Position numbers and translations under genes: made by a program. From positions 1 to 64,000 of the forward strand of contig JAFGJO010000065.1 of assembly GCA_016929065.1 (NCBI GenBank): DNA of 64,000 nucleotides, read 5' to 3'. This DNA comes from Spirochaetales bacterium. Lineage in GTDB: Bacteria; Spirochaetota; Spirochaetia; SZUA-6; RPPD01. The notes beneath the pieces are model-generated. The model did no database searches and was not told the origin of the DNA. It saw nothing but the letters and a program-made list of their open reading frames with translations. Shown piece after piece: positions 1 through 64,000 of the stretch (within the stretch, counting starts at the first letter, position 1; the number at the start of each line of letters is the position of its first letter).

Positions 1-187
1 CACAAAGGAAAGCGAGCAAAGGGAAAAGTAAAACGGGATCAACAGAACGGATTTGGATTGAAGGTCCATATCATCGCGAACGAAGCATAACACTAAAACC
101 ATGATGTTACCATCTTGTATATCCTGTCATCCTGCTTGTTCTTTGCGTGTATTTCGTGGTAATGATTTCTTGCGACAGCCTTTGTGT

Positions 188-1234
188 TTATTTTTTTCTG
201 CATCGAATAAACATCGCATCACCGTAGGAAAAAAACCTGTATTCCTTTTTAACTGCTTCTGCATACGCCTTTTTGATAAAATCTGTTCCTGCAAAAGCAG
301 AGACAAGCATTAAAAGCGATGATTCCGGTGTATGAAAATTGGTCAGCAGCATGTCTGCAACCCTGAACCGGTACCCGGGGTAAATAAATATGGACGTTTT
401 AAACGTACCGGCCTTGAACATGCTGTTTCCCTGTTCATCTGTGTGAACTGCAGATTCAAGCGTTCTGATACTTGTGGTTCCCACCGCACAGATTTGCAGC
501 TTTTTCCCGAGAGCATTGTTCAGCATCACTGCAGTCAACTCCGAAACCGTATACGTTTCCTCATGCATGGTATGATCCTCGATATGCTCGGTGCGTACTG
601 GCAGAAAGGTGCCCAGGCCGACATGCAGGGTGACAAATGCCTGCGTGATCCCGCGCTCCGCCAGCTTTTCCAGAATCGCAGGGGTAAAATGAAGCCCCGC
701 AGTCGGGGCAGCCACGGAACCGGGAGCATCTGCATAGACCGTCTGATACCGCTGTGAATCGGACAGAACTGTCGGCCGGTCAATATACGGTGGAAGCGGC
801 ACCTTTCCGTATGTTTCAAAATACGATTCCTCAAGAGGCAGGTTAAAACGCAGAAGAAGTTTGCCTTCGAGGTGGCCGGACACCTCAGCAGTCCTGTCCC
901 CGGGAAACACAACAGTGGTTCCTTTTTTATAGGATCGGCTTTTTTTCACCAAAGCGTTCCAGACATCCGGTTCTGTCTCTTCAATAAACAGAAATTCAGC
1001 CTCCGTCCCCCCGGATTCTTTCATTCCGGGAATCCGGGCTTTTCGGACACGGGAATTATTCATGACAAGCAGCGTTCCTTCCGGGATCAGGCCGACAATG
1101 TCCTGAAACATATGGTGCGTAATTTCCTGTTTTGACGGATCAAGCTGCATGAGCCGGGACATTTCCCGCTGCCCGGACGGGTATTGGGCAACAAGATGTT
1201 TTGGAAGATCAAAAGAGAAGCTGCTGGTCTTCAT
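188..1234 (-). CDS. queA: S-adenosylmethionine:tRNA ribosyltransferase-isomerase QueA
   Basis: Transfers and isomerises the ribosyl moiety of S-adenosylmethionine onto 7-aminomethyl-7-deazaguanine in tRNA, giving epoxyqueuosine at the wobble position; cytoplasmic. The 348 residues match the usual family length. The family blocks APTAGLHFT (about residues 176-184) and a FHTPESSLLMLVSAFAG-type block near residue 300 are intact. The ATG at 1234 lies inside the end of ruvB (26-bp overlap), so this is the last gene of yebC-ruvC-ruvA-ruvB-queA. Residues GGTEA (about 75-79) are encoded by a copy of the dispersed GGGACGGAGG word, the only copy in the first 17 kb. Identification is secure. Confidence 0.97.
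   Translation of the reverse strand: MKTSSFSFDLPKHLVAQYPSGQREMSRLMQLDPSKQEITHHMFQDIVGLIPEGTLLVMNNSRVRKARIPGMKESGGTEAEFLFIEETEPDVWNALVKKSRSYKKGTTVVFPGDRTAEVSGHLEGKLLLRFNLPLEESYFETYGKVPLPPYIDRPTVLSDSQRYQTVYADAPGSVAAPTAGLHFTPAILEKLAERGITQAFVTLHVGLGTFLPVRTEHIEDHTMHEETYTVSELTAVMLNNALGKKLQICAVGTTSIRTLESAVHTDEQGNSMFKAGTFKTSIFIYPGYRFRVADMLLTNFHTPESSLLMLVSAFAGTDFIKKAYAEAVKKEYRFFSYGDAMFIRCRKK
1000..1010 (-). repeat. GGGGACGGAGG word, copy 1 (in queA)
   Basis: Exact CCTCCGTCCCC on the plus strand, read in the queA frame as Gly-Thr-Glu. Isolated: the next copy is almost 17 kb away. Confidence 0.7.
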
Positions 1235-2237
1235 TGGTCCTGGTATCCGGAAGTTTCAGGTGAAGATAGGCGTTTTTTGTCGCCACTCTTCCGCGCGGGG
1301 TCCGCATGATGAATCCCTTCTGGATAAGATAGGGTTCGTAAACATCTTCGATGGTGTCGACAGATTCACCGACGCTGATTGCGATGGTTTCACAGCCGAC
1401 CGGCCCCCCGTCATATTTGGTGATAATCGATTGGAGAATTTCACGGTCGAGTTTGTCGAGCCCGGCATCATCAATTTCCAACGCGGCGAGTCCTTTTTCT
1501 ACAATGGCTGGGTCCACATCACCAGAACCCCATACCTGGGCAAAATCCCTCATGCGGCGGAGAATTCTGTTCGCGACACGGGGGGTTCCCCGTGCAGCCC
1601 GGGCGATACTCCGGGCTGCATCTTCAGCCAATGAAACACCCAGAATACCGGCTGACCGGAACAATATATTCGAGATGTCTTCGCTTCCGTAATAGTCAAG
1701 GCGAATACGGATGCCGAAGCGGTCATGTAAAGGACGCGAGACAAGCCCGGGACGTGTGGTTGCACCTGCCAATGTAAACGGTTCCAGAGGAATTTTGATA
1801 CTCCGCGCGCCCGGGCCCTGCCCGATCACCACATCAATCTCATTGTCTTCCATGGCTGTATACAGCATTTCCTCTATCGCCGGTTTTAACCGGTGAATTT
1901 CATCAATAAAGAAAATATTATGCCGCCCGATTGAAGTTAAAATTGCAGCCAGATCGCCGTATTTTTCGAGTGCGGGGGCGGCCGTTGCACGCAGTTCAAC
2001 CCCCAGCTCATGCGCGATAATGCCGGCAAGGGTGGTTTTTCCCAGTCCCGGGGGACCCGAGAAAAATACATGATCAAGGCTCTCTTTCCGTTGTTTTGCA
2101 GCCGTGATAAACACCCCAAGATTTTCCTTCAATTTTACCTGGCCGACAAATTCTTTCAGAAAAAGGGGCCGGAGCGTATGCTCCTCCATATCCGTCATGT
2201 CATTGAATGTCCCATCCGATATACGCGAATCTTCCAT
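1209..2237 (-). CDS. ruvB: Holliday junction branch-migration ATPase RuvB
   Basis: Hexameric AAA+ motor that drives branch migration of Holliday junctions together with RuvA. Of 342 residues, Walker A GPPGLGKTT is at about 61-69, Walker B with FFIDEIHRL at about 115, the RPLHDRFG sensor segment follows, and a winged-helix domain ending TPRGRVAT closes the protein. Length is typical. It directly follows ruvA (stop and start abut) and overlaps queA. No anomalies seen. Confidence 0.98.
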   Translation of the reverse strand: MEDSRISDGTFNDMTDMEEHTLRPLFLKEFVGQVKLKENLGVFITAAKQRKESLDHVFFSGPPGLGKTTLAGIIAHELGVELRATAAPALEKYGDLAAILTSIGRHNIFFIDEIHRLKPAIEEMLYTAMEDNEIDVVIGQGPGARSIKIPLEPFTLAGATTRPGLVSRPLHDRFGIRIRLDYYGSEDISNILFRSAGILGVSLAEDAARSIARAARGTPRVANRILRRMRDFAQVWGSGDVDPAIVEKGLAALEIDDAGLDKLDREILQSIITKYDGGPVGCETIAISVGESVDTIEDVYEPYLIQKGFIMRTPRGRVATKNAYLHLKLPDTRTNEDQQLLF

Positions 2238-2840
2238 TTATTTTGCCCGCTCTTTTCCCAATAGTTTTATTGCCAGTTTCAGCACTTCCTGCTCATGTTC
2301 TGCGGATGACCGCGCGGTATTTCCCAGTTCTTTATCCGCCTGCAGGACTGCCTCTCGTGCTTTCTTTTTATCAAACCCCATTCCCGCCAAAGCAGGAACC
2401 AGATCATCAACAATCGATGCTTCACCTTGCGTGTCATCATGCAGTATTTTTCCCCGAAGATTCAACAGCAGCTTCTGTGCTGTCTTTTTTCCAAGTCCGG
2501 GAATCGACTCCAGAAAAGGCAAATCCTCACTCTGTATGGCCTTCATCAGATTCGCCGGCTGGGCCGAAGACAATATTTTTTGAGCCAGTTTTGGTCCCAC
2601 CCCGTCAACCTTGATCAATGAAAGAAACAGACACCGTTCCTCCTGCGAGGAGAAACCGAACATCTTCATGCTGTCCTCGCGGTGGTATAACAAGACAAAT
2701 ATGCGGGCAATATTTCCCGGTTCCGGCAGCTGATCGCAGGTATACCGCGTCGACTCTATTGCCCACTCTATGCCGCCGGTGAGCAGATGAATCATTGAGG
2801 TGTCCTTGAAGGTGATTTCGCCGGACAGGCTGTTAAACAA
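2238..2840 (-). CDS. ruvA: Holliday junction DNA-binding protein RuvA
   Basis: Tetrameric junction-binding partner of RuvB and RuvC. I place the start at the TTG at 2840, not at the in-frame start 144 bases upstream. From 2840 the protein begins (M)FNSLSGEIT, the normal RuvA N-terminus, an AAGGAAG ribosome site lies just upstream, and the product is 200 residues, the family size. Two helix-hairpin-helix segments are visible, VDGVGPKLAQKI and IPGLGKKTAQKL, followed by the C-terminal three-helix domain. The start overlaps the end of ruvC by 8 bp, consistent with translational coupling. Confidence 0.95.
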   Translation of the reverse strand: MFNSLSGEITFKDTSMIHLLTGGIEWAIESTRYTCDQLPEPGNIARIFVLLYHREDSMKMFGFSSQEERCLFLSLIKVDGVGPKLAQKILSSAQPANLMKAIQSEDLPFLESIPGLGKKTAQKLLLNLRGKILHDDTQGEASIVDDLVPALAGMGFDKKKAREAVLQADKELGNTARSSAEHEQEVLKLAIKLLGKERAK

Positions 2841-3375
2841 TTGGCTTCCTTTCTGCCGCCGATCGCCGCTTTTTTTCTGCTGACTTTTCAACAAGCTTTT
2901 CAAAATCCTGCTGCTGCAGAAGACAAATCGCGACAGCAAGTGCATCTGCGGCGTGGTCCGGGGACGGAACATTGGATAGCCCAAGAATCAGGCGGACAAT
3001 TTCCTGTATCTGCTGCTTCTCTGCCCGCCCGTTTCCCGTCACTGCACGTTTGATTACAAGCGGCGAATATTCGGTAACCGGAATGCCGCATTCTGCACAG
3101 GCAAGCATCAAAACTCCCTTTGCAGACGCAACAGGAATCAATGATTTTGCATTTTTTGCAAAGTAGATATCTTCAATACCTGCTTCCCCTGCATTATGCC
3201 TCTTTATTAACTTTTTTATTTCATGAAACAGTTTCCGAAGCCGGTCGCCGACAGACTGATCGGATGAGGTGATGATTGTTCCGTGTTCTATATGATGGAA
3301 TCTGTTTCCGTTTTGACCGACAATACCATACCCGGTATTCTGCAGGCCGGGGTCGATTCCAATAACGACTCTCAT
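2833..3375 (-). CDS. ruvC: Crossover junction endodeoxyribonuclease RuvC
   Basis: Dimeric resolvase that cuts Holliday junctions. The 180 residues carry the acidic catalytic set of the RNase H fold: the Asp in [12 protein letters not shown] near the N-terminus, the Glu in [10 protein letters not shown] near residue 68, and the Asp pair in [12 protein letters not shown] near residue 150. The C-terminal tail is basic. The ATG at 3375 overlaps the yebC stop as ATGA. Sits in the conserved yebC-ruvCAB order. Confidence 0.97.
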
Positions 3376-4100
3376 TCATCCGGCATTTCGAGGTTAGATG
3401 CAACACTCTGCACATCATCATTGTCCTCGATTGTTTCGATTAATTTCATTGCCTTTTCTGTTTTTTCCGGATCAAGTTTGACTGTTGTGTCCGGAACCAT
3501 ACTGATTTCCGCCATTTCCTGTGCAAATCCTGCTTTGGCAAGTGCATCCATGACCGTCTCAAACTGATCTGGTTCAGTCATGACCTCGATGGCTCCACCT
3601 TCGGTCGAAATATCCTCTGCTCCCGCATCAAGAGCAACGGCGAGGATATCATCTTCCGTGTATTTTGCCGCATCATAGGCAATGACACCCTTGCGTTTGA
3701 ACAGGTAGGAAACACATCCGGTTTCCCCCAGGTTCCCGCCCCCTTTGGACAACATATGCCGGACTTCTGCTGCAGTACGGTTTTTATTGTCCGTCAGAAT
3801 TTCAATCAGTATCGCAACACCGCCGGGCCCGTAAGCCTCGTAAGTGAGTTCTTCGTAGGTTACCCCGTCGAGTTCACCGCAGCCCTTCTTGATTGCACGT
3901 TCAATATTGTCTTTCGGCATATTTGCTCCGCGGGCTTTCAATACTGCTGCACGCAGACGCGGATTTGCTTCGATGTCACCCCCGCCCATTCTGGCAGCGA
4001 CGATCAATTCCTTGATTATTTTTGTAAAAAGCTGGCCGCGTTTTGCATCTGCGGCTCCCTTTTTATGTTTAATGGACGCCCATTTACTATGTCCGGACAT
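3372..4100 (-). CDS. yebC: YebC/PmpR-family DNA-binding or ribosome-associated regulator
   Basis: Cytoplasmic 242-residue member of the YebC/TACO1 family, whose members act as transcriptional regulators or help translation of difficult sequences. The N-terminus [20 protein letters not shown] is diagnostic, and the family segments [20 protein letters not shown] and [11 protein letters not shown] follow. First gene of the ruv operon; a candidate promoter lies 96 bases upstream. Which of the two proposed roles applies cannot be read from the sequence. Confidence 0.95.
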
Positions 4101-4195
4101 AATTTTATTTCTCCTTAATATTCTTTACAAGACACATCGTTTGAAGATTCAGATACTTTTTTATATGCCTTTTATACAGGCAGGATATCAAAAAA

Positions 4196-4224
4196 ATTTA
4201 TCACAGGAGAAGTTAGACTGTCAA
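4196..4224 (-). promoter_or_regulatory. Candidate vegetative promoter of the yebC-ruv-queA operon
   Basis: On the minus strand TTGACA (4224-4219), a 17-base spacer and ATAAAT (4201-4196). The -35 is perfect and the -10 is fair. It lies about 100 bases before the yebC start in an otherwise empty gap. Confidence 0.45.
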
Positions 4225-4253
4225 GAGAGCAGCTGGAACGGGTGCGAAGAATA

Positions 4254-6341
4254 TCAGGCTCTTGCCATTTCACGATTTGATTTGATGATCATGTCAGGAA
4301 TTTGCGAAGCCGGCACAGACCGTGAAAATAAAAAACCCTGATATTTTTCACATCCCAAATTCTTCAAAAACTCCAGCTGGGAGATATCTTCGACTCCTTC
4401 GGCGATAATATCAAATTTCAGGCTTTGAGCCATTGCCACAATCGCACGGACGATGGCAACCGCATCATCATCTCCCGGAACATCCATTATGAAGGAGCGG
4501 TCTATTTTCAAGGTAGAAAGCGGAAACCGTTTCAACATGGAGAGCGAAGAATACCCGGTACCAAAATCATCAATAGAAAGAGATACCCCCAGTTCCTTAA
4601 GCCGTTCCATGATGCGGATTGATGTCTCCGGATCGGTCATCGCATGGCTCTCGGTAATTTCAAGCTCAAGCCGCCGGGGATCAACACCTGTTTTTTCAAG
4701 CGTTCGTTTCAGGGTTTTCACCAGATCCTCCTGGTTGAATTGAAGCGGTGAAAGGTTCACTGCAAGGCGTTGAATATCCAGGCCATCGCTGGTCCACTCC
4801 TTGAACTGGGTGCATGCTTTTTCCAGTATCCACTCTCCAATTGGAATAATCATTCCATTGTCTTCTGCAAGCGGGATGAGCTGTCCCGGAGGAACAAGCC
4901 CGTTTTCCGGATTTTTCCAGTGAACAAGTACCTCAACTCCAAACATTCTTCCATTATATACATTGACAAGGGGCTGATAAAACAGGATCAACTCGTCGCG
5001 TTCGATAGCCTTGCGCAAAAGGGTTTCTATATTCATCCGCTCCTTGACTTCGCGGTACATATCTTCACAGAAAAATCTGAAATTATTGTTTCCGGCAGAT
5101 TTCGCCCGCTGCATTGCGGATTCTGCATCCTGAAGGGTCCGCTGTACTGACTCATATTTCTCATCAACAATTACCACTCCTATACTGGAGGTCACGATGA
5201 TTTCCTCGGTAAGCTGCGGTAATGAGATGGGGGCCGCAATGTTTTTTCTGATTTTCATCACCAGACTGGTGATATATTTTAAATGATGAAAATCGGGGAC
5301 CAAAAGCAGGAACTCATCGCGGCCAAAGTGCGCAAGAATGTCCTCGGGGCCGATTGTTTCATTGAGACGTGAGGCAATTTCCGCCAGTACCGCATCGCCG
5401 ACAACAATTCCCAGCGCCTGGTTGATGAGTTTAAAACGGTCCAGATCAATAAAAATCAGGGCCGCCTGCTGGTTTGGATTGTTTTTAAACTGCCGCAAGA
5501 GGCGTTCAATCTGGTCGAGCAGGAGCACCTGGTTGGGCAGTCCTGTCACAGCATTATAAATCCTGCGGTCGGTAATGTCGCTCATGGAGCCGGTCAGCCG
5601 GATAATCTCACCTGTTTCATCCGGGACCGCAATACCGGTTGTGATGACCCAGCGGTAACTGCCGTCCCGGTGAATAATCCGCTGTTCTTCTTCGAATCTG
5701 GTTATTTTGCCGCTGAGCATTTTTTCAAACGCCAGGGTCATGGTTCCCCGGTCTGCGGGATGGAGACGATCCAGCCAAATCTCCGGGGTATTCTCCAGCT
5801 CATCTTCCCCATAGCCGATTATCTTTTTCCAGTTCGGCGAGTAGTAAATCACGTTTTTCTCTATCTCCCAATCCCATAACCCGTCCATCGTGGCCTGGGC
5901 CGCAAGCGCATACCGCTCTTCACTCTTTTTTAATGCTTCCTGCGTTTTTTTCAGGGATATCTGCGTGCTGATACGGGAACGGATGACTGAAAAATCATAT
6001 GGTTTGGTCACATAGTCATTCGCACCAAGTGAAAGTGCTTTGATGATATGGGGATTGTCAGATACAGCGGTGAGCATAATAATCGGGAGCTCCATCATGG
6101 AAAACTTTTCCCTGACGACCTCCAGTACGGAAAATCCATCCATCTCCGGCATCATCACATCGAGCAGCATAAGATCAAATCTTATTTCAAGTATTTTTTC
6201 GATTGCAGATTTACCATCAAGCGCAGTTTGTATATGATATCCGGTTTTCGAAAGAATGGTATTCAACATAATAAGATTGTCTTTGTTGTCATCAACAATC
6301 AATATTCGTGCTTTATACTGATCCAAGTTCAGTTTTCGCAT
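4254..6341 (-). CDS. Receiver-PAS-GGDEF-EAL protein, probable c-di-GMP phosphodiesterase
   Basis: About 695 residues from the ATG at 6341, chosen over the ATG at 6353 because GGAG lies 6 bases upstream of it. Order: receiver (about 5-125) with the Asp pair IVDDNKD, phosphoacceptor in LLDVMMPEMDG, and TKP; PAS (about 145-265); GGDEF-like (about 270-430); EAL (about 445-690). The cyclase signature reads GRDEF instead of GGDEF, so the cyclase site is probably inactive or regulatory. The EAL domain keeps EVL, NLSP, ITES, IDDFGTGYSS, KIDRSF and AEGVED, so phosphodiesterase activity is expected. It stands alone on the minus strand. A phospho-input raising c-di-GMP hydrolysis is my inference. Confidence 0.9.
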   Translation of the reverse strand: MRKLNLDQYKARILIVDDNKDNLIMLNTILSKTGYHIQTALDGKSAIEKILEIRFDLMLLDVMMPEMDGFSVLEVVREKFSMMELPIIMLTAVSDNPHIIKALSLGANDYVTKPYDFSVIRSRISTQISLKKTQEALKKSEERYALAAQATMDGLWDWEIEKNVIYYSPNWKKIIGYGEDELENTPEIWLDRLHPADRGTMTLAFEKMLSGKITRFEEEQRIIHRDGSYRWVITTGIAVPDETGEIIRLTGSMSDITDRRIYNAVTGLPNQVLLLDQIERLLRQFKNNPNQQAALIFIDLDRFKLINQALGIVVGDAVLAEIASRLNETIGPEDILAHFGRDEFLLLVPDFHHLKYITSLVMKIRKNIAAPISLPQLTEEIIVTSSIGVVIVDEKYESVQRTLQDAESAMQRAKSAGNNNFRFFCEDMYREVKERMNIETLLRKAIERDELILFYQPLVNVYNGRMFGVEVLVHWKNPENGLVPPGQLIPLAEDNGMIIPIGEWILEKACTQFKEWTSDGLDIQRLAVNLSPLQFNQEDLVKTLKRTLEKTGVDPRRLELEITESHAMTDPETSIRIMERLKELGVSLSIDDFGTGYSSLSMLKRFPLSTLKIDRSFIMDVPGDDDAVAIVRAIVAMAQSLKFDIIAEGVEDISQLEFLKNLGCEKYQGFLFSRSVPASQIPDMIIKSNREMARA

Positions 6342-6740
6342 TATACTCTCCATAAATACCCACAGGATTAGTATCCATCCTGCTGTTACGATTGCAGATG
6401 GATTAAGCGAAACATTTTCTGCATATCACTTTTAATGATATTTCTTGGTCAGTTTTAATAATGGGAGGGCTGTTGTCCTATTAACTTTCAGGCAGCCCCT
6501 GTGTAAATTTACTGTATGGATGGTAACATATTCCAGATAGTATGTATACCTACTTTTTTTCCAATAGTTTTTCCTTATTTGCACTTACCATAGCATTTAT
6601 TTGTCACTTTCGTTAAAAATTCGCTATTGACATATAATAATCCTTTCCCTATTGTTTCATCAAATGTCAGATTAAATTCAGGGGATTTACAAAAATATTT
6701 GACAATATCTTTTGTTTTCCACTATCCCGGAAAAAACAGA
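6342..6740. other. Intergenic gap between divergent genes
   Basis: About 400 AT-rich bases separate the divergent c-di-GMP and ThDP-enzyme genes. Besides the candidate promoter at 6627-6655 I see no gene, RNA fold or repeat. The open frame of the ThDP gene extends back to 6627 but shows no family similarity there. Confidence 0.6.
6627..6655 (+). promoter_or_regulatory. Candidate promoter of the ThDP/citrate-synthase-like/kinase operon
   Basis: TTGACA (6627-6632), 17 bases, TATTGT (6650-6655). The longest open frame of the downstream gene would start on the TTG of this -35 box, which argues for the later ATG at 6741. Confidence 0.5.
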
Positions 6741-8531
6741 ATGTCGCCAATTGACTTTAGTATTACAAATTTCAAACAACTCAAGCAGAAGACCTGTGCT
6801 GAAGTATTGGTTGAGTACCTGGAGATAGAAGGGGTTGAATATGTGTTTGGTGTCTCCGGAGGCACGGTCATCTCCCTCCTTGAAGCCATCGATAAATCAG
6901 AAAAAATCAGTTTTATCATGTGCAAGCACGAAGGCAGTGCATCATTTATGGCTGATATGTACGCCCGTATGACAGGAAAAACAGGGGTATGCCTTTCCAC
7001 AGCCGGCCCTGGCGCGACCAATATGCTCACGGGGGTGGCCTGCGCCCAAATGGACAATATTCCGCTTCTGGCAATTACCGGGCAGCCGGCAACACATACA
7101 GCAGGAAAGGGTGCGGTCCAGGAAAGCTCTGAATTCGGTGTGGATACAGTCGCCATTTACGGCCAATTTACCGGTTTTTCATCATGCATCTCTGATGCTG
7201 CAGCCTTCCAGCAAATCCTTGTCCGCGCCCTCCGTGTCGCACAGGCTGAGTCAAAACAGGCGGTACACATCAGTATCCCTTCAAATATTTCAGGTCATAT
7301 ATTTGAATCAATAAACGTTCATACAAATTTCAAAAAATACCGTATTTCCCACGCGGCCATAGATTTTGCACAAATTCACAAAGCAGCCGAGATATTGATC
7401 AATGCAAAAAAACCATTAATCCTTTTGGGGAGCGGATTTCAATACGGTGAGCACATCGACGGATTGATCCGTATCGCTGAAATTGTCGGAAGCCCGGTTG
7501 TCACCACGCCCCAGGGAAAAGGGCTGTTCCCGGAGGATCACCCGCTCTCCCTGGGAGTGTTCGGATTTGCAGGAAATCTTTCGGCAAAAAAATATATGCT
7601 CGAAGAAAATATTGATGTATTGGTTGTTATCGCAAGCAGCCTGGGAGAATGGACCACGGAATCATGGAATCCCCGGCTTTTCCCGAGCAAGTATTTCATT
7701 CAAATTGATGTGGACTCACAGAATATCGGGCAGAATTTTCCTGTCAGTCTCGGTATTGTGGGAGATGTTTCAGCTGTCATCAAGGAACTCTATAAAATTC
7801 TTCTCAGTATGTCATGCCGTATTGATTCGGCCGGAAAAAATATACTGAAGCAAGAAACCAGACAGCGGAGAGAAAATGTTCTTTTACTGAAAAAAGAAAC
7901 GGGATCGGTTCAAAAGCCGCAAAAACTCCTTTCTGATGAAATTCCGCTGAAACCGCAGCGGGTCATGCATGATCTCAATATTTGTATCGAAAAGGATGCA
8001 GTGATTATTGTCGATGCCGGAAATGCCTATGCATGGACACTTCATTATCTCAAACTTCGGCATCCGCAGCGGTTTATTATCCCCTTGGGATTCGCTTCGA
8101 TGGGGCATGCGACTGCGGGCGTTATCGGCGCAGCACTCGGCGCGCCGCTTCGCCAGGTAATCGCTGTTGTCGGGGACGGCTCCATGCTGATGAACGGAAA
8201 TGAAGTCCATACAGCGGTTGAGTACAAAATTCCCGCAATTTGGATTATTTTGAATGACAGCCGATGGGGAATGGTGTATCATGGAAACAAAGCTGTTTCA
8301 GGAAAGGGGTTATCATCAGAATACCACAGTACGGATTTTGTGCAGTTTGCCCGGACGATGGGTGCGAAGGGATATCGTGTCACAAAACCGGGTGAATTGT
8401 GTAAAATTTTGCCGATAATTCAAAAAGAAAAACAGCCGACAGTGATCGATGTCATTATTGACGGAGATGAAGAACCTCCTTTTTTGGAAAGAGTTCTTGC
8501 AGTAAAACAGTATATGAAAAAAGATAATTAA
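6741..8531 (+). CDS. Thiamine-diphosphate enzyme of the acetolactate synthase family
   Basis: About 596 residues from the ATG at 6741, which starts MSPIDFSITNF just before the family N-terminus CAEVLVEYLEIEGVEYVFGVSGG. N-terminal Pyr domain with the catalytic Glu in CKHEGSASFM; a central domain; C-terminal PP domain with the ThDP/Mg2+ signature VVGDGSMLMNGNEVHTAVEY. Family members decarboxylate or cleave 2-oxo or 2-hydroxyacyl compounds; the substrate cannot be named. No small regulatory subunit (IlvH) gene is adjacent, so valine/isoleucine synthesis is unlikely. It heads a cluster with two citrate-synthase-fold genes and a sensor kinase, suggesting chemistry on acyl-CoA or carboxylate compounds (inference). 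Confidence 0.88.
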   Translation: MSPIDFSITNFKQLKQKTCAEVLVEYLEIEGVEYVFGVSGGTVISLLEAIDKSEKISFIMCKHEGSASFMADMYARMTGKTGVCLSTAGPGATNMLTGVACAQMDNIPLLAITGQPATHTAGKGAVQESSEFGVDTVAIYGQFTGFSSCISDAAAFQQILVRALRVAQAESKQAVHISIPSNISGHIFESINVHTNFKKYRISHAAIDFAQIHKAAEILINAKKPLILLGSGFQYGEHIDGLIRIAEIVGSPVVTTPQGKGLFPEDHPLSLGVFGFAGNLSAKKYMLEENIDVLVVIASSLGEWTTESWNPRLFPSKYFIQIDVDSQNIGQNFPVSLGIVGDVSAVIKELYKILLSMSCRIDSAGKNILKQETRQRRENVLLLKKETGSVQKPQKLLSDEIPLKPQRVMHDLNICIEKDAVIIVDAGNAYAWTLHYLKLRHPQRFIIPLGFASMGHATAGVIGAALGAPLRQVIAVVGDGSMLMNGNEVHTAVEYKIPAIWIILNDSRWGMVYHGNKAVSGKGLSSEYHSTDFVQFARTMGAKGYRVTKPGELCKILPIIQKEKQPTVIDVIIDGDEEPPFLERVLAVKQYMKKDN

Positions 8532-8600
8532 CTCCGGACAGTACTCTGTATTTGTACGGTCATGAAATCTCGGCTTTCTCATGGGGTATAACAAGAGCAG

Positions 8601-9452
8601 GTGAGAGATTTGGAAAGAGAGGAATTGTCTTTGAAAACGTTGAGCCAAAAAATCCGCACTTCAATCTGGCAGGAAACCCCGAATCCTGACAATTCTTTTT
8701 ACCCTGAATACAGTTTTTGTCACGGATTTGACTTCTATAATGAACTCCTCGAAAGCAAAAACTTCATTGAACTGCTCTTTTTAACATTCACCGGTGATCT
8801 CCCGACAAAAAGCCAGGAACTGCATTTATCACTGCTGCTGTCATCGGTCATGAATTCAGGCCCGCGGGATCTGGCCAACCGCGCTGCGATGTCCGCGGCC
8901 GCAGGCGGCGCACCAGCGGGGAGTGCATTAATCGCAGGATTGTGCGCATCAACCGGAAAAAAGGAAGGCGGCGGTGCAGTCCAGACCGTAATGGAGATGA
9001 TTACAGAGCTCCGCAAAAAGCATCGGGATAAAGGAATAAAACAGATTCCGTACAGTCGTATTGAAAAGGAGTATTCAAGACACGGCAGTATTTTCGGGTA
9101 CGGTACATTATACGGGAAAAAAGACTCTCATGCAGAAAAATTAACCTCTTTATTGTATAAAAACAATTTTGACGGTCCGGGATTGCGGCTCTTCCTGAAA
9201 CTGGGCAAAAGCGTAGAAAAAAGAGCCGGAGAGTGGCCAAGACTCTACGGTGTATTTGCGTCCTCCCTTCTGGACCTCGGGTTTTCTCCTCTTCAGGGTC
9301 ATGGCGTCTATATGCTCGCAAATGGAATAGGAATGCTCGGTTTTGTATGCGAACGGTATGAACAACACTGGACAGATTTTCCCACGTGGTTTACTCATGG
9401 AACGTATGAATATCATCCAGATATTCTGGCATTAAAAAAAGAGAGGGTATAG
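8601..9452 (+). CDS. Citrate-synthase-fold protein A, catalytic residues substituted
   Basis: 283 residues from GTG at 8601; a TTG at 8631 behind AGAGG is an alternative. The small size and GPRDLANRAAMSAAAGGAPAG resemble the lyase-type branch of the citrate synthase superfamily (citryl-CoA lyase and the C-terminus of ATP-citrate lyase). The three active-site positions look changed: the first-His segment (LHGGA type) reads KKEGGGA, the GxGH segment reads IFGYGTLYG, and the NVDG segment reads RLYG. If this by-eye alignment is right, it cannot act as a normal synthase or lyase. It lies between a ThDP enzyme and a second, equally degenerate paralogue 7 bases downstream, so a heteromer, a ligand sensor or a different reaction is possible. 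Confidence 0.72.
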   Translation: MRDLEREELSLKTLSQKIRTSIWQETPNPDNSFYPEYSFCHGFDFYNELLESKNFIELLFLTFTGDLPTKSQELHLSLLLSSVMNSGPRDLANRAAMSAAAGGAPAGSALIAGLCASTGKKEGGGAVQTVMEMITELRKKHRDKGIKQIPYSRIEKEYSRHGSIFGYGTLYGKKDSHAEKLTSLLYKNNFDGPGLRLFLKLGKSVEKRAGEWPRLYGVFASSLLDLGFSPLQGHGVYMLANGIGMLGFVCERYEQHWTDFPTWFTHGTYEYHPDILALKKERV

Positions 9453-9459
9453 CAGAACC

Positions 9460-10293
9460 ATGGATGTATCAGCATTGCAAAAAAACCGGCTCCGGCACCT
9501 GGAACAACAATATAACAGGATTACCACTTCTCTCGGCGGCATAGTAAAAAACACCTTTATATACTGCGGAGAAGATGTGACCAATACGTTGGGAGGTACT
9601 TTTTCCCAAACCGCCGCATTTCTATTATGGGTACTTGGACGAAAACCAACCGAAGAAGAAACCCGTCTGGTAGATACGATCATCTGCCTGAATATTTATC
9701 CTGATCCGCGTATTTGGAGCATCCGTTCCGGCGCCTATGCTGCTGTCCAGGATGCACCGCTTTCGGCATGCATTGCTGCAGGCCACATTGCCGCAAACGG
9801 AAAAATATTCGGCATCGGTGCTGTTTTACAATGCTCATCTTTCTTCAAAGATCTACTGGCAAGATTGAAAAAAAACAGCATGGAAACTGTAGTGAAAGCA
9901 TTCCTCATGCAAAATAAATTCTTCCCTGGATTCGGACGGCCGCTGATTCAGGGTAATGATGAGCGATATATTCGTTTACAGGCATTGCTTAAAGAATGGA
10001 ATTATCGGATTGGCATTCACACCAAAACGCTCTACAAGCTTGCACCAATACTTGAGGACGCCAGGGGATTATATCCAAATTTTGCTTCACTTTTAACGAC
10101 ACTCATGCTGGACGACCCGTTTCAATGTTCAGACAATCAGTTGACAATCCTTTCACATATAATGGTAAATCTGCCATCTGCAGTTGTCGCAGTAGAGCGT
10201 CATGACAACAAGAACATTCCGTTTCTTCCGTTAAAAGTGATTGATATTGAATACACAGGGAAACCAAGACGAACACTGGAGAACCATTCATGA
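9460..10293 (+). CDS. Citrate-synthase-fold protein B, catalytic residues substituted
   Basis: 277 residues, ATG at 9460 behind GAGAGGG. It follows the same fold as its upstream neighbour: helical N-terminal part with LGRKPTEEE, then FFPGFGRPLI where active family members have PGFGHRVY. The first-His segment reads KIFGIGAV and the catalytic-Asp segment LYPNFAS, so all three catalytic positions appear lost here too. The A and B proteins diverge strongly, fitting a heterodimer and not a recent duplication. The stop overlaps the start of the giant kinase (ATGA), which couples their translation. Function unknown. Confidence 0.68.
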   Translation: MDVSALQKNRLRHLEQQYNRITTSLGGIVKNTFIYCGEDVTNTLGGTFSQTAAFLLWVLGRKPTEEETRLVDTIICLNIYPDPRIWSIRSGAYAAVQDAPLSACIAAGHIAANGKIFGIGAVLQCSSFFKDLLARLKKNSMETVVKAFLMQNKFFPGFGRPLIQGNDERYIRLQALLKEWNYRIGIHTKTLYKLAPILEDARGLYPNFASLLTTLMLDDPFQCSDNQLTILSHIMVNLPSAVVAVERHDNKNIPFLPLKVIDIEYTGKPRRTLENHS

Positions 10294-13200
10294 GTACAGC
10301 CATTTTTTCAGAAAAATTTACACTTGAAACCCAGCTTGCTGACAGTGGTCTGAGTGAAACATGGATTGTCAGGCATAATAAAACTCATGAAGAGTTTATC
10401 CTTATAAAAATCCCTGCAGATAAACGAACACGATATCTGGATAATCTGCTCCTGTTTCAAAAACAGGTTGATTATCTCGCTGACAAGGAGATTCCCCATA
10501 TTGCAAAAATAATCGAGTTTTTTGAAGTGGAAGATCATTTTTGCATAGTACGCCAAAAACTGGATGGTATAAATCTCTTGCAATATCTAACAGAACATCC
10601 TGAAATCGATACTATCACTTTTTTAAAAATCGCAATCCCGATTGCACAGACAATCGGATTTCTTCATTCAAATAACATGATTCACGGGAACCTGAAACCG
10701 GAAAATATTTTTCTGTCCGAGCAAGATGATAAAATCGAAGTAACCATCGCGGATTTTGGAATACATCTTGTCCGTGATATTCACAAGGCGTTCCAGCTCC
10801 GGCGGTCAGAGATCTTCAGCTTTATGGCTCCGGAACAAAGTGGTGTGCTAAAAAGGCCAATCGGCCCCCATACTGATTTATATACACTTGGAGTAATTTT
10901 TTACACAATTCTTGCAGGAAGGCCTCCTTTTTCCCATGAGAACATTTATTCACTCCTTCACATGCATATTGCCTCACATCCGCAGCCGATAAGCGAATAC
11001 AATGAACATGTCCTGCCCGAGATCGAACTCATTATTCAGAAACTCATGCAAAAAGACATTTCATCACGCTATAAAAACGCGGAATCCCTTTCAAAAGAAC
11101 TGCAGCACCTGTATACAGAGCTTTCCCGGAATAAAAACAAGGAGTCAGTCACCCCGGCAATGTACGAAAAAACAGGGGATATCCGGGATGTCCACTCCTT
11201 TGTCGGCAGGAATGAGGAGCTGAACAGTCTTCACCATATCTATCAGAATACATTGGAAAACAGAGGTGCACTGATTGTCATTGAAGGAAATCCAGGAACC
11301 GGAAAATCCCGCCTTGTTGAGGCATTCAGTGAACATGTCATTTATTCCGGAGGGCTCTTTGTTTCTTCCAGTTTTATGGAAATTGAGACCCCGCTCCCCT
11401 ATTCCAGTCTCACGAGATGTATGCATAATTTTTTCAAGATTATCGAGATGTTTCCCAGAGAGATTCATTCTGCAGTCGAACTCTCGATTCAAAATACGAT
11501 AGGCAATCTTGGATTCCTTTTTCTTCCCTATATCCCGGAACTCAAAGAATATGTTCAATCAGAGCCAGATATCGGCCAAACAGATCCGCAACAGGCCAGG
11601 ACATTGTTTGAAGATACTTTTGAACGGCTTCTCCATGCAATAGCCAAACATTTTCCTTCTATCGTCTTTTTTATTGATAATTTGCAATGGGCAGATGAAA
11701 ACACCATGCGTTTTCTGTGTAAAATAGCTGAATCAAAAAATCTCGGGAATATTCTGTTTCTTGCCGCGATGCGCCCGGTTGAAAACTTTACAGACAATGA
11801 AACAGTAAAATATATCAGCAAAATTAAAAATTTTAAAACCACACAAATCATTTCGATTGACAATCTTTCAAAACAGGAAGTTGCAGAGCTCATCTCATCC
11901 ATGCTCGGTGAAGAAACCTCTGTGGTAACCGATCTTGCAGAAATAGTACACACCAAGACCGCAGGAAATGCGTTATTTGTCAAGGAATTTATCCTTCTTC
12001 TTTTGCGCGAAAAAAATATTATCTATGAAGACGGCTGGAAAATACATACCGACAAAATTGCACTCCTCCCGGTTACAGAAAATATGACCAGTGTTCTATT
12101 GAATACAATAAACCATTTGTCTGATGAAGAACAGTATGTATTGTCAATTGCCGCTGTCTTCGGGAAAGAATTTGAATTTCACCATATTGCCGAATGCTGC
12201 ACTGACATTGATATCGACACACTATTCGATGTAATAGAGACCGGAAAAAATAACAAAATACTGCTTTCGGGGCAGGGATCGATTTTGTTCAGCCATGATC
12301 TCATTCATAAAATGTTCTATAATCAGCTGAATGAAGAAATTCGCTCAAGGTATCATGAAATCCTGGGTGCCTACTACGAAAAGATTTTCGGCAATGACCC
12401 GGGTGCAGTGTATAAAATACTGCATCATTATAATAATTCAAATAATACAAAAAAAAGCATTGAGTTCAGTATCAAGGCAGGAGAATTTGCACAGGAGCGG
12501 AACAGCCACCAGGATGCGGTGCGCTTTTTTTCTGACGCAATTAAATCTCTCAATGAACATCCGGAACTCAAAGATTTTAACCAGACAAATTTGCATGAAA
12601 AGCTCGGCGAATCGTTGAAGCACCAGGGAGATTATGAAGCGTCGCGGAAGAATTTTGAAATGGCGCTATCACTGGTTACCGATTTACAGCAGCGCAGTGA
12701 ACTCTATAAAAAACTGAGCTATACAGAAGTGGCTGCAGGCAATTATGGCGAGGCGATTGATACGCTGACCAAAGCATTATCCCTGTATGGATTTACCGTT
12801 CCGAAAAGCACCCCGATGCTTGGAATGCGCCTTTTGGGAGGACTGTTCAAACAATTTATCCATTCCCGCTTTCCCTTTTTCTTTATTAAACAGAATCCCG
12901 CAGAACACAATAATCCGAAATATCAGCGTCAGATTTTGTTCCAGATGATCGGATGGGTATGTCTGTGGGCGATAAAACAGGATTTGCTCATTTATTCCCA
13001 CTTCACCGCCCTCAATTATTGTGACAATGCAGGAATAAGCGAAGAAGGGCTGGAACTCCTTTTAACGCACTGTGCTGTATTGGGTTCAATTGACGGCCCT
13101 CCTCCGATGATCAGAATGTTTTTCAAACGAATACATAAATTTCTGGCCCGTATTGACCATGCGTTACACCAACTGGGTAATCCGCCAATTCTGCAGGCTC

Positions 13201-16196
13201 TATACCTGGCAGCAAGCGGTAGTATTACTTTTAATGCAGATGCATATGAGAAAGCGGCTGCTGCCATGATGATTCTCAGGGAAAAACATACAGGCACCTA
13301 TTTGCAGGAAATTTCCAATTGTGCGGCCCAGGTGTATGAAGTACACGGCAAGTTTCAGGATCTGCTGCTGCTCGCAGAAGAAGTGAGAAACCGGGGTGCA
13401 ATGTTCACAAATAAAATCCTTGTCAGCATAGGAGATTTATTCGAAGGTATTGCGCAATACTACCTGGGGAATAATGATACCGCAATTAAAATACTTGAAG
13501 AGGCATACCATTCCTTCGCTGCGATTTCTGACAAAGTAAACGGCCATTATGTCCGTCTGTTTTTGCTCAAGGCATATGCACGCTGCGGCAATTACCAGAA
13601 AGTTGAGGAGTATTTTAATGAATCTGTGTCTATAATAAAAAAGGAAAAACAAACACATCCTGTTGTTATTGCCCGAATCTATCCTTTCTTTTTGGAGGAG
13701 CTTCTCGACCGGTATATTGCGTTTTCCGGAGATGAAAAAGAGCGTCAAAGACGACTTGCACTGGCAAAGACCTGTTATAAAAAATGCCGGGCCCTTGAAA
13801 AATCCTACACTTCCCACAGGATACTCTTTTTCCGGATTTCAGCATTGTATCACTGGATTGTTTTGCACAATGCACGAAAAGCCAGGAAGATATTCACAGA
13901 AGGGATTCAAGCTGCTTCTGACAGTCCGCAGGATTACAATAAAGGGATGCTTCATTTCCGCTACGGTGAATTTCTGATGAAACGAGATCCAATAGAATCA
14001 CTCAACCAGCTCGAGAAGGCCTACGTAATCCTTGAAAAATGCCAGACATCCCATGAGCTGAAAATAATCGAGCGCCGCATCCAGGAAATCCTTGAATTGA
14101 AAAACCGGATCGAAGACCAAAATCACAAACATTCTGCGCTGGGCCATGAAAGCGAAAACAGCAGCAGCTTTACCACTACCCGTGAACTCGATACGGTTAT
14201 CGATATCAGTAAAAAAATAAGCTTTATTGATGATATAAAAGTGTTGATGGATGAAGTTTTGCAGCATGCGATTCAGTTTGTCGGCGCAGAGCAGGGAGAA
14301 CTTTTTTTACTCGAAGGGTCCAGACTGGTTTCAAAATTCCATATTGCTCTCTCGGGTGCCCAAGATATTCCTTCAAGTCCCGGTGTTGTTTCAAAAGCGG
14401 ACTATCTTGGCCAGCCTTTGGTGATAAGCGATGCCCGAAGGGATGCAACTTTCCGGAATGATCCCACTGTTATAAAATACGGCTTGAAATCAATTCTGTG
14501 CGTTCCCCTGATCAGCCGCGATAAACGGATCGGCATACTCTATTTAAGCAATCATCATATAGCAGGGCTGTTTACCGAACACGAGCTGGATTTGCTGAAT
14601 GCGATGGCCGGACAAGCCGCGATAGCAATTGAAAACTCATTATTGTTCCGTGAAACAAAACGCCTTCAGACACATCTGACAAGCATCATAGACTCTCTCC
14701 CCGGGGCATTGATTGCGCTCGACAACAATGGAAGAATCACCTATATAAATAATGCTGCAAAATTATTTTTTCCGGAACTTGCAAAGTGTAACCCCGGTCA
14801 ACTGCTGTGGAATGCCGTATCCGTTCTTTCAAAATATAAAAACTCGTTTGATGAAGTTATTTCAGCAAAAAGTGTGGTTGAACTGCCGAGGGAAGTGATG
14901 AGCAAACATTTTATGCGCATCACCATTTTCCCCCTGCTTGACAATGAGGTGCGCGGAGCAGTTATCAAGGTCAATGATATTACTGAACATGAAAAAATCC
15001 AGCAGCATCTGGTACAGGCACAAAAGATGGAAACCGTCGAAACTCTGGTCGGTGGCCTTGCTCACGACTTCAACAATATCCTCGGTGGGATACTCGCCAC
15101 AATAAGCTTTTTGAACCAGAGTATACTCCCATCAAAAAGCACTTTTACAAAGGATGATTTTGAAGAAGAGTTTTCCATGATCACCACATTAATCAACAGG
15201 GCGATTTCTCTGGTTCAGCAGCTGTTGACAATTTCCATGAGAAAGGAAGTTCATTTCACTCAGGTGGATGTCGTGGAATCGGTGAAGAATGTTTTAAAAA
15301 TATGCAGGCAGTCATTCGATAAAAGCATCAAGTTCAATCTTGATTTGCCCGAATTCCCGGCCATTATCAATGCTGATATCGCCCAACTGGAACAGGTGAT
15401 CCTTAATCTCTGTATTAATGCCTCACACGCGATGACAATTATGAAACGCGCGGATGAGAAATGGGGCGGGACACTTTCTGTGCATATCGAAAAATCGGTT
15501 CTCGACAAACCCGTCGGAAACAGACTGGTGGATGTACATCAGGGGGAGTACTGGTGTTTGTCAATTGAAGATACTGGAGTGGGAATGTCGGAAGAAATCC
15601 TGAAAAAAATATTTGAACCGTTTTTCACAACAAAGGATACCGGAAAGGGAACCGGATTGGGATTGGCAATGGTATACAGTATTGTTCGGCGTTTCAATGG
15701 ACATATTAATGTATATTCTGAACCGGATCAGGGAACCATGGTCCATTTGTACTTTCCAATCAAAAAACCGTCTGCCAATGTTCAGGAGAAGCAGTGCGAG
15801 AATCGTCCCTTACATCACAGTGACGAAACGATTCTTGTCATCGAAGACGAGGTTGTGATCAGAAAATCTGTTGAAAAAATCCTGGAATCAGCAGGATACA
15901 CTGTATTCACCGCAAAGGACGGCAAATCCGGAATTGCATGTTTCAGCGAGCATATCAACAATATTGATCTCGTCCTTCTTGATATGGTAATGCCCGGGGA
16001 ATCGGGCAAATATGTTTTTCAGAAAATAATGGAGATAAAACCCTCCACCCGTGTGGTACTCATGTCAGGATTCAGAAAGGACCAGCGGGTCGAAGATGTA
16101 ATTGAAATGGGAGCATCCGGATTTTTGCAGAAACCGTTTAATCAGGATGAGCTTTTTAATGTGATCAGAGCAGTACTCGCCGAAGAATCATCATGA
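10290..16196 (+). CDS. Giant hybrid sensor kinase: pseudokinase-ATPase-TPR-GAF-PAS-histidine kinase-receiver
   Basis: 1968 residues, cytoplasmic, no membrane segment seen. Order: Ser/Thr-kinase-like domain (about 10-275), AAA/STAND ATPase (about 305-640; Walker A GNPGTGKS near 335, Walker B IVFFIDNLQWAD near 465), helical repeat region to about 1300, GAF (about 1315-1455), PAS (about 1465-1575), HisKA with H1592 in AHDFNN, HATPase (DTGVGMS, GKGTGLGLAM), and a C-terminal receiver with Asp 1898 in LLDMVMPGESG. In the kinase head the catalytic loop reads H-G-N-L-K-P-E-N, so the catalytic Asp is Asn134, while DFG (155-157) is intact and the glycine loop is poor: probably a pseudokinase or ligand module. 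Homologous multi-domain kinases occur in cyanobacteria and deltaproteobacteria. Coupled to the citrate-synthase-like pair, it may read their ligand (inference). Confidence 0.9.
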   Translation: MSTAIFSEKFTLETQLADSGLSETWIVRHNKTHEEFILIKIPADKRTRYLDNLLLFQKQVDYLADKEIPHIAKIIEFFEVEDHFCIVRQKLDGINLLQYLTEHPEIDTITFLKIAIPIAQTIGFLHSNNMIHGNLKPENIFLSEQDDKIEVTIADFGIHLVRDIHKAFQLRRSEIFSFMAPEQSGVLKRPIGPHTDLYTLGVIFYTILAGRPPFSHENIYSLLHMHIASHPQPISEYNEHVLPEIELIIQKLMQKDISSRYKNAESLSKELQHLYTELSRNKNKESVTPAMYEKTGDIRDVHSFVGRNEELNSLHHIYQNTLENRGALIVIEGNPGTGKSRLVEAFSEHVIYSGGLFVSSSFMEIETPLPYSSLTRCMHNFFKIIEMFPREIHSAVELSIQNTIGNLGFLFLPYIPELKEYVQSEPDIGQTDPQQARTLFEDTFERLLHAIAKHFPSIVFFIDNLQWADENTMRFLCKIAESKNLGNILFLAAMRPVENFTDNETVKYISKIKNFKTTQIISIDNLSKQEVAELISSMLGEETSVVTDLAEIVHTKTAGNALFVKEFILLLLREKNIIYEDGWKIHTDKIALLPVTENMTSVLLNTINHLSDEEQYVLSIAAVFGKEFEFHHIAECCTDIDIDTLFDVIETGKNNKILLSGQGSILFSHDLIHKMFYNQLNEEIRSRYHEILGAYYEKIFGNDPGAVYKILHHYNNSNNTKKSIEFSIKAGEFAQERNSHQDAVRFFSDAIKSLNEHPELKDFNQTNLHEKLGESLKHQGDYEASRKNFEMALSLVTDLQQRSELYKKLSYTEVAAGNYGEAIDTLTKALSLYGFTVPKSTPMLGMRLLGGLFKQFIHSRFPFFFIKQNPAEHNNPKYQRQILFQMIGWVCLWAIKQDLLIYSHFTALNYCDNAGISEEGLELLLTHCAVLGSIDGPPPMIRMFFKRIHKFLARIDHALHQLGNPPILQALYLAASGSITFNADAYEKAAAAMMILREKHTGTYLQEISNCAAQVYEVHGKFQDLLLLAEEVRNRGAMFTNKILVSIGDLFEGIAQYYLGNNDTAIKILEEAYHSFAAISDKVNGHYVRLFLLKAYARCGNYQKVEEYFNESVSIIKKEKQTHPVVIARIYPFFLEELLDRYIAFSGDEKERQRRLALAKTCYKKCRALEKSYTSHRILFFRISALYHWIVLHNARKARKIFTEGIQAASDSPQDYNKGMLHFRYGEFLMKRDPIESLNQLEKAYVILEKCQTSHELKIIERRIQEILELKNRIEDQNHKHSALGHESENSSSFTTTRELDTVIDISKKISFIDDIKVLMDEVLQHAIQFVGAEQGELFLLEGSRLVSKFHIALSGAQDIPSSPGVVSKADYLGQPLVISDARRDATFRNDPTVIKYGLKSILCVPLISRDKRIGILYLSNHHIAGLFTEHELDLLNAMAGQAAIAIENSLLFRETKRLQTHLTSIIDSLPGALIALDNNGRITYINNAAKLFFPELAKCNPGQLLWNAVSVLSKYKNSFDEVISAKSVVELPREVMSKHFMRITIFPLLDNEVRGAVIKVNDITEHEKIQQHLVQAQKMETVETLVGGLAHDFNNILGGILATISFLNQSILPSKSTFTKDDFEEEFSMITTLINRAISLVQQLLTISMRKEVHFTQVDVVESVKNVLKICRQSFDKSIKFNLDLPEFPAIINADIAQLEQVILNLCINASHAMTIMKRADEKWGGTLSVHIEKSVLDKPVGNRLVDVHQGEYWCLSIEDTGVGMSEEILKKIFEPFFTTKDTGKGTGLGLAMVYSIVRRFNGHINVYSEPDQGTMVHLYFPIKKPSANVQEKQCENRPLHHSDETILVIEDEVVIRKSVEKILESAGYTVFTAKDGKSGIACFSEHINNIDLVLLDMVMPGESGKYVFQKIMEIKPSTRVVLMSGFRKDQRVEDVIEMGASGFLQKPFNQDELFNVIRAVLAEESS

Positions 16197-16205
16197 TTTA
16201 ATGAT

Positions 16206-16232
16206 CATGCTTCCACACAGCATGTGGTTTTT
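16206..16232. terminator. Weak candidate terminator between convergent genes
   Basis: Six-base stem CATGCT/AGCATG with a 7-base loop, followed by TGGTTTTT, between the converging kinase and lipoprotein genes. Short stem, so tentative. Confidence 0.3.
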
Positions 16233-16233
16233 A

Positions 16234-17472
16234 TCAAAAAGTGTATGAATCAAAAAAATCCCGGAATTTATCGTTGAGCGAATCAATCTCTTCCTGAACA
16301 GGTTCAGGAGGAAGCGACATATCAATCATGCGGTATACCGGGCCGTCAGAATGAACTTCCAGCGATGGATCACCCAGGATCACCATTCCCAGAAACCAGC
16401 TGTCACTCGTATTGCCGTAGTGATTGTACCATTGCTTGTATGCATCTGCCCATGTGCCTTTTCTTGAAAGAATATCATAGAACACCAGCGGCTGATAGCA
16501 CCCTCCCACTTTAGTGGAACCGAATATTGCCATAGCGTAATCAGTTTTCATAAGGTAAGTCATACCGATATTTTCTTCGGTAAACCGGGCAGCACTGCAG
16601 TCAAAAAGATTATAAAAATGCCCCTTAAAATTCCAGTTACTGATATCATTCAGTGATATTTGGCGATACTGATTATTTTCAATGACATACAGGGCCCGGG
16701 GATAGGAGTGTATCCACTGGTTGATAAATTCTGCTCCGTCATTGGTAAGGCGCCAGGCATATTCGTCGCGGGTGGTAATCACCGGGGATTCTGCTATCTC
16801 GAAATCACGATAAATACGGGATAATCCAAAACTGGACCCCCGTTGAAAATCAAACCAGTCATCATCCTTGAAAATAAATCCTGATGCAGGGAGACGAATC
16901 TCTCCTGTCCGAAAATTGTGTAGTTTATGAAAATAACCTTTTAATTCCTGTTCTGATCCAATAATCCGGGAAACAGGAAGGGTCACGCTTATTTTCGTAT
17001 GATGGTCAAGCAGTCCATTGTTATCCGAATCCCACCAGACACTTTCATCATCCATAAAATACAAATCACTAGGAAATACCTCATACCGTCCTTCCGCGTT
17101 CATTTCATACCAGGCAACCGGGAGTGAGCCCACAAGCATCACCGAATCGGCTTTTTTGACATCTGCGGTAATATGAAGAAACGACCGGAACTCTTCAAAG
17201 GTACCTGACTGCCATACCGTCACCACTGTGTTTAGACCGGCAACGGATAGATCATCGGTATATACCTGCAACTCAGAAAAAAGCGGATCGTACAACCCGT
17301 CCTCGACCACCACCAGAACTGTATCTGTTTTTGAAAAGACAGAGGGAAAATCGTCTTTTGAACCAAGAAATAAAAAAGAACATCCCGACACAAGAATAAA
17401 AAGAGACAACAAAAGCACTGACAGAAAATATTTTCTTATTATACGAAAGGAAAAAACAGGTTGTTTGTTCAT
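16234..17472 (-). CDS. Lipoprotein with a gingipain (C25) peptidase-like domain
   Basis: 412 residues, ATG behind AAGGG. N-terminal signal with a hydrophobic run and lipobox LVSGC (Cys about 31), so an exported lipoprotein. The body shows the C25-type pattern: VMLVGSLPVAWYEM, FPSDLYFMD, VSRIIGSEQEL, and a candidate His/Cys pair in GHFYNLFDCSAARF, then the typical GDPSLEV near the end. Gingipains are secreted cysteine endopeptidases; the family also holds proteins involved in secretion without proven protease activity. It ends convergently with the giant kinase gene and carries no dispersed-word copy. Confidence 0.68.
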   Translation of the reverse strand: MNKQPVFSFRIIRKYFLSVLLLSLFILVSGCSFLFLGSKDDFPSVFSKTDTVLVVVEDGLYDPLFSELQVYTDDLSVAGLNTVVTVWQSGTFEEFRSFLHITADVKKADSVMLVGSLPVAWYEMNAEGRYEVFPSDLYFMDDESVWWDSDNNGLLDHHTKISVTLPVSRIIGSEQELKGYFHKLHNFRTGEIRLPASGFIFKDDDWFDFQRGSSFGLSRIYRDFEIAESPVITTRDEYAWRLTNDGAEFINQWIHSYPRALYVIENNQYRQISLNDISNWNFKGHFYNLFDCSAARFTEENIGMTYLMKTDYAMAIFGSTKVGGCYQPLVFYDILSRKGTWADAYKQWYNHYGNTSDSWFLGMVILGDPSLEVHSDGPVYRMIDMSLPPEPVQEEIDSLNDKFRDFFDSYTF

Positions 17473-17615
17473 AGGATACCCTTAAATGTAATTCGCTCCC
17501 ATCCTTTTTTCAAGGAATTGTTTCATATATTTTTGCTGCATCATTCTCTTTTTTTTCAGAATGATTTGCACAGTACCAGATTATCTTTTACAATAGGCAG
17601 TGAAAGCGAAGTATT

Positions 17616-18797
17616 ATGCCGAAAAAACCCTGGATCATCCTGCTTGTTTCATTATGTTATATTGTTTCACCTTTTTTCATCCTCCTGCAGGCGTCGATAA
17701 TTACCAATTATCCAATCATTGGATTTATCAATATTTTTCAAAAACTGTCAATTTTTGACTGGATACTACTTGCAATCTATTTCATCGCGGCTGTATCGAT
17801 TTTTTCGGTAAAGAAATGGGGCTGGTACTGCTTTATCGTGGCTTCCATTCTGCTTGTTGCGTCCAATAGTATCATATTCATCCTCCGTCCCTATTATGCA
17901 GCAGGTGCGCTTGTTGCGTATAATCTCATTATCTCTGTAGCTGCGGGCATATTTTTCCGGCGGGAGTTGATTGCGCCCTATTTTAACCCGCAAATAAGAT
18001 GGTGGACACAGGCTCCCCGCTACAGCATTGAATACACAGCCGAGATAGGCTACAAGCCGGGCCGTATCAGTGCTGAAATCCTTGACATTTCAGAAACCGG
18101 TATTTTTGTGATCACCGAAAAACCCCTTGAAGAACACACACCCTACCCGATGTGTATTCGATGCGCCGGTTATCGGATTTTAGTTGACGCAAAAGTGGTC
18201 CGGATGAAGGAACTTGCTGACGAAACACTAAAAAAAGGGTATGGCATGAAGTTTATCCATATCTCTGCTATCGAAAAAAAAGCCTTGAGCGCCCTTATCC
18301 TTCGATTGGAAAAAGGCGGAATGTCCGATACTGAACGGTTAATTTTCGAGCAGAATGAAAAAAAACTGCAGACATCGCCCCGATTTGTTATTCAAACCTC
18401 TGCGTTGATGCGGGTAAACAATAAAACACACGGGGGAAAACTGAAGGATATCTCGGCAACCGGCTGCCTGCTGAAAGTCCCCGGATTTCAAACACTTTCC
18501 CCCGGACTCCCGGTGCATCTGACACTTTCCTGTTTTTCCCGGCTCGCCGAAATCAATGGTATTGTCTGCTGGCTGAAAAACGAGGAGAATACCGCACTTG
18601 CAGGAATTGTGTTCACTGACCCATCCAAAAAAACACAGGAGACGGTAAAATGCATTATTAATGCAGGAAAAACAGCGGGAGCACAACTCCGACTAAAAAC
18701 AGCCCGTCCGCTGCCGATGGAAAAGATCGAAGAGTATGCACTCAACAGCCCCTATAAAATAATTCATGGTGTGAAGAAAAAAGTGTTAAAAAGATAA
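17616..18797 (+). CDS. Membrane protein with two PilZ-like domains
   Basis: 393 residues. Four or so hydrophobic segments lie in the first 120 residues, then two tandem cytoplasmic PilZ-like units: one around 130-225 with ILDISETGIFV, another around 245-340 with LKDISATGCLL. PilZ domains bind c-di-GMP through an RxxxR motif plus D/NxSxxG. The second half is present in both units, but the first reads RYSIE and RFVIQ, lacking the second Arg, so binding may be weak or absent. Linkage to the EAL protein at 4.3-6.3 kb is suggestive only. A copy of the dispersed word encodes ILRP at the last membrane segment. Confidence 0.75.
   Translation: MPKKPWIILLVSLCYIVSPFFILLQASIITNYPIIGFINIFQKLSIFDWILLAIYFIAAVSIFSVKKWGWYCFIVASILLVASNSIIFILRPYYAAGALVAYNLIISVAAGIFFRRELIAPYFNPQIRWWTQAPRYSIEYTAEIGYKPGRISAEILDISETGIFVITEKPLEEHTPYPMCIRCAGYRILVDAKVVRMKELADETLKKGYGMKFIHISAIEKKALSALILRLEKGGMSDTERLIFEQNEKKLQTSPRFVIQTSALMRVNNKTHGGKLKDISATGCLLKVPGFQTLSPGLPVHLTLSCFSRLAEINGIVCWLKNEENTALAGIVFTDPSKKTQETVKCIINAGKTAGAQLRLKTARPLPMEKIEEYALNSPYKIIHGVKKKVLKR
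17881..17891 (-). repeat. GGGACGGAGGA word, copy 2 (in PilZ gene)
   Basis: TCCTCCGTCCC, read as Leu-Arg-Pro in the PilZ protein frame. Confidence 0.7.
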
Positions 18798-18954
18798 CTG
18801 ACACCATATGTGCGCGGACGATAAATTGATACTCCTTCATGTTAGAACCTGCGTCAAATGAATATACTTTCAGGGCTTTCATTTATAATAAATGCTCACT
18901 TCAGGTATTGACAGTACCCTGATAATGGATACCATCTATAAATAGTTCATTGCA

Positions 18955-21171
18955 ATGATCAACGCATCAAAATCAAAAACTGGTAATTCTCATCGACCGA
19001 CAATCGGATTACTGAGTGTAGCGGATTTCAGAAGCAGCCTGGCACTTGAACTTGTTGCAGGGGTGAATGCCGCTGCGAAGGAATTCGATGTCAACCTCAT
19101 CAACTTTTGCAACGGGGTGAAGTATTCTGTTGGAGATGTGTTTAATGCCTCCAAATATTATAAAAGGATTTTTCCGTATATCACCAGAGTTAATCTTGAC
19201 GGAGTAATTTCCTGGGCGTCCTCACTGACACATGTCATGTCTTTTGACGAGGTGGAGCAATTCCACACCTCCCTCGGCTCGATGCCCGTTGCCTGTATCG
19301 GAATGCAAATCAAAGGAATCCCCTCTTTCATGATTGACAATGCACAGGGCATGGAACAAATCATGTCGCATCTCACTGACGTCCACGGATTTACAAAAAT
19401 CGCATTTATCGGAGATGTCAGGGGATATTCACACAATTTTTATAATGAAGAACGATATAATGCGTATTGCAGATTTTTGGAATCCCGAAATCTTCCCCTC
19501 CGGAAGGATCTGGTGTACATCCTCGATTCAATCGAAACAAAGGAAATCTACAAGGCGGTGAACACACTGTTTTCACAGCGAAAACTTGTAATAAAAAGGG
19601 AAATCGAGGCGATTGTCACCATCAGCGATATTGTTTCGAACAGGCTCACTGATATTCTGCAGAACCTCCAGATCCAGGTTCCTGAAGATATTGCGGTCAT
19701 CGGATTCAACAACACCTTTGCGGGAATTCGGTCGAATCCGCCGCTCACCACCGTGGACCCGATGTATTTCAGATATGGACATTCCGCGATGGAACAGCTT
19801 CTTCTGCAAATGGAGGGAAAACAGCCGGAACCATTGACCCGCATGCCGGTCGAGCTGCTTGTCCGTGAATCCTGCGGCTGCCGCAATACTTCGGGAACAG
19901 ATGTTTCCCCGTTCCAGCCAGAAAAAATGCAGCAGGTAAAAAAACAGCCAATCGGCCAGTGCATCAGCCTGACAGACACCGCAATGATGACGAGAATCAC
20001 CAGAATCATCCACTTATATGACCCTGATTTTTTGCAGTCGCATATTGAAGACCTGATATCATGCATAAACAGCGATCTTTCCCGTATTACGACCGACGGG
20101 TTTATCAACGCGTTAAAAAAATATTTTTTTGATATAAAATATCCTCTTGAAAAAATACTGACCCTCCATGTCATCATTTCCGAAATGCGGAAGTTATTTA
20201 TTGCTGAACTCACTGCTACTCCTGAGCAGGTGAGCCTGGCGGAAGATATTTTTCATCAAGCCAGGATCATGATCAGTCTCTCCTCGAACTACCTGACAAT
20301 GGTGGGGATTCGAAATACCTATCAATTGGGAAAGATGGCTTATTTTGCCGCAGATTATAATGCAGTCAACAATTTCACCGAATTTGAGGATCTCTTTAAA
20401 ACTCATTTAAGCGATTTTGAAATTCCGGGAGCCTTCGTCGTTGTCTATGATGAACCGGATAAATCCGGCAAGAATGGGAAAATCACCGCGGTTCATGTAA
20501 CACGAAATACCCCCTGTATCGATTATTATAATATGGATATTCCGGTCTTCAGTCTCCTCTCGGATAAATTCCTGCCCGCAGAACGTTTTTCCCTGATGTT
20601 TCAGCTCTGTAATTACCGCGAAATTTATAAAGGGTATATTCTGTTTGAGTTGGGACCGATGGATATTCCGCTGTATGACACGCTGAGAATGATTATCAGT
20701 CCCTCGATTATCCGTATTTCAAAAAGCGATGACCGGTTCAGCGAGAGTGCAAAACAGCGCGCGCTGCTTAAAAATTTATTGCGGGATGATATTGATAAAT
20801 CGGTTGTTTTTTCAGGCTCCGACAGCCGCGCAGACGCAAAAAATCGACAGCGGCTGAGCCCCCGGACCATCATTGACTGTCTGTACAAACATATTGATGA
20901 ACCGACAGATATCAATAAATTTGCCAATGACCTCCAGGTATCAGTAAGTACTCTCGTCCGGCGCACAAAGAATTTTCTGGGTTGTTCGGCACAGAAACTC
21001 CATGAAAAGCTGAAGATGGAAAAAGCAATGGGGTTGCTGAAAAACAATGAATACTCCATCGCTGAAATCGCCCAGAGTCTGGGGTACAACAACCAGTTCT
21101 ACTTTTCCTCTGTGTTCAAACGCTTTACCGGCATCGCACCTGCGAACTGGAAAAAAGCCAATGTACAGTAA
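18955..21171 (+). CDS. LacI-like sugar sensor fused to an AraC-type DNA-binding domain
   Basis: 738 residues. Residues about 15-305 are a periplasmic-binding-protein fold of the LacI/GalR type without the LacI helix-turn-helix (TIGLLSV, GFTKIAFIGD, VPEDIAVIGFNN), ending in ESCGCRN. A helical and probably dimerising middle follows, then an AraC two-HTH domain at the C-terminus (NNEYSIAEIAQSLGYNNQFYFS, FKRFTGIAP). No signal peptide, so the sugar is sensed in the cytoplasm. A close architectural cousin at 37.4 kb carries a chemoreceptor domain on the same sensor. No good ribosome site precedes the ATG at 18955. Ligand and targets unknown; the neighbouring dehydrogenase is a candidate target. Confidence 0.88.
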   Translation: MINASKSKTGNSHRPTIGLLSVADFRSSLALELVAGVNAAAKEFDVNLINFCNGVKYSVGDVFNASKYYKRIFPYITRVNLDGVISWASSLTHVMSFDEVEQFHTSLGSMPVACIGMQIKGIPSFMIDNAQGMEQIMSHLTDVHGFTKIAFIGDVRGYSHNFYNEERYNAYCRFLESRNLPLRKDLVYILDSIETKEIYKAVNTLFSQRKLVIKREIEAIVTISDIVSNRLTDILQNLQIQVPEDIAVIGFNNTFAGIRSNPPLTTVDPMYFRYGHSAMEQLLLQMEGKQPEPLTRMPVELLVRESCGCRNTSGTDVSPFQPEKMQQVKKQPIGQCISLTDTAMMTRITRIIHLYDPDFLQSHIEDLISCINSDLSRITTDGFINALKKYFFDIKYPLEKILTLHVIISEMRKLFIAELTATPEQVSLAEDIFHQARIMISLSSNYLTMVGIRNTYQLGKMAYFAADYNAVNNFTEFEDLFKTHLSDFEIPGAFVVVYDEPDKSGKNGKITAVHVTRNTPCIDYYNMDIPVFSLLSDKFLPAERFSLMFQLCNYREIYKGYILFELGPMDIPLYDTLRMIISPSIIRISKSDDRFSESAKQRALLKNLLRDDIDKSVVFSGSDSRADAKNRQRLSPRTIIDCLYKHIDEPTDINKFANDLQVSVSTLVRRTKNFLGCSAQKLHEKLKMEKAMGLLKNNEYSIAEIAQSLGYNNQFYFSSVFKRFTGIAPANWKKANVQ

Positions 21172-21176
21172 TGAAA

Positions 21177-21188
21177 TCCTCCGTCCCC
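21177..21188 (-). repeat. GGGGACGGAGGA word, copy 3 (intergenic)
   Basis: Exact TCCTCCGTCCCC six bases after the LacI/AraC stop, between converging genes. Confidence 0.75.
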
Positions 21189-21216
21189 ATCCAACGGCCG
21201 TCCCGCTATTGGTCCA

Positions 21217-22098
21217 TTATTCCATACCGTTCATCCGCGCACAGACCCGGTACAGTGCCTGCACTCCAAGATTTTCAAAGCCTATTGCAATCGCAGCAAT
21301 ATAGAACTGATACACCAGAGCCAGGCATGGAAGCGACAGGTTCATTCGGCGGCATTCTGAAAGCGCTATCCCCATATCTTTTACAAAATGTTTGATATAG
21401 AATCCGGGATCAAAATCATTTTTGACAATGCGCGGTGCCACTTTGTTGATACTGAACGAACCAGCTGCTCCTTTTCCGACAATGGCGATTACCTCGTCCT
21501 GTGAGAGTCCTGCTTTTTGGGCATATAGAAGAGATTCAACAACCCCCGCCATATTTGCAGCAATCAGGATCTGATTGCACATCTTTGTGTGCTGTCCCGT
21601 TCCGGCCGGTCCCATATAGGCAATATGTTCTCCAAATGTTTCAAACACCGGCAGTACCGCTTTGAAAGCCTCTTTATCACCGCCGGCCATGATCGCCAAC
21701 CTGCCATCGCGAGCACCCACATCTCCGCCGGAAACAGGTGCATCAAGGACAACAACTCCCTGTGATTTTGCTTTCGCTGCTATGGTTTTTGCCAGGTCGG
21801 GAATGCTCGTGGTCATATCAACAAGAATGGAGCCGCTTTTTGCGCCTGCAAGAACGCCCTCCGTCCCCAAAAAAACCTGCTTAACATCATCCGGGAACCC
21901 TACGATCGTAAAGACAATATCGGATACTGCTGCAACTTCCTTTGGTGATTCGGCCCAGATCGCACCGGCAGCTATCAGCTCCCCGGCTTTTTCCCGTGTC
22001 CGGTTGTATACCGTTACTGTATTTCCGGCCGTAAGGACATGCAGACACATCTGTTTTCCCATGACACCCGTGCCGATCCATCCTATTTTATATTCCAT
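21217..22098 (-). CDS. NAD(P)-dependent beta-hydroxyacid dehydrogenase (3-hydroxyisobutyrate/tartronate-semialdehyde type)
   Basis: 293 residues, normal for the family, which reversibly oxidises short 3-hydroxyacids. Rossmann motif GWIGTGVMGKQM at the N-terminus, substrate-binding DAPVSGGDVGARDG near 120, and the catalytic Lys in GTGQHTKMCNQI near 170. Members include 3-hydroxyisobutyrate dehydrogenase, tartronate semialdehyde reductase and succinic semialdehyde reductases; the sequence does not separate them. Divergent from the Ca2+ ATPase gene. The dispersed word is read as Gly-Thr-Glu-Gly around residue 80. Confidence 0.88.
   Translation of the reverse strand: MEYKIGWIGTGVMGKQMCLHVLTAGNTVTVYNRTREKAGELIAAGAIWAESPKEVAAVSDIVFTIVGFPDDVKQVFLGTEGVLAGAKSGSILVDMTTSIPDLAKTIAAKAKSQGVVVLDAPVSGGDVGARDGRLAIMAGGDKEAFKAVLPVFETFGEHIAYMGPAGTGQHTKMCNQILIAANMAGVVESLLYAQKAGLSQDEVIAIVGKGAAGSFSINKVAPRIVKNDFDPGFYIKHFVKDMGIALSECRRMNLSLPCLALVYQFYIAAIAIGFENLGVQALYRVCARMNGME
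21858..21868 (-). repeat. GGGGACGGAGG word, copy 4 (in dehydrogenase gene)
   Basis: CCTCCGTCCCC; read Gly-Thr-Glu in the gene, the same frame as in queA. Confidence 0.7.
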
Positions 22099-22169
22099 GG
22101 AATTCCCCTATATGTTGATAGTAGCCAATGCTATCGGGGAGGAATGGACAGTGTCAAGAGAAAGAGAAA

Positions 22170-22181
22170 TCCTCCGTCCCC
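22170..22181 (-). repeat. GGGGACGGAGGA word, copy 5 (intergenic)
   Basis: Exact TCCTCCGTCCCC in the divergent gap, just upstream of the candidate promoter of the ATPase gene. Confidence 0.75.
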
Positions 22182-22193
22182 GGATAGTTAATA

Positions 22194-22221
22194 TTGAATT
22201 ATTTGATTTTTTTGTTATTAT
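22194..22221 (+). promoter_or_regulatory. Candidate promoter of the Ca2+ ATPase gene
   Basis: TTGAAT (22194-22199), 16 bases, TATTAT (22216-22221), with the ATG 45 bases further on and a GAGGGAG ribosome site. Confidence 0.45.
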
Positions 22222-22265
22222 ACGATAGGATTCAATATTCAATCTTTTGAGGGAGAAACAAAACA

Positions 22266-25058
22266 ATGCACCATTTGCCGATCACCGAGACTGCAGAAAA
22301 ACTGTTCACCAGCACAGAAAAAGGCATTGCTGCATCTGACATTGAAGCCCGCCGGGCAAAATCCGGATTCAACGAACTCACTGAAAAAAAACGGGCAGGA
22401 CTTTTCAGCCTGATATTCAATCAATTAAATAATTTTCTGGTCATCATCCTTATCATCGCGGCAATTGTTTCCTTTTTACTGGAGGAACCAATCGACGGCA
22501 GCGCAATACTGGCAATTGTCCTTATCAACGCCATTCTCGGAATCATCCAGGAATCAAAAGCAGAGAATGCTCTTGCTGCCTTAAAAAGAATGGCTGCACC
22601 AAATGCAGTTGTACTCCGCGACGGCCAGCGTCTCACCATTCCCGGACGAGAACTGGTACCGGGAGACATAGTCATCCTGGAGGCCGGTAATTATGTCCCT
22701 GCTGACCTTAGACTAAGTGAATCCGTGAATCTTAAAATCAATGAATCATCCTTGACCGGCGAATCCAATCCGGTGAACAAGGATGCTCAGGTTGTGCTGG
22801 ACAAGGATATTCCCCTCGGCGACAAACACAATACCGCATTTATGGGAACAATGGTTACCTACGGCAGGGGGACCGGTATTGTTGTGTCAACCGGCATGAA
22901 CACAGAGATGGGAAAAATAGCGGAAATGCTCCAATCATACACGGAAGAACCCACACCGCTTCAGAAAAAGCTTGATCAACTGGGAAAATGGCTGGGGATT
23001 TTCGCGCTTGGAATCTGTCTGCTTATCCTGATCATCGGCATACTCCGTGATACCAATGTCGCCATGATTTTCCAGCAAGGGGTTGGCGCGTATCTGGAAA
23101 ATAATACCGACACCCTCCAGCGGCTTTTTATGACCGCGGTGGGCCTTGCCATTGCCGGGGTCCCCGAAGGGCTCCCCGCAGTTGTAACAATTTGCCTCGC
23201 TTTGGGAATGCAGCACATGATCCGGCGTCACGCTTTGATTCGAAAACTTCCCGCAGTCGAGACCCTTGGATGCACAACCGTCATCTGTTCCGACAAAACC
23301 GGCACCCTGACCCAGAATGCCATGACCGTTAAGGAAATTGTCACAGCTGATACCGGTTTTACGGTCACCGGAGACGGGTATGCACCGGAGGGAAAATTTT
23401 TTATCGATGAACATGAGGCTACTGTAGAAGAAGCTCCGTCCCTCTCAAGCCTCCTGTATGGAGCGCTGGTATGCAATGACGCCCACATCCGGCCTGATGA
23501 AACCGGTAATTCCAGGACATGGGTACTTACCGGGGATCCGACTGAGGGGGCGCTGGTCACTGTTGCGGGAAAAGCAGGCTTTACAAAGGAAAAAGCGGGA
23601 GAAACCTTGCCCCGCATCGCCGAGATTCCGTTTGACTCGGAACGGAAACGTATGACAACCATTCACGAAATTATGGCAGAAAATGTCATCCCCGAACTGA
23701 AAAGCGGGTACATCGCCTTTACAAAAGGTGCTCCCGATATGCTCCTTGAATGCTGTTCGAAAATCTACCAGAACGGCACAATTCAGCCTCTGACCCCGGA
23801 AAAAAAGGCTGGTTTGCTTGCAAAAAACTCAGAAATGGCCGGACGGGCGCTGCGGGTGCTGGGAGTCGCTGTTTCGCAGGTATCCTCCGTCCCCGAAGAG
23901 CCGAAACCTGAGGAAATTGAACAAAATCTCATCTTCCTTGGATTGCTGGGCATGATTGATCCTCCGCGCACAGAAGTCATTGCCGCCCTGAAAACGGCAA
24001 AGGATGCCGGGATAAAAACAGTCATGGTCACTGGTGATTACAAGGAAACAGCAGCGGCGATCGCGGGAAAAATCGGCCTTTTATCCGAAAACGGCAAGGT
24101 ATTCTCGGGAAGCGAAATCGACTCATTCAGCGATGCTGAGTTTGCCGCTATTGTCGAGCAGACCGATGCATTCGCCAGGGTTTCTCCCCAGCACAAGGTC
24201 AAAATCGTTGATGCGCTGCGGCAAAAAGGCCATGTGGTGGCGATGACCGGGGACGGAGTAAATGATGCACCTGCTTTAAAACGCGCCGATATCGGTATTG
24301 CAATGGGGATAACAGGTACCGATGTTACCAAAGAAACAGCTGATGTTGTTCTTACCGATGACAATTACACAAGCATTGTTGCAGCGGTTGAACAGGGACG
24401 CATCATTTACTCGAATATCCGGAAATTTGTGCTGTACCTGCTGGCCTGCAATATCGGTGAAATCCTCATTATGTTTTCTGCTCTTCTATTGGGAATGCCG
24501 ATTCCGCTCTCCCCGCTCATGTTGCTGTGGCTGAATCTTATCACTGACGGAGCACCGGCAATTGCCCTGGGGCTTGAGTCGGGAGAACCAGGAATCATGA
24601 AACTGCCGCCACGTCCACCAAAAGAACCTGTAATCAACCAGCGCATGACTTTTTCAATTTTACTGATTGCCGTCGCGGATGCAGCAGCAGTACTCAGCGC
24701 ATATGTGTTTGCCCTGAACCGGCATCCTGGCGAACCGGGAGTACCGATCGCAATGACGGTTGCGTTTGCCACACTCGTTTGCTCTGAACTTGTCCGGGCA
24801 TTTACTTCGCGATCAGAACTGCTATCAATTTTTTCCATCGGGATATTCAAAAACAAAACAATGATCCTGGCGACCAGCGGATCGCTTCTGCTCTTACTGG
24901 CAGTACTGTATTTTCCGCCCCTGTCATCTGTGTTTAAAACTGTACCGTTAACCGGAACAGACTGGCTGTATATGCTGCCGTTTGTATTTATTGCGCCTTT
25001 GGTACAGGAAATAATTAAATTTGTAAACAGGCGGTTGTTAAAAAAGAACCTGCAATGA
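22266..25058 (+). CDS. P-type Ca2+-transporting ATPase (P2A, SERCA/PMCA-like)
   Basis: 930 residues, ATG behind GAGGGAG. Exports Ca2+ (or a related divalent ion) using ATP. Canonical order: actuator TGES near 155, M4 with GVPEGLP, phosphorylation site DKTGTLT, nucleotide-domain KGAPDMLLE, hinge TGD and GDGVND, M6 with NLITDG, and C-terminal helices M7-M10. The paired PEGLP and NxxTDG motifs support Ca2+ over H+. Adjacent to a sodium/proton-type permease and a membrane pyrophosphatase. One perfect word copy encodes SSVP in the nucleotide domain; a one-mismatch copy lies at 23433. Confidence 0.94.
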   Translation: MHHLPITETAEKLFTSTEKGIAASDIEARRAKSGFNELTEKKRAGLFSLIFNQLNNFLVIILIIAAIVSFLLEEPIDGSAILAIVLINAILGIIQESKAENALAALKRMAAPNAVVLRDGQRLTIPGRELVPGDIVILEAGNYVPADLRLSESVNLKINESSLTGESNPVNKDAQVVLDKDIPLGDKHNTAFMGTMVTYGRGTGIVVSTGMNTEMGKIAEMLQSYTEEPTPLQKKLDQLGKWLGIFALGICLLILIIGILRDTNVAMIFQQGVGAYLENNTDTLQRLFMTAVGLAIAGVPEGLPAVVTICLALGMQHMIRRHALIRKLPAVETLGCTTVICSDKTGTLTQNAMTVKEIVTADTGFTVTGDGYAPEGKFFIDEHEATVEEAPSLSSLLYGALVCNDAHIRPDETGNSRTWVLTGDPTEGALVTVAGKAGFTKEKAGETLPRIAEIPFDSERKRMTTIHEIMAENVIPELKSGYIAFTKGAPDMLLECCSKIYQNGTIQPLTPEKKAGLLAKNSEMAGRALRVLGVAVSQVSSVPEEPKPEEIEQNLIFLGLLGMIDPPRTEVIAALKTAKDAGIKTVMVTGDYKETAAAIAGKIGLLSENGKVFSGSEIDSFSDAEFAAIVEQTDAFARVSPQHKVKIVDALRQKGHVVAMTGDGVNDAPALKRADIGIAMGITGTDVTKETADVVLTDDNYTSIVAAVEQGRIIYSNIRKFVLYLLACNIGEILIMFSALLLGMPIPLSPLMLLWLNLITDGAPAIALGLESGEPGIMKLPPRPPKEPVINQRMTFSILLIAVADAAAVLSAYVFALNRHPGEPGVPIAMTVAFATLVCSELVRAFTSRSELLSIFSIGIFKNKTMILATSGSLLLLLAVLYFPPLSSVFKTVPLTGTDWLYMLPFVFIAPLVQEIIKFVNRRLLKKNLQ
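23883..23894 (-). repeat. GGGGACGGAGGA word, copy 6 (in Ca2+ ATPase gene)
   Basis: TCCTCCGTCCCC read as Ser-Ser-Val-Pro in a loop segment ending EEPKPEE. Confidence 0.75.
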
Positions 25059-25068
25059 CGGTTTTTTG

Positions 25069-25080
25069 GGGGACGGAGGA
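25069..25080 (+). repeat. GGGGACGGAGGA word, copy 7 (intergenic)
   Basis: Exact copy in the 42-base gap between the converging ATPase and permease genes. Confidence 0.75.
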
Positions 25081-25100
25081 ACATAGTTATCAGGAAGGTG

Positions 25101-26378
25101 TCACGGCCCCCAGACAAACCAGACAAAGATTGCACCGGCGATTGTTGCGACGATGGTAAATGGAAAACCCATTTTGATAAACTCCCAGAATTTGACAGTA
25201 TACCCCCGCTTTTTCAGCATTCCACACGCAACAACATTCGCAGAAGCCCCTATTGGTGTAATATTTCCGCCCAAACTAGCCCCAATCAGCAATCCAAAGA
25301 ACAAGAGCGACACCGGCACTCCCATTTTTTCAGACAAAGAAGCGGTCAACGGCAGCATCGCCACGAGATAGGGAACATTGTCGACGAAAGCCGAGAATAC
25401 AACAGAGACCCCCACAATTAGAAAATAACCGACCAGCAGATTCCCCTGGATAAGGTGTGATAACCCGTCGGCCATACGATCGATCCATCCAGTTGCACTC
25501 AGACTCCCAACCAATACAAATACACCAATAAGGAAAATCGTTGTTTCCCAATCAAGTGTCTTCAAAGTATCCCAGAATGGTCCCTTATGGACCACCACCT
25601 TCCAGACCAGACAGACAATTCCCACGACCATACAAAGAACACCTGCACTGTAATCCGGCAATCCGGGGACAAACGACATGGATGCCAGTCCAAGAATAAG
25701 GGCGACAAGAAGAATTGTCGGAACCCATGAAGTCACCTTCTCCACAGCGACCTCCGGCATGGGCTCCTTGTTTTTTTTAAAAAAGAGATATAATACCAAA
25801 AATGAGAAAACAGCACCTATTTCCACTGCAAAAAAAATACTCGGCTTGCCCTGATAAAAAAAGAAGTCATTGAAATTCATATTTGCCGCCTGCCCAAGCA
25901 GCATGCTCGGAGGATCACCGATCAATGTCGCGGTCCCCTGCAGATTGCTGGCAATGGCTATGGCAATCAGCATTTTGACCGGGCTTATCTTGAGGCGGTC
26001 GGACAACGCAAGGGCGATGGGTGCGACAATAAGAACAGTAGCGACATTTTCGACAAAAGCCGAAATAAAACTGGTGAGAATGCAGATAAGCAAAATGGCC
26101 CACTGAACAGTATTGGTTTTTCGGACAATGAGCTCGGCGACAAATGCCGGAACCCGGCTTTCGATAAATACATCTGCAACGAACAGGGTACCGATAAAAA
26201 TACCCATGACATTCCAACTGATGGATTCGAGGGCACCCATGACCGAAATAGACTGGGTGATGAGTAAAATCACAGCCCCCCCAATTGCAATATAGGGTCT
26301 TTTTGAAGGAAGTACGACAAAGAGAATATATGCTGCAATAAACACAACTAATGCGGTGATACTGTTGAATTCAAACAT
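25101..26378 (-). CDS. NhaD/ArsB/CitM-type ion permease
   Basis: 425 residues from the ATG at 26378, chosen over the TTG at 26390 because TGAGG lies 6 bases before it. About eleven hydrophobic helices with the internal-repeat pattern of the ion-transporter superfamily: FVENVATVLIVAPIALAL with NLQGTATLIGDPPS in the first half, FVDNVPYLVAMLPL with GGNITPIGASANVVA in the second. Relatives carry sodium/proton exchange, arsenite or citrate. The GDPPS and GASANV hairpins fit the NhaD/ArsB branch; substrate unproven. Divergent from the pyrophosphatase gene; both lie in a run of ion-transport genes. Confidence 0.85.
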   Translation of the reverse strand: MFEFNSITALVVFIAAYILFVVLPSKRPYIAIGGAVILLITQSISVMGALESISWNVMGIFIGTLFVADVFIESRVPAFVAELIVRKTNTVQWAILLICILTSFISAFVENVATVLIVAPIALALSDRLKISPVKMLIAIAIASNLQGTATLIGDPPSMLLGQAANMNFNDFFFYQGKPSIFFAVEIGAVFSFLVLYLFFKKNKEPMPEVAVEKVTSWVPTILLVALILGLASMSFVPGLPDYSAGVLCMVVGIVCLVWKVVVHKGPFWDTLKTLDWETTIFLIGVFVLVGSLSATGWIDRMADGLSHLIQGNLLVGYFLIVGVSVVFSAFVDNVPYLVAMLPLTASLSEKMGVPVSLLFFGLLIGASLGGNITPIGASANVVACGMLKKRGYTVKFWEFIKMGFPFTIVATIAGAIFVWFVWGP

Positions 26379-26417
26379 GTGACGCCTCAAATTGGAACAA
26401 ATTTGTTTTTTGGGAAA

Positions 26418-26429
26418 TCCTCCGTCCCC
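26418..26429 (-). repeat. GGGGACGGAGGA word, copy 8 (intergenic)
   Basis: Exact TCCTCCGTCCCC in the divergent gap, 39 bases upstream of the permease start. Confidence 0.75.
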
Positions 26430-26504
26430 AATACACAGTCCTAAGATTATTAAAAAATCACAGACAAATCAAGGCTTCCCCTGAATTCAAGAACCGGAAT
26501 ACTC

Positions 26505-26533
26505 TTGACATATTTCTCTGTGCATACTACATT
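26505..26533 (+). promoter_or_regulatory. Candidate promoter of the membrane pyrophosphatase gene
   Basis: TTGACA (26505-26510), 17 bases, TACATT (26528-26533). The start codon follows about 125 bases later. Confidence 0.5.
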
Positions 26534-26658
26534 TACCGCAAATCTCAGACGTTTTTGTTTCCGACTCTTTCTTCCTGTTATTGTGTGTTACCACGGTATT
26601 ACTCACAAAACCGTTTGGATCAAAAACAGAGATCAATAACCCTATAGGAGTTTTTTTT

Positions 26659-29001
26659 ATGAATAAGCGTCTTTTTCTCGTTTTAGCGCTGTTCCTCCTC
26701 ATTGTTCCGGTTGCACTTTTTGCTGAACAAGGTACACCGGTTGAAGTCAAGGAAGGATTTGATCTGATGTGGCTCACACTCGTCGGATCTGTCACTGCGC
26801 TTATTTTCGCAATTTTCCTTATCATCGGGATAATGAAAAAGGAAAAAGGGACAAAGGAAATGGCTGAAATTTCCGAACATGTTCACTCAGGAGCTATGGC
26901 ATATATTAAACAACAGTATAAAGTTGTTGCCATATTTTTTATTGCCCTTTTTGCCATTCTCTCTTTTATTGCGTGGATACTCCCGATGCTAAACGGTGGA
27001 CAGAAATTGCTGTCACACTTTGTACCAATCGCGTTCATTACCGGCGGATTTTTCTCTGCTCTGGCAGGCTTTATCGGCATGAAAGTTGCGACACGGGCAA
27101 ACTGCCGGACTGCTTGGGCTGCAAGCAAAAGTCTCAATGCAGGACTTCGTGTTGCGTTTAACGCAGGAACCGTCATGGGAATGGTCGTTGTTGGGCTTGG
27201 GCTCCTCGACCTGTCCATCTGGTGGGTATTGTTGAAGTATGTTTTCCTTCCGATGCAATTCGGCCTGGAATCTGCCTCAGATATTCCCGGAATCATGATT
27301 ACCTTCGGGATGGGAGCTTCATCAGCTGCATTGTTCGCACGCCTTGGCGGCGGAATATACACTAAAGCTGCCGATGTGGGCGCAGACCTTGTGGGAAAAG
27401 TTGAAGCGGGAATTCCTGAGGACGATCCGCGCAATCCAGCCACCATCGCTGATAATGTCGGTGATAATGTCGGTGACGTTGCGGGTATGGGTGCTGATCT
27501 CTATGAAAGTTATGTCGGTTCAATCGTTGCGACCATGGCGCTTGGAGCCGTTGCTGCTTTGGCCATGAATATGGGCGATCTTACTCTGACGTTCATTCAG
27601 CTGCCAGGTTTTATTGCGGTAATTGGCGTCATTGCCTCTATTATCGGAACATTCCTGGTTAGAGCAAAAGATGATGCTTCTCAGAAAACTCTGCTCGGTG
27701 CACTCCGATTCGGTGTCTATTCGAGTACCGTGCTGATCGCGATCGCTTCTTTCTTTATCATTTACTTTATGCTACCGAATTACCTTGGCTTGTGGGGTTC
27801 AATTATGGTGGGGCTGCTCGCCGGAAATATCATCGCATATTTCACGGAATATTACACCTCCGATCATTATAAACCGACCAGAACACTTGCAGAAACAGCA
27901 AAAACCGGCCCGGCAACCATTATAATCGGCGGACTTTCGCTTGGGATGATGTCAACTGCTATTCCTGTTATCACTGTCGTTCTTGGAACACTCGGTGCTT
28001 TCTTTTTTGCAGGCGGCGGTCTCCAGGGTCTGTACGGGATCGGCCTTGCGGCAGTGGGCATGCTTTCAACACTTGGCATTACACTCGCGACTGATGCTTA
28101 CGGCCCGATCGCAGACAATGCAGGCGGTATCGCAGAAATGACTCATATGGATCCGGAAGTCAGAAAAAGAACTGATGCTCTTGACTCGCTGGGAAATACA
28201 ACTGCAGCGACAGGAAAAGGATTTGCGATTGGTTCCGCTGCACTCACCGCACTTGCACTCTTGGCTGAATACGGCCACAAGGTTATTGAGTTCCTGAACA
28301 ACCAGCTTCAGGCAGGCTCTGCAAAAATCACAGCTCTTATCGAACAAGGTGTTGTTCTTACCAAAGAAATTGATGGGAAAACTGTTGTTGACAGCATAAT
28401 GGCCAGCATCCTTGAACCGACCGTCCTGGTTGGTGTTTTTATCGGTGTACTCCTCCCGTTCATCTTCTCAGCTCTCTCAATGGGTGCGGTGGGACGTGCA
28501 GCATATGCGATGGTTGATGAAGTCCGACGGCAATTTAAAGAAAAACCCGGTATTTTGAAGGGGACGGAGCAACCGGATTACGCACGATGCGTTCAGATTT
28601 CAACAAAAGGTGCACAGCGTGAAATGATTGTGCCCTCATTAATTGCGATTATTACTCCTATTGTCGTGGGAATACTGTTTGGACCATTCACTGTTTTGGC
28701 AATGATCGCCGGAACAGTGACCGCCGGCTTTGTACTCGCCATTATGATGGCAAACTCGGGCGGTGCATGGGATAATGCAAAGAAATATATTGAGGCAGGC
28801 GCACTCGGCGGCAAGAAAAGTGATGCACACAAGGCTGCAGTTGTCGGCGATACAGTGGGTGACCCCTTCAAAGACACTTCCGGCCCATGTATTAATATTC
28901 TTATCAAGCTGATGAGTATGGTTAGTATTGTATTCGTGGGTACTTGTATTTCAATAAATGATCAGGTTTTTGAATTTATCGGAAAACTGTTTGGTGCATG
29001 A
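26659..29001 (+). CDS. hppA: Ion-translocating membrane pyrophosphatase
   Basis: 780 residues from the ATG at 26659 behind TAGGAG; the open frame extends 78 bases further back but lacks a ribosome site. Hydrolyses pyrophosphate to pump Na+ and/or H+ across the inner membrane. The substrate site (DLVGKVEAGIPEDDPRNPAT followed by ADNVGDNVGD) and the C-terminal DTVGDPFKDTSGP are intact. The K+-dependence position reads GNTTAATGKGFAIG, with Ala where K+-independent enzymes have Lys, so a K+-dependent and possibly Na+-pumping enzyme is expected. The first 25 residues look like a signal/anchor. A near-copy of the dispersed word (GGGGACGGAGCA, 28560) encodes KGTEQ in a loop. Confidence 0.96.
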   Translation: MNKRLFLVLALFLLIVPVALFAEQGTPVEVKEGFDLMWLTLVGSVTALIFAIFLIIGIMKKEKGTKEMAEISEHVHSGAMAYIKQQYKVVAIFFIALFAILSFIAWILPMLNGGQKLLSHFVPIAFITGGFFSALAGFIGMKVATRANCRTAWAASKSLNAGLRVAFNAGTVMGMVVVGLGLLDLSIWWVLLKYVFLPMQFGLESASDIPGIMITFGMGASSAALFARLGGGIYTKAADVGADLVGKVEAGIPEDDPRNPATIADNVGDNVGDVAGMGADLYESYVGSIVATMALGAVAALAMNMGDLTLTFIQLPGFIAVIGVIASIIGTFLVRAKDDASQKTLLGALRFGVYSSTVLIAIASFFIIYFMLPNYLGLWGSIMVGLLAGNIIAYFTEYYTSDHYKPTRTLAETAKTGPATIIIGGLSLGMMSTAIPVITVVLGTLGAFFFAGGGLQGLYGIGLAAVGMLSTLGITLATDAYGPIADNAGGIAEMTHMDPEVRKRTDALDSLGNTTAATGKGFAIGSAALTALALLAEYGHKVIEFLNNQLQAGSAKITALIEQGVVLTKEIDGKTVVDSIMASILEPTVLVGVFIGVLLPFIFSALSMGAVGRAAYAMVDEVRRQFKEKPGILKGTEQPDYARCVQISTKGAQREMIVPSLIAIITPIVVGILFGPFTVLAMIAGTVTAGFVLAIMMANSGGAWDNAKKYIEAGALGGKKSDAHKAAVVGDTVGDPFKDTSGPCINILIKLMSMVSIVFVGTCISINDQVFEFIGKLFGA

Positions 29002-29020
29002 TCTATAACTATTAAATGGT

Positions 29021-29056
29021 AAAAAAAGCAGGCTGTAAAAGGCCTGCTTTTTTTTA
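29021..29056 (+). terminator. Rho-independent terminator after hppA
   Basis: Stem AGCAGGC (29027-29033) with GCCTGCT (29042-29048), 8-base loop, extended by A/T pairs and followed by a run of T. Confidence 0.9.
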
Positions 29057-29084
29057 TGGCCATCGGTGATTGCTCCCTTATAAC

Positions 29085-29096
29085 GGGGACGGAGGA
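29085..29096 (+). repeat. GGGGACGGAGGA word, copy 9 (intergenic)
   Basis: Exact copy 29 bases after the hppA terminator, unconnected to any hairpin. The rest of the hppA-amt gap to 29347 is AT-rich, with a small dyad CTAC-N6-GTAG at 29185-29198. Confidence 0.75.
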
Positions 29097-29347
29097 TTCC
29101 ACCCGATGGAAATTCAAATACACTGAAAATGAATGAAAAGAAAATACAATTTTGTAACCAATATGTAAAATTTCAGAGTTGATCCTACGAATTTGTAGCA
29201 TATAGAGATTTTCAATAGATAATTTTCTTATGCTGCTATTTAAAATCCTTCATTTTTTCCATAAATATCCACAATTTCAGAGCTGATTTGAAAAATAATG
29301 GCTTTTTTTTTCAAAAAATACGGCTGATTATCAGTTTTTCTCAATAT

Positions 29348-29363
29348 TGGCATATCAATTGCA
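29348..29363 (+). promoter_or_regulatory. Sigma-54 promoter of amt-glnK
   Basis: TGGCAT-N5-TTGCA with the -24 GG and -12 GC at correct spacing, against consensus TGGCAC-N5-TTGCW. It ends 42 bases before the amt ATG, so transcription would start near 29375. Sigma-54 control of amt-glnK is the classic nitrogen-limitation arrangement and needs an enhancer-binding activator, not encoded in this window. Confidence 0.78.
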
Positions 29364-29405
29364 GTATAAATATTGAGCATTGGAAAATTACAAGGAGGGA
29401 GTTGT

Positions 29406-30806
29406 ATGTTCTTTATAAAAAACAGACTCTGGAAGAGAGGAATATTTGTTATTTTTTTCCTCTTGATTTCGGCTTCTTTTATAGTTGCTGAGACCACATT
29501 AACACTTCCGGAAACTTTAAAAATAGCACTTGATACGGTTTGGGTGCTATTTGCTACATTTCTAATCTTTTTCATGAATCTTGGTTTTGCGATGGTGGAA
29601 TCAGGGTTATGCCGGGCAAAAAACACCGTGAATATCCTGGCAAAAAACTTTATTGTTTTTTCAGTCGCTTCGATATCATTCTGGATCATTGGTTTCGGTC
29701 TGATGTTCGGTAATGGTAATGAATTTATCGGACTTGAAGGAGTATTTTTTGTCACAGGGACGGATGCGAGCCCAATGATAAATGAAGCATACACTGGAGC
29801 ATACACAGCACTTTCATGGACAAGTGTGCCTCTCTGGGCGAAATTTATCTTTCAATTAGCCTTTGCAGGAACAGCAGCGACCATCGTGTCCGGTGTTGTT
29901 GCAGAAAGAGTAAAATTTCACTCTTTTATCATCTTTTCATTTATACTCATAGCTGTTATGTACCCAATTACCGGCCATTGGATATGGGGTGGCGGATGGC
30001 TTCAATCCATGAAATTTTTTGATTTTGCCGGATCTACAGTCGTTCACTCTGTGGGTGGCTGGGCTGGACTTGCAGCGGTACTTTTCCTGGGACCTCGTTA
30101 TGGGAAATATCGTGCGGACGGGACTTCTAACATGATGCCTGGACACAATATGTCAACCGCAACATTGGGAGCCCTTGTTCTGTGGTTTGGATGGTTTGGA
30201 TTTAATCCTGGTTCGACGATGGCTGTTGGGGACGGAGGCGCAATTGCACATATCGTTGTGACAACGAACACAGCGGCTGTCATGGCAGTTGCGAGCGCAA
30301 CTATTACCTCGTGGGTTATCCAAAAGAAACCCGATCTCTCCATGATTTTAAATGGAGCTTTAGCAGGCCTGGTTGCAATAACTGCACCCTGTGCGTTTGT
30401 CAGTGTACCAGGAGCCGCAATAATTGGACTGATTGCAGGTTGTATCGTGGTTCTGGCTGTCTTATTCTTTGATAAAATCAAGATTGACGACCCTGTCGGT
30501 GCATTATCAGTCCATCTCCTGAACGGAATTTGGGGAACACTCGCAGTTGGCCTCTTCGCAATCGATGGTATCACCGGAACACCAACTGGAAATGGATTAT
30601 TTGCTGGCGGTGGATTTTCACTTCTCGCGACCCAGGCCATTGGTGTTCTGGCAGTTGGAGCATTTACCTTTGGCGGCTCTGCACTTGTATGGGGAATCCT
30701 GAAGGCGACAATTGGTATCCGCGTACCTCAAGCCGAAGAAATTAAAGGTCTAGATATTGGTGAACATGGCGGAGAAGCCTATAATGGTTTTCAGATAATC
30801 AACTAA
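29406..30806 (+). CDS. amt: Ammonium transporter Amt
   Basis: 466 residues from the ATG at 29406 behind AAGGAGGG (the open frame runs back to 29373). Trimeric ammonium channel of the inner membrane. Eleven or so membrane segments after a cleavable-looking signal; family features include MNLGFAMVESGLCRAKN, the pore His in VHSVGGWAGLAA and the second His in VHLLNGIWGTLAVGLF. Followed by glnK, the usual partner whose T-loop blocks the channel. One word copy is read as Gly-Asp-Gly-Gly. Confidence 0.95.
   Translation: MFFIKNRLWKRGIFVIFFLLISASFIVAETTLTLPETLKIALDTVWVLFATFLIFFMNLGFAMVESGLCRAKNTVNILAKNFIVFSVASISFWIIGFGLMFGNGNEFIGLEGVFFVTGTDASPMINEAYTGAYTALSWTSVPLWAKFIFQLAFAGTAATIVSGVVAERVKFHSFIIFSFILIAVMYPITGHWIWGGGWLQSMKFFDFAGSTVVHSVGGWAGLAAVLFLGPRYGKYRADGTSNMMPGHNMSTATLGALVLWFGWFGFNPGSTMAVGDGGAIAHIVVTTNTAAVMAVASATITSWVIQKKPDLSMILNGALAGLVAITAPCAFVSVPGAAIIGLIAGCIVVLAVLFFDKIKIDDPVGALSVHLLNGIWGTLAVGLFAIDGITGTPTGNGLFAGGGFSLLATQAIGVLAVGAFTFGGSALVWGILKATIGIRVPQAEEIKGLDIGEHGGEAYNGFQIIN
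30228..30238 (+). repeat. GGGGACGGAGG word, copy 10 (in amt)
   Basis: Read as Gly-Asp-Gly-Gly in the Amt protein, a third frame of the word. Confidence 0.65.
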
Positions 30807-30810
30807 AGGA

Positions 30811-30821
30811 GGGACGGAGGA
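30811..30821 (+). repeat. GGGACGGAGGA word, copy 11 (glnK leader)
   Basis: Occupies the last 11 bases before the glnK TTG. The functional ribosome site AAAGGAGG (30805-30812) overlaps its left edge; the GGAGGA of the word is too close to the start to serve. Confidence 0.75.
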
Positions 30822-31163
30822 TTGAAATTAATAGTAGCATTAATACAGCCACATAAACTTGAAGATGTAAAGAAAGCCCTTTTTGCTGCAGAGGTGCATA
30901 AAATGACTGTATCATCAGTACTGGGGTGCGGACAACAAAAAGGGTATACTGAAAATTACCGCGGAGTAATTTCTGAGATCAATTTACTGAAGAAAATACG
31001 ACTGGAAATTGCGGTGAATGACAATTTTGTTGACCCGACAGTGAAGGCAATTATAGAAGGTGCAAAAACCGGCAATATCGGCGATGGTAAAATATTCATA
31101 ACCAACCTGACCGAATGTATCAGAATTAGAACTGGTGAAACGGGGCACGAAGCCATTGGCTAA
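30822..31163 (+). CDS. glnK: PII nitrogen regulatory protein (GlnK/GlnB), T-loop Tyr51 absent
   Basis: 113 residues, TTG start with AAAGGAGG 9 bases upstream. Trimeric PII protein that binds ATP/ADP and 2-oxoglutarate and here probably gates Amt, being its co-transcribed neighbour. B-loop region [10 protein letters not shown] and C-terminal IRIRTGE are intact. The T-loop reads [20 protein letters not shown]. Aligned to E. coli GlnB (YRGAEYMVD), the uridylylated Tyr51 position holds Ser. Uridylylation at that site is therefore not expected; control may be by ligands only or by Ser modification as in cyanobacteria (inference). Confidence 0.93.
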
Positions 31164-31190
31164 CAGGGTCGGAGGATATTTTTCAAAAAT

Positions 31191-31218
31191 GGGCTGCTGA
31201 AAAGCGGCTCTTTTTTTT
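31191..31218 (+). terminator. Rho-independent terminator after glnK
   Basis: GGGCTGCT-GAAA-AGCGGCTC with two G-U pairs, then eight T. Closes the amt-glnK unit. An imperfect dispersed word (GGGTCGGAGGA, 31166-31176) lies just before it. Confidence 0.85.
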
Positions 31219-31317
31219 ATAGTTATACTAATTTTTTTTAATGTTTTGAAAGCACCATACCAATTTCATATGTAATTGTATTTATAAAAATTATTATAAA
31301 GAAAAAAGAGGTGCATC

Positions 31318-31845
31318 ATGAGAAAACCAAGACAATTACGGGAGCATGCAAAGTATCACGTCACCGCTCGGGCGAATCGACAGGAAATGATTTTTCACTC
31401 TGAGGTAATAAAGCAATTATTTCTTGAAACTATATCACGTGCAAAAAGAAAGTTCAATTTCACAATCTATCATTTTTGTATAATGGGGAATCACATCCAT
31501 TTCATTCTTCAACCCCATAAAGGTCAGAATTTGTCCCGAATAATGCAATGGATATTAAGTGTATTTGCTGTCCGATTCAACAGCACATTTAAATTAAAGG
31601 GGCATGTATGGTATGATCGTTTTACAAGTAAAATTATTGAAAGTGTACGCCAATTTATTTCAACTTTTGAATATATTACTCACAATCCGCAAAAAGCAAA
31701 TTTGGTAAAAGATATCTTTTTGTATGAATACTGCGCACTGAACCATTATAAACACTCCAACTATAAAATCGTTGATCCGCCGGATACTCTGTTACTTCTA
31801 TTATTTCCCCAATATATGATGCAGCAATTACAGATCACAGATTAA
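31318..31845 (+). CDS. RAYT-type Y1 transposase (IS200-like, REP-associated)
   Basis: 175 residues, ATG behind AGAGGTG. Single-strand HUH endonuclease: the metal-binding pair is in MGNHIHFIL and the probable catalytic Tyr in FEYITHNPQKANLV. The N-terminal PRQLREHAKYHVTARANRQ and the single-copy, terminal-repeat-free setting fit the RAYT class, which is domesticated or acts on short dispersed REP sequences, not on itself. It sits between an imperfect copy of the GGGACGGAGG word (31166, plus) and a perfect one (32083, minus). It may be the enzyme that spread the word, or may bind it (inference). Confidence 0.9.
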   Translation: MRKPRQLREHAKYHVTARANRQEMIFHSEVIKQLFLETISRAKRKFNFTIYHFCIMGNHIHFILQPHKGQNLSRIMQWILSVFAVRFNSTFKLKGHVWYDRFTSKIIESVRQFISTFEYITHNPQKANLVKDIFLYEYCALNHYKHSNYKIVDPPDTLLLLLFPQYMMQQLQITD

Positions 31846-32146
31846 TTGACTTTGTTGATTATTATTCTTTCAACTCTAAAATACAGGAATTAAACATCTG
31901 GTAAAAGCAGCATTTGCAGGTTTCTAAAGTCGAATAATTTCAGTACTTTTTTCTCAGCGATTATTTAATAGCTGTTCGAACAAACAGGGTTCATCACAAT
32001 TGATTAAAATAATTAATTATTTGTAAAGTTGAACTGGGGCATCATTATTCTTGTTATTATGTTCAGCTTTTTTATTTTTTATCCTCCGTCCCCAAATACC
32101 GTTTCATATTAGGTTTTTTCCATATTTTGATATTATATTAAAGGCT
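31846..32146. other. Gap downstream of the RAYT gene
   Basis: About 300 AT-rich bases. The only recognisable feature is word copy 12 at 32083; I find no REP-like palindrome or terminal repeat. Confidence 0.5.
32083..32094 (-). repeat. GGGGACGGAGGA word, copy 12 (intergenic)
   Basis: Exact TCCTCCGTCCCC, 238 bases after the RAYT stop and 53 before the FHA-transglycosylase start. Confidence 0.75.
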
Positions 32147-33166
32147 ATGAATGAATTACTCGTGACTCTGCCAGCAGGAAATCAGATTACCCTTCAAAAA
32201 GGTAAAACAATCATTGGCAGAAATTCTAACTCCGATATTTCTCTTTCAGACATGCATGTAAGCGGGACTCATTGTGAAATTTACCGAAAGGGATATTCCT
32301 TTTTCATCAAAGATTTAGCGTCAACAAACGGAACATTTGTGAACGGAAACAGAATAGCAGATGAAGTTAAACTTAAAAACAATGATACTATTTCACTTGG
32401 TCAGAAAACTGCCGCATTCCAGTTTCGAGGTGAACTCATTTCATTCCCTCTCTTGCTTAGAAAAACACGAAACCCTTTTTTCTTCATACCTGTAATTTCT
32501 GGCTGTGCAATTATTATATTCCTTTTACTCTATTTTCTTGTTTTCATGAATATGGGTAAAATTGATATTCGGAAAGAGATTCAACGGCTTCAGGAAGTGC
32601 ACGGACCAGGAATGGTTCCTCAAGATCAAGAAATCATGACCCTAATAGAGAAAACTACAGAACAAGTGAGAAATGACCCCACATACGGGGACACACTGAA
32701 AAAGAAACAAAATTATGCTCCGATTGTGGATCCAATTTTAAAAAATAACAACCTGTCAACAGACTTCTCGTATATAATCTGGGCAGAATCTCATTTTAAC
32801 CCATTCTCACAAAACCAGTTTTCTGGCGCACGAGGAATGTGGCAGCTCATGCCTGCGACCGCACGGCATTACGGCTTGATTATATCAAAATCTGTAGATG
32901 AACGAATGGATCCGAAAAGATCCACCGAGGCTGCGGCCTTATACCTGAATGATATCAGCTCAATTTTTGGTAAAGACTCATTCCTTCTGATTTTGGCAGC
33001 ATATAATGCAGGTGATGGTGCGATAGTATATGCATTAAAACAAATTAATAATCCAGATAAAGACCGGACATTTTGGTATTTGTATAAAAATAATCTCATA
33101 CCGGCCGAGACAAAATCCTATGTTCTAAAAATACTCGCACTGATGATAATTTCATATTCAGAATAA
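32147..33166 (+). CDS. FHA domain - membrane segment - lytic transglycosylase fusion
   Basis: 339 residues from the ATG at 32147; the open frame runs 96 bases further back but the FHA domain starts right after this Met. Residues about 15-90 form an FHA phosphothreonine-binding domain (GRNSNSDISLSD, VSGTHCEI, DLASTNGTFVNG). One hydrophobic helix follows at about 115-140, then a Slt/MltE-type transglycosylase domain at about 205-335 (catalytic Glu in IIWAESHFNP, then GARGMWQLMPATARHYG and AAYNAGDG). Topology would put FHA in the cytoplasm and the peptidoglycan-cleaving domain outside. That couples Ser/Thr-phosphorylation signalling to wall cleavage (inference). Confidence 0.88.
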   Translation: MNELLVTLPAGNQITLQKGKTIIGRNSNSDISLSDMHVSGTHCEIYRKGYSFFIKDLASTNGTFVNGNRIADEVKLKNNDTISLGQKTAAFQFRGELISFPLLLRKTRNPFFFIPVISGCAIIIFLLLYFLVFMNMGKIDIRKEIQRLQEVHGPGMVPQDQEIMTLIEKTTEQVRNDPTYGDTLKKKQNYAPIVDPILKNNNLSTDFSYIIWAESHFNPFSQNQFSGARGMWQLMPATARHYGLIISKSVDERMDPKRSTEAAALYLNDISSIFGKDSFLLILAAYNAGDGAIVYALKQINNPDKDRTFWYLYKNNLIPAETKSYVLKILALMIISYSE

Positions 33167-33182
33167 TATGAAATTATCATCG
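33142..33182. terminator. Perfect 17-bp hairpin over the stop codon of the FHA-transglycosylase gene
   Basis: GATGATAATTTCATATT (33142-33158) pairs perfectly with 33165-33181 around a 6-base loop. The gene's stop codon (33164-33166) lies at the base of the loop. AT-rich, without a T run on the plus strand. Between convergent genes, probably a bidirectional terminator or 3'-end stabiliser. Confidence 0.65.
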
Positions 33183-33184
33183 TG

Positions 33185-33194
33185 CCTCCGTCCC
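33185..33194 (-). repeat. GGGACGGAGG word, copy 13 (intergenic)
   Basis: CCTCCGTCCC three bases after the hairpin, six before the end of the convergent gene. Confidence 0.7.
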
Positions 33195-33200
33195 TTTTAT

Positions 33201-34178
33201 TTACAATTCTTTAATTTCCATATAGACCAGTGTCTGATTCAATAACTGATAGGCAATTTCACCAAAGGTTACAGGCCCTTTTAAATCTCCGGTTTTTTTT
33301 CCTTCAAGCTCTGAATACAGATAATTCAAAATACAATTACACGAAAAAACCGTTTTCAGGGATCCTTTTGGGATACATGATGTAAACTCCTCAATATAAT
33401 TGCGAACAGGCGCGGCAATTCTATACTCGACACCGGGGAATACCGGCGCATAGAAATTTACCGTTTGTGTATCTTGATCAACTGCCTGAAAACTTACATT
33501 GATCATCGATCCATGGTAATCAGCCACAAGGGGAAGTTTTGTATCGATCTTTCCCTTCATTAGATAATCAGCAAAATTGATTTGCTGATTATTAACGAAA
33601 CAATCTTTTACAGAAAATCCCTTTTTGGGGAAAGTGATGGTATCGCCTGTGCCCTGTGTAAATAAATTTATGATGCCGATTTGGGCGATAAAATTATCCG
33701 GCAATGATCCATGAAGGACCACAGCTTTGTTATCGGACTTTTCACCAGTTAATCCATTAAATACTTTTGGGGTCTCTTTGCCCAAATCAGCCAAATCTAT
33801 TCCCGAAATCCACCCGATGATTGGTTTCAGGAATATGTCAGTATAGTTTGACGCATTTTCAGCATATTGAATATGGACATCACTGCTTGCCGGAATAATG
33901 ATAATTGAACATCCATTAATACTTGCATCTATCGGAATATTTTCGAGAGTGGCGGTATTATAATATTTTATTGCTTCAAGCTTCAGATATTCCGGAAGTT
34001 CGGTAATGAAGACTTTTCCCCTGGAAAACTCACCACCTCCGTCCCCAATAAAATAAGGAATAGTTCCTCCAATCCAATTTCCCTTCGGTAACCTGGATAA
34101 TAATGCTTCATCGCCAGCCAGACTGAGCACTTTTCCAGACTCTATATATTTTCGGGCTTCTTCAATTGTAACAAGCAT
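33201..34178 (-). CDS. Conserved protein of unknown function, FIST/DUF6976-like
   Basis: 325 residues; ATG at 34178 behind GGAGGAG. No signal peptide or membrane helix, so cytoplasmic. The segment LPKGNWIGGTIPYF near the N-terminus and the Cys-containing KTVFSCNCILNYLYSELEG near the C-terminus resemble proteins I recall as FIST-like sensory or DUF6976 proteins; this is recollection, not a search. It follows the small gene at 34180-34410 with a one-base gap, so the two are co-translated. A word copy is read as Gly-Asp-Gly-Gly near residue 47. Confidence 0.5.
   Translation of the reverse strand: MLVTIEEARKYIESGKVLSLAGDEALLSRLPKGNWIGGTIPYFIGDGGGEFSRGKVFITELPEYLKLEAIKYYNTATLENIPIDASINGCSIIIIPASSDVHIQYAENASNYTDIFLKPIIGWISGIDLADLGKETPKVFNGLTGEKSDNKAVVLHGSLPDNFIAQIGIINLFTQGTGDTITFPKKGFSVKDCFVNNQQINFADYLMKGKIDTKLPLVADYHGSMINVSFQAVDQDTQTVNFYAPVFPGVEYRIAAPVRNYIEEFTSCIPKGSLKTVFSCNCILNYLYSELEGKKTGDLKGPVTFGEIAYQLLNQTLVYMEIKEL
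34036..34046 (-). repeat. GGGGACGGAGG word, copy 14 (in FIST-like gene)
   Basis: Read Gly-Asp-Gly-Gly in the gene frame. Confidence 0.7.
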
Positions 34179-34179
34179 A

Positions 34180-34410
34180 TTAATCTCCTCCGAATAATGT
34201 TTTTATATCTTCATTAAAAACCTTTTCATATTTAAGAAAAAAACTTCTCATCTCTGCTGAATAACTTTTCAATGCTTTGGATGACGAATCACTTTTCAAG
34301 GATCTTGAAAGTCTGGAAATCATCAATCCTGCCGCAATTGCCTTAAAATTATGGTTTATCTCGCCTTTCAGTATCTTTATCCATCGCGGATCTTCAACCG
34401 GGGGAATCAT
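34180..34410 (-). CDS. Small conserved-looking protein, partner of the FIST-like gene
   Basis: 76 residues from the ATG at 34410, preferred over 34425 because AGGAGGT lies 4 bases before it. MIPPVEDPRWIKILKGEINHNF starts a basic, helical protein with no membrane segment and no motif I recognise. One base separates it from the next gene, so a joint function is likely. Unknown role. Confidence 0.6.
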   Translation of the reverse strand: MIPPVEDPRWIKILKGEINHNFKAIAAGLMISRLSRSLKSDSSSKALKSYSAEMRSFFLKYEKVFNEDIKTLFGGD

Positions 34411-34491
34411 ACAGACCTCCTGCATTGTTTTTCTATTTATTATTGTATGAATTCTTTACTAAATTGCAAATCTACTTAAAAAATCCGCAGA

Positions 34492-34502
34492 GGGACGGAG
34501 GA
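34492..34502 (+). repeat. GGGACGGAGGA word, copy 15 (intergenic)
   Basis: Seven bases upstream of the -35 box of the GH43 gene. Confidence 0.75.
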
Positions 34503-34509
34503 ATTATAA

Positions 34510-34538
34510 TTGACTTGAAAATAAACACGGGATAAGAT
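34510..34538 (+). promoter_or_regulatory. Promoter of the GH43 gene
   Basis: TTGACT (34510-34515), 17 bases, TAAGAT (34533-34538); the ATG with GGAAAGGA follows 20 bases on, giving a very short leader. Confidence 0.6.
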
Positions 34539-34558
34539 CATTTGCTGGAAAGGAATTC

Positions 34559-36166
34559 ATGAACCAGAACAGACAGTATCACAATCCAATATTGCGGGGA
34601 TTTTACCCCGATCCATCAATTGTACGGGTACATGACGACTTTTTCATGGTGAACTCAACTTTTGAATACTTCCCTGCAATCGTCATTTCACACTCCAAAG
34701 ATATGGTAAACTGGCGGACAATTGGTCATGCATTGACCAGGAACGATCAGATTGATCTGACAGGAATTGAAGACTCTCATGGATTTTGGGCTCCCGACAT
34801 TTCTTTTCATGATGGGACCTTCTATATTTTTGTGACACTTCGTCTGAACGGGCATGTAACCGAATCAGCCGGTAAAACCATCCGTAGACAGGTTGTGATA
34901 TCCAGTAAAAATCCAGGAGGTCCATACTCTCATCCGATTTTCATTGATATTGATGGTATTGATCCAAGTCATTTCATTGATGACGATGGGAAACATTATA
35001 TAGTTCTCAATCCCGGGGCAAGATTAGTACAATTGAATGACACCTGCACGGCATCTGTTGGAGACCCGGTCACAATATGGAAGGGAACCGGGCTCCCGTG
35101 CCCCGAGGCCCCACATATTCTGAAAAAAGATGGCTGGTATTATTGTATACTTGCGGAAGGGGGGACTGGATATGACCATCAGGTATCCGCTGCAAGGGCC
35201 AGCAAACTGTTGGGGCCCTATGAGCCGAGCCCATATAACCCGGTAATGGTCCAGACCGATCCGTCAGGGATGATTCAGCGTGCCGGACATGGAAAACTGA
35301 TCGAGACACAACACGGTGATTGGTGGATGGTTTATTTATGCAGTCGAAAAAATGATGGGAATTTTACTACTCTTGGCCGCGAGACCGCCCTGGATCCAGT
35401 TCAATGGACAAATGACGGCTGGTTTACTGTAAATAATGGTAAGGGCCCCAGTACAAAACAGATTTGCCCCAATTTGCCGGAATCCTCCGTCCCCTGCTTC
35501 TCTCTTGACGATTTTGATTCAACAACTCTTCACTCCGCATGGCAATTTGTAAGAAATCCTGATAATGAACTTTGGTCACTTGCAGCACGGCCTGGACACT
35601 TGCGACTTATTGCTGCAAATGCACCTCTTGGCAGTCTTCATGCAAAAAACATTCTTCTACGAAGAGAGCAACACTTTTTTTTCACTGCAACAGTAAAATT
35701 GCAATTTAATCCATCACTTCCCGGACATGAAGCCGGCCTGGTTGCATATCATGGCAGACACTGCTTTATCAAGATTTTCCTTACCTTTGAAAATGGATTA
35801 ATTATAAAAGCTGAAGAAAATCGAAACGATATTTCGTCATTAATTGGATCCTCCATCCCTCTTTCTAAAACTACTGTCTATCTACAAATGCTGGTGACAC
35901 GCCAAAAAAGGGAATGTCTGTACAGTAGAGACAATCATAACTGGATGAGCCTTGGGATAGTAAATGACGCTACATTTTTGTCGAATGAAGGTGTACACAT
36001 TGGAAAACACCACACAGGGACACTTATAGGGATATATGCGACGGACGGGGAGACCGGGGAACGGTTAATTGCTGATTTTGACTGGTTTAAATATATTGGA
36101 ACTGATGACAAGGAAGACCTCCGTCCCTCAAACACGGCTCCCACGCGACAGGTGATTCACCCTTGA
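34559..36166 (+). CDS. Glycoside hydrolase family 43 (beta-xylosidase/alpha-L-arabinofuranosidase)
   Basis: 535 residues without signal peptide, so an intracellular enzyme trimming imported xylo- or arabino-oligosaccharides. Five-bladed propeller with the catalytic base Asp in GFYPDPS near residue 18, the pKa-modulating Asp in DGIDPSHFID near 140, and the acid Glu in CPEAPHIL near 182. A C-terminal beta-sandwich (about 330-520) is typical of the xylosidase subfamilies. Two word copies lie in the sandwich region, read as SSVP at the domain junction and LRP near the C-terminus. Genes on either side point to plant-polysaccharide use, with LacI-like sensors nearby. Confidence 0.93.
   Translation: MNQNRQYHNPILRGFYPDPSIVRVHDDFFMVNSTFEYFPAIVISHSKDMVNWRTIGHALTRNDQIDLTGIEDSHGFWAPDISFHDGTFYIFVTLRLNGHVTESAGKTIRRQVVISSKNPGGPYSHPIFIDIDGIDPSHFIDDDGKHYIVLNPGARLVQLNDTCTASVGDPVTIWKGTGLPCPEAPHILKKDGWYYCILAEGGTGYDHQVSAARASKLLGPYEPSPYNPVMVQTDPSGMIQRAGHGKLIETQHGDWWMVYLCSRKNDGNFTTLGRETALDPVQWTNDGWFTVNNGKGPSTKQICPNLPESSVPCFSLDDFDSTTLHSAWQFVRNPDNELWSLAARPGHLRLIAANAPLGSLHAKNILLRREQHFFFTATVKLQFNPSLPGHEAGLVAYHGRHCFIKIFLTFENGLIIKAEENRNDISSLIGSSIPLSKTTVYLQMLVTRQKRECLYSRDNHNWMSLGIVNDATFLSNEGVHIGKHHTGTLIGIYATDGETGERLIADFDWFKYIGTDDKEDLRPSNTAPTRQVIHP
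35483..35494 (-). repeat. GGGGACGGAGGA word, copy 16 (in GH43 gene)
   Basis: Read Ser-Ser-Val-Pro at the linker between propeller and sandwich. A one-mismatch copy (TCCTCCATCCCT) follows at 35849. Confidence 0.7.
36118..36127 (-). repeat. GGGACGGAGG word, copy 17 (in GH43 gene)
   Basis: Read Leu-Arg-Pro in the C-terminal tail of the GH43 protein. Confidence 0.65.
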
Positions 36167-36200
36167 TCCTAAAAGTTTTTTACGATAGATTGTTCATCTT

Positions 36201-37265
36201 ATGAAATCATACAGAGTAGTTATCATCCTTGCGCTTTTCGGCATTGTCATTGCGATACTTGTTTTTTTTGGAGAACCAAACCTCCGTCCCTCGTTTCATA
36301 ATGACCTGTCCCATCTGAGTATTAAAAAAATCGACTATAACATTACGGTTTTCACCTGGGAACCACCTGATTGGGATGACTACTATCATTTTGCTGTTCA
36401 AAAAGCGATAATTTATGACCATCGGGATAAACAGAGCCCTCTTTACAGGCTTAATAACGGAGAAAAGATATCCTCCGTCCCTGAACTCGCTGGAATAATA
36501 AAAAGCTCTATTCTTATTGCCAAACAATCTGACGGTGCATTCGATCCAACTATTTTACCGCTTACCTCGCTCTGGGCGTTTGACAAGGGGGGGCGGCTTC
36601 CCACTCCTGACGAAATTCGGGCCGGGTTACAAAAAATCGGGTACAATAAAATCCATTTGGATGATTCAGAGGTCATACAATTGCCACCAGGGATTCAGCT
36701 CGATCTCGGCGGTATCGCAAAAGGAACGATTATTGATGAAATAGGCGACTATTTTGATGACCATGGCTTCAACAATTATTTGATCGAAGGCGGTGGAGAT
36801 ATAATCGTTAAAAACACAAAACCAAACGGTGCCCTATGGAGAATCGCACTTCGGGCGCCCCGTATTCCCGGAGTTCCCTTCGAATCAGGAAAATTTGAAA
36901 AGGGTCGGCTAAAACCCATCGGTATTGTAGAAATTGGAAAGCCAGGCCAAAAAATAGCATTGGTCACCTCGGGTGATTATGAACGTGTCTTTCGCGAAAG
37001 TGGTAAAATTTATCATCACCTCCTGGATCCAAAAACAGGGTACCCCGCAAGAGGTACTGCTTCGGTGACAGTGATTGCATCGACCTGCGAACAGGCAGAC
37101 GCACTTGCCACAGCGGCATTTGTCAAAGGATATGATGAAGGACTGAAGTTTCTGGAATCATTACCGAATGTTGAGGGATTGCTCATTAAAGATATAGGAA
37201 ACGGCGATGTTGAGACAGCAAAAACAAGCGGGTTCCCGGAATTAATACCAATTACAACAGATTGA
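36201..37265 (+). CDS. apbE: FAD:protein FMN transferase (ApbE family)
   Basis: 354 residues. An N-terminal hydrophobic anchor (about 5-25) places it on the periplasmic face, where ApbE links FMN to Thr/Ser of flavoproteins such as Rnf or Nqr subunits. Family motifs: SDGAFDPTILPL, LDLGGIAKG, IEGGGDI, and HHLLDPKTGYPA with the catalytic-site His/Asp. Two word copies, read as LRP just after the anchor and SSVP near residue 92, both fall outside the catalytic motifs. No Rnf/Nqr gene lies in this window. The ribosome site before the ATG is poor. Confidence 0.93.
   Translation: MKSYRVVIILALFGIVIAILVFFGEPNLRPSFHNDLSHLSIKKIDYNITVFTWEPPDWDDYYHFAVQKAIIYDHRDKQSPLYRLNNGEKISSVPELAGIIKSSILIAKQSDGAFDPTILPLTSLWAFDKGGRLPTPDEIRAGLQKIGYNKIHLDDSEVIQLPPGIQLDLGGIAKGTIIDEIGDYFDDHGFNNYLIEGGGDIIVKNTKPNGALWRIALRAPRIPGVPFESGKFEKGRLKPIGIVEIGKPGQKIALVTSGDYERVFRESGKIYHHLLDPKTGYPARGTASVTVIASTCEQADALATAAFVKGYDEGLKFLESLPNVEGLLIKDIGNGDVETAKTSGFPELIPITTD
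36281..36290 (-). repeat. GGGACGGAGG word, copy 18 (in apbE)
   Basis: Read Leu-Arg-Pro directly after the membrane anchor. Confidence 0.65.
36471..36481 (-). repeat. GGGACGGAGGA word, copy 19 (in apbE)
   Basis: Read Ser-Ser-Val-Pro, 190 bases after the previous copy but in a different frame. Confidence 0.7.
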
Positions 37266-37272
37266 TGACCCA

Positions 37273-37283
37273 CCTCCGTCCCC
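37273..37283 (-). repeat. GGGGACGGAGG word, copy 20 (intergenic)
   Basis: Eight bases after the apbE stop; direct repeat with copy 21, 54 bases apart. Confidence 0.75.
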
Positions 37284-37326
37284 ATGGAAACAAAAACCGC
37301 AACCCATATTTCCTGAAAAACAGAAA

Positions 37327-37338
37327 TCCTCCGTCCCC
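37327..37338 (-). repeat. GGGGACGGAGGA word, copy 21 (intergenic)
   Basis: 26 bases upstream of the -35 box of the chemoreceptor gene. Confidence 0.75.
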
Positions 37339-37363
37339 TGCATTGTCAATAATCCAAATAAAA

Positions 37364-37393
37364 TTGACATCAGCTGCTCAATAATCCTATACT
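37364..37393 (+). promoter_or_regulatory. Promoter of the LacI-MCP gene
   Basis: TTGACA (37364-37369), 18 bases, TATACT (37388-37393); ATG 33 bases on with AAGGGA. Confidence 0.65.
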
Positions 37394-37425
37394 TAGCATT
37401 ATAGTCTCTGAAATAAGGGAAAATA

Positions 37426-39867
37426 ATGGAACTCAATCCAAAGCAAAAAAAAAGAAAAACCATCGCATTTCTTATCCGCGGACTCACGACAAGTGTGGGA
37501 ATCAAGATATGGGAAGGGATCTGCGACGAAGCAGCCAGAAGAAATGTCAATCTGATTACATTGCTGGGGAACAAACTTGACGGGGATCCTGCCAACAGCA
37601 TTTATGATCTTGTCCGAAAAAACACGGTGGATGGGATTATCGCATGGGCTTCATCAGATCTCGATAAATTTGCAGATTATTACGACAATTACGCCGGAAT
37701 TCCCCTGGTGACGTTAACATTAAAAATAAAAAACTACCCGGTGATTGCCATCGATACCTACAGCGGGATGCGTGACGCAGTGGAACACCTCATCACCGTT
37801 CACAAGTTTACCAAAATCGGATTTATCAGGGGACCGGAACACCATGCATATGCAATCGAACGGTACAAAGCATATCTTGATGCGATTGCCGCGCACGGGA
37901 TACCGAAAGACAACCAGCTTATTACCCCCTGCGTGGGGTTCACGCACGAGGACGGAATCGCGGGATTCAACATTCTCTGCAAGGAAAGAAATCTCCAGCA
38001 CGGCAAAGATATTGAAGCTATTGTCACCATTTCTGATAATGTGGCTTTCGGGGTGCTCGACGCATGCAAACTATCCCATATTTCAGTCCCTGATGAACTT
38101 GCCGTAACCGGCTATAATTTTTCAGAACAGGGTATCTGTTCAACGCCGTCTGTGACGAGTGTGGCAATGCCCTTCGAATTACAGGGAGAAAAAGCCGTTG
38201 ATATTCTCATCGACCTTATGGACGGAAAAAATACTCCGGATGCAACTCCTTTGAAATCACGGTTCGAAATACAGCAATCGTGCGGGTGCGGGATGCTGAA
38301 AACCCTGCAATCCCAGACCTATCACGAGGAAAGTGAGGAATTCGAGATTGCAGATGATCCGCTCCGGTTAAAGAGACAGCACATAAAGAATATATCCGAG
38401 CTTTTTAAAGAACCCTTCAACGAAATAATTATTCAGGAACTTGCCGGCCATCTCATAACGAATATCGGGAACATAGACAATAAAGAAATTATTTCCATGG
38501 CTTTTTCCGCCAAATTTATCGAGGCCTTCCAGAAAGACGTATTCGAACAGAAGGAAGGTCATTTTATTTCCGAACTCGAATCGATACTGTCACTTGTAGT
38601 CCGCTCAGACGGCGACACAAAAGCATGGCAGGGGTGTATTTCAATCCTGCGCAACCATCTGAGAAAATATGAGCTGTTTTCCACGGAGTACCTGAAGGGG
38701 TTGCATCAGCTTGACCAGGCAAGAATCATTATCAGTGAATACACGCGCCGCCAATTCATGAGCAGATCGGTTGTGGTTGAAAGCAGAATGAGCTTTATCC
38801 GTGAACTTTCAACAAACATGATTTCCACGACCGCTCTGGATAAATTAAAGACAAATTTAAGCAGAAGGATCAGTGATTTTTCGATTGACAATTATTTTCT
38901 AGTTCTCTACGACAAAATTCACACGTACAAATTCCCCGATCCGCTTCCGCAGACATCTACGCTTCTCATTGCACATGACCAGGATCACGACCTGCTTCAG
39001 GAAAGCACTGAACAGGAAACCTTCTTTACCCATAATCTTCTTCCCGATTCCATGCTGACACTCATGGACAAGTTCAATTTTCTTATCCTGCCGCTGTATG
39101 TCAATGACAGCATTATCGGGCACCTTATTCTCAACAATGCCAGAATTGAAAGCAATATTTACCCCCTCTACAGGGATATTTTAAGCAGCGCACTTCACAA
39201 TATTTTTCTTATCAACGAGCTGTCAAAAACCCGTGATTCCCTGGAGGAAACCCTGCAGGTTCTGAAATCAAAAGCAAGTACCATTTCCAAAAACAGCGTT
39301 ACGATCAGCGACCGTGTCAATGATATATCCGCCGCTTCGGAACAATCCGCAAGAAGCATCGATACCATCTCCGGGAACATCAATGATATTCTGGAAATTG
39401 TCCATCAGGCGGTAAAACTCGGGACCAGGGCAAATTCACTTATCGCACAGCTGCGCGATCATTCCGACAAGATCGGCGGTTTTTCAAAGGTGATTTACGA
39501 TATCGCAGAACAGACTAACGTTCTTTCGATTAATGCCGCGATCGAAGCAGCCCGCGCTGGGGATACCGGCAGGGGTTTCTCGATTGTTGCCCGTGAAATC
39601 AAGGACCTGTCGAAGAAAACAGTACAGTCCACGGAAGATATCAATGGGATCATCAAAATCATCCAGGAGAGTACCCAAACGACATCCGAAAATGTCGGCA
39701 AGGTCATTTCCATTATCGAAAATATTTCAACATTATCGGAAAATGTTACCACAGCGATTGAAGAGCAGTCAAAGACAACAAATAACATCGCATCATTATT
39801 AACCGAAGCAGCCGCAGGGACAAAGGAAATAGCAGAAGAGATTTCCGAAGTCGCAAGCGGAGAATAA
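37426..39867 (+). CDS. Soluble chemoreceptor with a LacI-like sugar-binding domain
   Basis: 813 residues, no membrane helix. Residues about 10-290 form a LacI/GalR-type ligand domain (TIAFLIRG, FTKIGFIRGPEH, VPDELAVTGYNF) ending QSCGCGM; a middle region of about 300 residues is partly GAF-like; the C-terminal 200 residues are a methyl-accepting signalling domain with the tip EQTNVLSINAAIEAARAGD. It would report cytoplasmic sugar to CheA/CheW. The same sensor, with the same CGC ending, is fused to AraC at 18.96 kb. Its promoter follows two copies of the dispersed word. Confidence 0.88.
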   Translation: MELNPKQKKRKTIAFLIRGLTTSVGIKIWEGICDEAARRNVNLITLLGNKLDGDPANSIYDLVRKNTVDGIIAWASSDLDKFADYYDNYAGIPLVTLTLKIKNYPVIAIDTYSGMRDAVEHLITVHKFTKIGFIRGPEHHAYAIERYKAYLDAIAAHGIPKDNQLITPCVGFTHEDGIAGFNILCKERNLQHGKDIEAIVTISDNVAFGVLDACKLSHISVPDELAVTGYNFSEQGICSTPSVTSVAMPFELQGEKAVDILIDLMDGKNTPDATPLKSRFEIQQSCGCGMLKTLQSQTYHEESEEFEIADDPLRLKRQHIKNISELFKEPFNEIIIQELAGHLITNIGNIDNKEIISMAFSAKFIEAFQKDVFEQKEGHFISELESILSLVVRSDGDTKAWQGCISILRNHLRKYELFSTEYLKGLHQLDQARIIISEYTRRQFMSRSVVVESRMSFIRELSTNMISTTALDKLKTNLSRRISDFSIDNYFLVLYDKIHTYKFPDPLPQTSTLLIAHDQDHDLLQESTEQETFFTHNLLPDSMLTLMDKFNFLILPLYVNDSIIGHLILNNARIESNIYPLYRDILSSALHNIFLINELSKTRDSLEETLQVLKSKASTISKNSVTISDRVNDISAASEQSARSIDTISGNINDILEIVHQAVKLGTRANSLIAQLRDHSDKIGGFSKVIYDIAEQTNVLSINAAIEAARAGDTGRGFSIVAREIKDLSKKTVQSTEDINGIIKIIQESTQTTSENVGKVISIIENISTLSENVTTAIEEQSKTTNNIASLLTEAAAGTKEIAEEISEVASGE

Positions 39868-39889
39868 CAATAAAACAACGGAGTGTGCA

Positions 39890-40852
39890 ATGAACTATAC
39901 ATTTCTTGGGAAAACCGGGGTTCAGGTGTCTGAACTCTGTTTCGGGACCATGACATTCGGGAATCAGGCTGATGAGGCGGAATCAAAGCGTCTTTTTTCT
40001 GCCGCTTGTGATGCCGGAATAAATTTCTTTGACTCTGCAAATGTCTACGGCAGGGGAATTGCAGAAACAATTCTCGGGAAGTGCATACAGGGACGGAGGA
40101 ATGAGCTGGTGATCACCACAAAGGTATACAACAAAATGTCCGACCAGATCAACGACCGCGGCAGCTCGCGCAGGCATATTACCGCTGCTATCGAGGCCAG
40201 CCTGAAACGGCTGCACACCGATTATGTCGATATTTATTTTCTGCACGGCTGGGATGAACACACTGCACTGGAAGAAACACTGTCCACGCTCACCACTCTT
40301 ATGGAAAAGGGGAAAATTATCTATTACGGCATTTCAAATTTCTCTGCCTGGCAGATTGAAAAAGCAATTCGGGTGGCAGAACGAAACAACCTCCGTCCCC
40401 CGTCGGTCATTCAGCCGATGTACAATCTGGTAAAACGGCAGGCTGAGGTGGAAATTCTGCCAATGGCCCTGGATGAAAATCTCGGCGTTATTTCCTACAG
40501 TCCGCTCGGTGGCGGATTATTGACCGGAAAATATCTGAATTCTGCGGATACATCCCGCGGCAGGCTTGATGAAAACGACAAATACAAACGCAGGTTTGGG
40601 CTGCCCCGTTACCGGGATGCGGCGGAAAAATTTATAGAGTATGCTGAAAAAACCAGAACAAGTCCTATCAGTCTGGCAGTGGCCTGGGTACTCGCCCATC
40701 CAGCAGTAACGGCGCCTATTATTGGCGCGAGGAGTGTCGAGCAGCTTCGCCCAAGTCTTGATGCGGTAAAGATTGACATGACGCCTGAACTGTATGAGAA
40801 ACTATCCTCATTTTCAGAGGCTCCGCCGCCGGCCACTGACCGCAACGAGTAA
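39890..40852 (+). CDS. Aldo/keto reductase
   Basis: 320 residues, typical NADPH-dependent TIM-barrel oxidoreductase of the potassium-channel-beta/YajO-like group. Asp in FFDSANVYGRG, Lys in VITTKVYN and His in IYFLHGWDE make the catalytic set with the Tyr of NVYG; the cofactor segment IIGARSVEQL is near the C-terminus. Starts 22 bases after the chemoreceptor gene, so probably co-transcribed, perhaps acting on a sugar aldehyde sensed by it (inference). Two word copies lie in it, opposite in orientation: GRR near residue 68 and LRP near residue 168. Confidence 0.92.
   Translation: MNYTFLGKTGVQVSELCFGTMTFGNQADEAESKRLFSAACDAGINFFDSANVYGRGIAETILGKCIQGRRNELVITTKVYNKMSDQINDRGSSRRHITAAIEASLKRLHTDYVDIYFLHGWDEHTALEETLSTLTTLMEKGKIIYYGISNFSAWQIEKAIRVAERNNLRPPSVIQPMYNLVKRQAEVEILPMALDENLGVISYSPLGGGLLTGKYLNSADTSRGRLDENDKYKRRFGLPRYRDAAEKFIEYAEKTRTSPISLAVAWVLAHPAVTAPIIGARSVEQLRPSLDAVKIDMTPELYEKLSSFSEAPPPATDRNE
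40090..40100 (+). repeat. GGGACGGAGGA word, copy 22 (in aldo/keto reductase gene)
   Basis: Read Gly-Arg-Arg in the reductase frame. Confidence 0.7.
40390..40400 (-). repeat. GGGGACGGAGG word, copy 23 (in aldo/keto reductase gene)
   Basis: Read Leu-Arg-Pro; opposite orientation to copy 22 in the same gene. Confidence 0.7.
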
Positions 40853-40868
40853 TCATCCTCGAAAACAA

Positions 40869-40880
40869 TCCTCCGTCCCC
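40869..40880 (-). repeat. GGGGACGGAGGA word, copy 24 (intergenic)
   Basis: In the 48-base gap between the converging reductase and metalloprotease genes. Confidence 0.75.
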
Positions 40881-40900
40881 ATATTTATTTAAAAAAAGCC

Positions 40901-42775
40901 TTATCTCCTAAATGAGTCAGGAGTGAGGGTCTCGACAATATATTCCTGACGATCATTGCCGACCGGATCAGGAGCAATCGGCAAAACATCCTCCGAAGTT
41001 GCCCCGGTTACATCACCGCTGTAGGACCGCTGAAAAAAAAGATTGATATTTAACCAGTCATTATAATCACTGAACGTGCTGTACAGAGGCACCATCGCGG
41101 TAGAAGAATTGCTGTCATGATCCCAGAGATCTTCGTTTAAATTTTTATTCACCGTGCCTGTTCTGTCTCCATTCCCGTCAAAATCAATGCCGTCAGTGGT
41201 TGAACGTCCAAGGCCATCTGCTTCCATCGCGGCAGTCTCATCAATACCGGAGCCTGATCCATCAGAGTAATCCATAATAAATGATGTTTCATACCGGTTA
41301 TTGGTAAGGTCAAATGAACCATTCGGAAGGTATTCATCAAAGTCCGGATCTTGACTTGGATAATACAAAGAATACCGCCGGAAATAATAATACCGGTCTC
41401 CCTCGTTGTCTCCCGGTGTAGGGAGCCCCGAAAGCTGGTACATATAGTTCATGATACTGTAATAGTTCGGCATATAATTGGTACTGACATTCCCGCCGTG
41501 GTATAAACCCAGGTTATGCCCGAATTCGTGCATCATAGTACTCGCCTGGTAATTTATCAATTGATTCAGATATTCCTGAGTAGAAGCATTCAGCCCCCAG
41601 TTCCCCAGGGTGATGATAAGGTCATTCCCGTTGAGTTCCGCTACCCCGGAGGAACCGCCTGCACCGTCCGCTTCCTGGCTGTATGCATACAGCATATAAT
41701 GGAAGACCTGTTTTTTTGCCAGCGGCATGTAGGTATATTTATACTCATACAGATTCGCTTTTCCTGCCTCAAGCCCAAGAGCAACTCCGGCTGAAAACGG
41801 TACAAGATGGCTTGTATCATCAAGGTCATAATCTGTCGGGTTTGACCCCGCAGCCGGATGATACAGGTTCCCCACGTCAAAGTGAATTGCAATCCCTTTT
41901 GCGGTAAATGCGGCGACCATTTTATCGAGAGCTTCTTTCCGGGGCATCACCCCGGGATCAGTACTGTCCATATGATCGATATGAATAAAAATATCCCGTA
42001 CACCGGTCCGCGCGCCCCAGTCATACAGGGGGAGCCCGGCAAAGGTTCTACCGGCTTCTGCCTCGCAGTAATCAGGGATTCCGTCTTCATCGGCATCCAC
42101 CGCGCCGGCCGGCACATCGTTCGGGCCGCCGGCAGTAGCATAATCATGAAGCGTCCAGTCCGCGGCAGTATTTGTGTCTGAAAGTGAACCGTCACGGGAA
42201 ATGGATTTGCCATAGTTGGAAATGCCTGAACCATCCGTAGTAATAGGCAGCTCAGGAGCATTTCCTCCTGCCCATGAATTCGCAGTTGTCGGATTAATGG
42301 TTGTACTGCCGAATTTCACACAATCAACGGTCACTCCATTTTTCAATAATTCAACAATCCCGCTCCCAACATATGTGCCGTCGAATACCCAGTTCGGCAC
42401 CAAATCAGTGGAGCTAACAACATATACGATACGTTCACCGTTTACTGTGTCCTCCATTATCTTCCCGCGTATAATTGCATAACTACCCGGCTGAATAAGA
42501 AGACTTGGCAGACTGAATGTAAGTTGACCTGTCCATGTATAGGGAGAATTTACCATTCTCGAGGCAGTCCGAAGCTTGAAGTCACTTAACTGCGCCACTT
42601 CGCTTGAATTATTGTATACCTCCAGCCAGCTGGAAATATTGGAATACGGACAGCTCCCCACCTCTGAAATAATGAGCGACCCATTATATACCACTGTATT
42701 ATTCGGAGGGGTGCATGCCGATAAAATCACAAAACCCGCGATGAATAAATATTTCATAAAGATTGGTAAACGCAT
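40901..42775 (-). CDS. Zinc metalloprotease lipoprotein with lamin-tail domain
   Basis: 624 residues from the ATG at 42775, preferred over 42790 because GGGAGG lies 6 bases upstream. Lipobox VILSAC sets the lipidated Cys near residue 21. A lamin-tail-like domain (about 30-160; SLIISEVGS, WLEVYNNS, FKLRTAS) precedes a D-rich spacer and a metzincin-like protease with HEFGHNLGLYH near 430 and a Met-turn candidate YSIMNYMY. So a surface or periplasmic protease; substrate unknown. It carries no dispersed-word copy although genes on both sides do. Confidence 0.85.
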   Translation of the reverse strand: MRLPIFMKYLFIAGFVILSACTPPNNTVVYNGSLIISEVGSCPYSNISSWLEVYNNSSEVAQLSDFKLRTASRMVNSPYTWTGQLTFSLPSLLIQPGSYAIIRGKIMEDTVNGERIVYVVSSTDLVPNWVFDGTYVGSGIVELLKNGVTVDCVKFGSTTINPTTANSWAGGNAPELPITTDGSGISNYGKSISRDGSLSDTNTAADWTLHDYATAGGPNDVPAGAVDADEDGIPDYCEAEAGRTFAGLPLYDWGARTGVRDIFIHIDHMDSTDPGVMPRKEALDKMVAAFTAKGIAIHFDVGNLYHPAAGSNPTDYDLDDTSHLVPFSAGVALGLEAGKANLYEYKYTYMPLAKKQVFHYMLYAYSQEADGAGGSSGVAELNGNDLIITLGNWGLNASTQEYLNQLINYQASTMMHEFGHNLGLYHGGNVSTNYMPNYYSIMNYMYQLSGLPTPGDNEGDRYYYFRRYSLYYPSQDPDFDEYLPNGSFDLTNNRYETSFIMDYSDGSGSGIDETAAMEADGLGRSTTDGIDFDGNGDRTGTVNKNLNEDLWDHDSNSSTAMVPLYSTFSDYNDWLNINLFFQRSYSGDVTGATSEDVLPIAPDPVGNDRQEYIVETLTPDSFRR

Positions 42776-42837
42776 ATGAAACCTCCCCATGTTTTAATCA
42801 TACAACCTCAATTTTCTTTTTCAATACAAAATGCTAT

Positions 42838-43239
42838 TTAAATTTGATTGCTTTTTATCATGGGAACAGTTTCAGTATTTTCCTGAAATCCGCATTGTAC
42901 GTAAAATTCCTTCTGCGCTGTATATGAACTCAGGATAATCCGCGGGATATGTGTGTATTTTTCCTGCATTATGCCAAGCAGTTTTTTTCCGATTCCCTGT
43001 TTTTGATATTCCGGCATCACCAAAAGCCAGTGAATATAGACAAAAAAACTGTGGTCCGTCACCGCAGAGCATAATCCAACCAATGTCCTTCCAGCCCATG
43101 CCGAAAAAACGGTATCAGAATGCTGACAGGCCTGTACCAGCTTCGCGGGGAACATTCCCGATTCCCACATAACCGACAAAAACAACCGCTCAAGCTGCTC
43201 TGTGGAAATATCTTTCCTGTCTGAATATTCGATAGTCAT
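42838..43239 (-). CDS. GNAT-family N-acetyltransferase
   Basis: 133 residues from the ATG at 43239 (GTG at 43242 is equally close to the GGCGGG ribosome site). The acetyl-CoA-binding signature is LVMPEYQKQGIGKKLLGIMQ, followed by FYVQCGFQE near the end, the usual GNAT pattern. The acceptor cannot be told from sequence. Lies between two exported-protein genes and probably forms its own unit. Confidence 0.88.
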   Translation of the reverse strand: MTIEYSDRKDISTEQLERLFLSVMWESGMFPAKLVQACQHSDTVFSAWAGRTLVGLCSAVTDHSFFVYIHWLLVMPEYQKQGIGKKLLGIMQEKYTHIPRIILSSYTAQKEFYVQCGFQENTETVPMIKSNQI

Positions 43240-43272
43240 CACATCCCGCCGGTTATAATTACACGATTCGTT

Positions 43273-43857
43273 TTACTCTGGCTTTGCAGGCTGAACAGCG
43301 TGCTCCTGCTGTTTCTGCTTTTTGATTTTTTGTTCCTTAATCGAAAGGAGAATCAAAAAGACAACCGCTCCAAAAAAAATAGACAAATCCGCAACATTCA
43401 AAATTCCCGTGCGGAGCCAGTCCACCGGCGGTATTCCGAAATTAAGAAAATCGGCCACTTTGCCCGACACGAGCCGCTCCATAATGTTGCTTACCCCGCC
43501 TCCGATGATGCAAGCCATCACAATTCGTTCCGCAATGGTAAAATCCACTTTTTTTATGAGTCCGTTAAACAGCACAGCATCCTTGTCAATAAAAATCATG
43601 CCGGCCATGATGATCAGCACGATCAGAGGCCCAATGGTGAGCAGTATCGATTTCAACGGTTCGGGAAGATCTCCCCCCATACCCAGAAACGCCCCGTCAT
43701 TTTCAACATAAGTCATAATGAATATTTCACCGACGATGTTCATTGTCCCCTGTCCTTCCAGCTCATGCCGGGCAATGATCTTGGACACCTGGTCCAGCGC
43801 AATATTGAGCAGTATCACGCCGACAAGCAGTACAATAACCAGTATTTTCTTTTTCAT
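43273..43857 (-). CDS. lspA: Signal peptidase II paralogue 1 with Asp-to-Glu change in the NxxDR box
   Basis: 194 residues from the ATG at 43857 behind AGGAAG. Cleaves prolipoprotein signal peptides in the inner membrane. Four membrane helices; DQVSK, YVENDGAFLG and the aspartyl dyad in KVADFLNF and LNVADLS are present. The family box GNxxDR reads SNIMERL, with Glu for the conserved non-dyad Asp. A longer C-terminal tail rich in Lys/Gln follows the last helix. A second, fully canonical LspA is at 57.2 kb, so this copy may have a special substrate. Ends 31 bases from the acetyltransferase gene. Confidence 0.88.
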   Translation of the reverse strand: MKKKILVIVLLVGVILLNIALDQVSKIIARHELEGQGTMNIVGEIFIMTYVENDGAFLGMGGDLPEPLKSILLTIGPLIVLIIMAGMIFIDKDAVLFNGLIKKVDFTIAERIVMACIIGGGVSNIMERLVSGKVADFLNFGIPPVDWLRTGILNVADLSIFFGAVVFLILLSIKEQKIKKQKQQEHAVQPAKPE

Positions 43858-43886
43858 TTTCTTCCTGCATAAAAAAATTTCAGTCG

Positions 43887-44010
43887 ACAATTAAAATCTT
43901 CAGATTTTAATTGTCTTCCAATATATTGTGGAGTTATATACAAAAATAATTTTTTGTATATAACTCCAGGTAATCGCTGATAATCCATATAGGGAGTATC
44001 AGCGATTACC
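43887..44010. repeat. Three consecutive perfect inverted repeats between mtnP and lspA
   Basis: From the mtnP side: (1) 14-bp arms 43969-43982 and 43997-44010, loop 14, covering the last mtnP codons; (2) 18-bp arms 43929-43946 and 43951-43968, loop 4, directly abutting the first; (3) 13-bp arms 43887-43899 and 43902-43914 with a 2-base centre. All arms pair without mismatch. The last lies 30 bases before lspA. Probably terminator/processing structures of mtnP, but a row of three is unusual. Confidence 0.85.
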
Positions 44011-44865
44011 CCAGTATTTATTATAAAAAATATCAAGCTTCCGTTTTGTTTCATACGGAACCATCGTCAGATCTGTCATGATTGCACCGGCTGCTGCTGA
44101 ATGACATACACAGGTATCCTTTTTTGCCAGTTTTTCAATCAAAAGCGGCACCAGTTTTTTTATCCCGTCGACATTTTTTCTCATGGTTTCCATGACATAT
44201 TCGACCGTGACGCTTTCTTCATGTTCCCGCCAGCAGTCGTAATCGGTCACCATGCCGATCGAGGCATAACACATCTCCGCTTCCCGTGCGAGTTTTGCCT
44301 CTGGCAAGGCGGTCATCCCGATGATCTGGCCATTCCAGCTTCTATACATATGCGATTCTGCCTTCGATGAAAATGCAGGCCCCTCCATGGCAATGAGTGT
44401 TGCCTCTTTATGAAAGGGGTGGCTGGTTTGCTCGAGGGCTTCTATAATAAGTGCCTGTGTTTTTATGCAAAACGGGTCTGCAAATGCAACATGACCGACA
44501 ATCCCGTCGCCGAAAAACGTCGCAGGACGCTGCCGCGTCCGGTCAATTATGTTTGTTGTCACGGCAAATTCGCCCGGCTTGTACTCTTCTGCAAGAGAAC
44601 CAACGGCACTGACTGCAAAAATAGTGTGAACTCCCAGACTTTTAAAGGCCCACATGTTCGCCTTCGAGTTGACATCTGTCGGGAGAATCCGGTGGCCTTT
44701 CCCGTGACGTGGAAGAATTGCGGCGATTGTTCCGTTCAATTCAACAAGAGTGAATAAATCCGACGGCATGCCGAAGGGGGTCGGGATATCCACTTTTCCG
44801 ATAATTTTTCCGCTGTCAAAGTTCTCAAGACCGCTGCCGCCGATTATTCCGATTGATGCGTTCAC
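43999..44865 (-). CDS. mtnP: S-methyl-5'-thioadenosine phosphorylase
   Basis: 288 residues, GTG start at 44865 behind AGGAGG. Phosphorolyses methylthioadenosine to adenine and methylthioribose-1-phosphate in methionine salvage. Family marks: IGIIGGSGLENF at the N-terminus, the phosphate-site PRHGKGHRI, EGPAFSSKAES with the Met of the purine site, and the MVTDYDCW segment bearing the Asp that selects adenine nucleosides. The last codons form one arm of a perfect hairpin. Sits upstream of lspA in the same direction. Confidence 0.93.
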   Translation of the reverse strand: MNASIGIIGGSGLENFDSGKIIGKVDIPTPFGMPSDLFTLVELNGTIAAILPRHGKGHRILPTDVNSKANMWAFKSLGVHTIFAVSAVGSLAEEYKPGEFAVTTNIIDRTRQRPATFFGDGIVGHVAFADPFCIKTQALIIEALEQTSHPFHKEATLIAMEGPAFSSKAESHMYRSWNGQIIGMTALPEAKLAREAEMCYASIGMVTDYDCWREHEESVTVEYVMETMRKNVDGIKKLVPLLIEKLAKKDTCVCHSAAAGAIMTDLTMVPYETKRKLDIFYNKYWGNR

Positions 44866-45058
44866 CGATGCCTCCTGTTTTTCAACAATTGTCTATCTTA
44901 CTGATTTTGCCCGGGACAGGCAAGTCAGAAGACAGGATTTTCATCCAAAGGACAGGAGAGTGACACAAAGGATGAAACACAATGACAGAGAAAGCAAAAA
45001 TTAATACGATAAACACCAGCTTTGAGTTCCTTGAGCAAAAAAAATAATTCCACTGCTA

Positions 45059-45070
45059 TCCTCCGTCCCC
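45059..45070 (-). repeat. GGGGACGGAGGA word, copy 25 (intergenic)
   Basis: 21 bases before the radical SAM gene start, in the position where a promoter -10 or leader would be expected. The rest of the 44866-45091 gap holds a degenerate ACAGGAT/CACAAAGG-type repeat remnant near 44930-44970. Confidence 0.75.
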
Positions 45071-45091
45071 GCAAAGTGCTATATTTTCCCC

Positions 45092-45961
45092 ATGCCATTA
45101 ATCGAACCGATTATCCGGCCGCCGTCAGAAGCAGGAAGCCTCTTGTTACAGGTGACCACCGGATGCTCTGCCAATACGTGCACATTCTGCGGAGCTTACA
45201 AGGTGAAAAAATATTCAGAAATAATGACTGAAATAATTCTGGGCGATGTTGATGAATACGCACGGGTCTATCCGAATGCCCGGAAACTCTTCCTGCTTGA
45301 CGGCGACGCCCTGGCAATTCCGCAGAACAACCTGATTACCATACTTGATCACATCAATAAAAAACTTCCGCAGATAAACCGTATTTCATCGTACACAAAT
45401 GATTTCAGTATAGTAAGCAGAACCAATGTTGAACTCGCTGCGCTGCGCAAACGCAGACTCAGGGTTGTTTACATGGGACTCGAAACAGGGAGTCAGGAAC
45501 TGTTGTCCCGGTGCAAAAAAAAATCCACGGTCACCGGAATGATCAGTTCAATTGAAAAGCTGAAAAACGCTGGAATCTCAACCGATATAATGGTACTGCT
45601 CGGTCTTGGGGGGAAAGAAAAATCAAAAGAGCACATCATAGAAACGGCCCATACACTCAATGCAATGCAGCCTGAATTTCTCGCATTTCTTTCACTCATG
45701 CTCATCCCCGGTACCCCTCTTGCCCGGGACGCGGAGAACGGCCGGTTTCAGGAACTCTCCCCGGCTGAACTGCTGTTTGAATTGCACGAAATCATCACAC
45801 AGCTCGATCTGAAAAGAACCTACGTTCGGGCAACCCACGCATCAAATTATCTGCCGATTGAAGGACGGCTTCCTCATGATAAAGATCGGATCCTGTCAAC
45901 TATCCAAGCAGCCATGAGAGGAGAAATCAGTCTGAAGCCGGAATTTTTTCGGGGATTGTAG
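45092..45961 (+). CDS. Radical SAM protein, unassigned
   Basis: 289 residues. The 4Fe-4S/SAM site is the variant Cx4Cx2C in TGCSANTCTFCGAYK near residue 25. The rest follows the partial TIM barrel of the radical SAM fold (LFLLDGDALAIPQNNL, VYMGLETGSQELL, GLGGKEKSKEHI, LMLIPGTPL). This type is widespread in anaerobes, often annotated as Elp3-like or coproporphyrinogen-oxidase-like, but no extra domain identifies the substrate. No ribosome site precedes the ATG, so the start is uncertain. Followed 5 bases later by a decayed kinase fragment. Confidence 0.85.
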   Translation: MPLIEPIIRPPSEAGSLLLQVTTGCSANTCTFCGAYKVKKYSEIMTEIILGDVDEYARVYPNARKLFLLDGDALAIPQNNLITILDHINKKLPQINRISSYTNDFSIVSRTNVELAALRKRRLRVVYMGLETGSQELLSRCKKKSTVTGMISSIEKLKNAGISTDIMVLLGLGGKEKSKEHIIETAHTLNAMQPEFLAFLSLMLIPGTPLARDAENGRFQELSPAELLFELHEIITQLDLKRTYVRATHASNYLPIEGRLPHDKDRILSTIQAAMRGEISLKPEFFRGL

Positions 45962-45966
45962 CAATA

Positions 45967-46302
45967 TTGAACAATACACACTGCAAACTGAACTCCAGTT
46001 TGAAAAACAGATACTCCGATAACACGAGGCACAACAATATTGTTTTCCAGATAAAAGAAACAGTCTGCTGTTTCCCGGTTCACCCCTGCAAGGAAAGGAT
46101 CAGACTTGAGGTATGCAATACGGGACAACCTGTTCCAGAGGAACATCTTGTTCATCTCTTTGAGGCTTTTTCCCTGGCGGACAGTGTGCGATCACAGGAA
46201 CACGCGACAGAGATAAGTCTGGCAGTGGTGAAAAGCATTATTCAGGCATACAGCAGTGAATACAGCGTGGAGAATTCAAAAACAGTATGTGTTTTTGGGT
46301 AA
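45967..46302 (+). pseudogene. Remnant of a histidine-kinase ATPase domain
   Basis: Open frame of 111 codons whose second half (from about 46100) reads like the end of a sensor kinase: VCNTGQPVPEEHLVHLFEAF, then SLAVVKSIIQAY. The G2 box, normally GTGLGLAIVK, is eroded to ATEISLAVVK and the N-box is absent. No HisKA or sensor part remains nearby, and the frame ends early. A decayed fragment is the simplest reading; a short expressed protein is not excluded. Confidence 0.6.
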
Positions 46303-46317
46303 TAATCCCCGCTGCAC

Positions 46318-47889
46318 TCACTGGTAACTGATTGCCCGAGGGGTGCTGCACCGGGAGAAGAATAACTCAAGCAGCTTTTCATCCATATTCTCTACCTCAA
46401 CCAGCTTTTTTTCTTTATTTTCTCTGACAATTGTGAAAAGCATCTTTTTCTGAAACGATTGTTCGATACAATCATCAACAAATTGCGAAATCCTCCGTCC
46501 CCTTTTTACACAGTTTATCAGCCGTGCAAGCCGGAATGCAGTGACAAGAGTCCGCGTGGAAAGCGAATTATTCCAGGGATACATCGATGAACCAAGGCTC
46601 AATCGCGGCGACAAGTCCCGAAACCGGGAATCATCTTCAAATCCCGGCAAACCCGGAACTGCATAAAACGGTGAAATCCCGATTTGTGTCGGCTGAACCG
46701 CGAGAAAGCCGAGCGCTTCTGCAATACTTTCCGGTGTGTCTTCGGGGAAACCAGCTATAAAATAGGTAATACAATGGATTTCAAGCTCAGCTGCCCGTTT
46801 GACAATGGAGGTATAGCGGTCAAGAGCCAGCCTCCGTCCCTGTTTTTTCAAAATTGAATCTGAAACCGATGCAAGCGACAAATTCAATTGTGTAAAACCT
46901 GAACATTTCAATATTTCCAGAAATTCCAGGGTCAACAGCTGATAATCAAGGCCATTCTCCGCTGAAAAACTTGCTTGTGGAAAAATGTCTTTGCAGATCT
47001 GTAACACTGCCATAAAATAATCCGGATCAACCAGCAGATTATCATCTTCAAAGTTAAAATGGGGAAAAAGCGGGGACGGAGGAACACTTTTCTGGTTTTT
47101 AATCGCCAGGAAGCGTTCTTTTACGCTCTGGAGCGGGGCTTTTCGAAACCTCCGTCCCTGAACGATAAAATTAGTACAGAAACGGCACTGTTTTGGACAG
47201 CCCCGTGCCAGGGAAACAGAGAAAAACGGTTTCCCATTGAGCGTTGTAGTTTTCACAATAGCCGGTTGCGGCTCATTATTCAGAACCTGGGGCGTCAAAG
47301 ACCGGCAAACTTCTGTCCCCTGTTTCCAAAACAATCCAGGAATTTCAAAAAACCGCGGTTCCTCCGTCCCTGTTTTTTCCAATAACGCACACAACAGCAC
47401 CAAAGAACGGTCACCTTCCCCTGTTATGACAAAATCAATACTTTTTTCTTTCATAAAATACTCAGGAAAAGCACTCAAACCACTGCCGCCGCAAATGACA
47501 GGCAACCGGGGACGGAGGATTTTTATCGCTGCTGATAATTCCACGGCCTCCTCTGCATACGCCCACGCAAAGAGGGATATACAGACCAGATCAGGTTGTT
47601 CCTGAACAATTTGTTGAGCACAAACCGGAAAATCCGGTCCAAACCTCTTGTACTGGGTAAAAAAACTTACCGGCCCGGTTTCATGGGGAATGATAAACGG
47701 TTTCAGATATGATACGGGCCGGGGCAGAGGCACAGCAGTCGAGTACCCATAGGCAGGGAAATTCATCTTTGTTACGATATGTCCATGCTGCTTCAGGCGG
47801 TTTTTTAAAACCTCCGTCCCCAATGCAGCCATTCGGTGCGGCGTCGAGTAAAAATCACAGATTGGCGGACAGGCGATAAGTATGCGCAT
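46318..47889 (-). CDS. Cobalamin-binding radical SAM protein carrying seven copies of the dispersed word
   Basis: 523 residues from the ATG at 47889 (MRILIACPP, AAGGGA upstream). N-terminal B12-binding domain (about 1-170) with LVCISLFAWAYAEEAVELS and ICGGSGLSAFPEYF; radical SAM core from about 215 with GCPKQCRFC, the FNFEDDNLLVD and CITYFIAGFPEDTPES segments. Members are methyltransferases or unknown oxidoreductases. Seven exact words (46491, 46831, 47072, 47149, 47360, 47508, 47811) lie in it in both orientations, giving GRR, GRR, PPSP, GRR, GTE, LRP and GTE. The gene is converging with the kinase fragment. Substrate unknown. Confidence 0.88.
   Translation of the reverse strand: MRILIACPPICDFYSTPHRMAALGTEVLKNRLKQHGHIVTKMNFPAYGYSTAVPLPRPVSYLKPFIIPHETGPVSFFTQYKRFGPDFPVCAQQIVQEQPDLVCISLFAWAYAEEAVELSAAIKILRPRLPVICGGSGLSAFPEYFMKEKSIDFVITGEGDRSLVLLCALLEKTGTEEPRFFEIPGLFWKQGTEVCRSLTPQVLNNEPQPAIVKTTTLNGKPFFSVSLARGCPKQCRFCTNFIVQGRRFRKAPLQSVKERFLAIKNQKSVPPSPLFPHFNFEDDNLLVDPDYFMAVLQICKDIFPQASFSAENGLDYQLLTLEFLEILKCSGFTQLNLSLASVSDSILKKQGRRLALDRYTSIVKRAAELEIHCITYFIAGFPEDTPESIAEALGFLAVQPTQIGISPFYAVPGLPGFEDDSRFRDLSPRLSLGSSMYPWNNSLSTRTLVTAFRLARLINCVKRGRRISQFVDDCIEQSFQKKMLFTIVRENKEKKLVEVENMDEKLLELFFSRCSTPRAISYQ
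46491..46502 (-). repeat. GGGGACGGAGGA word, copy 26 (in B12-radical SAM gene)
   Basis: Read Gly-Arg-Arg near the C-terminal part of the protein. Confidence 0.75.
46831..46840 (-). repeat. GGGACGGAGG word, copy 27 (in B12-radical SAM gene)
   Basis: Read Gly-Arg-Arg. Confidence 0.7.
47072..47083 (+). repeat. GGGGACGGAGGA word, copy 28 (in B12-radical SAM gene)
   Basis: Opposite orientation; read Pro-Pro-Ser-Pro, the only use of this frame in the window. Confidence 0.75.
47149..47158 (-). repeat. GGGACGGAGG word, copy 29 (in B12-radical SAM gene)
   Basis: Read Gly-Arg-Arg. Confidence 0.7.
47360..47370 (-). repeat. GGGACGGAGGA word, copy 30 (in B12-radical SAM gene)
   Basis: Read Gly-Thr-Glu-Glu. 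Confidence 0.7.
47508..47519 (+). repeat. GGGGACGGAGGA word, copy 31 (in B12-radical SAM gene)
   Basis: Opposite orientation; read Leu-Arg-Pro in the B12-binding domain. Confidence 0.75.
47811..47821 (-). repeat. GGGGACGGAGG word, copy 32 (in B12-radical SAM gene)
   Basis: Read Gly-Thr-Glu near residue 25. Last copy in the window; the tRNA-Ala gene begins 150 bases on. Confidence 0.75.
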
Positions 47890-47970
47890 TGATCCCTTAT
47901 ACAAAACTTTTGGGGTTTTTTCGTCAAGACCTTGACATTTGCATGCTCCTGTCATTATTATTCACCTATC

Positions 47971-48044
47971 GGGGGTGTAGCTCAGTTGGCTAGAGCGCAT
48001 GAATGGCATTCATGAGGCCGCGGGTTCGATTCCCACCACCTCCA
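47971..48044 (+). tRNA. tRNA-Ala (anticodon GGC)
   Basis: Full cloverleaf: acceptor GGGGGTG with CACCTCC (one G-U), D-arm TAGCTCAGTTGGCTAGAGC, anticodon stem CATGA/TCATG with loop ATGGCAT, T-arm GCGGGTTCGATTCCCAC, discriminator A at 48044. The CCA end is not encoded. It reads the Ala codon GCC. Two decayed copies of its 3' half follow immediately. Confidence 0.95.
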
Positions 48045-48045
48045 C

Positions 48046-48157
48046 GTTTTTATTGAGGAACAGTTTCGGGAATTGTCGGGTTCAATTCCCACCTTCTCCT
48101 TGTTTTTTATTGCGGACACATTACGGGATTCGCCGGGTTAGCTTCCCGCCTTCTCCC
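48046..48157 (+). repeat. Two tandem decayed copies of the tRNA-Ala 3' half
   Basis: Two units of 56 bases (48046-48101 and 48102-48157), each beginning GTTTTTATTG or GTTTTTTATTG and ending in a T-arm/acceptor-like block (48077-48100 and 48134-48157). The first block matches the tRNA 3' end (48021-48044) at 20 of 24 positions; the second matches the first at 19 of 24. Neither can fold a full tRNA. They look like tandem duplications or integration scars. Confidence 0.8.
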
Positions 48158-48178
48158 CAATTGTTAACTACAGCTATT

Positions 48179-49795
48179 ATGGGAAATGATTTTATAGATC
48201 CGGAAATTGCCAGCCTGCTGGGAATTCAGGAAGACAAAAAAGAAACGCCTCCAAAATTTGACAATCTGTTTGAAGGAGACAGGGGGAGTGCTCCTGATCC
48301 CATGACTGATGTCCCTCTCAAAAAAGATTTCAAAAAAATCTCCAGAATCCTCGGCAATCCGCATCCGGCGTTCGGCGACAAGGATTTTTACAACAAAGCA
48401 CTTTCGGGCGAAGGGAAAGAAGCTGCACGCTTCCATGATTTGTTCGGTAAGTTCCTGAAAGCACAAACACCAGAAGACAAATCAATGTTCCGTGGAAGGG
48501 TCATTCCCGCATTCTGGGACATGCTCTCGTTTATCGCGGCAAAAATCAATACCAAACTGCCGATTTACAAAATGCTGATGCTGCGGTTCGGCATGGTATC
48601 ACCCGCATTTCTCTCCAACGAACAGCGGATGATTCTTGCCAAGGTGAATATTCCAAACAATACCGGCGAAACAGTCTATTACCAGGATGAATGGCTGCTG
48701 CGCATCGCGCTCGGCCAGGAACGGCCGTCCGCGACTGATGAAGTCCAGCAGAAAAATCTGGACAGTTCTCAGAAAAAAATCGACAAAATGGAAAAACGGC
48801 GCGGACAACGCGATGCAGAAATTTCCGTCCTCAGGAACAAGGTCGTCCAGCTTGATGAGACGGAAAGCTTTCTTTTGGACAAGGTGAAAAGCCTGTTGCA
48901 GCATGACATCCGTGATGACCTGGGCGGGCTTAAGACATGTTTCAACGGCGAACAGCGGAAACTGATCACTGAAATCAATGATATCTTCCGCCGGCTTTCA
49001 CTCATCGACCGTGACATGGCACGATCTTATTCATCGATCGAAAGTATAGACAAGGAGCTTGAAGAACTGGAACGCCGCACCGAAGGAATGGATATCGATT
49101 CTTCTGTGGATACTGCGACCATTGTATCGGAGTTCAACGCGCTGCGGCAGATGACAAAACTGTGTGTCGGCAGAAAGGGAAATCACTTTCCGGTGTTGTT
49201 GAAAAACTACTTTTATGCAAATGACCGGCAGCTTGGTATCCGAGAAAACGTCATTAATATTATGGCTGATGTTGAAACACTTGACCCGGGACTATTTATT
49301 CGCCGCTACCGCGAACAGGACAACAGAATCGTGCCGAATGTTTTGCTTCTCCCCAATTACGGTGAGGTCGGCATATGCTGGCAGCCGTTTGAAAAATATA
49401 ACCGCTCCACAAGCCGCGGCAGAATTGCAATCCCCATTTTTCCAAAGACTTTGTTGCCGACCGTCGTTTCGGCCCTGGGAGATCTCCGCTGGCAGGTTGC
49501 CAAGGAACGCGCCCAGCATCGCTGGATGGAAGAAGGCCTTACCGGCCGCTACTATATGTGGTTTTCCGAAACAAAACAGAGGGGTGATGTCAAGGATGCA
49601 TTCATCCGGGATTATATACTGTGGATAACCAAGGAATCCGACGGAATTCAAAAACTGGAGCGTGAAGTACGCGGCATTTTCTGGCGTTCCCTGCCATTCC
49701 CGAATGAGGTCAAACTCAAACTGAAAAACCGCGGGTTTGTTTATAATGAACTCTGCAAAAAAGACCAGAATATCGCAATGTCAGACGGGTATTAA
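48179..49795 (+). CDS. Conserved-looking coiled-coil protein of unknown function
   Basis: 538 residues from the ATG at 48179. The open frame runs back through the tRNA-like repeats, which cannot be coding, so the start lies after them; the ribosome site is weak. No signal peptide or membrane helix. A globular N-terminal part (to about 190) precedes a charged coiled coil (about 195-330; QKKIDKMEKRRGQRDAEISV, IDKELEELERRTEG) and a C-terminal globular part rich in aromatic residues (ICWQPFEKYNRS, GRYYMWFSETKQR). I do not recognise the family. Possibly a structural or cytoskeleton-associated protein (weak inference). Confidence 0.75.
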   Translation: MGNDFIDPEIASLLGIQEDKKETPPKFDNLFEGDRGSAPDPMTDVPLKKDFKKISRILGNPHPAFGDKDFYNKALSGEGKEAARFHDLFGKFLKAQTPEDKSMFRGRVIPAFWDMLSFIAAKINTKLPIYKMLMLRFGMVSPAFLSNEQRMILAKVNIPNNTGETVYYQDEWLLRIALGQERPSATDEVQQKNLDSSQKKIDKMEKRRGQRDAEISVLRNKVVQLDETESFLLDKVKSLLQHDIRDDLGGLKTCFNGEQRKLITEINDIFRRLSLIDRDMARSYSSIESIDKELEELERRTEGMDIDSSVDTATIVSEFNALRQMTKLCVGRKGNHFPVLLKNYFYANDRQLGIRENVINIMADVETLDPGLFIRRYREQDNRIVPNVLLLPNYGEVGICWQPFEKYNRSTSRGRIAIPIFPKTLLPTVVSALGDLRWQVAKERAQHRWMEEGLTGRYYMWFSETKQRGDVKDAFIRDYILWITKESDGIQKLEREVRGIFWRSLPFPNEVKLKLKNRGFVYNELCKKDQNIAMSDGY

Positions 49796-49996
49796 ACTTT
49801 TTTTCATAAAACAGCGTTATCAATATCTCCAGCCTGAATGGTAAAAAGATGTATCCAATACGATGGCGGCAAAAAAGATATTCTTGATATTAATCAATAC
49901 TGTGATATAGTTTTACTAAACACACTGTTTTATTGCAACAGATTCCCCGGAAAAGTGTTATAGTATACATGACTGGAACAGCAGAAGGATTGCAGT

Positions 49997-50809
49997 ATTA
50001 AATCAAAGAAGAAAAAACAGAACTATAAAAAAGATTTTATCACCATCGAAACCGCTGACAAAATAAAACTGGAATACCAGATTGCCACCCCGCTGATCCG
50101 GTTTGCATCTTTTTTAATAGATTTTGGAATTTTGTGGGTACTATTTTTTTTACTCAAATGGCTCGCTGAAGTCCTCAGTTTCAGCTTTTTTTTCCCGGAA
50201 AACAGTGATGATGCCATGTTTACTGCGATGAGCATATTCTTCTATTATTTGCTGTATTTTGTACTGTATTGGGGATATTACATGGTCCAGGAGATCATCC
50301 TGGAAGGCCGGACCATCGGAAAACTCATTTTCAGGCTCAGGGTCATTCCGGTAAAGGGCGGACGGCTCCAGCTGCCGGCAATTATCCTCCGCAATTTTCT
50401 CCGGTTTGTTGACCAGGATTTTACTGTGTTTATCGGCGCAACGATCAGCATGCTTGTCAGCAAGGAGTACCGGAGGATCGGGGACCTGGCTGCAGGAACT
50501 GTCGTTATCAGGGAAAACAAACTTCTTTCCATTGAAACCGCATTTCTGTGGCGGAAAAATCATCAGCTCCGGGATGTACTCCCTGATTCCGCAACAGTAA
50601 TTTTAAAGAAACTGTCGGAACAGGACCTCTATGTCATTGGGCGGCTGTTGAATGAATATCATTCCATCCCCGAACCCCGGCGGACACAGCTTGTCACGGG
50701 AATGGCAGAGACAATCCGGAAAAAGATACAGGACGGGAATTTGTATACAAACCCGCTTTTGTATGTAAAAGAAATTTACGCAAGGCATCACCATGGCAAC
50801 ACTGTCTGA
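49997..50809 (+). CDS. RDD-family membrane protein, probable ATT start
   Basis: The obvious start is a TTG at 50132, but the reading frame upstream encodes IETADKIKLEYQIATPLIRFASFLIDF, the standard RDD N-terminus, so the gene must begin earlier. No ATG, GTG or TTG exists in frame between the upstream region and that block. The best candidate is ATT at 49997 with AAGGA 7 bases upstream, giving about 270 residues. The membrane domain follows (about 35-155; RTIGKLIFRLRVI and RRIGDLAAGTVVI), then a soluble C-terminal tail. First gene of the SpoIIM-MoxR-DUF58 cluster; overlaps the next gene by 17 bp. Confidence 0.8.
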   Translation: MKSKKKKQNYKKDFITIETADKIKLEYQIATPLIRFASFLIDFGILWVLFFLLKWLAEVLSFSFFFPENSDDAMFTAMSIFFYYLLYFVLYWGYYMVQEIILEGRTIGKLIFRLRVIPVKGGRLQLPAIILRNFLRFVDQDFTVFIGATISMLVSKEYRRIGDLAAGTVVIRENKLLSIETAFLWRKNHQLRDVLPDSATVILKKLSEQDLYVIGRLLNEYHSIPEPRRTQLVTGMAETIRKKIQDGNLYTNPLLYVKEIYARHHHGNTV

Positions 50810-51833
50810 CAAGTTCATTGAAGAGCGCAAAGAACATTGGGAACGCATCCGCACCATCATACTGGCGATCCGGCGCGGGGGATATCGCCGCCTCTCCTCC
50901 GATGATGCCCGCGATTTTCCGAACCTTTACAGAAAAATCTGTACCGATTCAGAGACCGCAAAAACCCTAGAACTTGCCCCCGACACCTGTGAATACATCA
51001 ATACTCTTGTGCTGCAGGCCCACAGTCTGTTATACGCACCGCCGAAAAAATCACCTTCCCGCTTTCTCAGGTTTTTTACCTATGAGTTCCCCCATGCATT
51101 CGTACAAAATCTTCTCCCCATCGGGATCATTTTCCTCTTGTTTTTCGGGGTCGGCCTGGCATCATTCTTTTATGTGTTGTTCAATCCCGACCAGGCAGCC
51201 GCAATCATCGGCGAGGGTCAAGTGGCATTCATGCAGCATGCCTTCGCAGAAGAAGCAATCCGGACCGCCGAAGAAAATGTGCAGATGGCCGGCCATTATA
51301 TCATCAACAATGTCTCAATTGCATTTTTCAGCTTTGTGCTGGGAATCACATTCGGCATATTGACGCTGTTTATCATCTTTCAGAATGCATTGATCATCGG
51401 CGGGGCTTTGGGTGTCGTGGTTGCGCACGGACACGGGGGAAACCTTTTTTCATTTATCATTGCCCACGGCTCATTCGAGCTTTTGGGGATTTGTCTTGCA
51501 GCCGGAGCAGGCCTTTCAATCGGCCTGTCCATGATTCTGCCGACAGAGGAAAAACGGACAACCGCCATACAGAATAAAGCCCAGGAAGTCATGCCAATTA
51601 TCCTTGTGGCGGCTATCTTCATTACGATTGCCGCATTCATTGAAGGATTTATTTCTGCCTCATATTCTCCTATTGCCATCAAAATCGCAATTGCAGTCGT
51701 CTCCTTCCTTATTGTCGTATTGTATGCCCAATTTGCATTTATCCGGCGGTTTTTCCGGCTGTCAAAAATAAAACGAAAACAAAAAAAGCAGACAAAATGG
51801 CTCCGAAAACTCAAAGGAGGACTACGAAAATGA
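50793..51833 (+). CDS. SpoIIM-like (DUF95) membrane protein
   Basis: 346 residues with a soluble N-terminal segment, then about five membrane helices and a basic tail. Resembles stage II sporulation protein M, but in Gram-negative bacteria this protein accompanies RDD, MoxR and DUF58 proteins and has no sporulation role. Hallmark segments: FISASYSP and VVAHGHGGNLFSFIIAHGSFELLGI. The stop overlaps the next start as ATGA. Function in the complex unknown, probably envelope-related. Confidence 0.85.
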   Translation: MATLSDKFIEERKEHWERIRTIILAIRRGGYRRLSSDDARDFPNLYRKICTDSETAKTLELAPDTCEYINTLVLQAHSLLYAPPKKSPSRFLRFFTYEFPHAFVQNLLPIGIIFLLFFGVGLASFFYVLFNPDQAAAIIGEGQVAFMQHAFAEEAIRTAEENVQMAGHYIINNVSIAFFSFVLGITFGILTLFIIFQNALIIGGALGVVVAHGHGGNLFSFIIAHGSFELLGICLAAGAGLSIGLSMILPTEEKRTTAIQNKAQEVMPIILVAAIFITIAAFIEGFISASYSPIAIKIAIAVVSFLIVVLYAQFAFIRRFFRLSKIKRKQKKQTKWLRKLKGGLRK

Positions 51834-52792
51834 CAGAACTGCGGCCAATGACCCTGGGGACTATTTTTGACCGGACCATCAAGGCAGTATTCAACAAGGA
51901 CGCGATGAAAATAATCGGGATATTCTCGGGACTGATTATTGCAGGCATCGGGGGAATAATAGGAATTTCTTTCTGGATCGGCCCGTCAATCTGGTCAAAC
52001 TTCCTGGATGGCGCATTTGCCGGTACAATTCTGAACGGAATCGCGATGATTGCGGTGGCCGTGATACTTGGTTTTATCGTGCTGTTAATTTACATCGTCT
52101 ATGTCCTCACCGCCTCTGATGTATTCAGCAAACGATTTCTCCAGCAGCCGATACTTCTTCGGAAAACAATATTTTCGAAACTGCGGCTCATCCCCCGGTA
52201 TCTGTTCTATCTGCTTTTGATCAGCATTCTGTATGGAGTGTTTTTTGCCTTATACTTTTTATCTATCTTTGCCCTGTCGCGCCTGGCAGAAATTTCCCCA
52301 GTGTTGTCCATGCTCGGCATTATTGGAGCAGTTGTTGTACTGGGCGGGTTTATGACATTGCTTCAAACTTTTTTATGCCCCGCAGTGCCATGCATGGTCG
52401 TTGAAAATCACGGCGCATGGAAATCCATTATGCGGTCATTCAAACTCATCAAACCGAATTTTTTCCGGGTACTGGGCGTGTCGTTTTTATTTCAAATTAT
52501 CCTCACTGCCCTGATGTATTTTGTCATGTTTCTTTTTGCCATCCCGTTCAGCATCTTCATGGCAATCTCGGCATCACAGGGCGCACCCAGCGACACCTGG
52601 CTCATGATGATGCCCATCATGCTTGCCGCCATGTATATCCCGGCAATTATCGTTCATGAAAGCCTTTCCCACGCATTCAACGTGGTTATCTTCTACAACC
52701 AAAAAATCAAGACCGAGGGATATGGCGCCGAGCAATTGGCCGAATCGTTTATCTCGAGCATCCCACATGAGGGGGAACCGCCCGTTTCATGA
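51830..52792 (+). CDS. Polytopic membrane protein of the MoxR/DUF58 cluster
   Basis: 320 residues from the ATG at 51830 behind AAAGGAGG. About six hydrophobic helices after a short TLGTIFDRTIKAVFNK segment; the layout resembles the membrane domain of glycerophosphodiester phosphodiesterases (YckC-like, DUF7544 type) without the catalytic domain. Overlaps both neighbours by 4 bp, so strictly coupled. Function unknown. Confidence 0.75.
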   Translation: MTELRPMTLGTIFDRTIKAVFNKDAMKIIGIFSGLIIAGIGGIIGISFWIGPSIWSNFLDGAFAGTILNGIAMIAVAVILGFIVLLIYIVYVLTASDVFSKRFLQQPILLRKTIFSKLRLIPRYLFYLLLISILYGVFFALYFLSIFALSRLAEISPVLSMLGIIGAVVVLGGFMTLLQTFLCPAVPCMVVENHGAWKSIMRSFKLIKPNFFRVLGVSFLFQIILTALMYFVMFLFAIPFSIFMAISASQGAPSDTWLMMMPIMLAAMYIPAIIVHESLSHAFNVVIFYNQKIKTEGYGAEQLAESFISSIPHEGEPPVS

Positions 52793-53445
52793 AAATATTT
52801 TCCCGGTATTGTTTCATTCTGTTCCTCATCATGGCCATCGGCAGTGCCGTTTCCAGTTGTGACCGGCCTCTTCGCGCACTCCCTCAAAAGCAGGATGTTG
52901 ATACCGCACTTGAAGCAATCCGGAAAGATAAAATCATGGACATGAACAACCAGGCGATGATGAATGCCCTGTTCGGGAACATCGGCAAATGGCTGACAGA
53001 CAACAACCTCATTATCCGCATCCTGCTGATTTCATTATGTTCTGCCGGTGTAATGATTGGTATGTATCTGCTCATTCGCTTTATCACCGGCAAACGCCAC
53101 ATCAAGGCGAGCCGTGACATCATTGAGGACACCTACGCTGAATTGAAATTCCAGCCGGAAAAACTTGCCGCGCTGGTGAAAAATCAGGAATACGGCAAGG
53201 CAATCTGCTATCTGCATAATGCAACGATTCTGATCCTGATCGCCGAAAAAATCCTGCGGGCAAAAAACCTCACCAACCGGTCTGTCCACGCCGCGATAAA
53301 AGACAGCGGCCAGCAGGAAGCATTCAGCCGTATTGCACAGGAAAGCGAACGGGTTCTGTTTGACGGGTATGATGCCCTCAAATCTGATTATGAGGAATGT
53401 TTTCTTTTGTTTAAAGCCAATTTTACGGGGAGGACGCCAAAATGA
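52789..53445 (+). CDS. DUF4129-like membrane-anchored protein
   Basis: 218 residues. Signal/lipobox-like start (IGSAVSSCDRP, Cys about 25), a short exported segment, one membrane helix at about 80-105, then a cytoplasmic helical domain with FQPEKLAALVKNQEYGKAIC and FDGYDALKSDYEECFLLF. This arrangement matches DUF4129 proteins that accompany MoxR/DUF58 genes. ATGA overlaps on both sides. Confidence 0.72.
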   Translation: MKIFSRYCFILFLIMAIGSAVSSCDRPLRALPQKQDVDTALEAIRKDKIMDMNNQAMMNALFGNIGKWLTDNNLIIRILLISLCSAGVMIGMYLLIRFITGKRHIKASRDIIEDTYAELKFQPEKLAALVKNQEYGKAICYLHNATILILIAEKILRAKNLTNRSVHAAIKDSGQQEAFSRIAQESERVLFDGYDALKSDYEECFLLFKANFTGRTPK

Positions 53446-54575
53446 AACGGCTCATCCCCCTGTTTGTCGTATTGTCATTGTTCGCAGGAATCCTGGGATA
53501 CGGCGGTTACCTGCTCGTCTCGTTTTTCGGTTCATACGAACCAAAAGAAAAAGATCTTGACCGCTATCTCTCAGCATGGGAAACAGATATTTCAATTGAA
53601 CTGCTGAAAAAACTCGGGTATTTTCCCGAAATAAAATTATTCAATTATAACCGCGATGACTTTTCATGTATCGTAAAAATAAAACCCGAAACAATCGAGA
53701 TCGCCGCGCTGCGGGAATGGGTAAAAGAAGGCCGAAGGTGTATTATTTTTTACGCGGATGATTATGATTCTCCGCAACTTTTGAGAGTGTATCCAGGCAG
53801 GCAATTCACTGCCGAAGTCAACGACCTGTTCTGCGCCACCGACAGACCGCTTGACTATGAAATAATGCAGACAAGCCGGAATGCAGTCACCCCGATTGCC
53901 TATTACAAACAACACCAATACATCGCATATGAACGAGTACATGGCGGGGAAATAATCCATATTGCGAATACGAGCTTGATCACGGATAAAAATATACTGA
54001 AGAGCGATAATGCACTGTTTTTCAATAATCTGGTCAAAGACTATTATAACCAGATCATTGTCATTGAGCAGATCCATCAAACATCGACAGAAAAATGGGA
54101 ATCCGAAGAATCAGACTTTTTCCTGTTCAACGGAATGTTTTTGCTGCTCCTGTGGCAGATAATTATCCTCGCATTTGTTTTTATCATCATAAATCGGAAA
54201 CGGTTTGGCCCGATCGTTGACCGCGAAAAATATCTGCAGCGGTCTCTGATACACCATCTTGAAGCCACCGGGGATTTTTATGAAAAGACAGGAAAAAGTT
54301 TTATAGTTAAAGACATTCTCGACCAGTTCTTTTATTCACGGCTCCGCCGTCTGCTGCGCACCCACAGTACAGATACAACCGAACTGCACAGCATGGTAAA
54401 ACAGCGTTTCCAGAATGTTGCAGGAAAACTTTTCTCGACATTGGTAAAGCGAAAAAACCTGGAAAAACAGGATACTGAACGGGAACATTTGATCAAAAAA
54501 CTGAAAGGAGTTGAAGCATCATCATGGCAAAAACAAAAACACCAAAAGACTTCCAGAGCCTCCACCAAAAATTGA
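53442..54575 (+). CDS. DUF4350-like membrane protein
   Basis: 377 residues. N-terminal membrane anchor, an extracytoplasmic domain (about 30-220) with a Rossmann-like segment VKEGRRCIIFYADDYDS as in DUF4350 proteins, a second helix (about 225-250), and a helical cytoplasmic C-terminus. Follows DUF4129 by ATGA and overlaps the MoxR start by 52 bp, so the last 17 codons double as moxR leader and start. Probably part of the same envelope complex. Confidence 0.75.
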   Translation: MKRLIPLFVVLSLFAGILGYGGYLLVSFFGSYEPKEKDLDRYLSAWETDISIELLKKLGYFPEIKLFNYNRDDFSCIVKIKPETIEIAALREWVKEGRRCIIFYADDYDSPQLLRVYPGRQFTAEVNDLFCATDRPLDYEIMQTSRNAVTPIAYYKQHQYIAYERVHGGEIIHIANTSLITDKNILKSDNALFFNNLVKDYYNQIIVIEQIHQTSTEKWESEESDFFLFNGMFLLLLWQIIILAFVFIIINRKRFGPIVDREKYLQRSLIHHLEATGDFYEKTGKSFIVKDILDQFFYSRLRRLLRTHSTDTTELHSMVKQRFQNVAGKLFSTLVKRKNLEKQDTEREHLIKKLKGVEASSWQKQKHQKTSRASTKN

Positions 54576-55492
54576 GCAGCTCTTTGCAGACAATTGTCAA
54601 AGGGCAGGAAGAGGTCATACAGTTTGTCGTCCTCGCATTGCTGAACAATGGACATATTCTTCTGGAAGGCCTGCCCGGCCTGGGAAAAACACTCATTGCG
54701 AATGCGCTCAGTTATATAGTGGGAGCTGAGTTCAAACGGGTACAGTTTACCCCTGACCTCATGCCGTCCGACATTATCGGAACGACAGTATTCCATTATG
54801 AAAAAAATGCCTTTGTTGTAAAAAAGGGCCCCATATTCACCAATTTCCTTTTGGCCGACGAAATAAACCGTACCCCGGCAAAAACCCAGGCAGCCCTGCT
54901 TGAGGCAATGCAGGAGGGACAGGTGACCATCGACGGCAGAAATTACAAACTAGATGATCCGTTTATCACCATCGCGACCCAAAACCCCATTGAGCTTGAA
55001 GGCACGTACCCGCTTCCCGAAGCACAGCTTGACCGGTTTATGTGCAAAATTATCGTCAGCTACCCGTCTGCCGGGCAGGAAAAGGAAATGTTATTAATGT
55101 TCAAGGAGGGATTTGACTCGTCCCGGCTGGGCGACACGTCGCTGAAACCGGTGTGCACGAAAAAAGACCTGCTCGAATACAAAGACTCGCTGGACAGTGT
55201 AAATGTGGAAGATTCGATCATCAATTACATCTATGAAATCATCGATACAACCCGAAAAACACCGGGCATTGAGGTCGGTGCGTCCCCGCGCGGGGGAATC
55301 GCTTTGCTGAAAATCAGCCGGGCACTCGCGGCAATCCGGGGCCGGGAGTTTGTTGTTCCGGACGACGTGAAAGACTCCTGTTTTCCCGTGCTCCGTCATC
55401 GCATCATTCTTGAATCGTCTGCGGAACTTGAAGGCCATTCAGCCGATGACTTTCTCCGGTCGGTATTGGGGAGGGTAAAAGTCCCCCGATGA
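54524..55492 (+). CDS. MoxR-family AAA+ ATPase
   Basis: 322 residues, cytoplasmic. Walker A GLPGLGKTLIANAL near 50, Walker B LLADEINRTPAKTQAALLEAMQEG near 105, sensor 1 in IATQNPIELEGTYPLPEAQ, arginine-finger DRF, sensor 2 in GASPRGG. MoxR proteins act as chaperone-like motors for neighbouring DUF58 or von Willebrand proteins. Starts inside the previous gene and overlaps DUF58 by ATGA. Confidence 0.95.
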   Translation: MAKTKTPKDFQSLHQKLSSSLQTIVKGQEEVIQFVVLALLNNGHILLEGLPGLGKTLIANALSYIVGAEFKRVQFTPDLMPSDIIGTTVFHYEKNAFVVKKGPIFTNFLLADEINRTPAKTQAALLEAMQEGQVTIDGRNYKLDDPFITIATQNPIELEGTYPLPEAQLDRFMCKIIVSYPSAGQEKEMLLMFKEGFDSSRLGDTSLKPVCTKKDLLEYKDSLDSVNVEDSIINYIYEIIDTTRKTPGIEVGASPRGGIALLKISRALAAIRGREFVVPDDVKDSCFPVLRHRIILESSAELEGHSADDFLRSVLGRVKVPR

Positions 55493-56808
55493 AGAACAGC
55501 GCCTGGCCTGCACGAAAAACTATCGTTCTCTTTGCTCTGCCGCTCGCATTGATAATTCTGGCATTTTTCTGGCCAACGCTCGGCATGTGGTGGCCGTGGG
55601 CAAATCTGCTCGCGCTGGTGGTTCTCCTCTTTGACGGAGTATTCAGCCCCCGGTACCGCAAAAAAGTCGTTCTCTCTTTTTCAATCCCCGAAACATGCAG
55701 ACTTCATGCCCCGACTGTGTTTCAGCTCGAGGTGACGAACAATAACCTGCTCCCGGTGAAGTTCTCTTTTCTCTTTGATTTTGACATTTCGTTCAAGCGG
55801 GATTACAGCAAAACAAAACTCCGGGTGGGCCCCAAAGACCAGAAAACATTTACCATGGAGCTGTTTCCGAAAAGGCGGGGAACATTCACCACAGAAAACA
55901 TCTACATAAAAGGCAGTTCGCTTTTCGGTTTTGTCTCGTTTTACCACACGGTTCCCTGCGCAGTGAGTTTTCGGGTTCCTCCCTTTATCCGCCCGATGAA
56001 CCAGATATTCAAAATAACCCAGAAAGTGCTGCTGCAGCATGAGGGGTTTCAAAAAAGCGCGTATTTCGGCGAAGGCCGCGAGTTTGAAATGCTCCGCGAT
56101 TACATCACCGGCGATTCATTCAACCGGATCGACTGGAGTGCCACGGCGCGGCGGCGGAAACCTATTACACGTGTCTATAAAATTGAAAACACAATGGAAG
56201 TTGCCTTGTGTATCGACTGCGGCCGAATCATGTCTACCGAAATTCAGGGGATGTCGCTCCTGGATTATGCAGTCGATGCAGCCCTGATCCTTGCCTATTC
56301 CGCAATCAAAAATTATGACCCGGTAAGCCTCACCTGCTTTGGCCAGAAAATAAAACATTATATTCCGCCGATCAAAAACAAAAACGACATTCAAAAACTC
56401 AGCCTGCTTTTGTCAGAAGTCGAGTTTGAACACTCAGAACCGAACTATCAGTATGCACTTGGATTTTTAAGCAAACAGCTCACCAAGCGGAGCCTTGTGG
56501 TGTTTCTCACTGATATCATCGATGACTCCAATCTCGCCCTGTACCACAAGCTTTTCTCGGTCATGAGCAAACGGCACAAAATCATGCTGGTCTGTATCCG
56601 CGACAAAAATCTTTTTATCACCAGTGAGGCGGTCGTCGACCAGAACACCTCCATTTATACAAAAGCGGCAGCCGCCGACCTCATCCTACGCCGAAGCAAG
56701 ACCATTCACAGCCTGCGCCACGCAGGAATTGATGTACTGGATGTATACCCAGAAGATGTTTCCGCAAAGCTTTTGAATCAGTATCTGAAAATCAAGAGCC
56801 GGAATTAA
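55489..56808 (+). CDS. DUF58 protein
   Basis: 439 residues. Two N-terminal membrane helices (about 8-55), an Ig-like segment (65-180), the DUF58 signature GREFEMLRDYITGDSFNRIDWSATAR near 200, and a vWA-like domain with ALCIDCGR and VVFLTDIID. DUF58 proteins are the usual partners of MoxR ATPases. Last gene of the seven-gene cluster. Confidence 0.92.
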   Translation: MKNSAWPARKTIVLFALPLALIILAFFWPTLGMWWPWANLLALVVLLFDGVFSPRYRKKVVLSFSIPETCRLHAPTVFQLEVTNNNLLPVKFSFLFDFDISFKRDYSKTKLRVGPKDQKTFTMELFPKRRGTFTTENIYIKGSSLFGFVSFYHTVPCAVSFRVPPFIRPMNQIFKITQKVLLQHEGFQKSAYFGEGREFEMLRDYITGDSFNRIDWSATARRRKPITRVYKIENTMEVALCIDCGRIMSTEIQGMSLLDYAVDAALILAYSAIKNYDPVSLTCFGQKIKHYIPPIKNKNDIQKLSLLLSEVEFEHSEPNYQYALGFLSKQLTKRSLVVFLTDIIDDSNLALYHKLFSVMSKRHKIMLVCIRDKNLFITSEAVVDQNTSIYTKAAAADLILRRSKTIHSLRHAGIDVLDVYPEDVSAKLLNQYLKIKSRN

Positions 56809-56820
56809 CCTGAAGTGTTT

Positions 56821-56978
56821 TCACGCAAAGGTCGCAGAGAAACGCAGAGCTGTTGTCAGTCAAATAAAACAGCTTCCATAAAAGAAAATAGTCAAACACG
56901 AAAAAAGAATATTTATTTATTATTTATGCTTTTACGGTTGTTTTTTTCCCTCTGTGTGCTTTGTGCCTCTGTGTGAAA
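56821..56978. repeat. Degenerate CGCAAAG/CACAGAGG-type intergenic repeat
   Basis: Two remnants flank the end of the small gene below: CACGCAAAGGTCGCAGAG at 56822 and, on the minus strand, CACAGAGGCACAAAGCACAC near 56950-56975. Such low-complexity repeats are scattered in many bacterial genomes. The second supplies the terminal codons HRGTKHTEGK of the next gene. Confidence 0.6.
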
Positions 56979-57231
56979 TCTTCTTCTTTTCTTGCTCATC
57001 TTCCAGCAGGCCCTTTTCCCTGATTATCCGCGAGGTATACCATCGTGAGGCAAGCGCAGTGCCGAACAAACCGGCAAGAAAAAAACCGATGATCACATAG
57101 GGCACTGCGGAAACAGGGATTTTCCCGTTAAAGAAAACATTGGCCACCAGAAATCCGCCGCCGGTGAGAACACCCAGGATCACGGTATTGATGAGAACGG
57201 TCGCCAGAAACAGCGGCCTTTTAATTTTCAT
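56932..57231 (-). CDS. Small two-helix membrane protein
   Basis: 99 residues from the ATG at 57231; an in-frame ATG at 57261 is also possible, and neither has a good ribosome site. Two hydrophobic helices at about 8-28 and 40-60, then a charged tail. The last 15 residues come from a degenerate intergenic repeat, so the original C-terminus has probably been replaced. Overlaps the end of lspA. No family recognised. Confidence 0.55.
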   Translation of the reverse strand: MKIKRPLFLATVLINTVILGVLTGGGFLVANVFFNGKIPVSAVPYVIIGFFLAGLFGTALASRWYTSRIIREKGLLEDEQEKKKISHRGTKHTEGKKQP

Positions 57232-57751
57232 TTTTTTTCTGTTTTCTTGTTCTGATTTCATGAAAAATATAGATTCCCAAAATAAAAAGAGCGCTCACCG
57301 TCACTGCTGAATCTGCAACATTGAATGTCGGAAACCGCTCCCAGCCGAATATTCCGAAAAATTTGACATCAAAAAAGTCAACCACTCCGCCCGGTTGAAA
57401 AAGCCGGTCAATGACATTGCCGATCCCGCCTCCGAGGATTCCCGCAAGCGGGAGCCGGTAGGCAAACTCAAGATCTTTTGACTTGAAATAATAAACAACC
57501 AGCAATGCCATGCCAAGGATTGGGGCTGCAACAATCAGCACCGGCCGTAAAAAATCCGGCAGCTGTCCGCCGAGCCCGAAAATGACATTCGGATTTCTGA
57601 TAAACCGAAGCCGGAAAAAATCCCCCAGGACTTCAATCGTCTGGCCCAGGTGCATGGAGGAAGTGACCATCAGTTTTGAGATTTGATCAATAATAACCAC
57701 CACAATGGTAATGACAAATGGAAAAAGTTTTTTTATTAATTCCCTGTTCAT
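57221..57751 (-). CDS. lspA: Signal peptidase II, canonical copy
   Basis: 176 residues from the ATG at 57751 behind GAGGGAAC (GTG at 57763 possible). Four membrane helices with DQISK, IRNPNVIFGLG, the complete GNVIDRL box, and the catalytic Asp pair in GGVVDFF and NVADSAV. Processes prolipoproteins, of which this window encodes at least four. Second LspA in the window; the other (43.3 kb) has a changed NxxDR box. Follows the Nif3-like gene directly. Confidence 0.95.
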   Translation of the reverse strand: MNRELIKKLFPFVITIVVVIIDQISKLMVTSSMHLGQTIEVLGDFFRLRFIRNPNVIFGLGGQLPDFLRPVLIVAAPILGMALLVVYYFKSKDLEFAYRLPLAGILGGGIGNVIDRLFQPGGVVDFFDVKFFGIFGWERFPTFNVADSAVTVSALFILGIYIFHEIRTRKQKKNEN

Positions 57752-57763
57752 AAGTTCCCTCAC

Positions 57764-58525
57764 TTACAATCCTGTTGGTATATCGATAAATACTGTTTCA
57801 AGCTTTTGATCCGCCCGGCACTTCTCTGTAATTGCCTGTACCCCATACACCTCGGTGCGGTAATGTCCGCCGAAAATCACCGACAACCCTGCTTCAAGGC
57901 ATTCATGATAGACCGTGTGCGATGATTCACCGGTGATGTATAGATCCAGTCCGTCATTAATTGCATCAAACGCGTTCATCGCCGCGCCGCCGGAAACAAT
58001 ACCGATTGTTGACACCTGATCTTTGCCAAATGGCAAAGTCCCGGGGTGTATTCCGGTATTCCCGAAAAGCATACTGCTGATCTCTTCCAGCGAAGCCGAG
58101 GCTGCGAGCCTGCCCTTGATCCCGATTTTTACCCCGTGATAGATACCAAACGGTTCCTGTTGTGTCAATTCAAGCGCGTCCGCTATGCCGGCATTATTGC
58201 CCACAACCGGGGCAACGTCAAGAGGAAGATGTACCGCGTACAGGGCAATATCGTGATCAAACAGATATTTCAGGCGGCTGCGTATATTGCCAATGACCGG
58301 CCGGTCAAATCCCCAAAACAGGCCATGGTGCACAAACAGCAGGTCAGCTTTTTCCTGCTTTGCCTGTTTGAACGTGGCCATCGAAGCATCCACGGCAAAG
58401 GCAATTTTTGTTACTTCCTGATTTTCCCGCCCTACCTGCAGGCCGTTCAGGGCTGAATCTGCTTTTGCCATTTCAGCGAAGGGAAGAAAACTGCGGATAT
58501 ACTCATCAAACTCTTTTATCAGCAT
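57764..58525 (-). CDS. Nif3-like dinuclear metal-centre protein
   Basis: 253 residues, length of the short bacterial (YbgI-type) form. Family metal-binding His/Glu clusters: LLFVHHGLFWG near 65, VHLPLDV near 100, and GESSHTVYH plus FGGHYRTEVYG near 200-225. Hexameric toroid in known structures; proposed metal-dependent hydrolase, activity uncertain. Its stop is followed directly by the lspA leader. Confidence 0.92.
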   Translation of the reverse strand: MLIKEFDEYIRSFLPFAEMAKADSALNGLQVGRENQEVTKIAFAVDASMATFKQAKQEKADLLFVHHGLFWGFDRPVIGNIRSRLKYLFDHDIALYAVHLPLDVAPVVGNNAGIADALELTQQEPFGIYHGVKIGIKGRLAASASLEEISSMLFGNTGIHPGTLPFGKDQVSTIGIVSGGAAMNAFDAINDGLDLYITGESSHTVYHECLEAGLSVIFGGHYRTEVYGVQAITEKCRADQKLETVFIDIPTGL

Positions 58526-58642
58526 ACGGACAGTATAGTACAGCTGTGTATATTGGACAACAGAAGAAAAAAAGGAATTTATAAGGAAACCAGAAATTCA
58601 GGAAAAAGAGAAATAATGCGGATTAAAAATAAATAATTGCTC

Positions 58643-58685
58643 ATGAGGGCAACCCAATATCTTTGATATTGGGTTGGCCCCTCAT
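58643..58685. terminator. Long hairpin in the Nif3/symporter gap
   Basis: CAACCCAATATC (58650-58661) pairs with GATATTGGGTTG (58665-58676) around TTT, with an outer imperfect GAGGG/CCCCTC extension. No T run. Possibly a second terminator of the symporter operon or an RNA-processing structure. Confidence 0.5.
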
Positions 58686-58755
58686 CTTATTTATATGTTT
58701 TTTCCTGTCTTTCCTGCCTTCATTATCTCATTATTTCCCTTCCTCATTTCCTCGC

Positions 58756-58784
58756 AAAAAAAATCCCCCGGGAGTTCCGGGGGA
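58756..58784 (-). terminator. Rho-independent terminator of the DUF485-symporter operon
   Basis: Read on the minus strand: TCCCCCGG, loop of 5, CCGGGGGA, then eight T. Lies 23 bases after the symporter stop. Confidence 0.9.
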
Positions 58785-58806
58785 TGTGTCAACTGCTGTT
58801 TCCTTA

Positions 58807-60708
58807 TTATACTTTTTCAAGAGTTCCCTTCTGTTTTTGTGTAAAGAGGGAGACGATAATAAGTGTCAGAAAACTCATCGGTACCGAGATAATTGCAGGC
58901 TGGCTCAACTGAATAAGCGCAGTATCCGGATTCAGGCCGTACACCGCATACATGTCCGGTGAGAGCAGAATAATGGCAAGGGATAATGCTATCCCCACAA
59001 AAATCGATACGGTGATGCCCAGCTTCGTGGTTTTCTTCCAGAACAGAAGCATCAGTATTGCCGGTAGATTTGCCGAAGCTGCAACCGAGAACGCCCATCC
59101 TACCAGAAATGAAACATTCATCCCCTGAAACAAAATCCCCAAAACAATGGCAAGTAAACCGACACCGACTGCCGCTGCCTTTCCTATAATGACCTTTGTT
59201 TTATCATTTATTTTTAATCCCAGATACCGGTCGGCAAGGTCATGAGCAATCGCACCCGATGAGGCGACAATCAGTCCGGAGACTGTTCCCAGTACTGTGG
59301 CGAATGCGATGGCAGAAATGATGGCAAAAATCACCGTATTAAATGATTTCGCCAAAAGCGGTGCTGCGGAGTTTGAGTCCAGCACGTTGATGACGCCGCC
59401 CGACATGGCTCCAAGCCCCATAAAAAGAGTAAGGATATAAAAGAATCCAATTCCCGCAATTGCAACGATTGTTGATTTTCTTGCATCTTTTGGACTCGGG
59501 ACTGTATAGTATCGGATTAAAATATGCGGGAGTGCCGCCGTTCCAAAGAACAGTGCAAGCATCAGCGAAATAAAGTTCAGTATTGATTGCGGAGTGGCTC
59601 CCTTGTCAGGATCAAGTTTAAACTTGTTGCTGGCACCCGGCTGCAGGAGCTGCGAACCCGGCTGCTCATTGTGAAACCAGACAGTATAATGACTGCCGTC
59701 AGCATCGTAGGATATTTTGGCCGGCGGTGCAATAATACTCCCCATAAACGTTCTCAAATAGGAAAGCGGGTCAAGGGATCCGGTCTCTTTCACCACTTTT
59801 CCATCCTGCACGATTTTTGAGACAAAGCCGGTTGCAAAAATTCTTGAAAAGGTCTCTCCCTGTGCTGTTGTCATCTGAAAGGGGACTTCCCGTATTATTG
59901 GTTTTCCTTCGTCTTCCATCAGCTGCCAGACGGTTTTTTCACTGTTTTTTTCAAGGACAACAAATGTCCTGTTTATATTTTCTGCATTGTACGAGGACGT
60001 CACAGTAAAAGACATATCAGCGATGGTTATGTTCCCCTTGTCAACGGCTGCATCAATCGTCGCCAAATCCGGTGCTGTGAAACCCTTTACAAGAACCAGC
60101 ATGACAAGAACGACCGAAAAAACGATCAACAGGCCACCCTTGATGAACTGGACATAGGTGGTAGAGGTCATTCCCGCAGTCGAGACAATGACAATGACAA
60201 CCCCCCCGACAATGAGCACACCCACAAAATGGGGCAAACCGAGCAATGGCTCAACGAGCGTTCCGGCACCCACCATCTGAGGGATAAGGTAGCACATGGA
60301 AACAATCAGTGTACTTACAGCAGCCGCAAGCTGGATGCCTTTCGAGTTAAACTTTGCATCAAGCGCATCCGCAAAAGTGTATTTCCCCAGCCGTTTCATC
60401 GGCTCTGCAACTACAAACATTGCAACAATCCATCCGGCAAGATACCCTATCGAATATAAAAATCCGTCATACCCGTAAAACGCGATCATCCCGCAGATTC
60501 CCAGGAATGAAGCTGCAGAAAGGTAATCACCAGCGAATGCCACGCCATTGACCATCCAGTGAATGGAGCCGCCCGCTGCAAAATATCCGGCTGCTGAACG
60601 CGCTTTCTTGGCAAAATACCAGGAGAGCACCAGAACGAGGCCGACAATTGTCAGAAAAAGAAATACCGCAATGGGTTCTGGTTGATTTGATAATTCAGGT
60701 GACAACAT
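58807..60708 (-). CDS. Sodium:solute symporter (ActP-like, VC_2705 type) with a large inserted loop
   Basis: 633 residues, about 13 membrane helices. N-terminal ARSAAGYFAAGGSIHWMVNG and GDYLSAASFLGI are typical of acetate/pyruvate-type SSS carriers. Compared with ActP (about 550 residues) there is an additional soluble stretch of roughly 120-140 residues (about 230-370, from NITIADMSFT to GASNKF) between two helices, presumably extracytoplasmic. Preceded by a DUF485 gene with a one-base TAATG overlap, the common pairing. Substrate probably a monocarboxylate; unproven. Confidence 0.9.
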   Translation of the reverse strand: MLSPELSNQPEPIAVFLFLTIVGLVLVLSWYFAKKARSAAGYFAAGGSIHWMVNGVAFAGDYLSAASFLGICGMIAFYGYDGFLYSIGYLAGWIVAMFVVAEPMKRLGKYTFADALDAKFNSKGIQLAAAVSTLIVSMCYLIPQMVGAGTLVEPLLGLPHFVGVLIVGGVVIVIVSTAGMTSTTYVQFIKGGLLIVFSVVLVMLVLVKGFTAPDLATIDAAVDKGNITIADMSFTVTSSYNAENINRTFVVLEKNSEKTVWQLMEDEGKPIIREVPFQMTTAQGETFSRIFATGFVSKIVQDGKVVKETGSLDPLSYLRTFMGSIIAPPAKISYDADGSHYTVWFHNEQPGSQLLQPGASNKFKLDPDKGATPQSILNFISLMLALFFGTAALPHILIRYYTVPSPKDARKSTIVAIAGIGFFYILTLFMGLGAMSGGVINVLDSNSAAPLLAKSFNTVIFAIISAIAFATVLGTVSGLIVASSGAIAHDLADRYLGLKINDKTKVIIGKAAAVGVGLLAIVLGILFQGMNVSFLVGWAFSVAASANLPAILMLLFWKKTTKLGITVSIFVGIALSLAIILLSPDMYAVYGLNPDTALIQLSQPAIISVPMSFLTLIIVSLFTQKQKGTLEKV

Positions 60709-60998
60709 TATTTGATCTCCTCGCTTCCTGGTTTGTTCATGAAGTTTTCCTTCATCGTACAGATGATGCTGTAGGTAATTCCCATTAAAAACGCAAGAAT
60801 GATGAGTCCGAAACCATATACAATGGCGAGATTCAACCCGAATAATGATTCGAGTCCCATCATTTTTGGATTGATCGCATTAATAAGGATGAACAACATA
60901 TACACTGTGCCATAAACAGCGAAAAGAATTATTCCGATTCTGGTTTTAAAACCAATTGCCTTGTCCGCGCCCCAATCGGTTGATTTGCCATGCGCCAT
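60708..60998 (-). CDS. DUF485/DUF4212-like small membrane protein
   Basis: 96 residues with two membrane helices (about 20-42 and 55-78) and a charged N-terminus; ATG behind AGGAGGC. Such proteins precede and co-transcribe with ActP-like symporters and may be accessory subunits. Overlaps the symporter by one base. Confidence 0.85.
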   Translation of the reverse strand: MAHGKSTDWGADKAIGFKTRIGIILFAVYGTVYMLFILINAINPKMMGLESLFGLNLAIVYGFGLIILAFLMGITYSIICTMKENFMNKPGSEEIK

Positions 60999-61311
60999 CT
61001 ATTGCCTCCTTTTGGATTGATATATTGTGTGTATAGTATAGAAGTAAAAATGTCAAACAGAATATTATATCAATAAACCTACAAAATTGTAAGAAAATGA
61101 CAACCAAAACTATCGCTCTGATTGTCAGGAGTTTTGACTGCGCCAAAACATCCACACCAGGAATGCATGAAAAAAATGTAACATTTTTCCAAGAGCTTTG
61201 TGTTTAATATACAGACTGATAGAAAAGACACCCTTATCAGCCTGTTGCACCCCCCGGAGATTATTTTTTCCAGGAGGCAAACCAGAGGCGGTGCAGGGAT
61301 GGAAAAATGCC
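60999..61311. other. Divergent gap between DUF485 and the small lipoprotein gene
   Basis: About 310 AT-rich bases. It holds the candidate promoter at 61028-61056 for the symporter operon and a short AT palindrome near 61170-61188 of doubtful meaning. No gene seen. Confidence 0.5.
61028..61056 (-). promoter_or_regulatory. Candidate promoter of the DUF485-symporter operon
   Basis: Minus strand TTGACA (61056-61051) then TACACA with 17 bases, or TATACA with 15. About 30 bases before the DUF485 start. Confidence 0.5.
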
Positions 61312-61668
61312 ATGAAAAAACAAAGGTTTATTTCTTTACTGCTCGGGTTTTTAACCTTCCTGGGACTGGTAGTTCTCTCCCGATGTGCCATTCCGTTCGA
61401 ATATGTATCAATCACAACACCGGAGGACGACTTCATCACCTTTCATTCATCAATCCCCGTTTCCGGCTATACCTCCATTGCATATGACTATTTCGATGAT
61501 ATTGATATCGACTTCTCAGTGAACAACACTTATATTGATACCCAGTCGAGCACCACATTTTTTTTCCGGGCGAATTTGGAATACGGGTATAACGGGATCA
61601 CCGTCGAAGTGTATAAAAACGGGTTGTATCAGTTTTCAAAGACTGTTGCCGTATACCGGGCCTATTAA
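61312..61668 (+). CDS. Small putative lipoprotein
   Basis: 118 residues from the ATG at 61312. Lys-rich start, hydrophobic core and lipobox VVLSRC (Cys about 25), then about 90 residues that look like one beta-sandwich (Ig-like) unit with alternating polar and aromatic residues (NTYIDTQSSTTFFFRANLEY). No family recognised. The ribosome site is weak. Confidence 0.65.
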   Translation: MKKQRFISLLLGFLTFLGLVVLSRCAIPFEYVSITTPEDDFITFHSSIPVSGYTSIAYDYFDDIDIDFSVNNTYIDTQSSTTFFFRANLEYGYNGITVEVYKNGLYQFSKTVAVYRAY

Positions 61669-61758
61669 TCCATTTAAAGTCAATGCCATCCCCCCCTTTT
61701 CCCCTTTTCGTGAAAATAATTTCACCCGATATCACCGGTTTGTTTTGCAAAAAGCCAC

Positions 61759-61787
61759 TTGACAACCAACAGGACTCTTTCTATTAT
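61759..61787 (+). promoter_or_regulatory. Promoter of the acyl-CoA dehydrogenase-etfBA operon
   Basis: TTGACA (61759-61764), 17 bases, TATTAT (61782-61787). Start near 61794 would give a leader of about 205 bases to the GTG at 62002. I see no riboswitch-like fold in that leader; the rest of the 61669-62001 gap is empty. Confidence 0.7.
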
Positions 61788-62001
61788 AGACCTTCGTTCA
61801 TAACTTCGGGCGTTACCCCTGTAAAAAATCAATATTAAAAAGACATCTATAGTAATCTTACGAATACTGCAGGGTCTTGGCTGTAATTTTTATAGTTGTA
61901 CGGTCTGAAAGTGATGCGGCACATGTTTGTAAAACAGAAGTGCGCCCGGTCCTCAATTCCGGGCTGACAAGAATAAAAAACCATTTGTGTGGAGGAATAC
62001 A

Positions 62002-63165
62002 GTGAATTATTTTTTGACAGAAGAACAGCGGGAAATTCAGGCTCTTGCTGCCAAGATCGCCGATGAAAAAATCCGGCCGATCGCGCATGAATATGATGAA
62101 AAAGAGCAGTTTCCCTCGGAAATCGTAAAAGTGCTCGGCGACGCAGACCTGTACCGCGTATTTATCCCGGAAGCCTATGGCGGGCTCGGCGGCGGGGTCC
62201 TTGAAATGAGTCTTGTCGTGGAACAGCTCTCCCGTGCCTGCGGCGGTATCGCACTGGCATATGCTGCAAGCGGACTCGGAATCATTCCAATCATTCTTTT
62301 CGGGAACGAAGAACAAAAACAGAAATATCTTCCAAAACTCGCTGCCGGTGAAATCATCGCCGCATTCGCGCTTACCGAACCCGATGCGGGCAGTGACGCG
62401 GGTGCGATAAAAACAACCGCTATTAAAAACGGCGACAATTACGTGCTGAACGGCACAAAACAGTGGATATCCAACGGCGGCGATGCTGCTATCTACACTG
62501 TCATTACCTTGACCGATCCCACCCGTGGCGCACGCGGTTCTGCCGCCTTTCTTGTTGACAAAGGCCATCCCGGTTTTGAGTTCGGGAAAAAAGAAGAAAA
62601 AATGGGGATCAAGGCAAACTCAACCCGCGAACTTATTTTCCAGGACTGCAAGGTACCCAAGGAAAATATGCTCGGCAAAGACGGCATGGGATTTATGGTT
62701 GCAATGAAAACTTTCGACCAGTCACGCCCGGGTGTTGCGGCACAAGCTGTGGGGATTGCACAGGGTGCGTTCGAAGTAGCCCTCCAGTATTCCCAGGAAC
62801 GCAAGCAGTTCGGAAAACCGATTTCCGCTTTTCAGGGTGTTCAGTTCATGCTCGCTGACATGGCCACACAGATCGAAGCAGCGCGTGCGCTCACCTATCA
62901 GTCTGCACGCACAATCGATGCCGGTGAAAAAAATGTTGCAAAAGACGCTTCCATGGCGAAAGTATTCGCATCCGACACTGCGATGCGCGTCACGACCGAT
63001 GCGGTGCAGATTCTCGGCGGTTACGGCTACATGAGAGAATATCCGGTTGAAAAAATGATGCGTGATGCGAAAATCACCCAGATTTATGAAGGAACAAACC
63101 AGATCCAGCGCGAAGTGATTGCGATGAACCTCATCAAAGAATCTGTCCGCGGGAAAAAGGGGTAA
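62002..63165 (+). CDS. Acyl-CoA dehydrogenase (short-chain/butyryl type)
   Basis: 387 residues from the GTG at 62002 (VNYFLTEEQREIQ, the usual family start; GGAGGA 6 bases upstream). FAD flavoenzyme interconverting acyl-CoA and enoyl-CoA. Signatures: ALTEPDAGSDAGAIKTTA, WISNGGDAAIYTV, and the catalytic Glu in QIYEGTNQIQREV near 365. Directly followed by etfB (3-base gap) and etfA, its electron acceptors; together this suggests butyrate/short-chain fatty acid metabolism or bifurcation in an anaerobe (inference). Confidence 0.94.
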   Translation: MNYFLTEEQREIQALAAKIADEKIRPIAHEYDEKEQFPSEIVKVLGDADLYRVFIPEAYGGLGGGVLEMSLVVEQLSRACGGIALAYAASGLGIIPIILFGNEEQKQKYLPKLAAGEIIAAFALTEPDAGSDAGAIKTTAIKNGDNYVLNGTKQWISNGGDAAIYTVITLTDPTRGARGSAAFLVDKGHPGFEFGKKEEKMGIKANSTRELIFQDCKVPKENMLGKDGMGFMVAMKTFDQSRPGVAAQAVGIAQGAFEVALQYSQERKQFGKPISAFQGVQFMLADMATQIEAARALTYQSARTIDAGEKNVAKDASMAKVFASDTAMRVTTDAVQILGGYGYMREYPVEKMMRDAKITQIYEGTNQIQREVIAMNLIKESVRGKKG

Positions 63166-63168
63166 GCT

Positions 63169-63978
63169 TTGAATATAGTTGTCTGTATCAAACAGGTTCC
63201 GGATACCACAGACGTGAAAATCAATCCGGAAACCAACACGCTCATCCGCGAAGGCGTTGCATCAATCATCAATCCGTTTGATGTCTATGCGCTGGAAGAA
63301 GGCGTGCGGATCAAGGAACGGCAGGGCGGCGGCACGGTTACCGTCATGTCAATGGGACCGCCGCAGGCGGATGTATCACTGAGAGAGGCGATTTCTGTCG
63401 GCGCCGATGAGGCAATTCTTTTGTCTGACCGCGCATTTGCAGGTGCAGACACGCTGGCAACTGCCTACACACTCGCTGCCGGTATTAAAAAGCTCGGCGA
63501 CGCAGACATCATCCTGATGGGACGCCAGGCAATCGACGGGGACACCGGACAGGTTGGTCCTGAAGTTGCCGAGAATATGGGCATCCCGCACATCACTGAT
63601 GTCAGAAAAATCGAAGAGATCAAAGACGGGTATATTACTCTCGAACGCATGCTCGAGGAAGGGTATGTCCGGCTTAAGGTAAAACTACCCATCGTGATGA
63701 CTGTGGTAAAAGAAATCAATGAACCGCGTCTTCCGTCACTTCGGGGAAAAATGAATGCCAAGAAAAAGGAAATCACAGTATGGGGAGCTCCCGATCTTGA
63801 CATCAACACCCAGCGGCTCGGCCTCACCGGCTCACCGACACAAGTAGTGAAAATCTTTACCCCGCCCAAACCGGAAGGCGGGAAGATATTTGAGGGCGGA
63901 GCATCAGAGGCTGTCAATGAGCTCATCAAGGAACTTCAGGGCGCCGGCATCCGGTTCGGCCGAAAGAAGGAGGGCTAA
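63169..63978 (+). CDS. etfB: Electron transfer flavoprotein beta subunit
   Basis: 269 residues, TTG start three bases after the dehydrogenase stop. CIKQVPDTTDVKINPETNTL and DVYALEEGVRIKE open the protein; LMGRQAIDGDTGQVGPEVAE and the AMP/FAD loop segment follow. The longer C-terminal part is like that of clostridial Bcd-associated EtfB. Partner of EtfA. Confidence 0.95.
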   Translation: MNIVVCIKQVPDTTDVKINPETNTLIREGVASIINPFDVYALEEGVRIKERQGGGTVTVMSMGPPQADVSLREAISVGADEAILLSDRAFAGADTLATAYTLAAGIKKLGDADIILMGRQAIDGDTGQVGPEVAENMGIPHITDVRKIEEIKDGYITLERMLEEGYVRLKVKLPIVMTVVKEINEPRLPSLRGKMNAKKKEITVWGAPDLDINTQRLGLTGSPTQVVKIFTPPKPEGGKIFEGGASEAVNELIKELQGAGIRFGRKKEG

Positions 63979-63981
63979 GCG

Positions 63982-64000
63982 ATGTCGAGTTCAATCAGAG
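63982..64000 (+). CDS. Start of the next gene, probably electron transfer flavoprotein alpha subunit (cut by window end)
   Basis: ATG at 63982 preceded by AAGGAGGG, three bases after etfB. Only six codons (MSSSIR) are visible; the assignment rests on the usual etfB-etfA order. Confidence 0.5.

Follow-up and report, generated by a model that had tools for sequence, protein, structure and literature searches.

The window, a stretch of 64,000 nucleotides from a Spirochaetales bacterium (contig JAFGJO010000065.1; genome G000), raises the question of what a ThDP enzyme, two degenerate proteins of the citrate synthase fold (A and B) and a very large kinase do together in one operon. Four intact genes are present within 6741-16196 (Table 1). 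The four-gene operon, the coordinates of its genes, the length of 1968 residues for the kinase and the ATGA coupling of B to the kinase, all claimed by a sequence-only reading of this DNA, were confirmed; the overlap of 4 bases between the B and kinase genes was found in the window as well as in the second locus described below (L016). That reading had missed a fifth gene, encoding a divergent regulator, as well as the kinship of the ThDP enzyme to CybE/BbmA and the position of GAF as the best-conserved part of the kinase. Comparison with the orthologue (MKTLSQKIRTSIW vs MKKLENKIKTSIW) indicated that the true start of A is likely the TTG at 8631. The G+C content of the cassette is slightly below that of most of the window.

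Table 1. Features of the five-gene cassette (positions in the window)
Feature	Position	Strand	Basis and remarks
REC-PAS-GGDEF-EAL regulator	4254..6353	-	Pfam; divergent from the operon; 63% identical orthologue at L016; fifth member
Divergent intergenic region, 387 bases	6354..6740		No Rfam match; no riboswitch upstream of the operon at Rfam gathering scores
ThDP-dependent carboligase, 596 aa	6741..8531	+	Pfam; catalytic Glu (KHEG), GDG...ND motif; BbmA closest among solved structures (41%)
Protein A, degenerate citryl-CoA-lyase/citrate-synthase fold	8601..9452 as annotated	+	Four catalytic residues absent
Protein B, degenerate citryl-CoA-lyase/citrate-synthase fold	9460..10293	+	Arg at H320 site, DxR Arg, C-terminal YTGxxxR tail
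Cytosolic hybrid kinase, Ser/Thr kinase-AAA_16-TPR-GAF-PAS-HisKA-HATPase-REC	10290..16196	+	Pfam; ATGA overlap with B

Two genes lie beyond the kinase. A 412-residue lipoprotein-like protein without a Pfam match is encoded at 16234-17472, convergent with the kinase. A PilZ protein with two PilZ stretches and N-terminal hydrophobic segments is encoded just downstream (17616-18797), outside the conserved cassette, and could be a reader of c-di-GMP.

The assignment of A and B to the citrate synthase fold agreed with the Pfam and structure searches. The Pfam Citrate_synt model was matched just over its cut-off of 27 bits by A (31.7 bits) and B (27.6 bits), and the NCBIfam citryl-CoA lyase subfamilies (PRK06224) were not reached, the best scores of A and B being 69 and 45 bits against cut-offs of 245 and 212. 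Among solved structures, the best phmmer match for both proteins was the citryl-CoA lyase 6hxp (4e-8 for A and 3e-6 for B), which was matched at 9e-59 by a family profile including A and B. A Foldseek search, run with a partial and poor model of B only, also placed 6hxp on top (5e-6). AlphaFold models of A and B, made from two-row alignments, had mean pLDDT values of 35 and 51 and were unusable for pocket or interface analysis. In a tree, both proteins were placed apart from the lyases; long branches meet there, so that the status of A and B as sister duplicates is not readable from it.

The active-site residues of A and B were compared by alignment at four positions (H238, H274, H320, and D375 in pig numbering) with lyases and true citrate synthases as references; the L084 row was left out of the citrate synthase comparison. 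The sites, given as window/orthologue, were found to be Ser/Pro in A and Pro/Pro in B at H238, Glu/Gln in A and Phe/Phe in B at H274, and Thr/Phe in A and Arg/Arg in B at H320 (the GxGH His), while D375 corresponded to a gap with a Tyr beside it in A and to Ala/Ala in B. All four residues are intact in L082 and L083, the true citrate synthases of the two genomes with the cassette. The reported absence of the first His, the GxGH His, and the catalytic Asp was thus borne out in both proteins, and the middle His is missing too; the sequence alignment puts no His or Asp at any of the four positions.

The loss of the same residues in A and B had been taken as a sign of a new role. This argument stood in that the losses recur in the orthologues and the frames are selected, and was weakened in that the Asp is often missing (Pro, Ser or Thr), and in some cases the middle His (Ile or Phe), from citryl-CoA-lyase-like homologues of the same order, Rhizobiaceae, and haloarchaea. 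Loss of the Asp alone is therefore not special, and only the loss of H238 and of the GxGH His sets A and B apart. By alignment, A and B are the extreme of a trend within lyase-like proteins. The two proteins differ in what they retain: in B, the motif DPR has become DER, with its Arg preserved, and the YTGxxxR tail is still lyase-like; neither feature survives in A. The Arg at the old H320 site of B is common to both orthologues, and conservation in B is higher around the old active site (46/68) than elsewhere (92/207), a difference reached by 7 of the 274 circular shifts. In A, conservation of the old active-site segments is within chance (57/272 circular shifts).

Among the lyase-like proteins of the order, one from other families (L017:7969-8793, L018:8229-9080, L019:7621-8454, and L021:1830-2654) keeps the three His residues, while its Asp motif is replaced by NAPGA. 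Its gene has the same two neighbours (HAD-like and aminotransferase-like, by eye) at three of these four loci, and an aldolase-like gene and a transporter also adjoin it at two. The annotated "citryl-CoA lyases" of Rhizobiaceae/Aminobacter (L058:6947-7759, L061:6974-7783, and L062:4980-5792) have the middle catalytic His replaced by Ile and the Asp by Ser. Those at L061 and L062 adjoin CoA-transferase and extradiol dioxygenase genes, so that the annotated activity of these lyases is doubtful.

The same operon was found in a second genome, the Spirochaetales MAG G002 (Zod_Metabat.1377, JAFGGG010000009.1; locus L016), with identities to the window of 69% for the ThDP enzyme, 46-48% for A, 51-52% for B, 52% for the kinase, and 63% for the regulator. 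All five genes occur together in both genomes, and the genes beyond the cassette differ. A search of 26 genomes of the order recovered close orthologues of A only in these two, and likewise of the regulator (at E<=1e-120); no such orthologue of either gene was present in G001, the family's third genome. No further orthologue of B was found among 392 genomes sampled across the phylum, which gave weak lyase matches only. Beyond the phylum, the searches consisted of short peptide patterns and plasmids only: the pattern scan of genome contigs gave no match for A and only JAFGGG010000009.1 for B, the plasmids gave only ordinary citryl-CoA lyases, which lacked the cassette context wherever this could be checked from the annotation or by reading, and viral contigs gave no match. 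The co-occurrence of the genes, proposed earlier as a check, thus showed within this sample a set conserved as a unit (five genes in 2/26 genomes of the order, with different flanks). With two draft genomes as the sample, the five genes keep together as a unit.

The divergence between the orthologues is concentrated at third codon positions, which differ by 59-68% over the five genes as against 15-30% for second positions. In A and B, third positions differ by 65-68% vs 29-44% at positions 1 and 2, and the frames are intact. Judging from this codon-position pattern, all five genes are under protein-coding constraint. It is very unlikely that the locus is a catabolic or biosynthetic cluster that was moved horizontally and carries a local regulator, A and B being decaying lyases without a special role; the two sporadic holders and the slightly low G+C would fit such a history, but A and B share the same losses at about 46-51% identity while their frames remain open and under constraint, and the kinase and regulator have been retained alongside them.

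In the ThDP enzyme, Pfam recognised three TPP_enzyme domains (E 1e-35 to 1e-39), whereas its scores for the named NCBIfam families listed all stayed under the respective cut-offs. The catalytic Glu and the ThDP motif (Table 1) are present in both orthologues. Its nearest solved structure is BbmA, with 41% identity over 577 residues (others at most 34%), a level from which substrate specificity cannot be read. A tree placed the window enzyme outside the acetolactate-synthase-like clade (97/99), within the limits set by one row in the wrong frame and by long branches. CsmA and "BpmA" have been called homologues of CybE that make alpha-hydroxy-beta-keto acids (PMC12395478), and the "BpmA" of the furanolide literature is presumably the BbmA of the PDB. 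CybE carries out an acyloin condensation of two 2-oxo acids, the product of which is passed to CybF, a user of acyl-CoA (PMC12395478, PMC8777810); CybF is a ketosynthase III-like furanolide synthase (PMC12395478). On a Calothrix brevissima plasmid (L071:4773-7786), a CybE-like ThDP gene adjoins a KAS III gene, and the two are a candidate core pair for furanolide synthesis. No CybF/KAS III gene lies beside the ThDP gene of the window, its neighbours being A, B, and the kinase.

Elsewhere, genome G000 encodes two further members of the ThDP superfamily (acetolactate-synthase-like), IlvC, and a true citrate synthase, so that the cassette is probably accessory and not part of primary metabolism. 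Because of these other copies, the cassette was rejected as the source of the primary acetolactate synthase or citrate synthase.

The main rival to the reading preferred below takes up the place left by CybF. According to it, A and B together make up a heteromeric enzyme whose chemistry has been re-engineered to condense the ThDP product with an acyl-CoA, and the kinase and regulator merely control a small biosynthetic operon. CybE-type ThDP genes do adjoin genes for acyl-CoA-using ketosynthases, as in CybE/CybF (PMC12395478) and Calothrix NIES22_70370/70380, acyl-CoA and keto acids are joined by enzymes of the fold to which A and B belong, and B has kept an Arg at two active-site positions. 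The general acid/base residues of the fold, however, are all gone in A and B, and the cassette has no acyl-CoA ligase or tailoring enzymes, which leaves this replacement of CybF possible but somewhat unlikely.

The features of a hybrid histidine kinase are present in both orthologues of the kinase, namely, the H-box HDFNN, HATPase_c, and a receiver with LLDMVMP, the HisKA domain being below the Pfam cut-off, and no membrane part was recognised by Pfam. Among its domains, identity to the orthologue is highest in GAF (71%), followed by the histidine kinase core (69%), and lowest in the Ser/Thr kinase domain (38%). The latter reads HGNLKPEN in the window, with Asn in place of the catalytic Asp of the HRD motif, and HGDIKPGN in the orthologue, DFG being present in both; in the window, this domain may be a recent pseudokinase. 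Strongly conserved stretches also occur near residues 885-940, in the large AAA/TPR region. As for a role in phage defence, A and B had no match in PADLOC and the kinase matched only generic kinase-domain models, and this role was rejected.

The third-ranked reading, the view taken from the sequence alone, makes A and B a pseudoenzyme sensor of acyl-CoA or carboxylate that would, when bound to the kinase, set its activity, with the ThDP enzyme supplying or consuming the ligand; the same view allowed for a heterodimer of A and B, or for a scaffold that would serve the ThDP enzyme. The loss of catalytic residues in both proteins with selected frames, the overlap of the B and kinase genes in both genomes, and a large AAA/TPR region that could dock proteins, with its strongly conserved stretches, are consistent with it; the kinase, however, owns a well-conserved GAF domain, and such a sensor is unlikely. 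As GAF is its best-conserved part, the kinase itself is plausible as the receptor.

As a whole, the locus is best explained, albeit tentatively, as a five-gene cassette for synthesis, sensing, and output. The ThDP enzyme, by analogy with its relative CybE, would join two 2-oxo acids with loss of CO2 to give an alpha-hydroxy-beta-keto acid or an acyloin. A and B would form a heteromer of the citryl-CoA lyase fold that makes no citrate and binds or further converts this keto-acid product, with B possibly the carboxylate-binding half, through the Arg at the H320 site and the DxR Arg, and A the structural half. The GAF domain of the kinase may then detect the product in the cytosol, and the kinase would phosphorylate its own REC domain and that of the divergent GGDEF-EAL protein and so change c-di-GMP. 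The conserved co-occurrence in different flanks, the B-kinase overlap in both genomes, the BbmA kinship of the ThDP enzyme, the probable place of the cassette outside primary metabolism, the GAF domain as the best-conserved one of the kinase, the conservation of B near its old active site, and the precedent of synthases encoded beside sensors were counted for this cassette reading. Counted against it were the active-site segments of A, conserved no more than expected by chance, the number of orthologous cassettes (only two, both in draft genomes), and the fact that a REC domain in a neighbour does not prove cognate phosphotransfer. The cassette contains no exporter or membrane sensor, and cell-to-cell signalling is therefore not implied.

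It is rather unlikely that the cassette is a spirochaete signalling module in which the ThDP enzyme makes a keto-acid or acyloin messenger, a pseudoenzyme heteromer of A and B carries or reports it, and the soluble kinase relays it to c-di-GMP turnover. If this were true, a citrate synthase fold would have been turned into a signalling part; to our knowledge, proteins of this fold are known only as enzymes. With its classical catalytic residues gone, a conserved pair next to a carboligase and a kinase would clearly exemplify the shift of this fold to binding, to signalling or to new chemistry. The cassette gives a testable prediction for the ligand of a giant orphan hybrid kinase, and the combination of a probable keto-acid carboligase, the A/B pair and this kinase in a rare cassette of two uncultured spirochaetes suggests an unstudied link between the making and the sensing of a small molecule.

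Comparison with known systems was made for each part and for the whole. The earlier statement that no system of such make-up has been described held for the gene set and for a lyase-fold pair without classical catalytic residues, no description of which was found in the open-access literature, and not for the parts, each of which belongs to a known superfamily. A and B are similar to citryl-CoA lyase (6hxp; PRK06224) and the lyase module of ATP-citrate lyase in length (~275 aa) and fold; unlike citryl-CoA lyase, they are changed at all four catalytic positions, remain under every NCBIfam cut-off, and occur as two diverged tandem copies. The ThDP enzyme resembles CybE, BbmA, and CsmA, the alpha-hydroxy-beta-keto acid synthases of the cyanobacterin and furanolide pathways, in domain make-up, catalytic Glu, and ThDP motif, but is only 31% identical to a cyanobacterial CybE-like protein, and its partners are a citrate-synthase-fold pair and a kinase instead of CybF/KAS III. 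Other Ser/Thr-kinase-AAA-TPR-GAF-HK hybrids of the order show 23-27% identity to the kinase over its N-terminal 1470 residues or part of them; in contrast to these, the cassette kinase overlaps B and keeps its ThDP, A, and B neighbours in both genomes. A precedent for a synthase beside a sensor is provided by the alpha-hydroxyketone pairs CqsA/CqsS and LqsA/LqsS (PMC3376566). Like these, and like Lqs with its receiver protein LqsR, the cassette encodes a small-molecule C-C-bond synthase beside a sensor histidine kinase and a receiver protein, a resemblance that would be a likeness in working and not membership. The synthase chemistry is unrelated, CqsA and LqsA being PLP enzymes, and the cassette has a ThDP enzyme, the extra A/B pair, a soluble multidomain kinase, and a c-di-GMP enzyme as neighbour.

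Follow-up and report, generated by a model that had tools for sequence, protein, structure and literature searches.

The closest described relatives of the locus reported here are the REPtrons and the TIRtrons. TnpA-REP binds and cleaves single-stranded REP (PMC8266576), and in the E. coli protein the residues that read the GTAG guide are Q95, E100, H101 and R104 (PMC6006769). In Marinomonas MWYL1 the REPs of the Ma and Mb REPtrons are concentrated near two tnpA-REP genes, a pattern read as recent arrival (PMC8266576). The TIRYTs carry flanking inverted repeats that share GGGGWSAS (PMC3733652), and most of them belong to subclass 2.1 (PMC6006769). For TnpA-REP subclasses 2.1 and 2.3 REP-like repeats were not found, and those TnpA-REP genes that do have repeats have hairpins (PMC6006769). 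The RAYT repeats for which we found a description form hairpins or are inverted repeats of greater length, and large RAYT groups are without a reported repeat (PMC6006769). In the clade presented here a bare word of 10-12 nt appears to serve as the cognate element, with many natural protein-word variants, some of them within one genome, which makes recognition, the residues responsible, and the spread or persistence of RAYT-linked repeats directly testable. Simple transposition does not predict a gene-centred cloud of words conserved in place; such a cloud would be a new, locus-centred form of genome organisation. Searching the open-licence literature we found no description of the word in bacteria, the matches being unrelated eukaryotic or primer sequences.

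The locus lies in a 64,000-nt stretch of DNA from a Spirochaetales bacterium, the whole of which we call the window. Its RAYT gene and the words around it are as follows.

17882-17891, minus strand: leftmost halo word, in a PilZ-protein gene
21178-21187, minus strand: halo word, intergenic
21858-21867, minus strand: halo word, followed by G, genic
22171-22180, minus strand: halo word, intergenic
23884-23893, minus strand: halo word in a Ca-ATPase-like gene, gapless alignment with homologues
25070-25079, plus strand: halo word, intergenic
26419-26428, minus strand: halo word, intergenic
29086-29095, plus strand: halo word, intergenic
30811-30820, plus strand: word GGGACGGAGG immediately upstream of the TTG start codon of a P-II (glnB-like) gene
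31166-31175, plus strand: leader word GGGTCGGAGG (one mismatch; the 11-mer GGGTCGGAGGA spans 31166-31176), with the RAYT ATG about 142 nt downstream
31318-31845, plus strand: Y1 transposase (RAYT; HUH, single-tyrosine, REP-associated), 175 aa
32083-32092, minus strand: word GGGACGGAGG (11-mer GGGACGGAGGA at 32082-32092), inverted, about 237 nt past the RAYT stop
33185-33194, minus strand: halo word, intergenic
34036-34045, minus strand: halo word in a DUF6976 gene, may be a coding coincidence
34492-34501, plus strand: halo word, intergenic
35484-35493, minus strand: halo word in a GH43 gene, gapless against 6ms2
35850-35859, minus strand: halo word variant GGGATGGAGG in the GH43 gene
36118-36127, minus strand: halo word in the GH43 gene
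36281-36290, minus strand: halo word in an ApbE gene
36472-36481, minus strand: halo word in the ApbE gene
37273-37282, minus strand: halo word, intergenic
37328-37337, minus strand: halo word, intergenic
40090-40099, plus strand: halo word encoding GRR in an aldo-keto reductase gene, aligned without gaps to homologue 4xk2
40390-40399, minus strand: halo word in the aldo-keto reductase gene, gapless against homologues
40870-40879, minus strand: halo word, intergenic
45060-45069, minus strand: halo word, intergenic
46318-47955, minus strand: radical-SAM/B12-binding gene with seven words, at 46492 (minus), 46831 (minus), 47073 (plus), 47149 (minus), 47361 (minus), 47509 (plus) and 47811 (minus)

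Several comparisons support the window protein being a RAYT, as the original prediction had proposed. It carries HIH at residues 59-61 and the catalytic Tyr119 within Y-I-T-H-N-P, and the HUH motif and catalytic Tyr are invariant or nearly so among relatives in the clade. Y1_Tnp (Pfam PF01797, E 2.7e-16) was the only domain found in its 175 aa, with no C-terminal HTH, and the score against NCBIfam NF047646 (REP-associated tyrosine transposase) was 77.6 bits, just below the cut-off of 80. A PDB search with the single sequence gave no match; a profile built from 34 relatives matched the E. coli TnpA-REP structure 4er8 at E 9e-10, against 0.7-1 for IS200-type structures in the same comparison. 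The AlphaFold model (pLDDT 94.3) likewise retrieved 4er8 at rank 1 in Foldseek (TM 0.70/0.74). In the profile alignment Y99, S104, K105 and E108 occupy the positions of E. coli Q95, E100, H101 and R104, so the set of residues that reads GTAG is not kept. This gene is the sole Y1_Tnp match in the genome of the window. We also considered an IS200/IS605 insertion sequence and rejected it, as there is a single Y1 gene, no consistent downstream end, and divergent paralogues in relatives.

Around this gene the word is far commoner than chance would give. Allowing at most one mismatch, we counted 36 copies of GGGACGGAGG(A)/GGGACGGAGGA in the window; shuffled sequence had a mean of 0.72 and a maximum of 4. 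Genome-wide (3.49 Mb) there are 44 copies of the exact 11-mer versus 2 of the reversed control, and 78 copies of the exact 10-mer versus 3. About 40% of these exact 10-mers (31 of 78) fall in the roughly 33 kb round the RAYT, that is within about 17 kb of it, a region making up about 1% of the genome (binomial p about 1e-41). The window copies are nearly all confined to the interval from 17.9 to 47.8 kb. A single exact 10-mer lies further left; on the right, the rest of the window and the 20 kb of contig beyond it have none. The RAYT does sit between two oppositely oriented copies, about 142 nt upstream and about 237 nt downstream, as first described. The copy GGGACGGAGGA at 30811-30824 adjoins what appears to be the TTG start codon of the P-II gene and therefore overlaps or replaces its ribosome-binding region.

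A RAYT match was present in 13 of 60 related genomes. We took up to 10 kb either side of 20 of these RAYTs and looked for over-represented 9-mers without naming the word; a GGGAC(A/G)GA-type word came out as the most over-represented at 18 of the 20. A further scan of contigs gave 80 RAYT loci, essentially all from Spirochaetota (every one is labelled as a spirochaete except one from a bin labelled only 'bacterium'), and this set overlaps in part with the first, for example in genomes G008, G026 and G034. Nearly all the genomes are MAGs, although one named isolate, Rectinema subterraneum (locus L167), is included. At 60 of these 80 loci a word of the same type was among the top two over-represented 9-mers, again with no word named beforehand, and other loci had close variants, e.g., GGGTCGGAGC and GGGACAGTCC. 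The RAYT was the only recurrent gene, found at 72 of the 80 loci, the next family reaching 5, which rules out another shared gene as the cause of the word clusters. The RAYT matches at G001:C35:28850-29323 (L041, L082) and G022:C351 (L048) read through one in-frame TGA; these could be decaying RAYTs, or the stop may lie near the end of the gene. Despite the interruption the words form a strong local halo there (GGGACGGAGC in G001).

Pooling the 80 loci showed the shape of the halo. The word reaches 6-7 per kb over the 200 nt that precede the RAYT (90 copies on the same strand, 9 on the opposite), and on both sides its density then decays from about 0.67 per kb at 2-4 kb to 0.35-0.37 per kb at 8-10 kb, the reversed-motif control standing at about 0.04 per kb. 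Individual long contigs also show a word peak at the RAYT, and in the genome of locus L151 there are 137 copies of GGGACAGAGC against 1 of the control, mostly in clusters at its RAYTs, with at least 68 of 100 listed places within 25 kb of a RAYT. A leader word within 400 nt upstream, on the RAYT's own strand, was found at 70 of 79 loci, compared with 11 of 79 for the opposite strand, none for the reversed control and 10% for background windows; the distance from the end of this word to the ATG has a median of 63 nt (quartiles 52-86). Downstream of the RAYT the relatives' loci showed neither a consistent word nor a preferred orientation. Paired inverted copies, although present in the window, are thus not the rule, and what recurs consistently among relatives is the word upstream on the RAYT's strand. 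Word density is higher in intergenic DNA (1.12 per kb) than within genes (0.48 per kb). Genic words showed no sense or antisense bias (251 vs 223) and words in general no replication-strand bias, 252 of 484 being on the G-rich strand. Neighbouring words less than 60 bp apart are mostly direct repeats (about 110, versus about 21 inverted).

The link between RAYT and word extends across the clade, with every RAYT lineage having its own variant, even inside one genome. In G026 contig C74 has 12 copies of GGGACGGAGG and none of GGGACAGAGG, while contigs C153 and C92 have no GGGACGGAGG and a combined 17 copies of GGGACAGAGG. RAYTs sharing a genome likewise differ at L138 (16 GGGACAGAGC) and L142 (24 GGGAC(A/T)GTCC), and at L186 (16 GGGACAGAGC) and L190 (14 GGGACAGACC). 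Word variants follow the RAYT phylogeny, their labels requiring 23 changes versus 44 when shuffled. Residue 99, which aligns with E. coli Q95, is Tyr where base 6 of the word is G and mostly Gly where it is A. We do not regard this residue as independently established as a reader of the word: the correlation is strong, but it tracks phylogeny, and the test on 5 supported independent pairs is not significant and cannot separate the two.

That the word lacks a palindrome or hairpin had been noted before and was confirmed at several levels. Sequence logos limit conservation to R-GGGACRGASS-W, with no conserved flank; the word has no GTRG and hence no GTAG/GTGG foot; and inverted pairs are rare. 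DNA folding of 665 copies from related loci gave the native flanks slightly less structure than a control with the word transplanted nearby, and no extra structure was found for the window's own 36 copies. Palindromes do occur at individual loci. Some GGGACAGAGC words at L154 and L156 are joined head to head, L154 having six such palindromic fusions (GAGCTCTGT), and these could be a bridge between bare words and REP-like palindromes. The L142 word, GGGACAGTCC/GGGACTGTCC, is on its own an almost perfect palindrome about a single central base.

Taken together these data point to the RAYT and its word cloud being a hairpin-free, locally acting relative of REP systems. The reading towards which we lean, with moderate confidence in the whole including its proposed working, is a REPtron- or TIRtron-like pair consisting of a spirochaete-specific RAYT and a hairpin-free cognate word of 10-12 nt, R-GGGACRGASS-W. 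What the sequences themselves establish is the association, a word variant for each RAYT, the decay with distance, the fixed copy upstream, the lack of a palindrome and the conservation in place. Because the RAYT is homologous to TnpA-REP, we infer that the HUH enzyme would recognise the word directly on single-stranded DNA and nick or hold the DNA there. It would act mainly on DNA near its own gene, so that the range over which sites matter or arise would be about 10-15 kb. Base substitutions in ordinary genes and in intergenic DNA would create the words where they stand, and selection, presumably through some benefit, or RAYT-dependent maintenance would then keep them. The outcome would be that every RAYT is centred in a decaying cloud of its own word.

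We sought insertion footprints in protein homologues and in syntenic pairs of loci, using GC-matched 10-mers in the pairs as the expectation for conservation. In the pair L177/L185, 77% identical overall, 17 of 18 words are exactly conserved against 1.8 expected; the figures are 4 of 7 against 0.1 for L167/L172, where several further sites differ by one-base changes between word variants, and 6 of 8 against 0.8 for L175/L195. The pairs L154/L156 and L137/L151 showed little or no clear excess. Genic words in the aldo-keto reductase, the GH43 enzyme and the Ca-ATPase align without gaps to solved homologues, although one aldo-keto reductase word has a 3-residue gap nearby in some more distant homologues. 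The words in the radical-SAM gene are mixed: part of them align without a gap, and others sit in loops whose length differs slightly from that in homologues. Conservation in place, combined with mostly gapless alignment, therefore makes the words look maintained rather than freshly inserted, and by these comparisons they would mostly have arisen by substitution and then been kept. The suggestion that the enzyme moves the word thus finds no support, the alignments and conserved positions arguing against recent mobility; in the sense of recent insertion of copies, 'moves' is probably wrong. One could go further and propose that a domesticated RAYT builds or maintains an address word in place, without insertion, across 20-30 kb, producing a self-centred domain of sites distinct from transposition, REPs and uptake sequences. 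We offer this stronger version tentatively, as a reading that we hold to be less likely than not.

The most serious rival is classical amplification, with the RAYT copying short word-bearing pieces and inserting them nearby, so that the halo would be what local hopping has left behind. This would account for the concentration of words near the RAYT gene, for the direct tandem arrays upstream with 20-60 bp spacing, and for those words whose loops differ slightly in length from the homologous ones, and it has a precedent in Marinomonas, where REPs are concentrated near tnpA-REP (PMC8266576). We nevertheless think it unlikely, given that no conserved sequence travels with the word, that genic words in the aldo-keto reductase, GH43 and Ca-ATPase genes align without indels, and that the words are old and fixed in place.

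The preferred pairing of a RAYT with a bare word has clear likenesses to the described systems. TIRYTs also consist of a Y1 RAYT-like gene flanked by non-GTAG repeats, clustered in some genomes (PMC3733652; subclass 2.1, PMC6006769). The A-form of the present word, GGGGACAG, fits GGGGWSAS when G precedes it, and an evolutionary link with TIRYTs is therefore likely; the window's G-form GGGGACGG misfits at base 7. Published TIRs, however, are longer inverted repeats, whereas the repeat here is 10-12 nt with no consistent downstream inverted copy, forms a decaying halo and is conserved in place. The TIRYT protein is mostly longer, with a C-terminal HTH (subclass 2.1), while members of the present clade have about 160-180 aa. 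With the REPtrons of E. coli, Stenotrophomonas and Pseudomonas the locus shares a homologous HUH-Y1 protein (4er8) encoded by a low-copy gene, cognate repeats beside the gene and elsewhere in the genome, and a repeat of its own for each RAYT. It differs in that the word has no palindrome, GTAG foot or inverted pairs (REPIN/BIME), and in that its copies are often genic and clustered, REPs being genome-wide. Concentration near the gene is shared with the Marinomonas REPtrons (PMC8266576), but those are GTAG hairpins that their authors read as recently arrived, whereas the words here are bare, old, positionally conserved and in many cases genic, and the halo spans a whole clade.

DNA uptake sequences (DUS/USS) are another class of short non-palindromic words tolerated in coding sequence, and they spread genome-wide. 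On this model the words would be transfer or uptake-type marks, cf. Neisseria and Haemophilus, which would make transfer or recombination of the DNA round the RAYT more likely and so be built up by selection within one transfer tract of a selfish gene. In its favour, the 10-12-nt word is non-palindromic, is tolerated within genes in both orientations and keeps its positions, and the length of the halo may resemble that of a recombination tract. We rate the model as improbable: the present words are clustered and tied to the RAYT instead of genome-wide, and no shared neighbouring gene suggests a transferred block.

The original prediction had named the word without a RAYT as evidence that would tell against it, and partial counter-examples were found. 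The main counter-evidence to the RAYT-word link is G039, an 81%-complete draft with 38 words versus 6 for the control, in which neither profile nor Pfam detected a Y1 protein. A contig ends about 1.1 kb from one of its word arrays, and a RAYT may lie in unassembled sequence. Two other genomes, G037 (28 words vs 13 control) and G027 (23 vs 1), have only distant or broken Y1 genes. Contigs C28, C49 and C64 of the window's own genome (G000) have dense clusters of the same word where the assembly shows no nearby RAYT. The clusters far from the RAYT in this genome are these.

L204, 9274-10410: word cluster
L205, 13794-15582: word cluster
L206, 9346-10198: word cluster
L207, 2320-9462: word cluster

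Reading names from translations, the genes in these clusters are queG, glyA/alr and ogt, with a Dam-like methylase nearby; the 184-codon ogt gene has 5 words. The idea that a RAYT was once there is unsupported, as queG, ogt and alr have no homologues among the RAYT loci.

Such RAYT-less clusters (G000, G039) would be expected if the words were sites of some other host DNA-binding protein, among which the RAYT merely lives. This explanation would leave three things to be accounted for, namely that RAYTs of one genome have different words, that the loci share no gene except the RAYT, and that a word stands at a near-fixed position upstream of it, and in our view it has little chance of being right. 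Finally, chance, coding bias or a Shine-Dalgarno-like sequence might be suggested by the GGAGG within the word and by the few window copies that might simply be coding sequence (GDGG in the gene for an ammonium transporter, at 30229), but the word counts refute this already negligible option, with 36 copies against 0.72 expected, sense and antisense equally common at 251 vs 223, and GGAGG-less variants such as GGGACAGAGC behaving alike.

Other repeats were seen near RAYTs in passing. At L186, L178, L192 and L124 there are other strongly repeated 9-mers (CGAGGAACT/AGGAACTGG, ATGACTCGG, ATCCGTGTT and CAGGACTTT), apparently unrelated to the word. For long subclass-2.1-type RAYTs of the same phylum the word was absent nearby in three of four short contigs. 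The fourth, contig C233 of genome G034 (L214), has a long subclass-2.1-like RAYT with GGGTCAGAGG at 4204-4213 and 5574-5583. Genome-wide this sequence is hardly enriched (8 vs 4); it stands 27 nt upstream of the RAYT's matched domain, on its own strand, and this locus suggests that the longer RAYTs may have a related word.
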